Source of the DNA: Diprion similis
Lineage: Eukaryota; Arthropoda; Insecta; Hymenoptera; Diprionidae
Reading direction: 5' to 3'
DNA: 64,000 bases
NCBI RefSeq assembly: GCF_021155765.1
Contig: NC_060113.1
Coordinates: forward strand, 346,501 to 410,500
Shown here: positions 1-64,000 of the stretch, one piece after another
How positions within the stretch are numbered: the first letter of the stretch is position 1
Layout of the letters: every line of letters begins with the position of its first letter
The notes under the pieces: model-generated
What the model was told of the DNA's origin: nothing
What the model saw: only the letters and a program-made list of their open reading frames with translations
The model's database searches: none
Made by a program: the position numbers and the translations under genes

Positions 1-3000
1 TTAAGGCCAAATCGGCGAAGGCTCAACTCTTTCACCAGGCTCTCGACCCCTACAGTCCCGGCCTTTTTACCGCTGTTAGAGCCTCTCGCCGAGACCACCG
101 CCACCGCTCGACTTGACGTTTTTCGCGAGATAATTGTTTCTCGTAATTGTAATAATTGCTTAATAATACCACAAAAAGGGGGGGAAAGAGGAGGAAGAGC
201 GTAAGAGTTAGCTAAAGTGGTCTCGCGTCTGCGGGTTTCCCTTAGCTACCCTCCTGCAACCGCAGCTTCAAGCCATTCGGATATACAATACCAGTTGTAA
301 AAGCTGCTGGAAAGAGGGTGCAGGAAAACGAATTGTGAATTCGTCTTGCGCAATTACACTTTAACGCGTTGCTGTACTTTCCAAGCTTTAATAACACGGG
401 ATCACCGAGATATCATGATTCTAAGTACGCAAGTACCGCGAGGATGTGCAGGTCAGACAAACATCCAGCTATAAATTGTGATGGTAATGGTATTTTTTTC
501 CTTCTTCTTATGCAATAGTTTCTTGTACGATACTGTATTATAGGTTACAGACATGATCCAGCCAATAGAAACTTGTCGTTTATTTATAGATAGTTTTACG
601 ATCGGAAGATCATGACCATCATCAAATCGTAATGTGCGTTTCATACAACTTATCAGGCTATCGTGTAACGTGATTAACGTAAGTTTTCTAAATGTACAAA
701 AAATCGCTATAAAATAGGTGGTCAAACTACTTACCACTACGACTCAAAGGGTTAATTACCACAACACAGGTGGCGCCTTATCCTACGAAATATATTACAG
801 TATAAAGTTCGAGCGAAAATAGAAGGTAATAAAAAAAATTTCGGACGAAAAATCCATGTGTCGAGTAAGAGGAGAAGAAAAATGGGTAGCAAAAAAAAAA
901 TCAACACGTGAGGTGAGATTTATCACGTGTCCATCAACGGGCTGGAGCTGCAGAAGTTAAGAAGCGTGACAAGGATATCTTGCGGTATTTATACCGCTTA
1001 CTGATAATATATGGTGTAGAACGACGCGTCTTGGCTCGCACCTTTTGTACAACAATACGAATTGAGCGTAGGGTGCAATCAGGCTTGACGCGGGGAACTA
1101 AGAAGAGGAATGTGCGACCGTGGGTGGGTGTAGCGTAGCCTCCACCTTCGAGGGGGATTCGGAACCGGGAGAAGTGCGAATCATCCCGAGGACTATCGCT
1201 GTAATGTAGACAGAGTGCAGGGAGTGCAGAGTCTACTCTTCGGTGTGCACCGTTGATGCTAATTGATTTTACGATGGAAATATATTAACCGTGAAGATCA
1301 ACGCTGCGGATAGCTGCAGGGGCAGATGACACGGTGACAACCGATCCATGACTCCCTCCCTGCCAGGTCCCTTTGTACAACAGGGGACAACTAATACACC
1401 CACGTGTACATGCAGGACTATGTGAAGTATATGCGCCCGCAAAATTGGCAGATGCAGCCGATTTCCTGTCGCCCGTCAATATATAGTAACAGCACAAAGA
1501 TTTTCTTGTCGAAATAGTCGAAATACATGTCTTGTTTCCATTCAGATATGTCTGTCGTGGCACCAACCACACGATTTTCTCTCATCCGATCCGTTCGCGT
1601 ATCACGATGCAGCGTTATATATCTTTTCGTCGATTTGCTTAAAAGCCAGGAGAGATCAAAGCCATGATCCAGAGAGGCTAGAATTGGATAAAATTATGTG
1701 CTGAATCTCGTGGGGACAACGCAACACAAAGATTAAAGACAACGGATCCTGTTTCTCGATCGTAACGTGCCTTGTACACCGACATGTTCAAACCGTAGCT
1801 GCCTAATTCGACGCATCCCTATTTCATCATTCATATAATGAATAGAGAAGCACGCGTCTTTTTTATTCAAATCAGACAGGTTTTCACGGGTTTCCTCACT
1901 TTGTTAGAGCCGTCATTTTTTACCAGCAACTATTCGATTTGGGGAACAAATTAACCGTCAGGCATCTCATTTATATCAGAAACATGCCGAGTATTTTGAT
2001 AATTATTTTCTGTACAGCATGCTAGAGCTATCTAGCTTGATTATTATATACAACGAACCGCATGCTTGCATATACAGGAATCATTTTCTACTCTTAAAGT
2101 TATGATACAGCCCAATTAAACTAGCCCATGTCATCGGCACATTCGTTAAGTACTGTAAGTATGCATGTATAAGGATATGCAGGCGTACGTGCGTACATTA
2201 TACAAATCTTTGAGTAAAATGGCACCGCACATGCAGGTACAATCAGATTTCCGATTCTGGAGGCTTGAGTGTGGAGCCTATATACTGAATTCCGAGTCCA
2301 CGGCCGGGTTGTGTTATTTCACGGTTCCCTGTATCAGGCCCCGTGGGATTTTATGGTCCTACGATGATCCTCATTAGGTAATCATCTTTTAATTAACTCG
2401 GGATGAGCGTAGATTCCTGATCGGGCATCACCGGGGCGATAACTGTCTCGAGTTCCGAGTGGTCGTTATTTGTGTTACGGTTGTAGGCGCGTGGTCCCTC
2501 GGCGATATAGATATAACCACAATGCAGGTTATAGGTATAGGTATAGGTCGACTCGCCGAGATATCAAGACGGGGTCCACGCTGCAGAAGCTGTCCTCTTA
2601 TTATCCGTCCGAAGCACCTCGAGTATATGCTCCTTATCGCACGTGCGTCGAAAGGAGGACATACTACACGCCCGGATGCCTCATGTCGAAGTCGAATCGG
2701 TTGTACCTGCGACATTCGTATACCTATGAAACACATGTACATGTACAATATATACCTTGTACACTTAGGCAGTAATATATAATGACAGACTCCTTGATAA
2801 TTCATATGTGCGTTTATCTTAATTTCACCATTCGATTTAGGCCCGTTTCGATCAACGACCCTCAATTACCGATTCAGCTGGTATCAACTCGCATTGAACT
2901 CGGACAGCAGTTTACTGCCGCATAATAGAATGAGACTCGATACGGACAGCTGCCGGTGGTCGAATATCATCTCTCTCCAGGCGGCGGTTGGTGTGCAGGT

Positions 3001-3337
3001 ATAGTCAGGGGGTCCGCCACGGCCCTTATAGGAACACACGCGCAGGTAAAAAATCAACCTGTAGCCCTTGTTAGCATTGTGTCTCGGACTCTTTGCGGTC
3101 CGCGATTGCATGGCAGAGGCGAACGGAATCCAGTTTGAACCCGGCGTTTTCCAAACAGCCCGTTTATTACCTACGATTGAAAACGAAAAAGAGGGGGGAG
3201 GATGAAAATCCGTCAGTATAATTTTTCCATCCGATTGAAAAAGAGTCGTCCTGCTGGTATATGAATATATGAATTGACCAGCGGACTGCAGAATGGATTC
3301 GCTTGCAGGCGAACGAACGGCGAAGTCGAACGAGATT

Positions 3338-3542
3338 GAAGTTAGTAACGTTACTTTAACGATGGATGTTTACGAGAAAACTCGCTACTTCGATCCGCAG
3401 GATTGTCTGATATCGAGCTAGTAAACCATACCAAAGAAAGCATGTTCATATTTTGAGAAGCCAACCCCTTAAAAAATCGTTCTGAAAGCGTGAAACAACC
3501 ATTATTTCCATCGTGTTTCGTTATGTTAAAGTTACTAACTTC
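3338..3542. mobile_element. Small inverted-repeat (MITE-like) element
   Basis: The 12-mer GAAGTTAGTAAC at 3338-3349 recurs as its exact reverse complement at 3531-3542. The similarity continues inward: both arms go on to TTTAAC and later to a GATGG block, with a 5-base length difference. The whole unit is about 205 bp and has no coding capacity. This layout suits a non-autonomous foldback or MITE element. The family is not identified and no clear target-site duplication was seen. Confidence 0.4.
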
Positions 3543-4688
3543 AGCCTTGTGAAGCCAATGACGCCTCGCGATTCCCCGCAGCGAGGGATAGAAATGCGCC
3601 GAGTTGCGAGGACAATAGTGCAAGGGTACAACCGAGATGAACCCGCGATCAGGTAATTGATACAAATAGCGTCGATACCTACCCCCGAAGGAAAGGGCAC
3701 CAGCCCCGCACTCGGGACGGCGGCGGTTGATTCTTGATGGCTGCTACGACGCCGGGCGTCCCGCGTGTCGCCGCCTGCCTGCGGCGTACGTTCTGGTATC
3801 GCGTTCACACTTCGCTGCTCCGGCTTCGGGTATCCCCGATTTTCGCGTCTCGGTTGTCGCCTCGCAAAGAAGCAAAAACTACCCTCTGCTCTCCTCCCAT
3901 TCCATATTCTCCGGCGACGCCGCCCCCACAGGAGCTGCAACATTCCTTCGTACCCTAAAATTCAGCTGCCTCCTGTGTATTTGAGTACATACATATATAT
4001 TATATATATATATACACACACATACATGCATACGTGGCAGAAAGGTATGCTTTGGTGCAAGGATCCGTGATGCGTATATAGATACGTACCTATATCGTCC
4101 TGCGACGAGCCGACACCTGTGTCGTAAATTTATGTAACGCGAGTCTTAAAGACGCAGTCATCTATTGTGCCACATCGCGCATATAAATATCGTCTTGTGT
4201 TATACGCCTATAGACGTATCTTTCTCATATCTTATACATATGTAATGTATTACATTTCAAAAATACGTGCATATACCTATCTTATATGGGTACCTAGGCC
4301 TATCGCTCAAATCTCGAATCATTTGATAAAAAATTACGGAAAAGAACCATTTCGCTGATCTATTTAATGTTTCCTCTAACTTTTATGCCCGATTCGATCG
4401 ATTTTTTTTTAACTTTTTAGTTGTGCTCGATCCAACGATGATCAGTCAATGTAATTCCAGACCGAATCAGTATACTTATGTCTGTAAGATTATATGTACG
4501 ACGATCGAATTCTTAGGTAAATTAGGCTGAATTTTTTACCTTCATCTTATAATGAATACGGCAGGCGGGTATAGAAGAGGTTTGATTTTCGTGAAAAATA
4601 CCGATGTTCCAGTCAGAGGTTTCGCATCCCGACAGTTATGTACATATATTATAATGCCATCCGGTAGTTTACGACTCCGAAAATGGCA

Positions 4689-4706
4689 GGGGGGGGGGGG
4701 GGGGGG
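4689..4706 (+). repeat. Poly-G tract (18 G)
   Basis: An uninterrupted run of 18 G, followed by a purine-rich AGGAGGTGGAGGTGGAAG segment. It could form a G-quadruplex. Homopolymer length in an assembly is often uncertain. Confidence 0.8.
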
Positions 4707-6661
4707 AGGAGGTGGAGGTGGAAGAGATGATGGACAAATTTTACGAGGGAAGAGTTCGCATGCCGACTAAAGGCAAAGTCGCGGTGTGTAGCGAAGAGGA
4801 GAAGAGAAAGAAAGGAAAGAACTGAATGGAATGGAAAAAAGAGGATGACGGAAAATAGCTGGGGACTGGGGAAATGCATGCATGTATACGGTGTAAAGAC
4901 GGCGTCGGCGAGACACGCATTGGCTTTTGGCCAAACCGCGCGATCCATTAACGCCACTCTTATCAGCTGCTGACGTGGCGCTATACCGACGAGGTATAGT
5001 AGGATGACCAACGAACCGACGGGGTGTTTCTGTCCCCCGAAAGCAGTCCTGTTCTCATAACTCGCCCGCAGATACTAAAAACGAATAATCAAACAGCCGC
5101 CCGGTCGCTAACCGCCACCCGAACGACGGAACCCTCGCGTCTTTCGTTTTGCAAATAATATACCTATATACACATCACGTAGGCATATATATATATAAGT
5201 GCATTTTGCCGCACTAGATTTAAGATTGCATTTCGTACCCTGTATATCTATATCACGTGATAGTTTTACATGCTTATTAGTTATCGATCGCGTCATCGTT
5301 GCATCATTCATGAAAATTTTATATAAGTACCTAATGGGGGGAAAAAATAAAAATTAGGCATCAGTACGTTTTTTCATTTCCCCACTTTCTCGTCATCCCG
5401 ATATATATATACGTATATACAGATATAAATATATATATATATACACATATAGGTTATTGAGCAACAGAGTTCCTAATTGAGATCAGTCAAATTCCGAACA
5501 GCTCGTTTGATTAAAAGGAATTAGCTGTTCAGAAGACTGCACTTAGGTTGCATAAATTAGCAATATGCACTCATTGTTTAAGCGAATAATATTGAGGAAA
5601 CTGCGCCAGCCTGAAACGGTGAGCGGCATCGTTATATAGATACATATGCACGAGGCCCAGGACAGTGACTTCCGATAACGGCCCTGAACAGATTATCTTA
5701 CGTAACTACAGTAATCCTCACCAGCGTTTTGTACTTTTCGGTCTGATTATTTATTAAAACGGTATTGCGTGTAGATTGGCACTATTAATGAAAGAGTATT
5801 GTTTCCCCTGTGAGTACATATGAAAATTAAAATGCCTGGTACTCTGGGGAATTGATTTACGATTCGAACAAAATTTGTGAATGGTGCCGCGATCGCTGGC
5901 GCCGTCCCTGAAGTAGAATTGATTGGTAGAAAACCAGTTGGTACACAAAGCCCACGTCGGTTCGCGTCTACTTCACAACGGTAACGGATAAATGGATAGA
6001 AGAAATACGATAAATTTGGAGGTTCACCAATTCTTGTGCCGTATGTTCGTTGGTTAAAATACGTATAATAGGTAGTAAAAACGCAAGGCAGAGTAGACAC
6101 GAGGTTATATAATGAGTGGTAAAACGGAAGGGAACGGAATTCGAATATGGTGGACGACGACGTTGGGCGGCGCAATGCTGCCACACGAAACAAGTGACGC
6201 TTGCTCCCTCCAAAACTTTCCCAGCGTTGGCGGCATTGCTTTTTGGTAGTTTACAAATAAAATGGCCGATATATGAGGCTATTTTGTATGGACAATAAAA
6301 TTTACTGTTTTATAAAATTAATGACCATCAGAGGTGCGCGATTATGTTTTAAATAGTCGGATTAGTGCGGTGAAGTGTATGAAAAGTGTAAGTAACGCGG
6401 GTGAAGGCTTGGGAGGGCCGTAAACGAGGTGGAGGTTGTCTTTTGGAGACCGTGGACGCCGCGAGCTTCCAAACGAGCTCGAAGCGGGCAGCGTTGTTGC
6501 GGGGACAGACACTTATAAGCTTCAATACATGCAAATCTCACGGAGCCGTCGTCTGATTTTTTTAAATTCGTCCGCGCGCGTTGGCGCACCAAGAGCTGAG
6601 CCAAGGTACAAAACGATTCTTTTAGTAATAAAAATTTATTGTCCAGCTCGTCATTACCAAT

Positions 6662-6713
6662 CCGTTATTCGCCATTCGTTATTCATTATTCGTTATTCGT
6701 TATTCGTTATTTT
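6662..6713 (+). repeat. Degenerate heptamer tandem repeat (CGTTATT)n
   Basis: About seven imperfect copies of a 7-base unit CGTTATT lie just upstream of the open frame of the zinc-finger gene at 6.8 kb. The last copies are exact and the first ones carry substitutions. No function is evident. Confidence 0.75.
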
Positions 6714-6838
6714 CTATACCCAACCAGATACGATGACCAGCGATCAGCCCTGCTGCCAGGATACAGGAGCGTGACGTTCTCTCGGCCTCTCCGGGCCCCA
6801 GGGAGCATTTTCTATACCCCGCTGAAATACTCGCAGTC

Positions 6839-9319
6839 GTGGAGTCCACCGGATCGGATAATGAATTGACGTCGAGCGAAGGGTCCGTTAGTGTCACGGT
6901 CAGCAGCGGCGACGTCTTCCCCTCCATTATCCCCTTTGGCAATATGTGCACGACGCCTGGAAATGCAGGTGCCGGATTTGGTTACCCTTGGTCATTTGGT
7001 GGGCCAGGTACTGACGCCCGTGACAACGCTCAGAGTGATTTAACCACAAACATTAGCTACGCAGTAAACAATAATCAGGATCAGGGTTCGAGTCAAAAAA
7101 TTCAGGTCGACGTCAAGCCGGCTAAGTTGGCCAACAGTGCCCACCGTCGTCCGGTTTTTAATATGAATGAGAGTTGTCAACAGACTCCGACTACTCATCA
7201 CGGACACACAGGAGGAGCTCACAATCAAACTCACGGGGTTCACGCTCGTGCCAAGAAGCATCACGATGTCTTCTCGATAACCTGCGACAAAGGAGGTTGT
7301 AACTGTGACGCGTCCCACCCTACACCCCCCCCATCCCTATTCTCTAATCCTCTGGTATTTACCGCAGGCGACAAACACGCCATGAGTAAACATTTTATGA
7401 CCCCGATCGGACCGCTCCAGCTCACCGCTGAGGAGTGCAATGAGATCCTCATGAAGCGCGCCGCAGCAGCGTCCAACCAGGCCAACGCCAACAGTGTGGC
7501 GACGAGCCAGACGGACACGACGGCCCACCTTGGGCATGTCTTCACACACGTCAATACAGTGCAGATCGAGACCAAGGTCAAGCAGCAACAGGACATGGGG
7601 AGCCAGGTTCGGGTCCCCAAAGAACGGCCCTACTCATGCTCGGAGTGCGGCAAGTCATTCCTACTGAAGCATCATCTTACTACTCACGCCAGAGTTCATA
7701 CTGGGGAGAGACCCCACATTTGCCCCCACTGCGGCAAGAGCTTTGCTCACAAACACTGTTTACATACTCACCTTTTGCTGCACAGTTCCGAGCGACCTTA
7801 TCAGTGCCGGGAGTGCAAAAAGTCATTCACCCTGAAGCATCACTTGGTAACTCACACTCGTGTCCACACGAGAGAGCGACCCTTCGTATGCCAGGAGTGC
7901 GGTAGGGCATTTCCATTGAAACGCCACCTAGTTACCCACAGTAAATTTCACTCTGGAGAACGACCCTTTGTATGCGAAGAATGTGGCGAGTCATTTTCAC
8001 AGAAGGACCATCTCGTCATGCATTCACGTTTCCACGGCAGCTTGCATCCATTCGTTTGCCACGACTGTGGTGCCACCTTCCAGAGAAAGTTTGAGCTTGT
8101 CAATCATGGGCGGTTGCACGGCAGGGTACCACACTCATGTACCGTTTGCGGCAAAGAATTTCTTCAAAAACGTACTCTACTCGCCCACATGCGCCTGCAC
8201 ACTGGGGAGACTCCCTTTGCCTGCACTGTTTGCGGAGAGGCATTTCCGCGCAAAGCTGATTTGGTCGCTCACTCAAAGATACACAATAACAATACCAGTC
8301 CAGACGAGAAGCCCTTGACTTGCAGGTTTGTAAACATAATTTTACCATGTTAACTTTCCATTCAAAAGGTTCACACCAAAAAATAACTAACGCCATCCTG
8401 AGTGTCTTACTCAACAAATAAAAAATCGAAAGTTGAAGAGCTGCAAACACAACTACTTGGCATTAAAAAGAACGCAATTGTGAAAAGTGATGAAATATTT
8501 TCTAGGGAATGCGGATTGGATTTCCCAAATCGCGAAGCGCTAACTTTGCATTTAAGGCTGCATTCTGGCGACAGGACTCTGGTCACCGACCTGTGTGGGC
8601 TCGCAGCAGCTTTCCAGCAAACACCAGGTCACTTCCTAACGCCAAATACAACAGGGCCTCATCAGGTAAGCCTCGAATTTCCTCAGAATCAACATTCTGT
8701 CACATTAAAAATTAAGTATTTGCAGATGAATGGTCCCATCGGAACGCCGGGTGTTAGCCACATGCACGGGGCAACGCAGACATCTCCGCCAGTGGGTTCC
8801 GGCCCAAAACCGAAACCACATCTTTGTCCGGATTGTGGGCGCGGTTTTGCCCAGAAGCATGGGCTGTCACAGCATCAGCGCCGTCACACGGACGGTAGTT
8901 GCCACATCCGGTCCCACGTTTGCGACAAATGCGGCAAGGCGTTCTTCCAAAAGAACCACTTGTTGCTTCATCAACGTCAACACATGGATCCTCCACCCAG
9001 TCTGCTTCGTCAGCAGCAAAGGCAGGCAGCACAGGCTGCAGCGCAGCAGGCTCAGCAGCAGCAGCAACAACAGCAGCAGCAGCAGGTCCAGCAGCAACAG
9101 CAGCAGCAAGCTTGCACTGTGGACACGAAAGCAATACAGCTGCAAGCAATACAACAGCAAGTTCAGGTCCAGCAACAACAGCAGCAGCAGCAGCAACAGC
9201 AGCAACAACAACAACAGCAGCAGCAGCAACAGCAGCAGCAACAGCAGCAGCAACAACAACAGCAACAACAACCGTGCACCGTCGATACGAAAGCAATACA
9301 ATTGAACGTCACCATGTGA
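6839..9319 (+). CDS. C2H2 zinc-finger protein with 11 fingers and polyglutamine C-terminus
   Basis: Probable nuclear DNA-binding regulator; orthologue not identified. Three coding exons: 6839(or upstream)-8325, 8506-8665 and 8726-9319. Both introns are GT-AG, and the first one splits finger 9. Eleven C2H2 fingers follow an acidic, Ser/Thr-rich N-terminal region of about 230 residues: eight in tandem (about 7626-8283) with TGER/P-like linkers, a ninth across the splice, then after a spacer two more (about 8820-8985). The C-terminus holds two long Gln tracts and a repeated ten-residue motif beginning CTVDT. The start is unsettled. The frame is open from 6737 but its first ATG is at 6944 (711 aa). 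Either that ATG is used or an upstream exon splices in, for example at the acceptor-like CAG ending at 6836. Polyadenylation signals AATAAA lie at 9561 and 9790. Confidence 0.85.
9170..9271 (+). repeat. CAG/CAA polyglutamine tract
   Basis: About 34 consecutive Gln codons, a mix of CAG and CAA, in the last exon of the zinc-finger gene. A shorter interrupted Gln tract lies at about 9047-9110. The tract leaves several other frames open on both strands, which creates false ORFs. The mixed codons suggest an older tract under protein-level selection rather than a pure recent expansion. Confidence 0.9.
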
Positions 9320-9560
9320 GACGGCACGAAAGGCAATGAACGACGAAGGGACATGTTTCCCTTCGGGTCGACGATAGCACCCCCGGATTACGCACCCAGC
9401 TGCCACCCTCTGCACGCACTTCTCTAATACTAACATTACACATTAGTTATATTTATTATCTCTAGAATCAAGTATGAAGTAATCAATTTTATTACAAGAG
9501 TATATATACAAATTATATATATATTATATTCTAATTATCGTGTAAGGCTTGTAACAAGAA

Positions 9561-9566
9561 AATAAA
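9561..9566 (+). terminator. Polyadenylation signal AATAAA
   Basis: Canonical hexamer about 240 bases after the zinc-finger stop codon, in AT-rich DNA; a second one is at 9790-9795. These probably end the 3' UTR. Confidence 0.5.
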
Positions 9567-9799
9567 AATAACCATATATTAGTGTTTTACATAATACTTT
9601 ATATATCATTTACTCTTAGTAGATTATATGTAAAATGAAGTACTAAAACAAATTAGTTGCCTTATCTGAAATAATGAAAAATTTAATGAATTAATGACTA
9701 TCGTTTGGTTTATTATTTTATTTTATTATTTTTTCCATTTACTTTTTAGTTCATAGGATATCAATTTATAAGAAAAAAAAATCATATTGAATAAACAAA

Positions 9800-12700
9800 G
9801 AGAAAAACGAAAGTTCCTTGGGTGTTGGAGTTTTTCTTCGTAATTGTCTATCACTACAATACCGTTGTTACTTCATCTTGCCCACAGTCACTCTGTTTTT
9901 TACCTCGGGCTCACGTACTCCCTCCTCCCTCCCCGCGCCCAATCGCGATCTCTTTCTCCCTCTCAGCCAGTTTTGATGTCTGTCCCCGTCTGTCTGCTGG
10001 CGGCCAGTGGGGGTGGCTTGGAATGTGTGTTGGGTGTGTGAATGGCGTTAGCGGCGACGGTGGCGAATGGGAAAAGAGGGGATGGACACTGCGCACTTTC
10101 ATGGCATCGGTGGATAGCTAGGGCAGACTTCAGGTCATACACCTGCAGGCCAGCTACTAACCAGCCGCGCTGCCACCGAGGCGTATAGCTATAAGCCATA
10201 CCTGTAGTCAACGGCATCGAAGAAGAAAAATTCATGCATACATATCTATAATCATTATTTTTATTGGCTTCGCCTTGCATGTATGGGTGTATTATTGATA
10301 AAAATTGCATCGCAGGTTCATACGCAGCTCATGAATGATTGTAGAAAACGAAATAAACAGATTCGTATGTATTATCCAGAAAGTTGAATGCATTTTTATC
10401 TTTCTCGAACAAAGACGGCGCAACACGTATTGTTGCATATACGCTGCATGTAGATGTAGCACCAAATGCAGCAATCATTTGCACTCGAGACAATTGGAAG
10501 AGGCTGGGCACGTAGTATGTACTTCTGCATAGGATCATCGTTGCTGTGTGCAAAGATGTTTTAAGTTTGAACCCACGGTATAGGTGATTCGAGGATCTCT
10601 AATATTTTTCTTCGTTTTAATTTTATTAAAACTTTCACCTAGAGACGTGGATAGAATTGATTACACATACATAGAATCCCATCTGACTGGAAGGATTCTA
10701 CATATGCAGCTGTTTGTGATTATAGCAACGGAAGTGCGCCATTTTGTGCTGAAAATTAAATTTTCGAATTTTGCATTTGCGACAGATTAGACGTCCGATT
10801 TCGAACGAGTACTTCGACAGTTGATCGAGTCATCAAAATTTCTGTATATATCAGCTGAAAATACTTAGTCTTGGTGGAAAATGTTTTTCCGTTCCGCTTA
10901 GCTTTAAAAAATGACAATATAATTTACCCTCCGCGCAAATACGCTCACGCCTCGCTACGACGTATGCATGTATGTAGACACATATTGCACATACGGTACG
11001 TACGTACAAAGGGAAATCGGCGGAAGGAAACGGGGTCGCTGCTCCGCCATCTGTTCGTTGTGTCCGGAATTAAAGCGGCGTCCATTGCGACTGCGCGCTG
11101 CATCGTCTGTCCCGCCTGTGCAGACGAACCGAAATAAATCGAAGAACTGTGAGCGAAGCGGAGCAGCACGGTTCTCGCTGGACGTGCATAGTGATGTTAA
11201 AAAGGAGTATATTTCGGTGCCTCATGCGAAGACAAAGCAGTGATCCGCGCTGAGACCGAGAATATTGTTGATCGAGAATACCGAGGACTGTTGCCGAGAA
11301 GAGTTCACGGATGCATATGGAGGTTTGTCTAGTTATATTAATATTGTATTTTTATTTTATTTTCAATTCTCGTCTCTTGCAACGACTCAGAATGCCGCGA
11401 TCTCTTTGTTTGCGAGTTTGACAACAGTACACTGCCATTTTGCCCAAGCAATTGCATACGAAGCTCCGTCGCTATTATGTTTACATACTCGCGGGTATTT
11501 CGCGGTAAAGTAACCATCGTTAGATACCGTGGCATTAGTTATGACAACCCGCCACTCAACTCCCTAATCGTTGTTCCTTTGTCCGCTATCGTCGCATCGG
11601 CCCAAGTTTAATCGAAGCTCCAATCCGAAGCGCAGTTCAACGCACGTCCATGCTGATTGATGCCTGTCGCGCGTCGTCGAAACTACGCAATTCTATTTTT
11701 TTTTATTTCTTTTATCCCCCAGATATTTTCATTTGTTTTCAAAACACATTACGTGTTTACATTTGCGTCTAACATTCCACGAAGCCCTCGCTATGCTTAA
11801 CGAACACGCTTAAATCCCTCTTCCGTTTACTTACACTTATAATAAGGTACCGAGGAAGCGAGTGCTGGCGTAAATGTTTCGTAAAAAGTCAATCCACGAT
11901 TTCACGTACGTTTCGTGTATGGACGTCTGTATGCCACTTAAGTTGCCGGATTTTTACCATCGATAATTCGCCAACGGAAAATTTCAATTCTAAGTCAGGA
12001 TGGTCAGAATCCCGCTAACCGAGTATTATTAGTGTGATACGTGTGCATGTATGGGTCTCTACATACATTCACACCATATCAAGCGCGTATGTTATTTTCT
12101 CGTCTTGTGCGTTGTGTATACCTTAACAGCTGATGAGGCCTGTCAGCTGCTTGCCTTGCTACTTGCTGCGCGATAAACGGTCAGGGCCGTCGCTACTACG
12201 TATGTAATGTTATTAACCCTCTATTTCTTTCATCGCCGTCTTCTTTATCACTTCACACCACAAATTACGTTCGACAAATTTTCTGTATCTCCGTCTAAGC
12301 TTTTCTATTTAATCACACATGAATCCATTACTTCCGCGTCTATTTTCGCGCGAGGATACGAAGCGGAGTTAGTAAGTAAATTACATTAATTGCGTTAGTT
12401 TAATTCAGACAAAATATGATATAAAAAATGCGAAAGAAAACTGTAATATTTGCTTTTAATTTTAATAATGCCGAGCTAATTCTTTGATTTACTTGTTTCT
12501 TTGCTATTGCAAAAGATATGGTTATTGAAACGTTTCTGGTGCCTTATTATTGCTTATACAAAATTATAATTTGTTTAATCACATTCATTTATTATTACTC
12601 TTCATTGACTGTAACATAATATTTTCTCTCATTGGCGTACCTGCATTTTTCGCAGCACCATTCATTGTCAATATTAGTTGAGGTAATACATAACGGTTAA

Positions 12701-13769
12701 CCAAGGATAACTGTTGTATATAAACACGGCCATGTATTAGCTAATGAAATACCTGAAACCTTGGCAAATTAGGAATATCAAACCTTTTGTTCGGCATATC
12801 AATATTCGGAATAGATATTTGGCTGGAAAAGTTGTATTCTTAATACCTGCCAAATGTTATCAAATACTCAGACTTTGACCTCTCTGTAGCCCTAAACAAA
12901 AATAATCACTTCTGCAAGTTTCTTCCTAGAAAACACGCTAAAGATAAAGGTGCGATAAACCTTGGTTAATTGAAATATCATTTGTCTTCAATCTACCAAA
13001 GAACACTGTGACATTTTGTTATCTGTTTGAACAGGTGTTTACACTGGTCTTTTCTATGGTACTCTATTAAAGTTGTGAATTAGTTTATTGTGTGACAAGG
13101 CTTACAAGTTCAGTACCCTCATTGAATATCTTTTCTTATTATTAAAATTGTAATCAAAATTCAACAAATATATTTGCGTAATTCAATGTGCGTCACAAAT
13201 TTTTTAACAATTCAGAATTGTATTTTATTATCGTTATTACAGTTACGTTTGTATATTATGAATTTCAGAAATTTACATTGCTTTCTCACCATTCACCAAT
13301 GATTTGATTTTAACATGTTCATGAAAAAAAATATGAATATTGTTTTTGTATTTGAGCTGAGAACTTTCTTATTTACTACCTCCCTTTTTTTTCCTCTCTG
13401 ACGGCAAGTTCAGAATTATCTTGTAATACACATGTATCTCATAAACTGTGTATAAGTTTCGATATCTAGATCAGTGTTTTGGCAACATGTGATTGATTAT
13501 ATGTATATCTCTACATTACAAATGTCATTACAGTAAACAAATTTTACAGTTCATAGCAGTTTGAAATAATTGCTAGAATAACTGGGTTATCTGTGTACTT
13601 ATGTCTTGTTCCAAATAGCAGAGATTAAGCAATAAACATTGATAGGGTCACCGTTTTCGTTTGACTGATTCGAAGTAGCACCGCTATCTCCTTGCATTTA
13701 TAACATTTGAACTGTGGAATAACTTGTCTATGATCTTAACCCTGCTATGAATGAAATTGAATCTTTCAG
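9800..13769. other. Intergenic DNA and probable 5' region of the Yippee-like gene
   Basis: No coding exon is recognisable. A GC/CpG-richer island at about 11.02-11.33 kb could be the promoter and a non-coding first exon of the Yippee-like gene: it is followed by a GTTTGT donor-like site near 11.32 kb, and a clear acceptor (TCTTTCAG) ends at 13769. The link is inferred from position and composition only. The rest is AT-rich and looks like intron. Confidence 0.3.
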
Positions 13770-14015
13770 GTGCCCCTGAGCCGGCGCTGCCTGAACCAGC
13801 TCAACAGCTGATCGGAGTACGAGGCGGCGGTGACCGGGGCGAGAATTGCACCACCACCCCGCATACGGAAGAACAATATACGATATATATTGGTTACTGG
13901 GTACTCAGTGGTAGCTCTAGATCAAACTAGGAACCTCAAGTTTCTGAAAAAAACCTCAAAAAGAAGAAAAAGAGAGGACGAGACCCAAGTCCTTCATTTA
14001 ACTGGACACGCCACC

Positions 14016-14861
14016 ATGGTGAAAACTTTCCAGGCATACCTGCCCTCTTGCCATCGCACCTATTCGTGCATTCATTGCCGTGCTCATCTAGCCAACCACG
14101 ATGAACTTATTTCCAAGGTGATGAACCTTAGCTTTCTTATAATTGCTTTTTTTTTAAATACCTGACAATTGACATATTATTTCAAGTTTACCACTTCTCA
14201 ATTGATTTCAGTCCTTTCAAGGCAGCCAAGGACGTGCCTACCTCTTCAACTCAGTGTAAGCATTTTTGGTTTCTTATTTTCAATTTTTAACAAGCCACAG
14301 CCTTTCCGTTACTATTTCTTCCAATTTTTCTTTTATATCAATATATTCGAAAGTTTTATATCTTTTATTGCTACATTGCTGTTGTACCAATAACATTGAA
14401 TGGAAGTATGCTGTCATCTACAAGAAAAAGTTTAACAACACCTTGTATTTGTATACTTGAAAACAGATGTGAAATATCTAATTGTTAGTATCAATTGTCA
14501 TGTGATTTAGGGTGAATGTCGGTTGCGGTCCGGCAGAAGAGCGAGTACTGTTAACGGGGCTACATGCAGTGGCTGACATCTACTGCGAATGCTGCAAAAC
14601 AACACTTGGATGGAAATATGTGAGTTAGGCTGAAAATTGAGTGGCGGTAGAATGGGCCCTACCTCAGTACCTTGATCCACAATGACGATGTATATCTGTA
14701 ACTGGAAATACCAAAAATTATACGTGTCACTGATTATACTCTGCAAATACATAAAATATTGTATTTTTCAGGAGCACGCGTTTGAGTCAAGCCAGAAATA
14801 CAAGGAGGGAAAGTTCATAATCGAGCTGGCTCACATGATCAAAGAAAATGGGTGGGAATGA
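14016..14861 (+). CDS. YPEL: Yippee-like protein (YPEL1-4 type)
   Basis: Small zinc-binding protein of the Yippee family, conserved across eukaryotes and linked in vertebrates to centrosome and cell-cycle functions. Four coding exons, 14016-14117, 14212-14255, 14511-14619 and 14772-14861, all with GT-AG introns, encode 114 residues, close to the usual 119-121 for this clade. The zinc-binding pairs C18/C21 and C74/C77 are present, as is the family signature TTLGWKYEHAF. The start ATG lies in a perfect Kozak context (CCACCATGG), and the 5' UTR exon, which starts at 13770, has no upstream ATG. One oddity is an extra cysteine (C76) inside the second pair, where vertebrate members have Asn. Sequence type (YPEL1-4 rather than YPEL5) is judged from memory of family members. 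The 3' UTR probably runs to the AATAAA at 16918. Confidence 0.95.
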
Positions 14862-16923
14862 ACGGGTGAATTGATCGATCGGAGTGAACCTCCGGACGTC
14901 ACACGAAGACTTACTTCAAATGCTTATGGCGTTGTTTTAATTGCAATGTGCGGTAATTTTTACCCGTCGAACCACCAACGAAAGTCTGTGATTTCATTTG
15001 TGATTTCTAATCTTAGTAACGTTTATGTTCTCGGACGATTTGAAGTATTGGGTTTTAGTGTTCCGATTTGTCCCAAGTAAGCGATGAAGTTGACGGCGTT
15101 CACGCTACTTGTCTTTACAGATCCGGCAAAGAGTATTCATAACGTAATTATTTTTGAACGATAATCGAAAGATGGAATTGAAAATGACGCGGTTCAAGAA
15201 ACAACCATGAATAACAATTGTAACGGAAGTGCTGAGGGTAGTGGAGGTTTTATAAAGAGGAATTGTGGCTCTTTACAAGAACAGTGGGGGTACCTCCGGG
15301 TAATAATTTAATATTGACTGTCTTGTAACAACTCCACATACGTACTACACGTATTTATACATATATGTATATCCTTATATCATACTATATATAACGTATA
15401 TTATAGTACACGTGTATTATACATATACATATATGTATATGCATAAACATAAATGAATATACATACTACTATGGTTCATGAATACCAAGATGATCGTGCG
15501 GGTTAGGTCGATGATCAGTCACGAATTACGCACCGAACAGCGCCTAGTATCGAACAGAGTTTGCCGAACCGAGCATCTACCGTCTGCCTACCTGCCTACC
15601 TGCCTCTGCGTTTATCATTGGGATTTCACTGCCGATATTCCTTAAAAGATTTAAATTGAAAATGCTGCATCAACTCTTGGCGTTGCAGCGCTAGACATAG
15701 CATAGTCTATACATTGTAACGTGTATGATATTGAAAAGCCTATGATATTGCAATACTATAGAGCTCATGATATGATGTAAGATCAGAAAGATAAGAAGTA
15801 TACGATGAAGATATGTATGGGAGAAGCGGGAAAAAGGTGCGACAAAGAGGACCTATGTGTTTGCATATACTCTGTGCGGGTGCGGGAGAGAGAAAGCAAG
15901 CGTGAAATTCTTGCCCGGCGGGGGGGGGGGGGGGGGGGGGGTGGAATAGATAGGCGAGATAAAGGAAATCCTTTACTTTTCCAGAAACAGTTGCGCGGTT
16001 GCGAGTGTGATGTAATCAAATGATCTGCGCGTTCGTATGCACGCCTGAAAAAGAGAGCATGGGATGGGAGGACATGGATCAAATTGACGATAATTGCTCA
16101 TTAATTTAAATACTGATCTCATCTGTAAATATTTATTAAGTCTGGCGGGATAACTTGACTAAGATCAAATCATTTCGTTGTAAATGAATCACGCACCTAG
16201 ATAATATTATCAAATTTCATTGTAGTTATCACAATGTGGGTGAGCCATTCGTCTGCGTTATTATTCGCTGATTTATTATCATAAATTTTGAGAATATAGC
16301 AACAACATCATTCGATGTATATCTGTCAGCCGTCTATTCGAGGGATCCTCGTATACCTGTTTCGAATTCAGTTGGTTGCCTGTTTTATCGTTGATACTAT
16401 TATTATTCTTTTCTCAATGTGTTCACTATTTTAGATACGTTTGGCATACAATTTATTAGACGTTAAGTTGATTACACTAATGAACTTGGCTTTCATTTTT
16501 TTTAAATTTTTATGTATAGATGGAAAAAATGTTTTGCTTTCATTTCATTCTTTGTCATAATTTGGAACCTTGTTATATGCAATACTTTCATGCCCACAAA
16601 GCAAGAATCGGAGTATAAGGAAATAGGAAGTCGCTGAGATCTTCGTACTCAATGATTATTCGAGGCATACATACGACAGTGCAGTATTTTATGTAAGAAT
16701 GAACGAACGCGTACATGTGCCGGCCTAATCCTCCTACTGTCTCAAACAGTACCTACTTTTTATATGATTGTGCTAAGCTTCCCTTCCCACCAACACACCT
16801 TTCCTCAACCCCCTCCCCGCGGTCATAAAGATATCTGTCCACCACTAACCACTTGTAAATCCCAAGCCAACACAAATCCACCTCTACTCACCTTTGCTTT
16901 ATATGAAACATGTTCGTAATAAA
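14862..16923 (+). other. Probable Yippee-like 3' UTR and flank
   Basis: No coding signal. The stretch contains a TA/ATAC-rich segment (about 15.35-15.47 kb), a 22-base G run at 15920-15941, and an AATAAA hexamer at 16918-16923, the first good polyadenylation signal on this strand after the stop. Its extent as UTR is an inference. Confidence 0.4.
15920..15941 (+). repeat. Poly-G tract (22 G)
   Basis: Uninterrupted run of 22 G within the probable 3' UTR of the Yippee-like gene. It is a potential G-quadruplex and also a possible assembly-length artefact. Confidence 0.8.
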
Positions 16924-17029
16924 AGTATTTGGCAAAAAATTATGAATATTATTTACTACTTGTTGAAGATTCCGATGTCCTGTATTTATATGGTCTAAAC
17001 GGTAAAAGTATGAGTTGACGTTTCAGTTA

Positions 17030-17221
17030 GTAAATCTTGATATTTTGCATGCCGACGTCTTTGATCTGACGAAGTGCGGAGTACAGGAATGGATCGCTAG
17101 CGGACGAATTCTTACAATTAAAGACGTGACGGCAATAAAAAAGGGACATTGATTCTGAGCGGTCCAGAGTCGCTTCAAGCAACAGACCTAATGTGACAGC
17201 CACAAGCCTGAAGATTTTCAT
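17030..17221. repeat. Diverged satellite monomer, left edge
   Basis: Aligning by eye to the 312-bp monomer shows clear but degraded similarity. Examples are GCAAC followed by a degraded segment and ACAGCC at about 17177-17203, CATTGATTCTGAGCGGTCC against the monomer's AAATCGATTAAGCGCAGTCC, and GTACAGGAATGGAT against CTACAATGGATTCT. The copy merges into near-consensus sequence at about 17222. The left edge of the array therefore decays rather than stopping sharply. The 64-codon minus-strand ORF here is a by-product. Confidence 0.7.
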
Positions 17222-19875
17222 CCTTATTTCTCTGCTGTTGGTCCGACGCTATTTTTAATGTTATTTCTAAGTTCCTGGGGGTCGAATTAATCTAGAAATG
17301 GTCATACCAATCGATTCCGAAAGTAAAAATTTTCGGCTCAGAAAATGAGCAAAAAAGTAAGGCTAACCCCTTTGGATTTTTGGCGAAAATTTCGACGATT
17401 CTAAAAAGTGCTACAATGGATTCTTTGAGGCACTATTCCGACGTAATTTTGCAAGAGAAATCGATCAAGCGCAGTCCCAATAGGCTGCGAGCAACGCATC
17501 AAAAGTTACAGCCAAAAAACCAAAAATTTTTGTCGTCATTTCTCGGCTGTTGGTCCGACGCTATTTTTGATGTTATTTCTGAGTTCCTGGGGGTCGAATT
17601 ACTCTAGAAATGGTCATACAAATCGATTCCGAGAGTAAAAATTTTCGGCTCCGAAAATGAGCAAAAAAGTAAGGCTAACCCCTTTGGATTTTTGGCGAAG
17701 ATTTCGACGATTCTGAAAAGTGCTACAATGGATTCTTTAGGGCACTATTCCGACGTAATTTTGCGAGAGAAATCGATTAAGCGCAGTCCCAATAGGCTGC
17801 GAGCAACGCATCAAAAGTTACAGCCAAAAAACCAAAAATTTTTGTCGTCATTTCTCTGCTGTTGGTCCGACGCTATTTTTAATGTTATTTCTGAGTTCCT
17901 GGGGGTCGAATTACTCCAGAAATGGTCATATAAATCGATTCCGAGAGTAAAAATTTTCGGCTCTGAAAATGAGCAAAAAAGTAAGGCTAACCCCTTTGGA
18001 TTTTTGGCGAAAATTTCGACGATTCCGAAAAGTGCTACAATGGATTCTTTAGAGCACTATTCCGACGTAATTTTGCGAGAGAAATCGATTAAGCGCAGTC
18101 CCAATAGGCTGCGAGCAACGCATCAAAAGTTACAGCCAAAAAACCAAAAATTTTTGTCGTCATTTCTCTGCTGTTGGTCCGACGCTATTTTTAATGTTAT
18201 TTCTGAGTTCCTGGGGGTGGAATTACTCTAGGAATGGTTATACAAATCGATTCCAAGAGTAAAAATTTTCGGCTCAGAAAATGAGCAAAAAAGTAAGGCT
18301 AACCCCTTTGGATTTTTGGCGAAAATTTCAACGATTCTGAAAAGTGCTACAATGGATTCTTTAGGGCACTATTCCGACGTATGTTTGCGAGAGAAATCGA
18401 TTAAGCGCAGTCCCAATAGGCTGCGAGCAACGCATCAAAAGTTACAGCCAAAAAACCAAAAATTTTTGTCGTCATTTCTCTGCTGTTGGTCCGACGCTAT
18501 TTTTCATGTTATTTCTGAGTTCCTGGGGGTCGAATTACTCTAGAAATGGTCATACAAATCGATTCCGAGAGTAAAAATTTTCGGCTCAGAAAATGAGCAA
18601 AAAAGTAAGGCTAACCCCTTTGGATTTTTGACGAAAATTTCGACGATTCTGAAAAGTGCTACAATGAATTCTTTAGGGCACTATTCCGACGTAATTTTGC
18701 GAGAGAAATCGATTAAGCGCAGTCCCAATAGGCTGCGAGCAACGCATCAAAAGTTACAGCCAAAAAACCAAAAATTTTTGTCGTCATTTCTCTGCTGTTG
18801 GTCCGACGCTATTTTTAATGTTATTTCTGAGTTCCTAGGGGTCGAATTACTCTAGAAATGGTCATAAAAATCGATTCCGAGAGTAAAAATTTTCGGCTCC
18901 GAAAATGAGCAAAAAAGTAAGGCTAACCCCTTTGGATTTTTGGCGAAAATTTCGACGATTCTGAAAAGTGCTACAATGGATTCTTGAGGGCACTATTCCG
19001 ACGTAATTTTGCGAGAGAAATCGATTAAGCGCAGTCCCAGTAGGCTGCGAGCAACGCATCAAAAGTTACAGCCAAAAAACCAAAAATTTTTGGCGTCATT
19101 TCTCTGCTGTTGGTCCGACGCTATTTTTAATGTTATTTCTGAGTTCCTGGGGGTCGAATTACTCTAGGAATGGTCATACAAATCGATTCCGAAAGTAAAA
19201 ATTTTCGGCTCAGAAAATGAGCAAAAAAGTAAGGCTAACCCCTTTGGATTTTTGGCGAAAATTTCGACGATTCTGGAAAGTGCTACAATGGATTCTTTAG
19301 GGCACTATTCCGACGTAATTTTGCGAGAGAAATCGATTAAGCGCAGTCCCAATAGGCTGCGAGCAACGCATCAAAAGTTACAGCCAAAAAACCAAAAATT
19401 TTTGTCGTCATTTTTCTGCTGTTGGTCCGACGCTATTTTTGATGTTATTTCTGAGTTCCTGGGGGTCGAATTACTCTAGAAATGGTCATACAAATCGATT
19501 CCGAGAGTAAAAATTTTCGGCTCAGAAAATGAGCAAAAAAGTAAGGCTAACCCCTTTGGATTTTTGGCGAAGATTTCGACGATTCTGAAAAGTGCTACAA
19601 TGGATTCTTTAGGGCACTATTCCGACGTAATTTTGCGAGAGAAATCGATTAAGCGCAGTCCCAATAGGCTGCGAACAACGCATCAAAAGTTACAGCCAAA
19701 AAACCAAAAATTTTTGTCGTCATTTCTCTGCTGTTGGTCCGACGCTATTTTTAATGTTATTTCTGAGTTCCTGGGGGTCGAATTACTCTAGAAATGGTCA
19801 TAAAAATCGATTCCGAGAGTAAAAATTTTCGGCTCAGAAAATGAGCAAAAAAGTAAGGCTAACCCCTTTGGATTT

Positions 19876-22683
19876 TTGGCGAAAATTTCGACGATTCTGA
19901 AAAGTGCTACAATGGATTCTTGAGGGCACTATTCCGACGTAATTTTGCGAGAGAAATCGATTAAGCGCAGTCCCAGTAGGCTGCGAGCAACGCATCAAAA
20001 GTTACAGCCAAAAAACCAAAAATTTTTGTCGTCATTTCTCTGCTGTTGGTCCGACGCTATTTTTAATGTTATTTCTGAGTTCCTGGGGGTCGAATTACTC
20101 CAGGAATGGTTATACAAATCGATTCCGAGAGTAAAAATTTTCGGCTCAGAAAATGAGCAAAAAAGTAAGGCTAACCCCTTTGGATTTTTGGCGAAAATTT
20201 CGACGATTCTGAAAAGTGCTACAATGGATTCTTTGGGGCACTATTCCGACGTAATTTCGCGAGAGAAATCGATTAAGCGCAGTCCCAATAGGCTGCGAGC
20301 AACGCATCAAAAGTTACAGCCAAAAAACCAAAAATTTTTGTCGTCATTTCTCTGCTGTTGGTCCGACGCTATTTTTCATGTTATTTCTGAGTTCCTGGGG
20401 GTCGAATTACTCTAGAAATGGTCATACAAATCGATTCCGAGAGTAAAAATTTTCGGCTCAGAAAATGAGCAAAAAAGTAAGGCTAACCCCTTTGGATTTT
20501 TGGCGAAAATTTCGACGATTTTGAAAAGTGCTACAATGGATTCTTTAGGGCACTATTCCGACGTAATTTTGCGAGGGAAATCGATTAAGCGCAGTCCCAG
20601 TAGGCTGCGAGCAACGCATCAAAAGTTACAGCCAAAAAACCAAAAATTTTTGTCGTCATTTCTCTGCTGTTGGTCCGACGCTATTTTTAATGTTATTTCT
20701 GAGTCTCTGGGGGTCGAATTACTCCAGGAATGGTTATACAAATCGATTCCGAGAGTAAAAATTTTCGGCTCAGAAAATGAGCAAAAAAGTAAGGCTAACC
20801 CCTTTGGATTTTTGGCGAAAATTTCGACGATTCTGAAAAGTGCTACAATGGATTCCTTAGGGCACTATTCCGACGTAATTTCGCGAGAGAAATCGATTAA
20901 GTGCAGTCCCAATAGGCTGCGAGCAACGCATCAAAAGTTACAGCCAAAAAACCAAAAATTTTTGTCGTCATTTCTCTGCTGTTGGTCCGACGCTATTTTT
21001 AATGTTATTTCTGAGTCTCTGGGGGTCGAATTACTCCAGGAATGGTTATACAAATCGATTCCGAGAGTAAAAATTTTCGGCTCAGAAAATGAGCAAAAAA
21101 GTAAGGCTAACCCCTTTGGATTTTTGGCGAAAATTTCGACGATTCTGAAAAGTGCTACAATGGATTCTTTAGGGCACTATTCCGACGTATGTTTGCGAGA
21201 GAAATCGATTAAGCGCAGTCCCAATAGGCTGCGAGCAACGCATCAAAAGTTACAGCCAAAAAACCAAAAATTTTTGTCGTCATTTCTCTGCTGTTGGTCC
21301 GACGCTATTTTTCATGTTATTTCTGAGTTCCTGGGGGTCGAATTACTCTAGAAATGGTCATACAAATCGATTCCGAGAGTAAAAATTTTCGGCTCGGAAA
21401 ATGAGCAAAAAAGTAAGGCTAACCCCTTTGGATTTTTGACGAAAATTTCGACGATTCTGAAAAGTGCTACAATGAATTCTTTAGGGCACTATTCCGACGT
21501 AATTTTGCGAGAGAAATCGATTAAGCGCAGTCCCAATAGGCTGCGAGCAACGCATCAAAAGTTACAGGCAAAAAACCAAAAATTTTTGTCGTCATTTCTC
21601 TGCTGTTGGTCCGACGCTATTTTTAATGTTATTTCTGAGTTCCTGGGGGTCGAATTACTCTAGAAATGGTCATAAAAATCGATTCCGAGAGTAAAAATTT
21701 TCGGCTCAGAAAATGAGCAAAAAAGTAAGGCTAACCCCTTTGGATTTTTGGCGAAAATTTCGACGATTCTGAAAAGTGCTACAATGGATTCTTGAGGGCA
21801 CTATTCCGACGTAATTTTGCGAGAGAAATCGATTAAGCGCAGTCCCAGTAGGCTGCGAGCAACGCATCAAAAGTTACAGCCAAAAAACCAAAAATTTTTG
21901 GCGTCATTTCTCTGCTGTTGGTCCGACGCTATTTTTAATGTTATTTCTGAGTTCCTGGGGGTCGAATTACTCTAGGAATGGTCATACAAATCGATTCCGA
22001 AAGTAAAAATTTCCGGCTCAGAAAATGAGCAAAAAAGTAAGGCTAACCCCTTTGGATTTTTGGCGAAACTTTCGACGATTCTGAAAAGTGCTACAATGGA
22101 TTCTTTAGGGCACTATTCCGACGTAATTTTGCGAGAGAAATCGATTAAGCGCAGTCCCAATAGGCTGCGAGAAACGCATCAAAAGTTACAGCCAAAAGAC
22201 CAAAAATTTTTGTCGTCATTTTTCTGCTGTTGGTCCGACGCTATTTTTGATGTTATTTCTGAGTTCCTGGGGGTCGAATTACTCGAGAAATGGTCATACA
22301 AATCGATTCCGAGAGTAAAAATTTTCGGCTCCGAAAATGAGCAAAAAAGTAAGGCTAACCCCTTTGGATTTTTGGCGAAGATTTCGACGATTCTGAAAAG
22401 TGCTACGATGGATTCTTTAGGGCACTATTCCGACGTAATTTTGCGAGAGAAATCGATTAAGCGCAGTCCCAATAGGCTGCGAGCAACGCATCAAAAGTTA
22501 CAGCCAAAAAACCAAAAATTTTTGTCGTCATTTCTCTGCTGTTGGTCCGACGCTATTTTTAATGTTATTTCTGAGTTCCTGGGGGTCGAATTACTCTAGA
22601 AATGGTCATAAAAATCGATTCCGAGAGTAAAAATTTTCGGCTCAGAAAATGAGCAAAAAAGTAAGGCTAACCCCTTTGGATTT
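19876..22683. repeat. Higher-order repeat unit, copy A (9 monomers, 2808 bp)
   Basis: Nine consecutive monomers whose private variants recur in the same order 2808 bp downstream. Shared marks include GAGTCTCTGG at 20701 and 21013, ACGTATGTTTGCG at about 21185, GACGAAAATTTCG with AATGAATT at about 21437-21478, TTACAGGCAAAAA at about 21565, and the AAACTTTCG/AAAAGACC monomer at 22060. Part of the same order is also visible one unit earlier (monomers at 18316, 18628, 19252 and 19564), so the unit has at least two full copies and one more diverged or partial copy. Confidence 0.85.
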
Positions 22684-25491
22684 TTGGCGAAAATTTCGAC
22701 GATTCTGAAAAGTGCTACAATGGATTCTTGAGGGCACTATTCCGACGTAATTTTGCGAGAGAAATCGATTAAGCGCAGTCCCAGTAGGCTGCGAGCAACG
22801 CATCAAAAGTTACAGCCAAAAAACCAAAAATTTTTGTCGTCATTTCTCTGCTGTTGGTCCGACGCTATTTTTAATGTTATTTCTGAGTTCCTGGGGGTCG
22901 AATTACTCCAGGAATGGTTATACAAATCGATTCCGAGAGTAAAAATTTTCGGCTCAGAAAATGAGCAAAAAAGTAAGGCTAACCCCTTTGGATTTTTGGC
23001 GAAAATTTCGACGATTCTGAAAAGTGCTACAATGGATTCTTTGGGGCACTATTCCGACGTAATTTCGCGAGAGAAATCGATTAAGTGCAGTCCCAATAGG
23101 CTGCGAGCAACGCATCAAAAGTTACAGCCAAAAAACCAAAAATTTTTGTCGTCATTTCTCTGCTGTTGGTCCGACGCTATTTTTCATGTTATTTCTGAGT
23201 TCCTGGGGGTCGAATTACTCTAGAAATGGTCATACAAATCGATTCCGAGAGTAAAAATTTTCGGCTCAGAAAATGAGCAAAAAAGTAAGGCTAACCCCTT
23301 TGGATTTTTGGCGAAAATTTCGACGATTTTGAAAAGTGCTACAATGGATTCTTTAGGGCACTATTCCGACGTAATTTTGCGAGGGAAATCGATTAAGCGC
23401 AGTCCCAGTAGGCTGCGAGCAACGCATCAAAAGTTACAGCCAAAAAACCAAAAATTTTTGTCGTCATTTCTCTGCTGTTGGTCCGACGCTATTTTTAATG
23501 TTATTTCTGAGTCTCTGGGGGTCGAATTACTCCAGGAATGGTTATACAAATCGATTCCGAGAGTAAAAATTTTCGGCTCAGAAAATGAGCAAAAAAGTAA
23601 GGCTAACCCCTTTGGATTTTTGGCGAAAATTTCGACGATTCTGAAAAGTGCTACAATGGATTCCTTAGGGCACTATTCCGACGTAATTTCGCGAGAGAAA
23701 TCGATTAAGTGCAGTCCCAATAGGCTGCGAGCAACGCATCAAAAGTTACAGCCAAAAAACCAAAAATTTTTGTCGTCATTTCTCTGCTGTTGGTCCGACG
23801 CTATTTTTAATGTTATTTCTGAGTCTCTGGGGGTCGAATTACTCCAGGAATGGTTATACAAATCGATTCCGAGAGTAAAAATTTTCGGCTCAGAAAATGA
23901 GCAAAAAAGTAAGGCTAACCCCTTTGGATTTTTGGCGAAAATTTCGACGATTCTGAAAAGTGCTACAATGGATTCTTTAGGGCACTATTCCGACGTATGT
24001 TTGCGAGAGAAATCGATTAAGCGCAGTCCCAATAGGCTGCGAGCAACGCATCAAAAGTTACAGCCAAAAAACCAAAAATTTTTGTCGTCATTTCTCTGCT
24101 GTTGGTCCGACGCTATTTTTCATGTTATTTCTGAGTTCCTGGGGGTCGAATTACTCTAGAAATGGTCATACAAATCGATTCCGAGAGTAAAAATTTTCGG
24201 CTCGGAAAATGAGCAAAAAAGTAAGGCTAACCCCTTTGGATTTTTGACGAAAATTTCGACGATTCTGAAAAGTGCTACAACGAATTCTTTAGGGCACTAT
24301 TCCGACGTAATTTTGCGAGAGAAATCGATTAGGCGCAGTCCCAATAGGCTGCGAGCAACGCATCAAAAGTTACAGGCAAAAAACCAAAAATTTTTGTCGT
24401 CATTTCTCTGCTGTTGGTCCGACGCTATTTTTAATGTTATTTCTGAGTTCCTGGGGGTCGAATTACTCTAGAAATGGTCATAAAAATCGATTCCGAGAGT
24501 AAAAATTTTCGGCTCAGAAAATGAGCAAAAAAGTAAGGCTAACCCCTTTGGATTTTTGGCGAAAATTTCGACGATTCTGAAAAGTACTACAATGGATTCT
24601 TGAGGGCACTATTCCGACGTAATTTTGCGAGAGAAATCGATTAAGCGCAGTCCCAGTAGGCTGCGAGCAACGCATCAAAAGTTACAGCCAAAAAACCAAA
24701 AATTTTTGGCGTCATTTCTCTGCTGTTGGTCCGACGCTATTTTTAATGTTATTTCTGAGTTCCTGGGGGTCGAATTACTCTAGGAATGGTCATACAAATC
24801 GATTCCGAAAGTAAAAATTTCCGGCTCAGAAAATGAGCAAAAAAGTAAGGCTAACCCCTTTGGATTTTTGGCGAAACTTTCGACGATTCTGAAAAGTGCT
24901 ACAATGGATTCTTTAGGGCACTATTCCGACGTAATTTTGCGAGAGAAATCGATTAAGCGCAGTCCCAATAGGCTGCGAGAAACGCATCAAAAGTTACAGC
25001 CAAAAGACCAAAAATTTTTGTCGTCATTTTTCTGCTGTTGGTCCGACGCTATTTTTGATGTTATTTCTGAGTTCCTGGGGGTCGAATTACTCGAGAAATG
25101 GTCATACAAATCGATTCCGAGAGTAAAAATTTTCGGCTCCGAAAATGAGCAAAAAAGTAAGGCTAACCCCTTTGGATTTTTGGCGAAGATTTCGACGATT
25201 CTGAAAAGTGCTACGATGGATTCTTTAGGGCACTATTCCGACGTAATTTTGCGAGAGAAATCGATTAAGCGCAGTCCCAATAGGCTGCGAGCAACGCATC
25301 AAAAGTTACAGCCAAAAAACCAAAAATTTTTGTCGTCATTTCTCTGCTGTTGGTCCGACGCTATTTTTAATGTTATTTCTGAGTTCCTGGGGGTCGAATT
25401 ACTCCAGAAATGGTCATATAAATCGATTCTGAGAGTAAAAATTTTCGGCTCAGAAAATGAGCAAAAAAGTAAGGCTAACCCCTTTGGATTT
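22684..25491. repeat. Higher-order repeat unit, copy B (9 monomers, 2808 bp)
   Basis: Near-identical copy of the preceding 2808-bp unit, with the same diagnostic variants at 23509, 23821, about 23993, about 24245-24286, about 24373 and 24868. Few differences were seen (for example AATGAATT becoming AACGAATT, and GATTAAGC becoming GATTAGGC, near 24.3 kb). This implies a recent tandem duplication of the whole nine-monomer block. Confidence 0.85.
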
Positions 25492-28400
25492 TTGGCGAAA
25501 ATTTCGACGATTCCGAAAAGTGCTACAATGGATTCTTTAGAGCACTATTCCGACGTAATTTTGCGAGAGAAATCGATTAGGCGCAGTCCCAATAGGCTGC
25601 GAGCAACGCATCAAAAGTTACAGCCAAAAAACCAAAAATTTTTGTCGTCATTTCTCTGCTGTTGGTCCGACGCTATTTTCCATGTTATTTCTGAGTTCCT
25701 GGGGGTCGAATTACTCTAGAAATGGTCATACAAATCGATTCCGAGAGTAAAAATTTTCGGCTCAGAAAATGAGCAAAAAAGTAAGGCTAACCCCTTTGGA
25801 TTTTTGGCGAAAATCTCGACGATTCTGAAAAGTGCTACAATGGATTCTTGAGGGCACTATTCCGACGTAATTTTGCGAGAGAAATCGATTAAGCGCAGTC
25901 CCAGTAGGCTGCGAGCAACGCATCAAAAGTTACAGCCAAAAAACCAAAAATTTTTGTCGTCATTTCTCTGCTGTTGGTCCGACGCTATTTTTAATGTTAT
26001 TTCTGAGTTCCTGGGGGTCGAATTACTCTAGGAATGGTCATACAAATCGATTCCGAAAGTAAAAATTTTCGGCTCAGAAAATGAGCAAAAAAGTAAGGCT
26101 AACCCCTTTGGATTTTTGGCGAAAATTTCGACGATTCTGAAAAGTGCTACAATGGATTCTTTAGGGCACTATTCCGACGTAATTTTGCGAGAGAAATCGA
26201 TTAAGCGCAGTCCCAATAGGCTGCGAGCAACGCATCAAAAGTTACAGCCAAAAAACCAAAAATTTTTGTCGTCATTTCTCTGCTGTTGGTCCGACGCTAT
26301 TTTTAATGTTATTTCTGAGTTCCAAGGGGTCGAATTACACCAGAAATGGTCATACAAATCGATTCCGAGAGTAAAAATTTTCGGCTCCGAAAATGAGCAA
26401 ATAAGTAAGGCTAACCCCTTTGGATTTTTGGCGAAAATTTCGACGATTCTGAAAAGTGCTACAATGGATTCTTGAGGGCACTATTCCGACGTAATTTTGC
26501 GAGAGAAATCGATTAAGCGCAGTCCCAGTAGGCTGCGAGCAACGCATCAAAAGTTACAGCCAAAAAACCAAAAATTTTTGGCGTCATTTCTCTGCTGTTG
26601 GTCCGACGCTATTTTTAATGTTATTTCTGAGTTCCTGGGGGTCGAATTACTCTAGGAATGGTCATACAAATCGATTCCGAAAGTAAAAATTTCCGGCTCA
26701 GAAAATGAGCAAAAAAGTAAGGCTAACCCCTTTGGATTTTTGGCGAAACTTTCGACGATTCTGAAAAGTGCTACAATGGATTCTTTAGGGCACTATTCCG
26801 ACGTAATTTTGCGAGAGAAATCGATTAAGCGCAGTCCCAATAGGCTGCGAGAAACGCATCAAAAGTTACAGCCAAAAGACCAAAAATTTTTGTCGTCATT
26901 TTTCTGCTGTTGGTCCGACGCTATTTTTGATGTTATTTCTGAGTTCCTGGGGGTCGAATTACTCGAGAAATGGTCATACAAATCGATTCCGAGAGTAAAA
27001 ATTTTCGGCTCCGAAAATGAGCAAAAAAGTAAGGCTAACCCCTTTGGATTTTTGGCGAAGATTTCGACGATTCTGAAAAGTGCTACGATGGATTCTTTAG
27101 GGCACTATTCCGACGTAATTTTGCGAGAGAAATCGATTAAGCGCAGTCCCAATAGGCTGCGAGCAACGCATCAAAAGTTACAGCCAAAAAACCAAAAATT
27201 TTTGTCGTCATTTCTCTGCTGTTGGTCCGACGCTATTTTTAATGTTATTTCTGAGTTCCTGGGGGTCGAATTACTCCAGAAATGGTCATATAAATCGATT
27301 CTGAGAGTAAAAATTTTCGGCTCAGAAAATGAGCAAAAAAGTAAGGCTAACCCCTTTGGATTTTTGGCGAAAATTTCGACGATTCCGAAAAGTGCTACAA
27401 TGGATTCTTTAGAGCACTATTCCGACGTAATTTTGCGAGAGAAATCGATTAGGCGCAGTCCCAATAGGCTGCGAGCAACGCATCAAAAGTTACAGCCAAA
27501 AAACCAAAAATTTTTGTCGTCATTTCTCTGCTGTTGGTCCGACGCTATTTTTAATGTTATTTCTGAGTTCCTGGGGGTCGAATTACTCTAGGAATGGTTA
27601 TACAAATCGATTCCGAGAGTAAAAATTTTCGGCTCAGAAAATGAGCAAAAAAGTAAGGCTAACCCCTTTGGATTTTTGGCGAAAATTTCGACGATTCTGA
27701 AAAGTGCTACAATGGATTCTTAAGGGCACTATTCCGACGTAATTTTGCGAGAGAAATCGATTAAGCGCAGTCCCAATAGGCTGCGAGCAACGCATCAAAA
27801 GTTACAGCCAAAAAACCAAAAATTTTTGTCGTCATTTCTCTGCTGTTGGTCCGACGCTATTTTCCATGTTATTTCTGAGTTCCTGGGGGTCGAATTACTC
27901 TAGAAATGGTCATACAAATCGATTCCGAGAGTAAAAATTTTCGGCTCAGAAAATGAGCAAAAAAGTAAGGCTAACCCCTTTGGATTTTTGGCGAAAATCT
28001 CGACGATTCTGAAAAGTGCTACAATGGATTCTTGAGGGCACTATTCCGACGTAATTTTGCGAGAGAAATCGATTAAGCGCAGTCCCAATAGGCTGCGAGA
28101 AACGCATCAAAAGTTACAGCCAAAAAACCAAAAATTTTTGTCGTCATTTTTCTGCTGTTGGTCCGACGCTATTTTTGATGTTATTTCTGAGTTCCTGGGG
28201 GTCGAATTACTCTAGAAATGGTCATACAAATCGATTCCGAGAGTAAAAATTTTCGGCTCCGAAAATGAGCAAAAAAGTAAGGCTAACCCCTTTGGATTTT
28301 TGGCGAAGATTTCGACGATTCCGAAAAGTGCTACAATGGATTCTTTAGGGCACTATTCCGACGTAATTTTGCGAGAGAAATCGATTAAGCGCAGTCCCAA

Positions 28401-31400
28401 TAGGCTGCGAGCAACGCATCAAAAGTTACAGCCAAAAAACCAAAAATTTTTGTCGTCATTTCTCTGCTGTTGGTCCGACGCTATTTTTAATGTTATTTCT
28501 GAGTTTCTGGGGGTCGATTTACTCCAGAAATGGTCATATAAATCGATTCTGAGAGTAAAAATTTTCGGCTCAGAAAATGAGCAAAAAAGTAAGGCTAACC
28601 CCTTTGGATTTTTGGCGAAAATTTCGACGATTCCGAAAAGTGCTACAATGGATTCTTTAGGGCACTATTCCGACGTAATTTTGCGAGAGAAATCGATTAA
28701 GCGCAGTCCCAATAGGCTGCGAGCAACGCATCAAGAGTTACAGCCAAAAAACCAAAAATTTTTGTCGTCATTTCTCTGCTGTTGGTCCGACGCTATTTTT
28801 AATGTTATTTCTGAGTTCCTGGGGGTCGAATTACACCAGAAATGGTCATACAAATCGATTCCGAGAGTAAAAATTTTCGGCTCCGAAAATGAGCAAAAAA
28901 GTAAGGCTAACCCCTTTGGATTTTTGGCGAAAATTTCGACGATTCTGAAAAGTGCTACAATGGATTCTTGAGGGCACTATTCCGACGTAATTTTGCGAGA
29001 GAAATCGATTAAGCGCAGTCCCAGTAGGCCGCAAGCAACGCATCAAAAGTTACAGCCAAAAAACCAAAAATTTTTGGCGTCATTTCTCTGCTGTTGGTCC
29101 GACGCTATTTTTGATGTTATTTCTGAGTTCCTGGGGGTCGAATTACTCTAGAAATGGTCATACAAATCGATTCCGAGAGTAAAAATTTTCGGCTCCGAAA
29201 ATGAGCAAAAAAGTAAGGCTAACCCCTTTGGATTTTTGGCGAAGATTTCGACGATTCTGAAAAGTGCTACAATGGATTCTTTAGGGCACTATTCCGACGT
29301 AATTTTGCGAGAGAAATCGATTAAGCGCAGTCCCAATAGGCTGCGAGCAACGCATCAAAAGTTACAGCCAAAAAACCAAAAATTTTTGTCGTCATTTCTC
29401 TGCTGTTGGTCCGACGCTATTTTTAATGTTATTTCTGAGTTCCTGGGGGTCGAATTACTCCAGAAATGGTCATATAAATCGATTCTGAGAGTAAAAATTT
29501 TCGGCTCAGAAAATGAGCAAAAAAGTAAGGCTAACCCCTTTGGATTTTTGGCGAAAATTTCGACGATTCCGAAAAGTGCTACAATGGATTCTTTAGAGCA
29601 CTATTCCGACGTAATTTAGCGAGAGAAATCGATTAAGCGCAGTCCCAATAGGCTGCGAGCAACGCATCAAAAGTTACAGCCAAAAAACCAAAAATTTTTG
29701 TCGTCATTTCTCTGCTGTTGGTCTGACGCTATTTTTAATGTTATTTCTGAGTTCCTGGGGGTCGAATTACTCTAGAAATGGTCATAAAAATCGATTCCGA
29801 GAGTAAAAATTTTCGGCTCAGAAAATGAGCAAAAAAGTAAGGCTAACCCCTTTGGATTTTTGGCGAAAATTTCGACGATTCTGAAAAGTGCTACAATGGA
29901 TTCTTGAGGGCACTATTCCGACGTAATTTTGCGAGAGAAATCGATTAAGCGCAGTCCCAGTAGGCTGCGAGCAACGCATCAAAAGTTACAGCCAAAAAAC
30001 CAAAAATTTTTGTCGTCATTTCTCTGCTGTTGGTCCGACGCTATTTTTAATGTTATTTCTGAGTTCCTGGGGGTCGAATTACTCTAGGAATGGTTATACA
30101 AATCGATTCCGAGAGTAAAAATTTTCGGCTCAGAAAATGAGCAAAAAAGTAAGGCTAACCCCTTTGGATTTTTGGCGAAAATTTCGACGATTCTGAAAAG
30201 TGCTACAATGGATTCTTTAGGGCACTATTCCGACGTAATTTTGCGAGAGAAATCGATTAAGCGCAGTCCCAATAGGCTGCGAGCAACGCATCAAAAGTTA
30301 CAGCCAAAAAACCAAAAATTTTTGTCATCATTTCTCTGCTGTTGGTCCGACGCTATTTTTCATGTTATTTCTGAGTTCCTGGGGGTCGAATTACTCTAGA
30401 AATGGTCATACAAATCGATTCCGAGAGTAAAAATTTTCGGCTCAGAAAATGAGCAAAAAAGTAAGGCTAACCCCTTTGGATTTTTGGCGAAAATCTCGAC
30501 GATTCTGAAAAGTGCTACAATGGATTCTTGAGGGCACTATTCCGACGTAATTTTGCGAGAGAAATCGATTAAGCGCAGTCCCAGTAGGCTGCGAGCAACG
30601 CATCAAAAGTTACAGCCAAAAAACCAAAAATTTTTGTCGTCATTTCTCTGCTGTTGGTCCGACGCTATTTTTAATGTTATTTCTGAGTTCCTGGGGGTCG
30701 AATTACTCTAGGAATGGTCATACAAATCGATTTCGAAAGTAAAAATTTTCGGCTCAGAAAATGAGCAAAAAAGTAAGGCTAACCCCTTTGGATTTTTGGC
30801 GAAAATTTCGACGATTCTGAAAAGTGCTACAATGGATTCTTTAGGGCACCATTTCGACGTAATTTTGCGAGAGAAATCGATTAAGCGCAGTCCCAATAGG
30901 CTGCGAGCAACGCATCAAAAGTTACAGCCAAAAAACCAAAAATTTTTGTCGTCATTTCTCTGCTGTTGGTCCGACGTAATTTTTAATGTTATTTCTGAGT
31001 TCCTGGGGGTCGAATTACTCTAGAAATGGTCATAAAAATCGATTCCGAGAGTAAAAATTTTCGGCTCAGAAAATGAGCAAAAAAGTAAGGCTAACCCCTT
31101 TGGATTTTTGGCGAAAATTTCGACGATTCTGAAAAGTGCTACAATGGATTCTTGAGGGCACTATTCCGACGTAATTTTGCGAGAGAAATCGATTAAGCGC
31201 AGTCCCAGTAGGCTGCGAGCAACGCATCAAAAGTTACAGCCAAAAAACCAAAAATTTTTGTCGTCATTTCTCTGCTGTTGGTCCGACGCTATTTTTCATG
31301 TTATTTCTGAGTTCCTGGGGGTCGAATTACTCTAGAAATGGTCATACAAATCGAATCCGAGAGTAAAAATTTTCGGCTCAGAAAATGAGCAAAAAAGTAT

Positions 31401-34060
31401 GGCTAACCCCTTTGGATTTTTGGCGAAAATCTCGACGATTCTGAAAAGTGCTACAATGGATTCTTGAGGGCACTATTCCGACGTAATTTTGCGAGAGAAA
31501 TCGATTAAGCGCAGTCCCAGTAGGCTGCGAGCAACGCATCAAAAGTTACAGCCAAAAAACCAAAAATTTTTGTCGTCATTTCTCTGCTGTTGGTCCGACG
31601 CTATTTTTAATGTTATTTCTGAGTTCCTGGGGGTCGAATGACTCTAGGAATGGTCATACAAATCGATTCCGAAAGTAAAAATTTTCGGCTCAGAAAATGA
31701 GCAAAAAAGTAAGGCTAACCCCTTTGGATTTTTGGCGAAAATTTCGACGATTCTGAAAAGTGCTACAATGGATTCTTTAGGGCACCATTTCGACGTAATT
31801 TTGCGAGAGAAATCGATTAAGCGCAGTCCCAATAGGCTGCGAGCAACGCATCAAAAGTTACAGCCAAAAAACCAAAAATTTTTGTCGTCATTTCTCTGCT
31901 GTTGGTCCGACGCTATTTTTAATGTTATTTCTGAGTTCCTGGGGGTCGAATTACTCTAGAAATGGTCATAAAAATCGATTCCGAGAGTAACAATTTTCGG
32001 CTCAGAAAATGAGCAAAAAAGTAAGGCTAACCCCTTTGGATTTTTGGCGAAAATTTCGACGATTCTGAAAAGTGCTACAATGGATTCTTGAGGGCACTAT
32101 TCCGACGTAATTTTGCGAGAGAAATCGATTAAGCGCAGTCCCAGTAGGCTGCGAGCAACGCATCAAAAGTTACAGCCAAAAAACCAAAAATTTTTGTCGT
32201 CATTTCTCTGCTGTTGGTCCGACGCTATTTTTAATGTTATTTCTGAGTTCCTGGGGGTCGAATTACTTTAGGAATGGTTATACAAATCGATCCCGAGAGT
32301 AAAAATTTTCGGCTCAGAAAATGAGCAAAAAAGTAAGGCTAACCCCTTTGGATTTTTGGCGAAAATTTCGACGATTCTGAAAAGTGCTACAATGGATTCT
32401 TTAGGGCACTATTCCGACGTAATTTTGCGAGAGAAATCGATTAAGCGCAGTCCCAATAGGCTGCGAGCAACGCATCAAAAGTTACAGCCAAAAAACCAAA
32501 AATTTTTGTCGTCATTTCTCTGCTGTTGGTCCGACGCTATTTTTCATGTTATTTCTGAGTTCCTGGGGGTCGAATTACTCTAGAAATGGTCATACAAATC
32601 GATTCCGAGAGTAAAAATTTTCGGCTCAGAAAATGAGCAAAAAAGTAAGGCTAACCCCTTTGGATTTTTGGCGAAAATTTCGACGATTCTGAAAAGTGCT
32701 ACAATGGATTCTTGAGGGCACCATTCCGACGTAATTTTGCGAGAGAAATCGATTAAGCGCAGTCCCAGTAGGCTGCGAGCAACGCATCAAAAGTTACAGC
32801 CAAAAAACCAAAAATTTTTGTCGTCATTTCTCTGCTGTTGGTCCGACGCTATTTTTAATGTTATTTCTGAGTTCCTGGGGGTCGAATTACTCTAGGAATG
32901 GTCATACAAATCGATTCCGAAAGTAAAAATTTTCGGCTCAGAAAATGAGCAAAAAAGTAAGGCTAACCCCTATGGATTATTGGCGAAAATTTCGACGATT
33001 CTGAAAAGTGCTACAATGGATTCTTTAGGGCACTATTTCGACGTAATTTTGCGAGAGAAATCGATTAAGCGCAGTCCCAATAGGCTGCGAGCAACGCATC
33101 AAAAGTTACAGCCAAAAAACCAAAAATTTTTGTCGTCATTTCTCTGCTGTTGGTCCGACGCTATTTTTAATGTTATTTCTGAGTTCCTGGGGGTCGAATT
33201 ACCCCAGAAATGGTCATACAAATCGATTCCGAGAGTAAAAATTTTCGGCTCCGAAAATGAGCAAAAAAGTAAGGCTAACCCCTTTGGATTTTTGGCGAAA
33301 ATTTCGACGATTCTGAAAAGTGCTACAATGGATTCTTTAGGGCACTATTCCGACGTAATTTTGCGAGAGAAATCGATTAAGCGCAGTCCCAATAGGCTGC
33401 GAGCAACGCATCAAAAGTTACAGCCAAAAAACCAAAAATTTTTGTCGTCATTTCTCTGCTGTTGGTCCGACGCTATTTTTAACGTTATTTCTGAGTTCCT
33501 GGGGGTCGAATTACACCAGAAATGGTCATACAAATCGATTCCGAGAGTAAAAATTTTCGGCTCCGAAAATGAGCAAAAAAGTAAGGCTAACCCCTTTGGA
33601 TTTTTGGCGAAAATTTCGACGATTCTGAAAAGTGCTACAATGGATTCTTTAGGGCACTATTCCGACGTAATTTTGCGAGAGAAATCGATTAAGCGCAGTC
33701 CCAATAGGCTGCGAGCAACGCATCAAAAGTTACAGCCAAAAAACCAAAAATTTTTGTCGTCATTTCTCTGCTGTTGGTCCGACGCTATTTTTGATGTTAT
33801 TTCTGAGTTCCAGGGGGTCGAATTACTCTCGAAATGGTCATACAAATCGATTCCGAGAGTAAAAATTTTCGGCTCCGAAAATGAGCAAAAAAGTAAGGCT
33901 AACCCCTTTGGATTTTTGGCGAAAATTTCGACGATTCTGAAAAGTGCTACAATGGATTCTTTAAGGCACTATTCCGACGTAATTTTGCGAGAGAAATCGA
34001 ATAAGCGCAGTCCCAATAGGCTGCGAGCAACGCATCAAAAGTTACAGCCAAAAAACGAAA

Positions 34061-34365
34061 GACATATCTTCTCAATTTTTCTGCTGCTGGTCTTTGCGTC
34101 GCAATTTCTCTGCTGTTCGTCCTACGCTTTTTTGCTCATGTTTTCTGAGTTCCTGGGTGTCCAATTAATCAAGCAAGGGTCATACAAATGGATTCCGAGT
34201 CGAAAAAGTATCGGCTCCGAAAATCACGAATAACCTAAGGCTAATCCCTAAGCATTTCTGTTGAAAATTACTTCGACCTGGGATAATGCTGAATTCAATT
34301 GATGATGCACTGTATCTCTATTATTTTGCGAGAGAAATATATTTTGCGCAATTCTGACTAGCTTG
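34061..34365. repeat. Diverged satellite monomer, right edge
   Basis: Sequence leaves the consensus after AGCCAAAAAACG at about 34060. It stays recognisable (CTGTTCGTCCTACGC, GAGTTCCTGGGTGTCC, GGGTCATACAAATGGATTCCGAG, TATTTTGCGAGAGAAAT) but carries many substitutions and short indels, including a duplicated CTGCTG segment. This is one decaying copy at the array border. Confidence 0.8.
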
Positions 34366-35715
34366 TGATCATCGCAACATTAGATATTGAAAGACATGAA
34401 ATCCTTCGAGGGTGTTAAAAGAGGTCGAGACGAAAAACCACCAATCTAATGCTACAAATTTATAGTTCGTAGTTCAGATTCAGAAGTTTATTCAACATGT
34501 CCTCATTTTAGTACAATTGTTCAAGTGTCAGTGTGTAGTAAATAATCTCATAAATTACCAAATAGTATTAAAGCTAAACACAAACAGTAATGCGAAAACA
34601 TCATTGAACATTACACTAGTTATTGGATTGTCATAAGGGGGAACAGAATTGCAATTTGCATCATCCCAAGCAGAATATGAAAAATATTATATTAGTTAGC
34701 TGTTATCGTAGTTTTGTAAGTATAGTTTAAGTTCCACACCTCTGTAAGACTCGATATATCATGTTTGATATTGTATTGTCACTATTTCATGCAACCCGCA
34801 TTGAAATAACCAAGTAAAGAAATAACCAGCTGCGCATTTTTTTCGTATTTCTTCAACTGTTCGTCCTACGATCTGCGGAATCCCGTTTTTCGCAATCCCG
34901 AGAGTCCAGGTAGTCCAGAAAGGGTCGTCTGAATTGATCCTGAAACAAATCGTTTTTTACTCAAGAAATTACAAAAAAAAAGAAGGATTTTTTCAGTTCA
35001 AATTGTTATGGGTTATAATAGTGCTAGAATTAATTCTTTGATGCACTTTATCGACGTAATTTTGGAAAAGGAATCGAATGCGCGTAGTCCGAATCCAATG
35101 CGAGCAGCAGATCAAAAGTTACAGTCGAAAAAACGAAAAATTTCTCTGCACGCTCTCAGCTGGTGGTTACGGCTTAGCATTTTTGCAGTCAAAATTTCAA
35201 TGACTTCAAATAATGCTCGAATTTATTCATTGATGTCCTACTGCAAACTGATTTTCCGCAACGAAACGAATGCGCGCCGCCCACAGTCAATGCGAACAGA
35301 AGATCAAAAGTTGAAGCTGAAAAACGTTTTTTTCGTAATTTTTTATCTGTTGGTACTACCATGTTTGAAATGCCGTTTCTCAATTCATTGGGGTTTTACT
35401 AGCCTAAAAAAGATCGCAAAAAACGTGAGGTACACATACTGATTATTACTGCTATATGAACTGCTATGATTCCAATTATTTCTAGGATAGGTTAGGTAAA
35501 GTTAGTTGGGTCCAAAGCCCGATAGGTCTGCTAACATAAGACCGCTTATCCCTGTCAGGCACGTTTCTACCAATCTACCCATAATTTTACGGGCCACCCA
35601 TGAGATCACATTGTTAACTAAGGTTAAGCTACTGCACCAAACATAGCCTAGAAATTACTCGGAAAGACGAGCAGTAGAGGCTCCTACGCTTCGACCATTA
35701 CGGCTTGCAGATAGA
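34366..35715. other. Intergenic DNA with old satellite relics
   Basis: 34366-34840 shows nothing recognisable. About 34840-35400 contains at least two further, strongly diverged monomer relics: segments such as GATGCACTTTATCGACGTAATTTTGG, with CGTAGTCCGAATCCAATGCGAGCAGCAGATCAAAAGTTACAG just after, match the monomer order. No gene was found. About 35400-35715 is the probable promoter and 5' UTR side of Rrp40, with a TAGGTTAGGT motif but no clear core promoter. Confidence 0.55.
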
Positions 35716-36658
35716 ATGGAAGTAAATATTAAGGATGTTGTGGTTCCTGGCGATATTGCGGTAGAAATAATGAAAACAAGTGAAAAGGAACGAGTAGTCC
35801 TTGGTCCCGGACTGCGCCGTGACTGTGACCGTGTCCTAGTCACCAAAGCTGGTGTACTGAAGAGGCGAAAACCAGCTATATTTTATGTGGATAGCTATCA
35901 GAAAAGGTTAATATTATGAAGTTTCCTATGAACCTTTTAAACTGAGCAATAACGCAAGATGACCGAGCTGATGCATGTTTATCAAATCATTTGATTAATA
36001 AATAATATTCGAGCCTGATTCAAGAATTTCCTTCTCGTGCTTTTTCTTGATTGTTGTTACTTTTTGCTTTGTTAGGGGTATCTCTTTAGATGCATTCCAG
36101 GAGAAAAGGTTTATAACAATTTATTCATTTTAATACAGGTACGTCCCAAACAGAGGGGAGAATGTCGTTGGAATAGTGACGCAGAAGGCTGGGGACATAT
36201 ACAGAGTTGACATTGGGGGAGGGGAATTGGCGTCTCTATCTTACTTAGCTTTCGAAGGAGCAACAAAAAAGAATCGTCCTGACATTGTCGTAGGTGACGT
36301 GATTTTTGCAAAGCTATTGGTGGCCAGCAAAGGCATGGAACCGGAGCTGATATGCGTCGATTCTCATGGGAAGAAGGGCAAGTTAGGTGTCTTGAGTCCA
36401 GATGGGATGCTGTTTGATTGCTCCCTGAGTTTGGCAAGGAAATTGCTTCACCCAAGTTGTCAGCTGCTCACATTGCTTGCCAAAGAACAGGCCTATGAAA
36501 TCGCCATAGGTATGAATGGTAAAATCTGGATGAAGGCCAGATCGGTCCATGAGACAATAGCAGCTTGCAATGCTATTTTAGCTGCAGAAAACACCCCACC
36601 AGAAGAAATGCCAGCCTTGTGTTCGAGTATCGCGCGTAATTTACTTCGAATAAGCTAG
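35716..36658 (+). CDS. Rrp40: Exosome complex component RRP40 (EXOSC3)
   Basis: Cap subunit of the eukaryotic RNA exosome, the 3'-5' RNA decay and processing complex of nucleus and cytoplasm; it binds RNA over the channel entrance. Two exons, 35716-35906 and 36139-36658, join in frame across a GT-AG intron to give 236 residues. An N-terminal domain is followed by an S1 domain (about 65-150) and a C-terminal KH domain (about 155-236). The family-specific GMNG segment is at residues 188-191, inside EIAIGMNGKIWMKA. The start ATG is the first in frame and gives the usual N-terminus with VVVPGD and VLGPGLRRD. The length is slightly below the human protein (275), mainly at the N-terminus. AATAAA at 36735 lies 77 bases after the stop. 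Confidence 0.96.
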
Positions 36659-36734
36659 GGAAAAGACCAATTTCACAGTCTGCTGTACATCTAGATATTT
36701 TAAGTATTTTATAAAACATGCGTTCTATTTTTAC

Positions 36735-36740
36735 AATAAA
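36735..36740 (+). terminator. Polyadenylation signal AATAAA (Rrp40)
   Basis: Canonical hexamer 77 bases downstream of the Rrp40 stop codon. Confidence 0.7.
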
Positions 36741-38737
36741 ATCTTCCTTCAATATAAGTGATAATTTACTTAGATTTATTGAAAACAATAGAGCACACAA
36801 CAGTCGGCCCAACAAAAGATAGTGAGAAGAAAAAACTCTGTAAGTTAAGATGCAGTTTTTGGAGACAATTTTTTATTAAAGACCAAAATACTTCAATACC
36901 CTCATCGTTTGAGAAGATGAAGACAAAGGATGTAAACAAGGAAAGTAGACGGGCAGGGTACAATATTGAGTGGTTACTATTTTAAAATTAATTATTATTC
37001 ATCACGTCTATTTGGTTGCAAGTCGTATGTGTGTGCTCTAATTTCTACACGTATTCCAAGTGTTCCTACTCATATTTTAACTGTACTATCCTATTTAGTA
37101 TCCTAGTATACTTCATTTCACACCCCATTCTTTGCTAAGCTACAGAAATTATGATTTCCATACACAAGTGTAATCAATATTTTTCAATTTCACAAATTTT
37201 ATTGATAATTTGCTATTAATTTACTGTATATAGTAATATTACGTTAATAATGCACGTCAAGAAGTTTGTCCAGCATTGAAAAAAAGTTGACGTTACAAAT
37301 TTCAACAAACTTTCCACCGAAATTGGGAAATTAAACCTCGGTAAGAACGCGAAGAATTTAACGTCAAAAATTATTTGAGTAATAGCAGCCAGTCCAACGT
37401 TACGCTTGAATATCAATCAAAACGCTATTGGTACAGAATATTATTATATTACCGCAAGTGTATAATTCAAACTAATATAACCATAACGATTTCTCATTGC
37501 TGGGCAATTAATTGTAATCAAAGTATATGTATACTGGGTTGTTAAAATTTTGTTCAATTTTTTAGTGTGGTGAAATAGATAATTTGAGTACAGTAGTCAC
37601 AATAGGGTATAAGGTAGATTAATGGTTAATATTCAATATGTAGTAGAATAGTATAGCATAGCAATAGTATATTATACGTGTATGTATATAAATAAAGTAG
37701 TAGCGTTACATAAATAGTAGAGCCAGGTCAACTTCAGAACTTCTCGGGCTTAGGTTTTGGATGAAGACCTCCGTTTGGATAATCATCGTTGTTCCAGAAG
37801 AAACTCTCAAGCTAATTACAGGCTGAAGGATTTCAGAAGCGTATATATGGTAATCATTAAAGTCCGTTAACGATGATCGATCAACGATCAAGCTCTAGAT
37901 AAAAGGTTGTTATTCAACGAGGCTACTGTACCTTGCATGCAATTTATTCTATCAATCAGATACATGTTTTAAATCCGCGACAAAAATATGAAGATAGAAA
38001 ATCACGTCGAACAAGCGATATGTTGTAACGAAGTTAATTCAAGTGATCGTTTCGTACTAACTGAAGTCAAAACTGGCTCTAATAATTATCATTCCATAAT
38101 TTTATCATCAAGCTCAAGAGGCCTCAACAAGAGACTCTGAAACCTTATTCCACGTTTCGAATAACTGTCAGGTGGAAACTCTTGCCACAAAAAGGACTGA
38201 ATTGAATTATTTTTTTCTGAGAATCGCATTGAAATAATCGTGGTCTGTATATCCAATAATATATTATATCAAGGCGTGATGAATTTATTTGCAACTTGAT
38301 CGCAAAAATACGGAAAGCAGCCAGGGGGTTTTACATTTTGTTACTGGACCGATCGACCTTCTTATTGCGCCACTAATCTGGAACTTACAATTTAGCGAAC
38401 CAATCGAATCTGCTTGTCTCTTGAAACATTTTTTTCTTACAACCATATCATTGTACACGGTAAATTTCTCTATTCTTATGGCATAAGATACCTCTTCAGA
38501 AGCCTCTTAAAGCCGTTTGTAGCCCTTTAATTTGAATACTTTATTACTGTTAAACAATATTATTACAATTACTAATTTATTATACTTTATTATAAATTAA
38601 TTAAGGATCTCTTAATCGTATATGCTTATGTGTTTTTATAATAGTATGTACGATAGCTTTTCAGCAGCTTACTTCTGTGCCATCCCCATATGGAACTGGA
38701 CTTTTGTTAATTTTCAGTAGCTTCAGAAACTGGGTGA
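36741..38737 (-). other. Convergent intergenic space, probable Lis-1 3' UTR
   Basis: No coding exon on either strand. It lies between the end of Rrp40 (+) and the stop of Lis-1 (-). Several minus-strand AATAAA hexamers (TTTATT on the plus strand) occur near 38.54-38.59 kb and further left, so the Lis-1 3' UTR could be short or up to 2 kb long. The sequence is AT-rich with no repeat structure seen. Confidence 0.45.
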
Positions 38738-41700
38738 CTAGCGGCATTCCCAAACCTTTACCGTCTGATCCACGCTACCGCTTACCACGTATGGATGGCT
38801 CTTGTGAAAATCTAGAATACAAGAGACGATGTATATCATGTCTCTATTCTCATAACCGCTCAAGGGCCAGCCCACTTGTTATTACAATATTCGCTCCAAT
38901 ATCTAATTAAAAAATTGAGGAATCTAAAAAAACTCACCAACAGACGTGCAGAAGTGCATGTGTGCCTCAAGCGTCTTCATGGACCGTTTGTTGCGGGTGT
39001 CCCATACCCGCAGCGTCTTATCATCTGATGCACTGACTATATATTTACCACCTGGATGGAACACTATTCCACGCACCCAGTTATCATGCCCTTGGAGAGT
39101 GAATAGACATACCCCAGCCCCAACATCCCACACGCGTATTGTCTTGTCCCGGGATCCAGATGCTAGGAAGGGTCCCTCGTGTGCCCCTTTATTGTCTGCT
39201 CCAGCCGCGGCGTTGATGGCCCCACGCGATGTTTCCGGGGCCCATGCGATACACTCCACAACATGATCGTGGTCCCTGAGTTCAACCTGTAAGAAACCAA
39301 ATAAAGTTTACATCATGTTATTTACAGGATTGATTATTTATCAGATAAAAATTGATGGAGGGCATAATTAAGGAACATTTTCAGTACCTTGGTTTCTTTA
39401 GTTGCAACGTGCCATACCCTGACAGTCTGGTCGTTCGAGCAGCTTGCAATTAGTTCGCCGCAAGGACTCACCCGTGCCATACGCACCCATTCCCTATGCC
39501 CCACAAGCGTTTTTACACAATAACCGGTAGCAACCTGTGACCAAAAAAAATAGAAAATATTAAATCGTTCGTCACATACAATCCTTTTTCTAAGAGAAAT
39601 ATTAAGAAAAATAAGATAACCGCTTTGCGGTGTAAATTTTGCCCCCTACTTCTTACCTCCCACATTTTTATGGTCTTGTCCCGTGAGGCGCTGACAATAA
39701 AATCTCCTTGCGGCATGAATGCTACTGAACTAACGTTATGGTCATGCCCGTGCATCGTCTTAATACAGGCAAATGACTGTTGAAAGTCCCACAGCTTGAT
39801 TGACATGTCAGCGCTGCAGGATACCAAGAGCTTTCCGGTAGTATCGAATGCAATATCTTGAACACTGTCCGTGTGGCCTTTGAGTGTTCGCTCAAACTCG
39901 CCGCTTTCGAAATCCCAGACCTAGGGAATATTAATAATTCAAATTGTGCAGGTACACATGAGATACACACGTGGGAGTTATCCAGTTTAAAAGGTTCAAA
40001 ATCAAGTATATTTAGACGTGATTTGGTGGTATTATTAGGTAAGAATGGTCAAGGAGATCCTACTTGCACATATCATATTAAATTGTGAAACTCACCTTGA
40101 GCGTGGCGTCTTCACTGGCAGAAACCATAAGGCTAAATACTGGGTGGAAAATTACTCTGTTTACAGGCGCCCTGTGCCCAGAGAGACAGAACTTTTCAGG
40201 TGGCCTCGGAATCCATTCGGTTGGTGATCTCTTACCCCTAGTCGGCGCTCCCTCAATAAATTCTTTTTCTGCCTCTGATAGTTTCGACTCGAGTTCCATG
40301 ACCTATAAATATGAAATAAAATTGGTTGATTTCATTGTGTAACATTTATGACCTAAGGTATCCAGTTGATGTGAATCGATATTACATGCATACCTTCTTT
40401 TGTAGCCTTATGACTGAAGTCCACTTCTTCTCGAGCAACCCACCGTATTTCCGCTCCACCTCACCAGGCATGTCAGCTTCCTTCTTAAACGCTTCCAGGG
40501 CATCTTGATATCCGTTGCTACTCAGATAGTCTGCAATCGCCTTGTTTCTGCAATGTAAATGATATTTTTACTCATTTATTATTTTATCTTATTCCTTATA
40601 AAGCACCGCAGACTTATACTGTACCTGTTGAGGATATACTCGTGCAATGAATTGGAAATTTTTACCAGCTAGTCTAGTAGGTTGTACGAAGAGGACTGGG
40701 GTATTTCAAGTGAATTTTCAATAAATATTCTTAAACTGTAGAGCAATATAAGCATGGACCATCTGCAACTTTTGGCTAGATAAACAAAAGTTTAACTCTC
40801 CTCTCAAACTAATCCAAGTAAGTGGACTTTTTGTGGGTAGCGGATATGTTTTGGAAAAGTATAATTTTATCACAAAAAATATTTTTTAATAATATGTATT
40901 GTATACTTGATGATGATTCCAGTTTTAAGCTTGCACAAATAAATTTTACGGGTAGAAGGATTTTGCAGCAGCGTAATTTCTTTACATTTCATTAAACGGT
41001 ATAATTAAAATTTGAAAAAAAAAATTAAATATTCTTATGGATTGGGAAAATCTGAAACAATACAAGATGCAAAGCTCCTATCCATCATACCAAACGTTAA
41101 AAAGTGAATTTTACTACAATGGATTTTCGGAACAATTTTGTTATACTAAAACCCTAACTTTAGATCTAACAATAAGTTAAGCCAGGGGTCGAGTTGTAAA
41201 CCAATCATCGAAAATACGTTTATACTTCCGTCAATGATAAATTTCGGAAGAGATGGAATGGAAATCGGGATAATCACAATGTTCAACTTGAACGTGTGTT
41301 TCCCGAATTATTTGGCTTTCCGCTGTGTTCCAACTTGCTTTGAAACCCTTAGGAATGCGTTGGAAAACACCGGCTACCACCTGCGCAATCGATCTGTCTT
41401 TATATCCTGCAGCATCAATGAGTAAGCGAAGTATCGTAGTATAATTCCTGTCTACAGGCGGTAAGCACCGGGTGGAAAGGTTGAGGGTGACGTCAGTCAG
41501 GGTGGGTGGGTGGGTCGAGAACCACCACGCGGATACGCGGCCGGCGTCGGCGCGACGGCAGAGGGATGAAGGGGAGCGTGTTATTGATCCCTTTCAGGAT
41601 CGCATCCCTCCGTGACGCCCGCGCACGACTGAATAATAATAAAGTGTGGCTGCCGACTGGATGAACAGGCGGATGGCTAATATAAAACTACTGCAGCGAG

Positions 41701-41762
41701 ATAGCGAGAAACATAGAAACTTACAACTCCTCCCGCTGACGTTGAGACAAGACCATTTTCAT
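38738..41762 (-). CDS. Lis-1: Lissencephaly-1 homologue (PAFAH1B1), dynein regulator
   Basis: WD40 protein that binds cytoplasmic dynein and controls nuclear migration, spindle positioning and neuronal transport. Seven coding exons on the minus strand: 41725-41762, 40394-40547, 40096-40302, 39657-39920, 39388-39534, 38938-39286 and 38738-38811. All borders are GT-AG, and the joined frame is 410 residues, the normal family length. The first coding exon is only 38 nt and encodes [12 protein letters not shown] plus a split Leu codon. The LisH domain (about 7-39) with [14 protein letters not shown] is followed by a coiled coil (about 56-85) and seven WD40 repeats ending in the conserved [11 protein letters not shown]. 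Intron 1 is 1.18 kb and contains a CRE-like TGACGTCA at 41488. The gene is head to head with ERAL1, about 3 kb apart. Confidence 0.97.
41488..41495. promoter_or_regulatory. CRE-like palindrome TGACGTCA
   Basis: A perfect 8-bp CREB/ATF consensus in GC-rich DNA inside Lis-1 intron 1, followed by GGTGGGTGGGTGGG. Function is inferred from the motif only. Confidence 0.35.
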
Positions 41763-44720
41763 GATCCTCGGATGACCTGGATAATCCTTAGTAACTCGGG
41801 TGCAGATCGGGGCTTCAAGGACCTCACCGCAAACTTCGGGGCTCCTCCAGCCTCGATTCAGTGCTCTGCCGCGGACGTCATCATCTGTAAGCAGATAATG
41901 AAGTCGCGTTGGTTACCCCGAGAAAATCACAGCATCCCCCCTCCTCCTGCCACTCCGGCACGCCATCCGTTCGGTTATTCGCCTAGAGCGATGCGGATAG
42001 GATCAGTTTATGAATTAGAAGTAATCAATTTGTGTTGCTCGTTTTATTGTTTACACATAACAATAGGTGTGAATATATTCGAATACATTCGCGAAGAACG
42101 CTACGCCGCGTAACTTACACCCCGCATTAGCCGAGCAATTTGATTTAATCCACGCAGTCAATTTTATATAACTAAAATAATATCCATTGACACTTTCACC
42201 TGTATCTCGTGTCCTCGACCACCATCCGGCGATCGACGATCGCCAATTCATAAATTAAAACCGAATGAGTAGGGTAACCGCGAAGGTGGGACAAACGAGC
42301 GATTCGGTGTCACTCGCCAATTCTTCTTACGTCATGCAAGAATTTTAGCAACGAATGGAACGATTTCCGTACTCCTGGCGCACGTTTCGCACATGTGCGT
42401 GCCGTTTAGACTTTTCTGAAGCCTCGGACGCACGACTATTATATCTTAATTCCAATACCCACGTGCCGAGGACAGCCGTTCGTAAGTGCATACATAAAAT
42501 TGTAAATCGTGAAGAAATATCTCGCAAAAGAGGTTTGGACACAATTTTCACTAACAAACACGTTAGTTTTTATACACAATAATTCCATATTGACTTGCTG
42601 ACGAGACGGCGTGAAAATCCATGCCAAAAGTTGCAGGAGATGCAAATCGAAGACGAAACATGGACGTGTGCGAAATTCGTAAATTCTCGAGTAAACATTG
42701 AAATTTGGAGACCTTGATGACGAGTCGCGGTCTCCGAAGAAGGGCGCCTAGCCGTCGCCCCCGCATGCCACGCGACAATCAATACCTATCCGACAACATC
42801 GGATGCGCTGGAAGCAATCGGTACCACGTTCGAAAAAGGAGTTGATTTTTGACGCGAGAGACGACTACTATCAGCAGCTTGCGAATTATCTATGATTCAT
42901 TTCACGTGGTAGAGGAGAAGCAAAGAAAAAAAAAACTACAACAAATCGCGACACGAAACAATATCCTTTCATTGTTTACAACTCTTTCGATGACGTTATT
43001 ATCATTGTACACTTGTTATAATCATTCGATGAAGAAATTTTTTAGGTATGTACGTAGATATGGAGGCATAGCGCAAAACAAAATTACCTTCCACCAATAA
43101 GGGAGAATTCCGTTGATTGAAGAGCCTGTAACTCGATGCGGGATATTCTGCGGTATGATTGATGAGGCGCAGAAAATTAATAGATGTTTGCAAGCGACAA
43201 AAAGCATCAGAATATAGCTCTGGCGACGAACCGCGAGACGCGCACGTTGACAGCGCTAACAGCTGATCTCAGGTGGCAATGGGGAGGGAGGAAGGGAGGG
43301 CAGGCTATACGCTGTCAAAATTAAAACGCACACATACTCCGATTCGACGTTTCGAATCGATAAGGGATGTGAAGCGAGTCTTTGCGAAAGCGAAATTGAT
43401 CTGGATCGACAGAACTACGGACCAAGGGTTCGGTACCACGTTCTTGATAGACGGTCATCTCAATCCAACGTACCGCGCAAGCCATAGCTTGGCGAAAAAA
43501 TCAATTCCAAGAAGAGAGACGTGAAACTTTGTTCGTAAACCTCTGACAGCGGATCGGGGGCGCAGGGGGAGGCCTGAGATAATTTTCTTTCAGCCCCTTT
43601 GCTCGGAGGTAATAAATCTCGAGAGTTGCGATTCGGAGGTAAATTCGTGTGAATATAATCGCAAGAAAAATTAAAGAACCGTTTTGTTGTACATACGCAG
43701 ACCACGGCCATTTTGATAGGACCCGTTGACGTCTGGCGATGAAAACGTAACGGATTATCGAATATATTCGACTAAAACTACCGCTAAATGTACGCTGAGT
43801 CAAACTGGCAGGTCAATACTCACAGTAATCACGACAATTCGGCGTCAGAACGCTTTCGAACTACTGAAAATCACTCGACAACCGGGATACACAAACGTCC
43901 GGAAGCTTTTCACGATCACTTCCACAGACCAGACTGCTCGCAAGGTGGCGCGGAGCGCCTCAGGGCGCATGCGCCATCTTTTCTCTTACTCACCCCCAAA
44001 CTTAGAGCATATACTGCAGGAGGGAGCTAGTCATCCCATCGACCTCCGGAAAAGCGCAGGCGAAGTGACGAGAGAGAAAGATTTATATTGAGGTTACTCC
44101 ATTTCTCTCACTCTGCATTTGATTGGCTGAGAGCAAACGTATCGACCAATCAGGTGTGGAGCGAAAGAGACAGATTATTAACAGAATATACATCTCTCTC
44201 TCTCAATTCTCCGTTACACTTTCTGTACACGCGAAGCTACCTCCAATAATATGTGCTTTAAGCCCCCTGAAGCCGACGAATTCCCCAAGTGTTTCCGGGT
44301 ATCGCGCGCCATCTTTCCATCGTCGTTTAAATCGATCCTTCGGAGATGTTTTTAAGTGTTGGTTCCAACAACTCCTTTCGAAAATACGATTACTGAATGC
44401 ATTCGGCAATTAAACTCCTTCGGAAAGTAATGTTGGATAAGATATTCTTTGGTCCCGTACATATCTGCACGTCTTTTCTCCAGTCCCTTCTCCACTGATC
44501 TCTAGCGACTCGCCATCTACACTGTTGATCATCACTCTCACCAGCCATCCGTGCCGGCCCGACGGTAGCGACGTAGTAGGCACGTATAGATTCATACATA
44601 CACGTATGAACAGCAAAACATGCTGAGATTTTCGGTGATTTGTGAACTTTGTAATCCGATTTACATCGTTGCCTTGTCAGTATAAAGACTGTTATAAATA
44701 CGCGACTCGCCGAGGTCCAA
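41763..44720. other. Bidirectional spacer between Lis-1 and ERAL1
   Basis: Holds the 5' ends of two divergent genes: Lis-1 (-, ATG at 41762) and ERAL1 (+, ATG at 44721). No further coding exon is supported. About 43.93-43.98 kb is GC-rich and has a perfect GCGCATGCGC palindrome. TATAAA (44681) and TATAAATA (44693) lie so close to the ERAL1 ATG that, if they are real TATA boxes, the leader would be only a few bases. Non-coding Lis-1 first exons may be present but are not resolvable. Confidence 0.5.
43965..43974. promoter_or_regulatory. NRF1-type palindrome GCGCATGCGC
   Basis: Perfect ten-base palindrome matching the core of the vertebrate NRF1 binding site (insect relative: erect wing). It sits in the spacer between Lis-1 and the mitochondrial GTPase gene ERAL1, about 750 bases upstream of the ERAL1 start. 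The motif is seen; a regulatory role is inferred. Confidence 0.45.
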
Positions 44721-45921
44721 ATGTTCTTGTTCTGGAGAGGCTCGATTCGAGTAATAAAGTCGAGTACACGGAGCACCTCTGTACAAGCAGCTAGGTTATA
44801 CAGCGCTGAACGACTTGAGGAATACGATGCCCCGGTTTCAGCGGACGATAATTTCACCAGCGTACGTCGGGACGAATTCAAATCTTTGAGAATCGCGATA
44901 TTCGGACTACCGAACGCGGGAAAGAGTACTCTTATTAACCAGCTGATTCATCATCAGGTACAAGGAAAGCATTGAAATGGAATGAAATAACCAATTAAAA
45001 TTATTGTTGTCGCTAACATATCTGCTATCAACCAGGTATGTGCGGCGTCAATGAAACCGCACACAACCCGCTCGGCATGTCGTGCCGTCCTTCACACAGA
45101 CACCACAGAGTTGGTGTTTGTAGACACGCCTGGCGTCGTAACGACCCAAGAAGTCAAACGTCTCAACTTGGAGAGTAGCTTCCAAAGTGACCCTGAAGTG
45201 GCTGTGAAAAAGGCAGATATTGTCGGTGTTCTCCATGATGTATCCAGATCCCGATTTAGACAAGAAATAAGTCCACAAGTACTAAACCTGTTGAAGAACT
45301 TGGATTCTGATACGCCAACTTTATTATTAATGAACAAAGTTGATCAGATAAAGAATAAACGAAAGTTATTAGATTTTGTCCGTCACTTAACTGGCGAAAA
45401 TGGATGGCCAAACTTTACAGATATCTTCATGTTGTCTGCATTGGAAGGGGACGGAGTCTCAGATTTAAGGGTAAGTAATCAATTATTGTAATGCTGTGAT
45501 TCTGTATACTATTTCATACGACATTTATTAACGCCATGCTGGAAATTAGGAATACCTCCTTGTTTCGGCAAAACCTCGAGACTGGGAATACGAAAAAGAT
45601 ACTTTAACTGATCAAAAACCAGAAGAAATGATCGTACGTATTGTACGTGGCAGCCTCCTAGATGTTCTTCCTGAAGAAATACCATACAACCTGGATATCC
45701 AGATCGAATATTACAATGTCTGCAAGGATGGGAGCATCAATACCGTTGTTTTGATCGATTGTCCCACTGAACGATTGTACAAGTTGATTCTTCGTAAAAT
45801 CACAAGCAAGTTGAAATATATAGCTATGAACGTAGAACAAGCACTAAGTAAGAATCTTCAACAGACCGTCAGAGTAAAATTGGTTTTCCAGCCAAAAAAA
45901 GTAATTAGTAAAAGTAAATAA
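44721..45921 (+). CDS. Eral1: Mitochondrial Era-like GTPase (ERAL1)
   Basis: Era-family GTPase that in mitochondria chaperones small-subunit rRNA during mitoribosome assembly. Three exons, 44721-44957, 45036-45470 and 45550-45921, give 347 residues. The first 30 residues are rich in Arg and Ser and nearly free of acidic residues, ending RLYSAE, as expected of a mitochondrial presequence. G motifs are complete: G1 GLPNAGKST (62-70), a TTR switch I (89-91), G3 DTPG (109-112), G4 NKVD (179-182) and G5 SAL (213-215). The C-terminal half aligns with the Era KH region (AKPRDWEY, PEEM, LPEEIPYN). However, the usual IGxxG RNA-binding loop is replaced by LILRKITSKLKYIA, with no Gly-x-x-Gly. The protein is shorter than human ERAL1 (437). 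AATAAA at 46018 follows. Tail to tail with the sulfotransferase gene, 182 bases between stops. Confidence 0.95.
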
Positions 45922-46017
45922 GTAGGTATACAATTACGTAATAGCATCACCATGTATATAGGAACAGCAAAGTATTGATTATTCTTTTATATCTCCTTGT
46001 ACACTCCGTGGCAGTTC

Positions 46018-46023
46018 AATAAA
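46018..46023 (+). terminator. Polyadenylation signal AATAAA (ERAL1)
   Basis: Canonical hexamer 97 bases after the ERAL1 stop, in the narrow gap before the convergent sulfotransferase gene. Confidence 0.6.
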
Positions 46024-46103
46024 CTCTACCAACTGCATATGATTCGATTTCGATTTAGCGGCATCGATTTTTCCCCTCCAACTGCTCATCTTACAACTAG
46101 CCG

Positions 46104-48546
46104 TTATATACTTGTGATATTATTGTTATTTAGATTAGGGAAAGCGAAATCTGTGTCCTTGAGGTTTTTCGCTATCCACTCGTCCGCATCTGCCTCGAGC
46201 TCAGGTGTAAATGTATCCATCCATCCTCCAGTCTGTCCTTTCCGTATAAAACTCGTGTTCGCTATAACGCCGCACTCTTTCAATTCGGTCCCGTTTACGG
46301 ATGGATTTTTTCGAAAACTATTGAAATCCAAGTAATCAACCAGACTGAGTATCTGTTCCCGAGTCAGGCTTTTGCCCAAGAATTTGGCAACCTTCACGAT
46401 GGTTCCGGGTAAATCCTATAAAGGTTAAATCGTAGTTAAACACCAAAATGTGGAACACTGCTCAATGTTAAAACATACCATGTTCATATCCTCGTAATAA
46501 AGGAAAAGCAAATTCGGGTGTGTCCTCAATGCCCAAGCTTCCTTCAAATGCTCCCAGTATGGTGACCACGTTGCTGAAAAGTGAAAGTCAACGGTAAAAG
46601 CCTATGACTTGGCATTTTTGTCTTGGAATTCCTGGAGAATTTTCGAAAACCTAAAGAAAGTGACTAAACACTTTGAGAAAGTGCCAAACTTGTAAAGCAT
46701 ACAAATCACAAAACGACGACGCGCTTACCGTCCGAGCCAACGCTAAATACACGTTCCGTTAACTCATATTTGTCGATAATATTATGTATATGTCTTCTTC
46801 GCGGAGAAAGAGTAGTTATTATTTTGAAACTCACTTAAATCGTTCCTGAAGCACTCCCAAAACGCTGGGAAGTCACCAACGTACCCCTGGGTTTTGAAAA
46901 GTCTGTTCAAATGAAACCAGGAAACTGCAACATCCTTCGGATTTCTGGCAACGTAGAGAACCTGCACTCGCAATATTTCAACAAGATTGAAATGAACGAT
47001 CTCGACCGAAAGCGTACAGAGTGGAAAAAAATGATGTGTCACCGTTCATTAAGAGATGATTCTTCAGGTCGAGATCGGTGCAAATTCTGAAAGATATGCT
47101 CCCGCGATATTGATCTTGATCTTGATTATCAAGGTCAAATAGGGTCAGATAAATTTACGATACAAAAAAGTTCTACTAGCTGAGAAGAACTAATTCGATA
47201 ATACTCGAAAAAAATTACAAATCGGCATTCCACCGAAATGTTAAATTATCTAGCGAATTCTCGTTATCTGTCAGTTTGACAAACGAATTTTCAAGTCTCT
47301 GGTACACAAGTTATGACCTAAGTGGTAAAAAAGCGTCTTTAAGGCTAACAGAAAATGATACATAGAAAACCAAGGAACGTCAGATGGAACATGGCTGACG
47401 GACACAAGTATTCAGATGATCTTGACACTTTGTTAATGTTTCTATTTCTGTTAGTCTTGAGGACGATAATTTTACCACTTATTCTCAGGTCATAACTCAT
47501 GTACCACAGTCTCGAAAATCCTTTTGTCAAACTGACAGATGACGAGAGTTCGCTAAATAATCTAACAACCCGTTGGAATGTCGATTTGTAATTTTTTCCT
47601 AATTCTATCGAATTTTTTATACGTTCAAAGACCGTTTCCTGTAAAAACGACTTACCTGCGAGCCATGGTTCCTCTCAGTGATTAAAACTCTTTAGCATCA
47701 TAAAATTTTTTATCCCCATTTGACCTTGACAATAAAGATCAAGCTCTATTTCGCGGGGGCATATCTTTCAGGGTTTTGGCCGATTTCGACCTGAGGAATC
47801 ATCTAGTCAAACGGCGGCCAATAACTTTTTACACCCTGTACAACGATCATCGTGTAACTGACCTTGCACCCAACGTCGAGCAGGCCAGGCAGCAAACTGA
47901 AGGGGAAATGTGATTTAATGAATCTCGGGGATGGTGCATCCTTGAAGAATTTGTACCCAGGCACCGCGACTTGCCTACAACGCGCTACCATTACTGGATC
48001 ATCTTTTACAGCATCAACGAGTTCCTCAATCACTTCGGGATGCGCACATAGGCTTAGCCTGGAAGAAAACGACGGCGAATCAGTTTCAATATCCACTTTG
48101 CAGCACCTACCTAAAACCATCTGCATATAGAGGAAAACGAGAACGAGTTGGCCTACTCAAAAAACGGAAATCTTGTCGTCAGATCCACTTTTCGCGCTGT
48201 CTCGAAGTCCAAGTCGTTAGATATCAACCACACTAGTTCCTGGGTCCAGGTGGTTCCTGATCGACAAGCCAAATGGTTGATTACAGTGTTTACGCTCTAG
48301 TCGTTTCCCGTAATAATGAAGGGGTAAAAACGGAATACCTGATCTTGGGAAAGAGACGACCCAAGTATCACTCGGTCGAGCTTGGAAGTTATAGAAATGT
48401 TTTCCTTGTTCGACGTATTGTTGTGGAAAAAGCCACTTCTTCTCACCGACTTGAACCCATCCAGTTCTTTCGCCACGAAACAAAGACAGCATTCTTTCGG
48501 TTTTTTTTGGGTCTAAACGCTGATACGCGGGCGGCTCGCGACTCAT
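46104..48546 (-). CDS. Cytosolic PAPS-dependent sulfotransferase (SULT type)
   Basis: Transfers sulfate from PAPS to small hydroxyl or amine compounds (phenols, steroids, amines); the substrate cannot be told from sequence. Six exons on the minus strand: 48339-48546, 48157-48256, 47863-48058, 46835-46961, 46479-46573 and 46104-46415, all GT-AG. The joined frame is 345 residues, normal for insect members. Motifs: the PAPS phosphosulfate loop SFPRSGTTW (65-73), catalytic His 153 in FIKSHFPFS, the 3'-phosphate site RNPKDVAVSW with R174 and S182, and a C-terminal RKGQTGGWMDTFTPE. In the last motif Gly replaces the Asp usually seen in RKGxxGDW. No signal peptide, so cytosolic. The 901-base intron between exons 3 and 4 contains a large foldback element. 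Confidence 0.94.
47054..47804. mobile_element. Foldback element with long inverted arms, inside a sulfotransferase intron
   Basis: The two halves are imperfect inverted copies. AGATGATTCTTCAGGTCGAG at 47054 pairs with TCGACCTGAGGAATCATCT ending at 47804. Further in, CTGAAAGATATGCTCCCGCG pairs with CGCGGGGGCATATCTTTCAG, and deeper segments (TTACAAATCGGCATTCCACC, CTGTCAGTTTGACAAA, GGTAAAA) also find their reverse complements. Arms are about 290-350 bp around a centre near 47.4 kb. No transposase-like ORF is present. This fits a non-autonomous foldback or long-TIR MITE. The transcribed intron could form a long hairpin. Confidence 0.75.
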
Positions 48547-49720
48547 TTTTTAAGCGTACGTAGCTAAACACGCAACACAGGCTGTGCGAACCGTTTTTCA
48601 CTATCCCCGGTCTATCTAGGACTGAACAAGATGCTCTACACGACTTTCATTTTAGCTTAGAACCCGGGCTTCGAATCTCGAGTGTTAAATGAATCTTCTA
48701 GTTTCACAGAGATACGATTGGTGTGACTAATAAATGCAAAAGCGCAGTTTACACTCGTAATTGGTCGATCAAAATGCAAACTCAATCAGTTCGTTGCTAC
48801 AGTTGGTTTCATTCGGGGTTGAATTTCTCGATTTCTTAGCAGCGATGCGAACTTGAAAGATTAACAAACGATACTGAAATTTGACGGTGGAGTTGATGGC
48901 ATACGGGTCATTATGCTACTTTCACCAGAAAGAAATTTTCACTTTCGCTACCAGCTGAAGTGGGGCCTTCTGTTCATCGTCGTATGCGCAATATCATTCT
49001 GTCATTATTTGCATCATGTCGAAAACATTCTCTCTTCTACCCAACGGAATTTTTCCGTCCATTCGATTCAGACTGTAGTGAGTGCGGTGGAAGAGGTAAC
49101 GGATATTTGTCAAGACGGAGGTGCGCTTGAACACACAAGTCACTTGCAGTATCTTGATCAGCAATGAATATGTGCAAATCGCTATTACATTACTGTTAAC
49201 GATATAATTCTCGTAAACGAAACTTAAATTAGAAGCAAATAAATTGCAAAATATGATATACACTTTGACTGAGATTATTCCGCAGAATAAATACACAAAT
49301 TAGCAGTATGTTAAATGCTAGACGTGAGATACACTGCTTATATTGCTTAACTTACTGTATAATCGTTACCGATTTGGGCTTCATTACTTACGATCATTAG
49401 AGAATTCAGTGGAGAATTTTTGCGTGGCTATTGAATGTACCAAGGCTGTTAAGACTCCCTACCATTGTTTCAAATAGATTTTCGCATTTTCTTGGATACT
49501 TTCATTACAATTACAATGTATATATGGGCGGGTCTAGTTCATATCGTCCGTCCTCCAAACCTCGACGCTTCCAATGTTTTTCGTTTTGGGATTGTGCTAT
49601 ACTGCGTGACAGTAATTCTGACTTGGAAAAAAAAATTTCCGATTTTCTTTGCGGAGTTTTCAGCAAACTACGAAATACGAATACGAAAATGACGCTCAAA
49701 AATTGTGTAAACAAACTAAC
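48547..49720. other. Intergenic DNA, one unassigned plus-strand ORF
   Basis: It lies upstream of the sulfotransferase gene (-) and beyond the 3' end of the zinc-finger gene (-). A plus-strand ATG frame at 48913-49167 encodes 84 residues with an N-terminal hydrophobic stretch (LLFIVVCAISFCHYL). This looks like a type II membrane anchor, but nothing downstream continues it. The rest shows no coding or repeat signal. Confidence 0.35.
48913..49167 (+). CDS. Hypothetical small membrane protein or isolated first exon
   Basis: Unrecognised. An ATG-initiated frame of 84 residues: a short basic N-terminus (RNFHFRYQLKW), one predicted transmembrane stretch at about residues 18-32, and a polar tail. 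A donor-like GAG|GTAACG at about 49098 would end it as a first exon of a type II (Golgi-type) protein. No partner exon is visible downstream on this strand before the opposite-strand gene begins. It may be chance. Confidence 0.15.
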   Translation: MLLSPERNFHFRYQLKWGLLFIVVCAISFCHYLHHVENILSSTQRNFSVHSIQTVVSAVEEVTDICQDGGALEHTSHLQYLDQQ

Positions 49721-49726
49721 TTTATT
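49721..49726 (-). terminator. Polyadenylation signal (AATAAA on minus strand)
   Basis: TTTATT on the plus strand, 224 bases beyond the stop of the zinc-finger gene whose last exon ends at 49950. Confidence 0.5.
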
Positions 49727-49949
49727 TAGGAACTTTCAGTTACAGTCTCAGGGTAAATCAGTCTTTTAGTTACAATATATTGACAATTCACACGCCGGAG
49801 ATTTCGACATCATCGTGCTAAGAATTGACGTGATTGTTTCGCCATTCGAAAATATAGAACGCCGGCAAAATTGTATTTAAACTGCGAGTTAAATTATCAA
49901 TTAAAAAGAGGAACCAAACAAATAGTTCTCAAATTGAACGTGATAGGAA

Positions 49950-52900
49950 CTAAAAACATTCGGGTCTCAGTACATTCTCGGTAATAACCGTATTACCCTC
50001 GTTTTGAAAAGCGATTACATTGGTATTTGGGATTGGGAATACTTCTACTTCACCGAGTTGTAGAACTTTGCCATTCTTGTCGGATTTGAATTCCTCTTTG
50101 TCTTGATCACGTATGAAATCGTGTGAAGCTCGTAGGTTCGAGATCGATTTAAACGATGTAGAATCATCAGTCCTATCCGATAATAAGTTTATCTTCATCA
50201 CTCCTAGGTCAGTCTCTGTTTTTTCATCAGTCTTCATTTTTTCATCAGTCTTCGAATAAGTATCCGATTGCGTTGTAGCAGTTTGTATAGCGGGCGCTTC
50301 TGGTACCGAGATGGATTTGGTATTCGTTACAAATGAACTGGTAGCACCCATTTGGTCCATCCACGAATTCTTCATTTCCGGATTAGAATTGAATACCTCG
50401 CAACGTCGTGTATGGATTCGCATATTGTCCTTACGGTTGAAGAGTTTATTGCAGCCAGGACATGGATATCTGAAATAAACCGTTGAACAATACTCGTTGT
50501 AAGTATAGGATGGTCCGAATAAATATTAGGTTTAATTTTCAATCTTCACTTATTTCTACAATACTTGTTTTTATATTATATGTATGCTCATGAATATGTA
50601 AGTCCTTAACATTATTGTGCATCGCCTGAGGGGATCCATCCCAAGGCTCAGTAAAACAGCAGTTTGTCTACGTAACATTCCACCCGCAGTCAAAGTACTC
50701 GTCGATAAACTACGTATTGTATTTGTTAAGGCATGTTTCTACTAGTGTATTTTATATTTTCTGTTGCTAAATGTTTTTCTTCGTGGTTTGTAAGTATTTT
50801 GTCGCGAGAATGTGTTATCGACAGGTATCTTTCGCAGTTGTTTTGGATGTTTTTCCGTTTTCATTTAGGTATTACAAACAACAGAGGACTTGTAAATATT
50901 CTTTATTTGCTACCGAGTTGAAAGTATTCTACTACCAAACCTAAGATATTAATGTAAAAGGGAAAATAAAACTTTGGAAAAAAATAACTGAATTTTCTTG
51001 AAAAGCTCACCTTTTGCCCATATGCACGCTCATATGGGCCGAGATGTGGGATTGTTGGGCAAAAGACTTTTGGCACAATTCGCACTTGTACTTTCGAATT
51101 CCTTGATGCTTGAGGATATGCTCCTTGAGCATGTGTTTACTTTTGTAGACGTTTGAACAAAGTGGACAACTATATTTAGCTGCAGAATGTACCTGTGATT
51201 GCACAACGGTCTTGGTAAATTCATTTTCATTCATTTCGTTCATATTTTAGGGATGTATATGTATATAAATGAATAAATTTACATTTTCGTGGTTGGTTAA
51301 AGCTTTTTTCGACCGGGTTCGTACACCGCAAACACTGCAAACGTAATCCCGCGTGTGAACCTTGTCGTAATGCTTTTTAAGGGCCTCTGCATTGCAAAGA
51401 TATGTGGAGCAAAGCCTGCACATCAAACTTCTATCTTTGTTGTGCACAATCATGTGCGCTCGCATTCTGCAATTTGAGAAAAATTTCTTGCCGCAAACCT
51501 CGCAGGATATATCCTGTAAAATATGGATGTAACTTATAGTACATGAGACAGAGCTTTTCCTGAGTTCAGGAGCATGGGAATAAGGCTCGGTAATTTATGA
51601 ATACGTCGACGTGTTACACTAGTATCAAGTATTCCTTCATATACTCACTTTCGCGGGTTTGTGGGTAGTTTTGTGATAACTCAGCACCTGCCTGTTGGAA
51701 GTGGCGAAGTCACAAACTTTGCATTTGTAAGGTTTTGCACCCGTATGAGAATTAATGTGTTCCTCCAGCAAGACTGCAGTGCCGTAACGTTTCTCACATA
51801 GATTGCAGTGGAATGGTTTAATCTTTAAATGACGTTTTCTTATGTGACAGCGAATGTTGCTCACTGTAAGTGTGACAAAGTCGCACGATTTGCAACAATA
51901 CGGCTTCATGTTTAGGTGACCCCAAACATGCACCTGTTGGATTTGTTACAGTATTATAGAAGATTTTTTAGTCACATGTAGATGCTGGACAAGTTAGCAA
52001 GAAAGAAGTAGTTAAGTACCTGGCATTTGTCCATTCTCGGGTATATCTTTTCACATATTTCGCACTTTGCTCTCACTTTGTCTAATATCTTTATGTTTCT
52101 ATGAACTTCCTCGTCGTTGACTACACCCATGTTTACAGTATACAGAGTTTCTATGATCTCCTTCTGCTCGTTTGTTATCAGTTCGGTAAGTTTACCGAAC
52201 CGACCCTCAGACTTTTTTCGTCTATCCTGATAACCAGCAACATTTCGTTTACTATGCTTATTTGATTCTTGCGAATTATCGTCCTTCGACGAATCTATTA
52301 AAGACAACGGCGCTTCAATGATCTTCGACTCATTAGTTTTACAATTTACTTCATCGTTTGACGAACCTACCACTATTTGTGTTGTCGTTGTAAGATCGTC
52401 ATCGCTTTTCGTTTGAATATCCTTTACCAATTTGATCACTGAGTTTCTCACCAGCAAAGCTGTTGTGGAATTCTTTTCATGCCCAACATCTTGTACAGAA
52501 TTAATTTTTGAAATATTCTCACCCAGTCCTTTCATTGTATCATACTTCCAGGATTGTGTTTCTTCAGCCTCGTCGCCAGGTTGGGGACTTTTCTCAACTG
52601 ATTCCGCGCCTACTTCTCTTGAAGAACATTGTGTGATTGACATTGCCACACAAGTTTGTAATCTAACAAATTCCTCACCTCGATTCGCGGACAAATTCGA
52701 GGTCTCATTTTTTAGCACATTCGGTACATTGTTAGATTCGTTAATTTTATCCCCAGTCAATGTAGTAAGTTGCTCATCGAGTTTCTCGAAATCACTCTCA
52801 TTCTGAGAATTGTCCGGGGAACGTTTACCACCAAATTTAATAATCCCCTTTCCAGCTCTATCTGTAGTTCTGATATCACTTTCCATCAAACTCTTCTTCC

Positions 52901-53670
52901 TCGAAGTTGAACATGCTAGATCTTTGCTTTTATTTTTTTGCGTTTTTCTATTACCACAGTTTTTCCGCCCGATTTTTGTGACTGTAGCGTCTCCTTGGCC
53001 AAGACCATTGTAACTTTTTCTACGGGTTTTTATTGTCGGAGAATTACGCTTCCATGGCAATGCCGCTGTATGTTTTTCATTAGGCAAAGTCCTCTGATTC
53101 TGACACTCTGAAATTTCCAATGAACATGCCGTTACTCTGTTCTTCCTTAAATCGCCAATATTTTCTAAAGAGACGGTTGCATGTTCAAAAACCTTGTTCT
53201 CGTCTTTAAGTATCTTGACTTTATCTAATTGTTTCTTCTGAATGCGACTGCTCTTTCTTTTCACAGACTGTTTGTTGTGATATTCAAAAATTTGTTCTAG
53301 GGGCCTGTCTTCTTCGAACTTTACGTCTTCTGTGGTGGGCAAGACTTTTGATTTAGTTCCATCAGGTCTAATCAAGCTGTTGTTAGGCGAAATATTTTCT
53401 TTATCAACTTCTGAATATACTCTAACATCACGTTCGGTCAATTTTTTTGTTCGTTTTTTCTGAAATTAGGAAAATGGTGTGATTCGGTTAATTGACATAA
53501 AAACAATATGTAACTATCTAAAGGGATATTGAATATATATTGTATGAACTTACAGCTTGTAAAAGTTGTTGTTGTGTTTGATGACATTTGGTGTGAAAAT
53601 CGCTAACAAATTCCAGGGTGCCTATACATCGCATGCAAACTTTCTTTGACAATCCATCATCCTTCTTGAT
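49950..53670 (-). CDS. ZAD-type C2H2 zinc-finger protein, ten fingers, first ZAD exon missing
   Basis: Probable nuclear DNA-binding regulator. Six exons are visible on the minus strand: 53554-53670, 52020-53459, 51649-51933, 51283-51513, 51011-51192 and 49950-50469. They stay in frame across GT-AG introns for 924 codons. The first one encodes the second half of a ZAD domain (KKVCMRCIGTLEFVSDFHTKC). No exon carrying the first CxxC pair is visible within 2 kb upstream. A 460-residue charged, low-complexity linker follows, then ten C2H2 fingers spread over five exons. Finger 1 (CEICEKIYPRMDKCQVHVWGH) spans a splice, and the last finger (YPCPGCNKLF...HTRRC) ends in Cys rather than His. Finger order and spacing match the neighbouring gene at 55.7-59.5 kb, so the two are tandem paralogues. 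The phase-0 start of the first visible exon would accept the neighbour's ZAD exon. Confidence 0.88.
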
Positions 53671-55713
53671 CTATAAAAATAAAATCCGAGTTGAAATCAG
53701 TTATACAAATATATTTAATAATATAATAAAGACGTCGAATAAATATCAGGGTTCATAGAATTTCTTGTGGGGTATTTGAATATACTTACATAATAAATTA
53801 GATAATTACACTTCCTTTACTACCTGTATTTCTTTTTCATTTTTTCTTTATATAAATCATGAAAGAAAAATTTTCGTTTAGCTTAGGATATGGGTAAACT
53901 GCGAGCTAACTAAAATCCAGATGGTATTCAGCTTGTTATTCCAGAAGCGCAATCCAGGGACGGATATGTAGATGGATTATGTTTTTGTTGAACAAATTGT
54001 AAACCGAAAATTCGAATATGTCATTTTGGCTTAAAATGAGGTGAATTTTGCTTTTATTTCGAGTCGTGGAAGGGGGCAACCCATGCCTATGTTATGATTA
54101 TAAACGATATTTTCGGTGTTTCAAAATATCATTCTTTATTTATAATCTTATCAAATAGAACAGATATTTTTTTTAGAGGTACTCTGCTATTTTTTAATTC
54201 AACAAGTAGTGTTAATGGTTTCAGATAAACAGTCTTATTGGGTAACTCAAGTAGATATATAAAAAAAAATTCATGGAAAAAATTTGTTGTTATTAACAAT
54301 AATTGGAAGCTGAACTGACAATGAGTGTGGGTTGTTTTTTTTATTAACGTAATCTTAAAAAATTAGCTGTACCATCATTAATTATTTCTACTCATTTCGA
54401 TAAAGATAACGTATTAGGGTTTCATTCAAAGTTCAATTGAAAAATTATTTTGTACAAATTAGTTGCTTTCCATGTTTACATTTCTTCAACCATTTATGTC
54501 AACGGTCAAACACATGCAGAACTTTTGTATTCAAGATTAAATACACAATATCGCGCTATCTTTGTCGAAATGAATAGAAATATATGATGCTATAGTATTG
54601 CAAATTGCTTAATGTTATTTAAAAGAAAATCATAATATAATCACTTCAGCTCTTCCTTAATAGTCGACCTTAACCGATTCGTTCATAAATGTTACTTTGA
54701 TAAGGAGTTACCCATTTTTCGCCAGATGGCATAAGAAATGCATCAAAATTTTTTTTTTTTGGATAATATGAATTAGCATAAAGTTGATGCTGTTTACTCA
54801 TTTCCAATTACACGAATGTTTTCACAAATCGACAACCAGGCCGTTTTCTTAAGTTAAAGGCACCTGCATACATGTCTAATTGATTATCATAAATCTCCTG
54901 TGAACTTGTGCATCAAATAATCAATATGAATGTATAAATTGGACTGTTTATAACAAACATTTTGATCTTTGTGACACCAGCTCCGGAGGTTTAACGCAAA
55001 TACTTTCATAAAACAATGATTACTGTATAATATTTATCTCATACGGTTTGGAACTTTCTTAAAGTTAATTCTAAATGTAGAATTTTCAAAAATATATATT
55101 CGCTCGTTACTCTCTCAGTATAAAAGTCACAAAAGTAGTCTTATACATCCCTCTTAAAATTTCATTTAAATTAGTTAGATAATCAGTGGAAAATGTTTTA
55201 TTTTACAACAAATTTGAAATTAGTAACGTTAATATAATGAATTATTAATTAAAGAAAATAAATAAATCACTGATTTCCAACTTTACAATGGCTTTGAAGG
55301 TGTTGAGTTTTTAGGATCCATATGTAGAGCTCTATTAAGGTTTACTGAATTTCAATCAGTATCAAAGTTACGAAATAACGATTTTTCGGAAAATACATTC
55401 TTACATAAACGTTACAAATTTCAAACTTATACTTTACATCGAATTTTTGAGAATTTTCATTACGTCACGTGTTTGTGACACCTCACTTTGGAAGCCCTAC
55501 AGATTTTTAGTCGCGACTTACGATTTGCCAAAAATATCTATTAATGTTTCTTCCAGTCTGCATAATTTCATTGGAATTTTTTGCCCCGCGGTCAATCTTT
55601 TCTACAGTTAGCCCATCTCTCTGGGTACAAACTTAAAGGGCAAAACAGGAATAAAGATAAGGTCTGTTTACTTGGCACTTTAGTGTAAAACCAAACTAGA
55701 ATCCAAGTTTAAA
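53671..55713. other. AT-rich spacer between the two zinc-finger genes
   Basis: About 2 kb with no coding exon seen on either strand and no CxLC-type ZAD start on the minus strand. The right part is probably the 3' UTR of the upstream zinc-finger gene: a minus-strand AATAAA (TTTATT at 55197-55202) lies about 510 bases past its stop. Nothing else is recognised. Confidence 0.5.
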
Positions 55714-58700
55714 CTATTTTTCGATCGGGGTTGCAGGATCGACATTATCCTTAGCAGCACCCTTGGTTCCCTTTTGCTTATCCTTTGGCTTGGCGCTTGT
55801 AGGCTTAAAGTGCCGTTTCCTATGCACCTTCATGTTATCCTGTCTGTTGAAACGTCGTCCACAATCAGGACAGGGGTACTTTTTTTCTCCATGGACATGT
55901 CTGTGGGCTGCCAGATGACTCGCCTGAGCAAACGTTGCACCACACTTCTGGCATACATGTTTACGAAGGCCCTGATGTTTCGATAGATGCTCACTCAAAA
56001 ATGTCCTGGAAGCATATTTATTGTTGCAAACCGGGCAACTGAACGGCCTTGGATTTTTGTGCTGAAGCACATGGCTCTTGTACTTTGACTTCACTTTGAA
56101 CTCTTTGCCGCAAACTTCGCAGACATGGGTTGCAGCATGACTGGACTTGATATGGTCGTTTAGTACGGATAGGCTAGAGTACAAATTGTAACAGAAATGG
56201 CATCGGAAATTCCTCCGATTCTTCATATGAACGCTGGCTATGTGGCTCAGCAGTCTCGTGCGAAACGGAAACACGTTGCCACAGTACTCGCAAGCAAGAT
56301 TCTGGGAGGGTAGGTGAGACTTAGCATGCATTTGTAATGAAACTTTGTGGTGATATCGAAGGCCGCACTCGTCGCATGCATATGGCTTTATGCCTTGGTG
56401 TACGTTCTCATGTTCTGTGAGGTCAAATTTAGACCGCAATCTCCTTGGACACTTGGGACATTGGAAGGGCCTTGGATTTGTATGGGTGGACCTGATATGC
56501 TTCAGAACATCAGACTTGCAGACAAATTTAGCTGGGCACAGAGTGCACAAGTACTGTTTGATCCCAAGATGAGTTTTGACATGAACGATACACTTGTCCT
56601 TGCGGCTGTACTTTTTTCGGCACAGCCGACAAATGTAGCGTGATCGCTTTTCCACAATTGTCTGCTCAATGTTTTCATCCACGCTAATTTCTTCTCCGTC
56701 CATACGGAAGAGGTCTTCCGGATTCCGTCCAGCTAGTAGCCGTGCCTCAACATCCCCATCTTCATCCTCCTTAGAGTTTGTTCGGTTGAATACTTTGTCA
56801 ACAATAGCACGAATCTCTGAGCCGTTCTGATTTTCGAGGAGTTTTACTATAGCCCCACGATCTACCATGCATGAGCCCTGATCAGGAAACACCTTGGCCA
56901 GGACAGTAACACAGTCGGTCTTTTGTTTGTGACGCAACTCAATGATGAAGTTAATGTCCTCATTACAACCATTCATGCCTGTAGATTCTTTGACTGTAAC
57001 TTGCATATTCTCTGAATTTGCAACAGTTGTAAGAACCTTGTTTAAGGCAGAAGTAGGAATCTGTATCATATCACCACGCTCCTGGGATGAGTGAGACTCC
57101 TCTGAATTCTGGCAACCCACTGAGCTAATACTTTCGGCGGTATTGCCGTGGCTTCGTAGCCTATTTGCAATTGGTGCATTCTGACAGACTTCATTTATGT
57201 CATATCCAAGTGTACCGTTGTTTGTACCACTGCTGCTGCTGCTGTTATTACTATTACTACTACTAGTATTACTACTACTACTACTACTACTGTTACTTTT
57301 ACTAATTGGCTGTTGAGTATTTTGCAAATTATCGCATGGAGTTGTAATTGTTGTTGCTGTTTTTTCCATTAAATCCACCAAAGTATCAACTTCAGGTTGC
57401 TTCATAGGCAGATTTGTGGCTGATGTTTCAACGGAATCTTGGTCAATTGATATACCAGTGTCTTCAACGATAGGTGAAATTTGGCCATCCAAAGATAGAC
57501 TTTGATCGGAGTCTTTGGAAACGACATCTTCGCCTGGGGGATTTTGATTTTTGTCGATGTTATTGTTGTTCATTGGCAAAGACGGAGTATTGTCGTTTTT
57601 CACTTCATCCTGCAGACAGAGCAAATTAAACGTACGAGGACACTGAGGTGCTCGAAGTACCCACAGAAAAATGTGTACATAATCAAAAATTATAGGGTTT
57701 TACACAAAACCACCAAGACTTTATTTGCAGGCACCGTTTGTTTTGGACTCTGCAAGCTAATCAATGTTACCATGCACAGGAAGTGAAGCAAAAAAGCAAG
57801 GGATGATTCCTTCATCTGGAATAAGTAGAAATATCTTGGTAACATACTATAAAGTGCAAAATAGCTCAATCTTTGATGCTCCTGGTTTGGCAACATTGAG
57901 CAGAATGCCTCAGTGTGAAAGGTACGTGGCTAGAAATGATTTTTAATTCCATTGTGCATTGAGTCAAAAACAAAAGTAGAAAATATATAAAATGTACCGC
58001 GAGTCCATTCCACACGGCGAGAAAAATTTCAAGTAGAACACGCAGTTGCAATCAAATGTATCAGATATAGAGTAATAGAGCGGCAGAGCTATAAGGATTT
58101 AGCTAGTGTTACAGTGAAAACAATATATATGACTTACAACGTCAGTGGGAGATGGCCAATTGAAACGATCGCGCAACAGTTGTTGGGTGCGAAGGCATTC
58201 CTCCTGAAAATCGCAAACGAATTCCAGCTTGCCCAGGCACTGTACGCAGATCGCCTTGGGCAGCGGGTCCCTCTCATCTATCTGCGATTCAAACAAAAAT
58301 TCTAAGGCTTAGGTATATAGCGAGTAAACAGAAACCGAGTAATAATAAAAGACTTAGGAATCAATGAATAAATTTTTATGTGATGAAAATAATATGAAAA
58401 CCAATAAGATATATTCATTTTCTCGACAAGGACAGAAAACAAAACTGACAAAAAGAATTTTTTTCAGTATCTTTGTTGTGTTCTGTGCTGTCCTAATAAT
58501 TTAAAAATAATTTAAAAAGGAAAAGATTAAATAAGGAAACTTTCTTAACTTGATGAGTCACATAATAATCGATACTCCGCATCAACTCGATAAACGTATA
58601 GTACGCATAAACTTTTTTCTCCAAGACTATTGAGATATCCATGAATTACATATAAATTCACGCAATTAAGAAAAGATGGTGCAATTGAAATAGAATACTC

Positions 58701-59541
58701 CTAATTCGGCAAGACATGTGCATGTTGGTGTGCAGTTGAGCAAACTATAGACACATTTTAAAATATCCAACCAGGCTGAGGATATAAAAATCTTCTCAAA
58801 CGAAGCAGTACATATGAGCGACGTAATATTTTAAAAGCCTACCGCTCTATACTCTATTGAAAACAATAAAAGTTTACATGATTAAAGTCTAAGCTTACAG
58901 CTACAAACAAAGGACGTACCTGCTGTGACACACATGGTATGTGTCAGATTATAAAATAGTTTCAACAATTCTCACTCACACAGAGGCCATGTTTTACAAT
59001 TTTCACAACTAGTCGCAGACTTGAAAGGCATCATCACAACGTTAAATAAATCATTCTATTTATACCTTAACGGCTAGATCCGGATACATAAAAAAAAATA
59101 TGCAATATGTTTAAATACTATTTTTTACGCAAAAATGATGGGGTGCAATCGGACTTCAGTCTTCAGATATCCTATTGCATTAATCATTATCCATGGAATC
59201 GAGTATCAGCAGTGTTTCGATTTTCTTGATGATTTTGGTGTAGAAAAAAAGGGATTTAAACCCAGGATCATCCACGTGGGTAATTGATCGAACACCGCCT
59301 TCAACGGTTTTGACCAGCCGATAACAACATTGGACTTCGGGCAGTTAGTGTGGGTATTCAAGTGTGAATTGAGGTATACAATTACCAAAATGTTGATTTT
59401 CGTGTGAATCTTCAAGCCCAGGTATCTCTTGGTCCCTTCCTCTCCAAATACGTCAATGTAGATGCTCTCGCACTGCCCGCAAAGCCTGCAGATCTGCGCC
59501 TCCTCTTCCAACGCCATTTTCGTTGTTGTGTACGCCGACAT
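55714..59541 (-). CDS. ZAD-type C2H2 zinc-finger protein, ten fingers
   Basis: Probable nuclear DNA-binding regulator with an N-terminal ZAD dimerisation domain. Three exons on the minus strand, 59386-59541, 58138-58281 and 55714-57609, join in phase 0 to 731 residues. ZAD zinc ligands are C18/C21 (QICRLCG, exon 1) and C64/C67 (ICVQCLGKLEF, exon 2). A linker with a Ser/Asn-rich tract (about 204-230) and an acidic segment (KEDEDGDVE) leads to ten C2H2 fingers at about residues 425-706, all in one exon, followed by a Lys-rich tail. The last finger is YPCPDCGRRFNRQDNMKVHRKRH. The start is the first ATG (59541); Met9 is an alternative. The intron between the two ZAD exons is 1.1 kb. The gene to the left is a tandem paralogue whose fingers are interrupted by introns, unlike here. 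No clear orthologue name. Confidence 0.92.
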
Positions 59542-59937
59542 GGGACACCGATCAGACGACTTGAGAACCCGAGAAATGTTGAAAAATCATCAGGAAGAGA
59601 ACCGATGACATCAAAGGAAACCACTAATCCCTAAACCTGCCATTACTAAAACACTGGAAATATTATTGTTACATACACTACTTTTAAAATAAAAATAAAA
59701 ATAAAAGGAAATAACGCGGAACAAAAGTAATTGATCTTGGTGCCGACTCGCTGCGGCAGACTGCACTCTTTTGCACGGTCAACGCGTTTCGCCACGGCAA
59801 GGGGGTGAAGAGGATCAGCCAATCAGGCTACAGCACAGAATTGTGAACTGTTGTGAAGCATGGGAGTGAATCGTATATGCCCAGACGTTGAATAGTCACG
59901 CAAAAGATGGAAGAGCTACATCTATCGATAATACATA

Positions 59938-60069
59938 GGATGCGTTCCGAAATTAACTGCCGGTGTTATCAGCAAACTCTTTATCTCTTTTGCGCTACGG
60001 AGTTTGTGCCTAGCTTTGTCTCTGTCCTAGGGAGTTTTCAGTGCTGCTAGCTAGTTTCGGAATGCACCC
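59938..60069 (+). mobile_element. Short TIR element, copy 1 (132 bp)
   Basis: Begins GGATGCGTTCCGAAATTAAC and ends with the inverse AGTTTCGGAATGCACCC, an imperfect terminal inverted repeat of about 20 bases. ATA flanks both ends, a possible 3-bp target duplication. It has no coding capacity. Its interior matches the reverse complement of copy 2. Confidence 0.75.
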
Positions 60070-60105
60070 ATAGTACTAAAAATCTAGTAATACCATGAGT
60101 ATTAA

Positions 60106-60225
60106 GGGTGCGTTCCGAAATTAGCTAAACTCTCTGGGATAGAGGCAGAGCTAATCAAGAAGTCGGTAGCGCAAAAGAGGTAAAAGATAGTTGACAGCAC
60201 TGGAAGCTAATATCGGAACGCACCC
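60106..60225 (-). mobile_element. Short TIR element, copy 2 (120 bp), opposite orientation
   Basis: Begins GGGTGCGTTCCGAAATTAGC and ends GCTAATATCGGAACGCACCC, a near-perfect 20-base terminal inverted repeat. Its interior in reverse orientation shares CTCTTTTGCGCTAC and other blocks with copy 1, so the two are members of one family. TIR and flank style resemble PIF/Harbinger-type MITEs, which is an inference only. Confidence 0.8.
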
Positions 60226-60641
60226 AAAGACAGACCACTGTTACCAGTAGTTAGGAGGGAAATGTTGCCAACGTTGATCCCTGTGGCTGATCTGGGTTGA
60301 TCCATCGGATGAGGTCTGCTCAGGTCAGGTGGGTCCAGGTTCAGTTAACCAAAACTGTCAGATTCATAGTATTAATTTAAGGCATAACACGTGCCTGATA
60401 CGTGTTTTTGATTACTGGGTTTCTAAAATGACTTTCAAAACTGATGAGAAAATCAAACTACGAGTAATCCGTCTCTACAAGTCGTACCAAATGATATCTT
60501 GCTTGACCGTTGAATTGTAAAATGTACCAAAGTTTGTTGTTCTTTTTTGTATTCTTTGTATGATTATTATAAGTAAAAGCATTACTTCAATATCAGGTGA
60601 AGAAAGAGTTAAAAACGATCTATTTTATTTGAATTTCAGTA

Positions 60642-60665
60642 ATGGTTGTTAGAAAGTCTTATTGA
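60642..60665 (+). promoter_or_regulatory. Short upstream ORF before the NYN ribonuclease start
   Basis: An ATG two bases after the splice acceptor opens a seven-codon frame ending in TGA, 17 bases before the main ATG at 60683. Such a uORF often lowers translation of the main frame; an effect here is inferred. Confidence 0.4.
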
Positions 60666-60682
60666 AACAACTGGGGCAGCTA

Positions 60683-63255
60683 ATGGACAATATGCCGAAC
60701 AAGCAAAGTACTAATGTCGAAGATTCGACTTTAGTAATCAAACTGGATGTCTCACCACGGAAGGTACCAATTCAAAAGAGACAAGGAGACTCCAGTCTTG
60801 CTTTAAAGCCAAGTGCCAAAAGGCGAAAGCTAAATAACAAAACTTACTATGAGAGTCCATTAAAGCATTTGGGAAAAAGCATGTATATACAATTTTATGA
60901 TAATTCAATCACGTCTTTATAAAATAGGAACTGCTTACACATTCACCATTGACAATCATGTAATTATCTTTCAGAGACAAAACCATTTCGGCCGTAAGTC
61001 TAGACGAAAGCGTCATTGTAATAGAAGAATACATGGATGTTACAGCATCAAAGAGTTCAGCTTGCCCACAAAGTAGTAGTAAGCAATTGACTTGTCCAGA
61101 TGACAGCATCATTATTTTAAGTGACAATGAAGGTGTATCGGAAGAAACGACCCACGTCAAAAATAAGAATCATAGAATCATTCAAGACAAAGATTCGTCC
61201 ATGATAAATACAGAAGTGTCGGAGGTTGCATCAGTTGAAAAACGAATGACAAGGAAAAGGAATAAGCGAGCCGCAGCTCGCAACGCCAAATTTGGGGCTA
61301 AGACTACAGTTAGAAAAGCAGACTGTCAAGATAAGGGAAATCTAATGCCAAAAATGCTATCTATATCAATTGACTCTGAAGATGAGAATATAAGTATGTT
61401 GAAAATACATTGGCTACAGAGAGTTGGGTGAATCTTGGAGTGTTGAGTAAAAACTAATCATTTCATTGATTTTGAAATGTTTTCAGTTCCTAATGATGAC
61501 ACCACTAAACCACAAGCAAAAATTGCAACTGTCAACAATTCTGAAAGTCTTTCGATATCTAAGAATGTTCCTCCAACAAATTCCCAGGGTGATATTAAGG
61601 AAAGCACAAAAAAGACTAAAACCAGTCCTCTTCGCACAGGTGATAACAAGTCTTGAATATTATACAAAATAATCCTGTTTTTTTATAGTATCTCAACCTT
61701 CTAGAGAAACAGAAGTGAGGATTTTAGTATGACTATAAATTCCATTAAAATTATATGACTTTTATTGGCCGTTAATCGACCTCAAATCGTTATACACACC
61801 CTCTTCCAAGTCCAGAAAAATTGGAAGTGTATTTCATTATCTTTACCGTTGATAAATGTTATGTTGTAAAGTATTTGCTGTTTCTGTTTAACTACTCTGT
61901 AGAAACCAACTACCTAGCACTGTGAATATCTTCATATTTAGTCTTCAAATTTTGCTGAACATTATCAAAAACATACCCACAAAATGTCGGATCATTATGA
62001 CCCATAGTAATTTTCAAAGTCATATAACATTCTCTGAATAAATTGTTAATACCAAAAATAATTTTTGTAAGCCTTAAGAACGTTCCTTTAAACAAAAACT
62101 AATTACAGAATCTTCAAGTCAATCAGCAGCTTCGCCAGATGATATTTTAATAGTCTGGACACAAACGGAAGGATGTCATACAGCTGCAGAACAACTTGCT
62201 TCACTATGTGTTACAGAGGAACCTTCAAACCTAGAAGAAAGATCAGGCTACTGTATTGATACACAGGGCGATCCGTCCAGTTTTCGTAATTTGAATGAAA
62301 AACATAATAAAAATAAAGAAAGAAAACGCGAGAAGACAAAACAACGTCAAAACCCGAACTGGGCCAGGTTCACAGAGTACCAATCCTCCACAAATCTACC
62401 TCCGAAGGAACCAAACATTGGATTGAATCAGCCTGAAATAAATGCAGTTGGAAGATGTTATACCAAGGAAATCGTTGTCAAACGACCCGGGAGCTTGCGG
62501 GATATTGTCATCGATGGTTGCAACATTGCAATGGCGTAGGTTTGCATAGTTGAATTATCACCACCAGCACTTGCTATAAATGACAGGCAGTGCATAAGGC
62601 TGTAAAAACTATGGCTTTGATTGCAGATACACAAATCACAAATACTTCTCGGAAACCGGGCTCAAGTTGGTAATAGATTACTTTAAATTAAGAGGCCATA
62701 CTGTCAAAGCCTTTATCCCCCAACATAAACGATCCATGAAGCACCAGCTCCTTGAGCAGCTTTATTCCGAAGGCATTGTGGTCTTCACACCCAGTCGACA
62801 CATAGGAGGAAAAAGAATCAGTTCACATGATGACAGGTATGCTTTTCTTCAATAATCTTTTCTGAAATGCGGTTTCATTACTCTAAAATTTTTGCTTCCA
62901 ATGGCAATTTTAAAAATAGAAGAAAAAGAAAATATTGCTATTCTTGACTGCATCAAAGTTGATGTTGAGGTAGAGAAAGTGTGGCAGCATTTTTTGAATC
63001 TAATATTTACTCACACTTTACAAATAAATATCTGATATTTCTATCAAAAGATATATTTTGGAATACGCTACAATGTGTGATGGGATAGTGGTATCACTGG
63101 ACCAATACCGAGACTTGTACGCAGAGAAACCTGAGTGGAAAAATACAATTGAAAACCGTCTGTTAGTGCCCACGTTTGTTGGGAAATGCGTCATGTTTCC
63201 TGAAGATCCGCTGGGAAGAAGTGGTCCAAAACTCGAAGAATTCTTGAGGCACTAG
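60683..63255 (+). CDS. NYN-domain ribonuclease, N4BP1/Regnase-like
   Basis: Predicted endoribonuclease of the NYN (PIN-like) family that includes Regnase, N4BP1 and KHNYN, which degrade selected RNAs. Six coding exons, 60683-60882, 60975-61393, 61487-61639, 62109-62535, 62627-62836 and 63051-63255, join to 537 residues. The N-terminal 380 residues are disordered-looking and basic. They contain two SUMO-interaction-like motifs, VIVIEE (80-85) and IIILSDNE (112-119), plus a basic nuclear-localisation-like cluster (RKRNKRAAARN). The NYN domain fills the C-terminus from DIVIDGCNIAMA (about residue 388), with conserved FTPSRHIGGKR, SHDDRYILEYA, CDGIVVSLDQYRDL and the family tail DPLGRSGPKLEEFL. 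Acidic active-site positions are present. There is no CCCH finger after the domain, unlike ZC3H12 proteins, so N4BP1-like is favoured. The upstream ATG at 60642 gives only a short uORF. Confidence 0.92.
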
Positions 63256-63817
63256 CAACGACTGTGGTTTTTAATACCATAGGAGCACGATATCGTATTA
63301 ATATGATAAAACACAACGCTGTTAATCCGTGAACTGAACAGCTCATCTAACTTTTTATATTACAAGATTAATTAACAAATATATGGTGGCTGAAATTCGG
63401 TAAGACTGTGCTAGCACTGGACGTAGTACGATTTACATACATTGCATACGTCAATAGAAACATACAAGTAATTTTTATTTTCTTTGGATGTCATTTCAGT
63501 GCCTGATTGAAAAAAAATTACAATGATTTGATTCATTATCCAAGTTGCTCTTACTCTTATATGAATACGCACTCAGATGCTGTAAAGTAAATCCACATGT
63601 ATAATTTTCTATTGTACACATTTACAGAGTATTTCATGTTCAGTAACTTATTAGTTTGATATTGTTTACTTACAAAAGAGATTTCTAACCAATGTAGAAA
63701 TATTTTTCGGTAAACTTGTTTGATATTCAGTACAATGCATATACCATATGAAGTGAAATTATTTCCACCATCCATTGATGTAAGAAGTAAGTATTCCAAG
63801 GAAAAATCAAAACGTAC
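63256..63817. other. 3' flank of the NYN ribonuclease gene
   Basis: AT-rich, with no clear AATAAA on the plus strand and no supported exon. It probably contains the end of the ribonuclease 3' UTR and, on the minus strand, intron or UTR of an unidentified neighbour. Confidence 0.35.
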
Positions 63818-63949
63818 AAGAATATTTAAACGAAAATTCAATCGATCTCCAACTTGGACCTGCCAAGTGCCTTTAAAGGTTTCATCATAGTAGCCTGCTG
63901 TGTCAGATGGTGAGAACGGAAATTTTACATTGCGTACATGTGTACACCA
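63818..63949 (-). CDS. Possible exon of an unidentified minus-strand gene
   Basis: A 132-base segment with an acceptor-like CAG before it and a GTACGT donor after it, in phase 0 at both ends, encodes 44 residues (WCTHVRNVKFPF through GDRLNFRLNIL). The composition is protein-like and the frame stays open beyond the donor. The family is not recognised, and the remaining exons would lie beyond the right edge or in the spacer. It could be chance. Confidence 0.3.
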
Positions 63950-64000
63950 CTGATGCAAAGTTACATTCGAGTGCGTTTTTCAGTCATCACGGCAGGGGGC

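What the first reader, a model, noticed from the sequence alone, without database searches (positions are those of the whole stretch)
17222..34060. 54-monomer satellite with perfect 312-bp register and no net indel
Landmarks recur at exact multiples of 312 from 17380 to 33916 (53 periods), while substitutions between monomers are common. Ordinary drift produces indels as well as substitutions, so the register implies strong recent homogenisation or a constraint on length, for example two-nucleosome phasing (about 2 x 156). The array sits between single-copy genes rather than in obvious heterochromatin, and its name and family are not known to me.
Basis: partly seen in the sequence, partly recalled or inferred. 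Interest (0 to 1): 0.75.

Follow-up and report, generated by a model that had tools for sequence, protein, structure and literature searches.

The report
Strict-register insect satellite DNA array
A 17-kilobase block of 54 near-identical 312-letter repeats is one of many related blocks spread over the chromosomes of what is probably an insect genome; inside the blocks letters change freely but insertions and deletions are nearly absent, which the rates measured elsewhere in this genome do not explain.

Summary
Window 17226-34060 is 54 monomers of exactly 312 bp with 83-100 distinct substitutions (two ways of cutting) and no indel. It is one array of a large satellite family in a 269-Mb genome: a 31-mer matches 12,699 places with up to 3 mismatches, reversed control 0. 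The family has 312-bp and 341/342-bp classes, alternating in two fetched arrays.

Strict register is family-wide. Over 20 monomer sets (460 monomers) I count 1477 distinct substitutions and 16 small indels (0.011). Outside arrays the ratio is 0.127 for decayed monomers, 0.120 for a dispersed transposon-like element and 0.065 for a short dispersed repeat. Homogenisation alone would remove both kinds of change alike. Some 1-bp variants survive and were copied on; no coding signal was found. I favour in-register recombinational repair; length selection is not excluded.

The parts
17226..34060 (+). satellite array, 54 monomers of 312 bp, no indel
   Evidence: TRF; monomer cut and consensus; block duplications
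17141..17225 (+). decayed monomer sequence at the 5' edge
   Evidence: sensitive BLAST with array consensuses marks satellite-like sequence from 17141
34061..34402 (+). diverged monomer of the 341/342-bp type at the 3' edge
   Evidence: best BLAST matches of 34060-35460, 78-86% over about 200-290 bp, include 342-bp arrays on C11 and C10; satellite-like to 34402
34434..34808 (.). element X: non-satellite segment beside many arrays, at one phase of the monomer; conserved 33-bp core at 34509-34541; invariant TTTATT (antisense AATAAA) at 34487-34492. Ends are approximate.
34829..35425 (+). strongly decayed monomers beyond X (about 67-70% to the best consensus)
35716..36658 (+). RRP40 (exosome) gene next to the array; start codon read by eye, last exon 36134-36658
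   Evidence: Pfam PF21262 and PF15985; sequence

Best explanation
The block is one array of a large dispersed satellite family with 312-bp and 341/342-bp classes. Shown: the window array grew by whole-monomer block duplications (6, 9 and 15 monomers), other arrays have 654-bp or 937-bp multi-monomer periods, and inside arrays substitutions are common while indels, above all those of 2 bp or more, are nearly absent. Inferred: breaks inside an array are mended from an identical neighbouring or sister monomer, in register, so they change copy number by whole monomers or leave substitutions but rarely leave end-joining scars; outside the array the same sequence lacks that template and collects indels at the normal rate. 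Replication-slip 1-bp variants still arise, are reduced less, and can be spread by block duplication. Inferred: arrays descend from old satellite-X loci spread over the chromosomes long ago, since X copies are mostly only about 60-75% alike while 312-class array consensuses differ by about 10%.
For: Arrays: 16 distinct small indels against 1477 distinct substitutions. Controls: decayed edge monomers, 160 indels of up to 8 bp per 1264 substitutions (Fisher p=2.6e-34); dispersed transposon-like element at 7.5% divergence, 20 per 166 in four comparisons (p=4e-11); short dispersed repeat, 78 per 1206 over pairs, 10 per 187 against the window copy; X pairs, 1219 per 9341. A substitution-only simulation gives 21 per 2287, so alignment error does not create the controls. 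Depletion is size-dependent: 1-bp 0.0081 inside against 0.036 and 0.042 outside, 2 bp or more 0.0027 against 0.118 and 0.078. Singletons are depleted too: 9 indels (hand count) to 508 substitutions, which fits a low input of indels better than slow selection. Block duplications. 1-bp variants multiplied: one deletion in four monomers of L017, one insertion in six of L021; L021 also has a 937-bp period.
Against: No repair or population data exist here; the pathway is inferred from the pattern. 1-bp indels are also depleted 4- to 5-fold, which avoidance of end joining alone does not explain. Duplicated X-containing segments show an intermediate ratio (7 gaps per 100 and 11 per 187 substitutions), so the contrast is graded; X within them shows few gaps (0 per 20, 1 per 50 mismatches). 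The short dispersed repeat gives only 0.053-0.065. Alignment at 28% divergence is uncertain and saturates substitutions. Array consensus pairs show almost no gaps (4 per 3375 summed over pairs), which length selection would also predict. Singletons against multi-copy variants gave no significant trend (p=0.17).
Confidence: 0.5

Rival explanations
1. Monomer length is under selection, for example because a chromatin or kinetochore protein or nucleosome pairs need a fixed spacing; indel variants arise normally and are removed.
For: Very few length changes between 312-class array consensuses (4 pairwise gaps to 3375 substitutions). Two stable classes, 312 and 341/342. In L013 a 313 and a 311 monomer eight steps apart cancel out. 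Some columns vary less than chance: 36 columns without within-array variants, 10.6 expected, neighbouring columns correlated.
Against: 1-bp length variants were multiplied in L017 and L021; two lengths 30 bp apart both persist, even alternating; no 10-bp dinucleotide periodicity in the window consensus (p=0.43; of four consensuses tested only L019 reached p=0.03, with its peak at 11.4 bp); singletons are already depleted; one monomer among thousands can hardly be seen by selection.
Confidence: 0.28
2. Recent homogenisation alone: the array is young, so nothing has had time to happen.
For: High identity (mean pairwise 96.9%) and block duplications.
Against: 83-100 distinct substitutions are present; at control ratios 5-13 indels should be there. 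Arrays about 10% apart still match almost without gaps.
Confidence: 0.05
3. The array is the internal tandem part of a mobile element (Helitron-like or other) of which X is a part, so each array is an insertion.
For: X sits beside arrays at one monomer phase at many loci; Helitrons with central tandem repeats are described (PMC10048060, passages read).
Against: The ten 5' flanks compared (430-4800 bp each) match one another only in the last few hundred bases, where decayed monomers lie; X has satellite on its far side too in 15 of 17 loci, so it is not an end; no shared terminus or transposase was seen; 2 of 9 arrays with a readable 3' flank show no X.
Confidence: 0.1
4. The repeat encodes protein; 312 = 104 codons and one frame is nearly open.
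For: One + strand frame has 0-2 stops in all 15 consensuses of 312-bp monomer sets, against 1-8 in the other two forward frames and 1-7 in the reverse frames.
Against: Variants are not concentrated at third codon positions (333-384 per position within arrays, 45-55 between arrays); 12 of 16 indels are 1 bp; only 56 of 347 monomers lack a stop in that frame. Only two Pfam hits below their curated cut-offs.
Confidence: 0.02
5. Assembly artefact: collapsed or over-corrected array.
For: None found here; raw reads are not available.
Against: 45 distinct monomers among 54, arrays of both classes on several contigs, length variants present in other arrays. Error correction would hardly remove indels from satellites only and spare substitutions (inference).
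Confidence: 0.05

Closest known systems
Satellite DNAs dispersed in euchromatin, as in Tribolium castaneum (PMC10048060, passages; PMC3411249 and PMC5844308, listing and abstract starts only)
   Same: Tandem repeats outside heterochromatin, often near genes; monomer lengths near one or two nucleosomes (recalled for Tribolium).
   Different: Here arrays of about 6 to over 40 kb, two length classes differing by one 30-bp block, a measured indel deficit, and the X segment.
PpSat1 of Phytophthora parasitica (PMC7290008, passages read)
   Different: There PpSat1 is said to evolve mainly via indels, so a low indel content is not general for satellites.
Helitron-borne tandem repeats, e.g. Crassostrea gigas (PMC10048060, passages)
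   Same: Dispersed tandem arrays with a companion non-repeat segment.
   Different: No transposon ends found; X is inside satellite sequence.
Tyba arrays of holocentric Rhynchospora (PMC10048060 passage; array sizes recalled)
   Same: Arrays scattered along chromosomes.
   Different: X-marked loci are placed at random (interval CV 1.08); no centromere data.
Alpha satellite higher-order repeats (recalled)
   Same: Multi-monomer units, dimers.
   Different: No centromere localisation shown; no sequence relation tested.

Membership tests
satellite DNA | long head-to-tail arrays of one unit | tested here: met
satellite DNA | many copies in the genome | tested here: met
   12,699 pattern places, reversed control 0
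satellite DNA | concerted evolution (arrays more alike inside than between) | tested here: met
   within-set mean identity 92.4-97.9%; 312-class consensuses 10.3% apart on average
satellite DNA | non-coding | tested here: met
   no codon-position bias; no Rfam match in the stretches searched
Helitron-borne tandem repeat | defined element ends or transposase flanking the array | tested here: not met
   ten 5' flanks share only satellite-like ends; X lies inside satellite sequence; Helitron termini were not searched for by motif
repeat-based (holo)centromere unit | occupied by CENH3 | not testable with these tools
   needs ChIP-seq
repeat-based (holo)centromere unit | regular spacing along chromosomes | tested here: not met
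   81 X loci: interval CV 1.08, relative positions compatible with uniform (KS p=0.83); X is a proxy for arrays and the list is incomplete
nucleosome-phasing repeat | 10-bp AA/TT periodicity or mapped phasing | tested here: inconclusive
   no excess in the window consensus; no MNase data

The most novel reading that the evidence does not exclude
The satellite-X loci are functional dispersed chromosomal units: X brings a conserved polyadenylation signal that stops transcripts running towards the array, and the array must keep exact monomer length to bind a spaced protein assembly, so that length rather than sequence is selected at 83 or more sites.
Probability: 0.07. Interest if true: 0.8.

Novelty: new member of a known kind. 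Interest (0 to 1): 0.42.

Why it matters
That satellite monomers keep their length is often remarked on and usually credited to homogenisation or nucleosomes (partly recalled; one case in PMC7290008). Here the same sequence can be compared inside and outside arrays in one genome, and the indel deficit is large, depends on indel size and is present in singletons. That turns a general remark into a testable question about how repeated DNA is repaired. X gives a single-copy anchor by which the loci could be tracked across species.

Tried and rejected
Coding: rejected on codon positions. Structured RNA: no Rfam match for the array start (17000-19500) or, at gathering cut-offs, the window; in four X loci only two below-threshold miRNA-like hits in a neighbouring inverted repeat of L037; no consensus fold for X on either strand. 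Viral collection: one 21-mer, 0 exact matches. Conversion tracts between arrays: more than in all 20 permutations only in L012, L013 and L022 of 15 sets; L012 and L013 are parts of one array, which may explain those two. Subrepeats in the monomer: no match longer than 18 bp. 10-bp periodicity: none in the window consensus. Papers: searches (satellite DNA with parasitoid wasp and 312 bp; Diprion similis; sawfly; Neodiprion) listed 0, 0, 6 and 5 papers, none on this family judging by titles and abstract starts. Of papers I read only passages of PMC10048060 and PMC7290008. Species: 269 Mb and contig sizes that suggest 14 chromosomes made me think, from recall, of the pine sawfly Diprion similis; no tool tested it and I do not rely on it.

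Rows dropped. One search leaves out monomers more than 8 bp off 312 or 342 and sets of fewer than 7; one search shows them: a 342 in L010, a 605 in L014, a 119 and a 343 in L015, a 642 in L025, the 1077-bp step across X in the window, and all of L018 and L026. Counting the five from L010, L014, L015 and L025 as indels gives 21 per 1477. L009/L010, L012/L013 and L016/L017 are parts of the same arrays, so some variants count twice. The 508 singletons come from monomers of exactly 312 bp only. In one search X pairs leave out L039 and L020; edge monomers leave out L032, L040, L026 and loci too short (13 loci used). Pairwise control counts are not independent events. One search used 81 of the 83 X loci, typed by hand, leaving out two close partners.

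Full report
Observation. The array is as described: 17226-34060, 54 monomers of 312 bp, no indel. Substitutions are frequent (83 distinct variants in 53 monomers). Exact repeats of up to 1194 bp at lags of 6, 9 and 15 monomers show that blocks of monomers were duplicated. Decayed monomers continue past both edges.

Family. The window is G000:C9:346501-410500 of a 269,008,206-bp genome in 60 contigs. A 31-mer from the monomer, up to 3 mismatches, has 6825 + 5874 matches and none for the reversed pattern. At 312 bp each that would be about 4 Mb or 1.5% of the genome; decayed monomers may be among them, so this is a rough figure. The listings, which are capped, show repeated matches on C2, C3, C4, C6, C7, C8, C9, C10, C11 and C13. 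Most fetched arrays have period 312, three (L019, L023, L027) 341 or 342, and two (L024, L025) alternate both as a 654-bp unit. The classes differ by one 30-bp block; a pattern for that block matches 943 + 973 places. One array on C4 has matches from 19995947 to 20039315, about 43 kb if continuous.

Indels. In 20 monomer sets (460 monomers, including the window) I counted 1477 distinct substitutions and 16 distinct indels, 12 of them 1 bp. The consensuses of 312-class arrays, 10.3% apart, gave 4 gaps to 3375 substitutions summed over pairs. Controls in the same genome: decayed monomers beyond X in 13 loci, 194 gaps (160 of up to 8 bp) per 1264 substitutions; X pairs 1219 per 9341; a dispersed element with inverted ends, 20 per 166 in four comparisons; a short dispersed repeat, 78 per 1206 over pairs and 10 per 187 against the window copy. 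Substitution-only simulation: 21 per 2287. Results against a clean contrast: duplicated segments holding X gave 7 per 100 and 11 per 187, and the pieces around X itself only 0 per 20 and 1 per 50, too few to settle whether tandem copies of other sequence are spared too. A 191-bp array in L018 has sixteen units of exactly 191 bp and one of 171, with 25 distinct substitutions among the sixteen; only about 2-3 indels would be expected there, so it does not tell.

What it means. Homogenisation alone removes both kinds of change, so it is not enough. Either indels arise less often in arrays or are removed. The deficit is stronger for 2 bp or more (about 29- to 44-fold) than for 1 bp (about 4- to 5-fold) and is present in singletons (9 per 508; the 9 is my hand count, the 508). 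Gap sizes at high divergence are uncertain. I favour in-register repair from neighbouring monomers, at about even odds. Length selection remains the main rival. Against a strict length rule, one 1-bp deletion stands in four monomers of L017 and one 1-bp insertion in six of L021.

Constraint on sequence. Pooled over 15 sets of 312-bp monomers (347 monomers), 36 columns have no within-array variant, 10.6 expected under even mutation, and neighbouring columns are correlated. This may reflect mutation rate or protein binding. Variants shared with other sets' consensuses exceed expectation in all 15 sets, from slightly (12 against 10.0) to about 2.7-fold (28 against 10.5); three pairs of sets are parts of one array, which inflates some of these.

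Element X. Beyond the 3' edge lies a segment of about 400 bp unlike the monomer (window about 34434-34808). Its 33-bp core has 62 matches with up to 3 mismatches, reversed control 0; BLAST, which scored 40 of 73 candidates, brings the union to 83 loci on 13 contigs. Of 19 loci examined the core was found in 17, with up to 9 mismatches allowed; all 17 have satellite sequence on at least one side (in L030 only weak matches near X), and 15 of 17 on the far (3') side, L020 being cut off there. The two without a core match, L018 and L033, still align to X over some hundred bases. X sits at one phase of the monomer, where the 312 and 342 classes differ (read by eye). Among nine arrays with a readable 3' flank, six have the core, L018 aligns to X at about 60%, and L011 and L021 show none. 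L024 and L026 were found through a query that held X; without them it is four of seven with the core, five of seven counting L018. In 15 of 15 aligned copies the motif TTTATT is invariant, that is AATAAA on the antisense strand, with a T/G-rich stretch beyond it. The motif lies outside the search pattern, though BLAST choice may favour it. A poly(A) signal facing the array is a reasonable but untested reading. In four loci (L009, L018, L020, L026) a 171/191-bp repeat stands next to this region. X loci look randomly placed along contigs.

Known or new. Dispersed satellites, length conservation and Helitron-borne arrays are all described (PMC10048060 and PMC7290008, passages only). I saw no paper on this family in the listings of searches, over an open-licence library only and with several listings capped. 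I file it as a new member of a known kind.

Noticed in passing
L037:2929-3853: Element with 179-bp inverted ends 96.6% identical and few copies (C14, C10, C13), containing a miRNA-like hairpin below the Rfam cut-off; looks like a recent non-autonomous DNA transposon.
   Followed up: partly
window 681-753: Short dispersed repeat with 39 other matches listed; copies begin with TTAACCCTTTGAG and hold a short palindrome; resembles piggyBac-type ends (recalled).
   Followed up: partly
L018:6528-10000: A second satellite of 171/191-bp units next to a short array of the main family.
   Followed up: partly
L041/L042 and L043/L044 (C2, 7-7.5 kb apart): Duplicated X-containing segments, 92.5% and 88.1% alike over about 1.6 kb, showing that X can be copied as part of a larger unit.
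   Followed up: partly
window 47054-47190 and 47668-47804: Inverted repeat pair, 137 bp, 79.6% identical.
   Followed up: no
L028, first 400 bases (start of contig C9): Long run of C and no TTAGG repeat at this contig start, while C1 begins with TTAGG repeats.
   Followed up: no
window 9026-9272: Long CAG/CAA repeat in a zinc-finger reading frame, coding a glutamine stretch.
   Followed up: no
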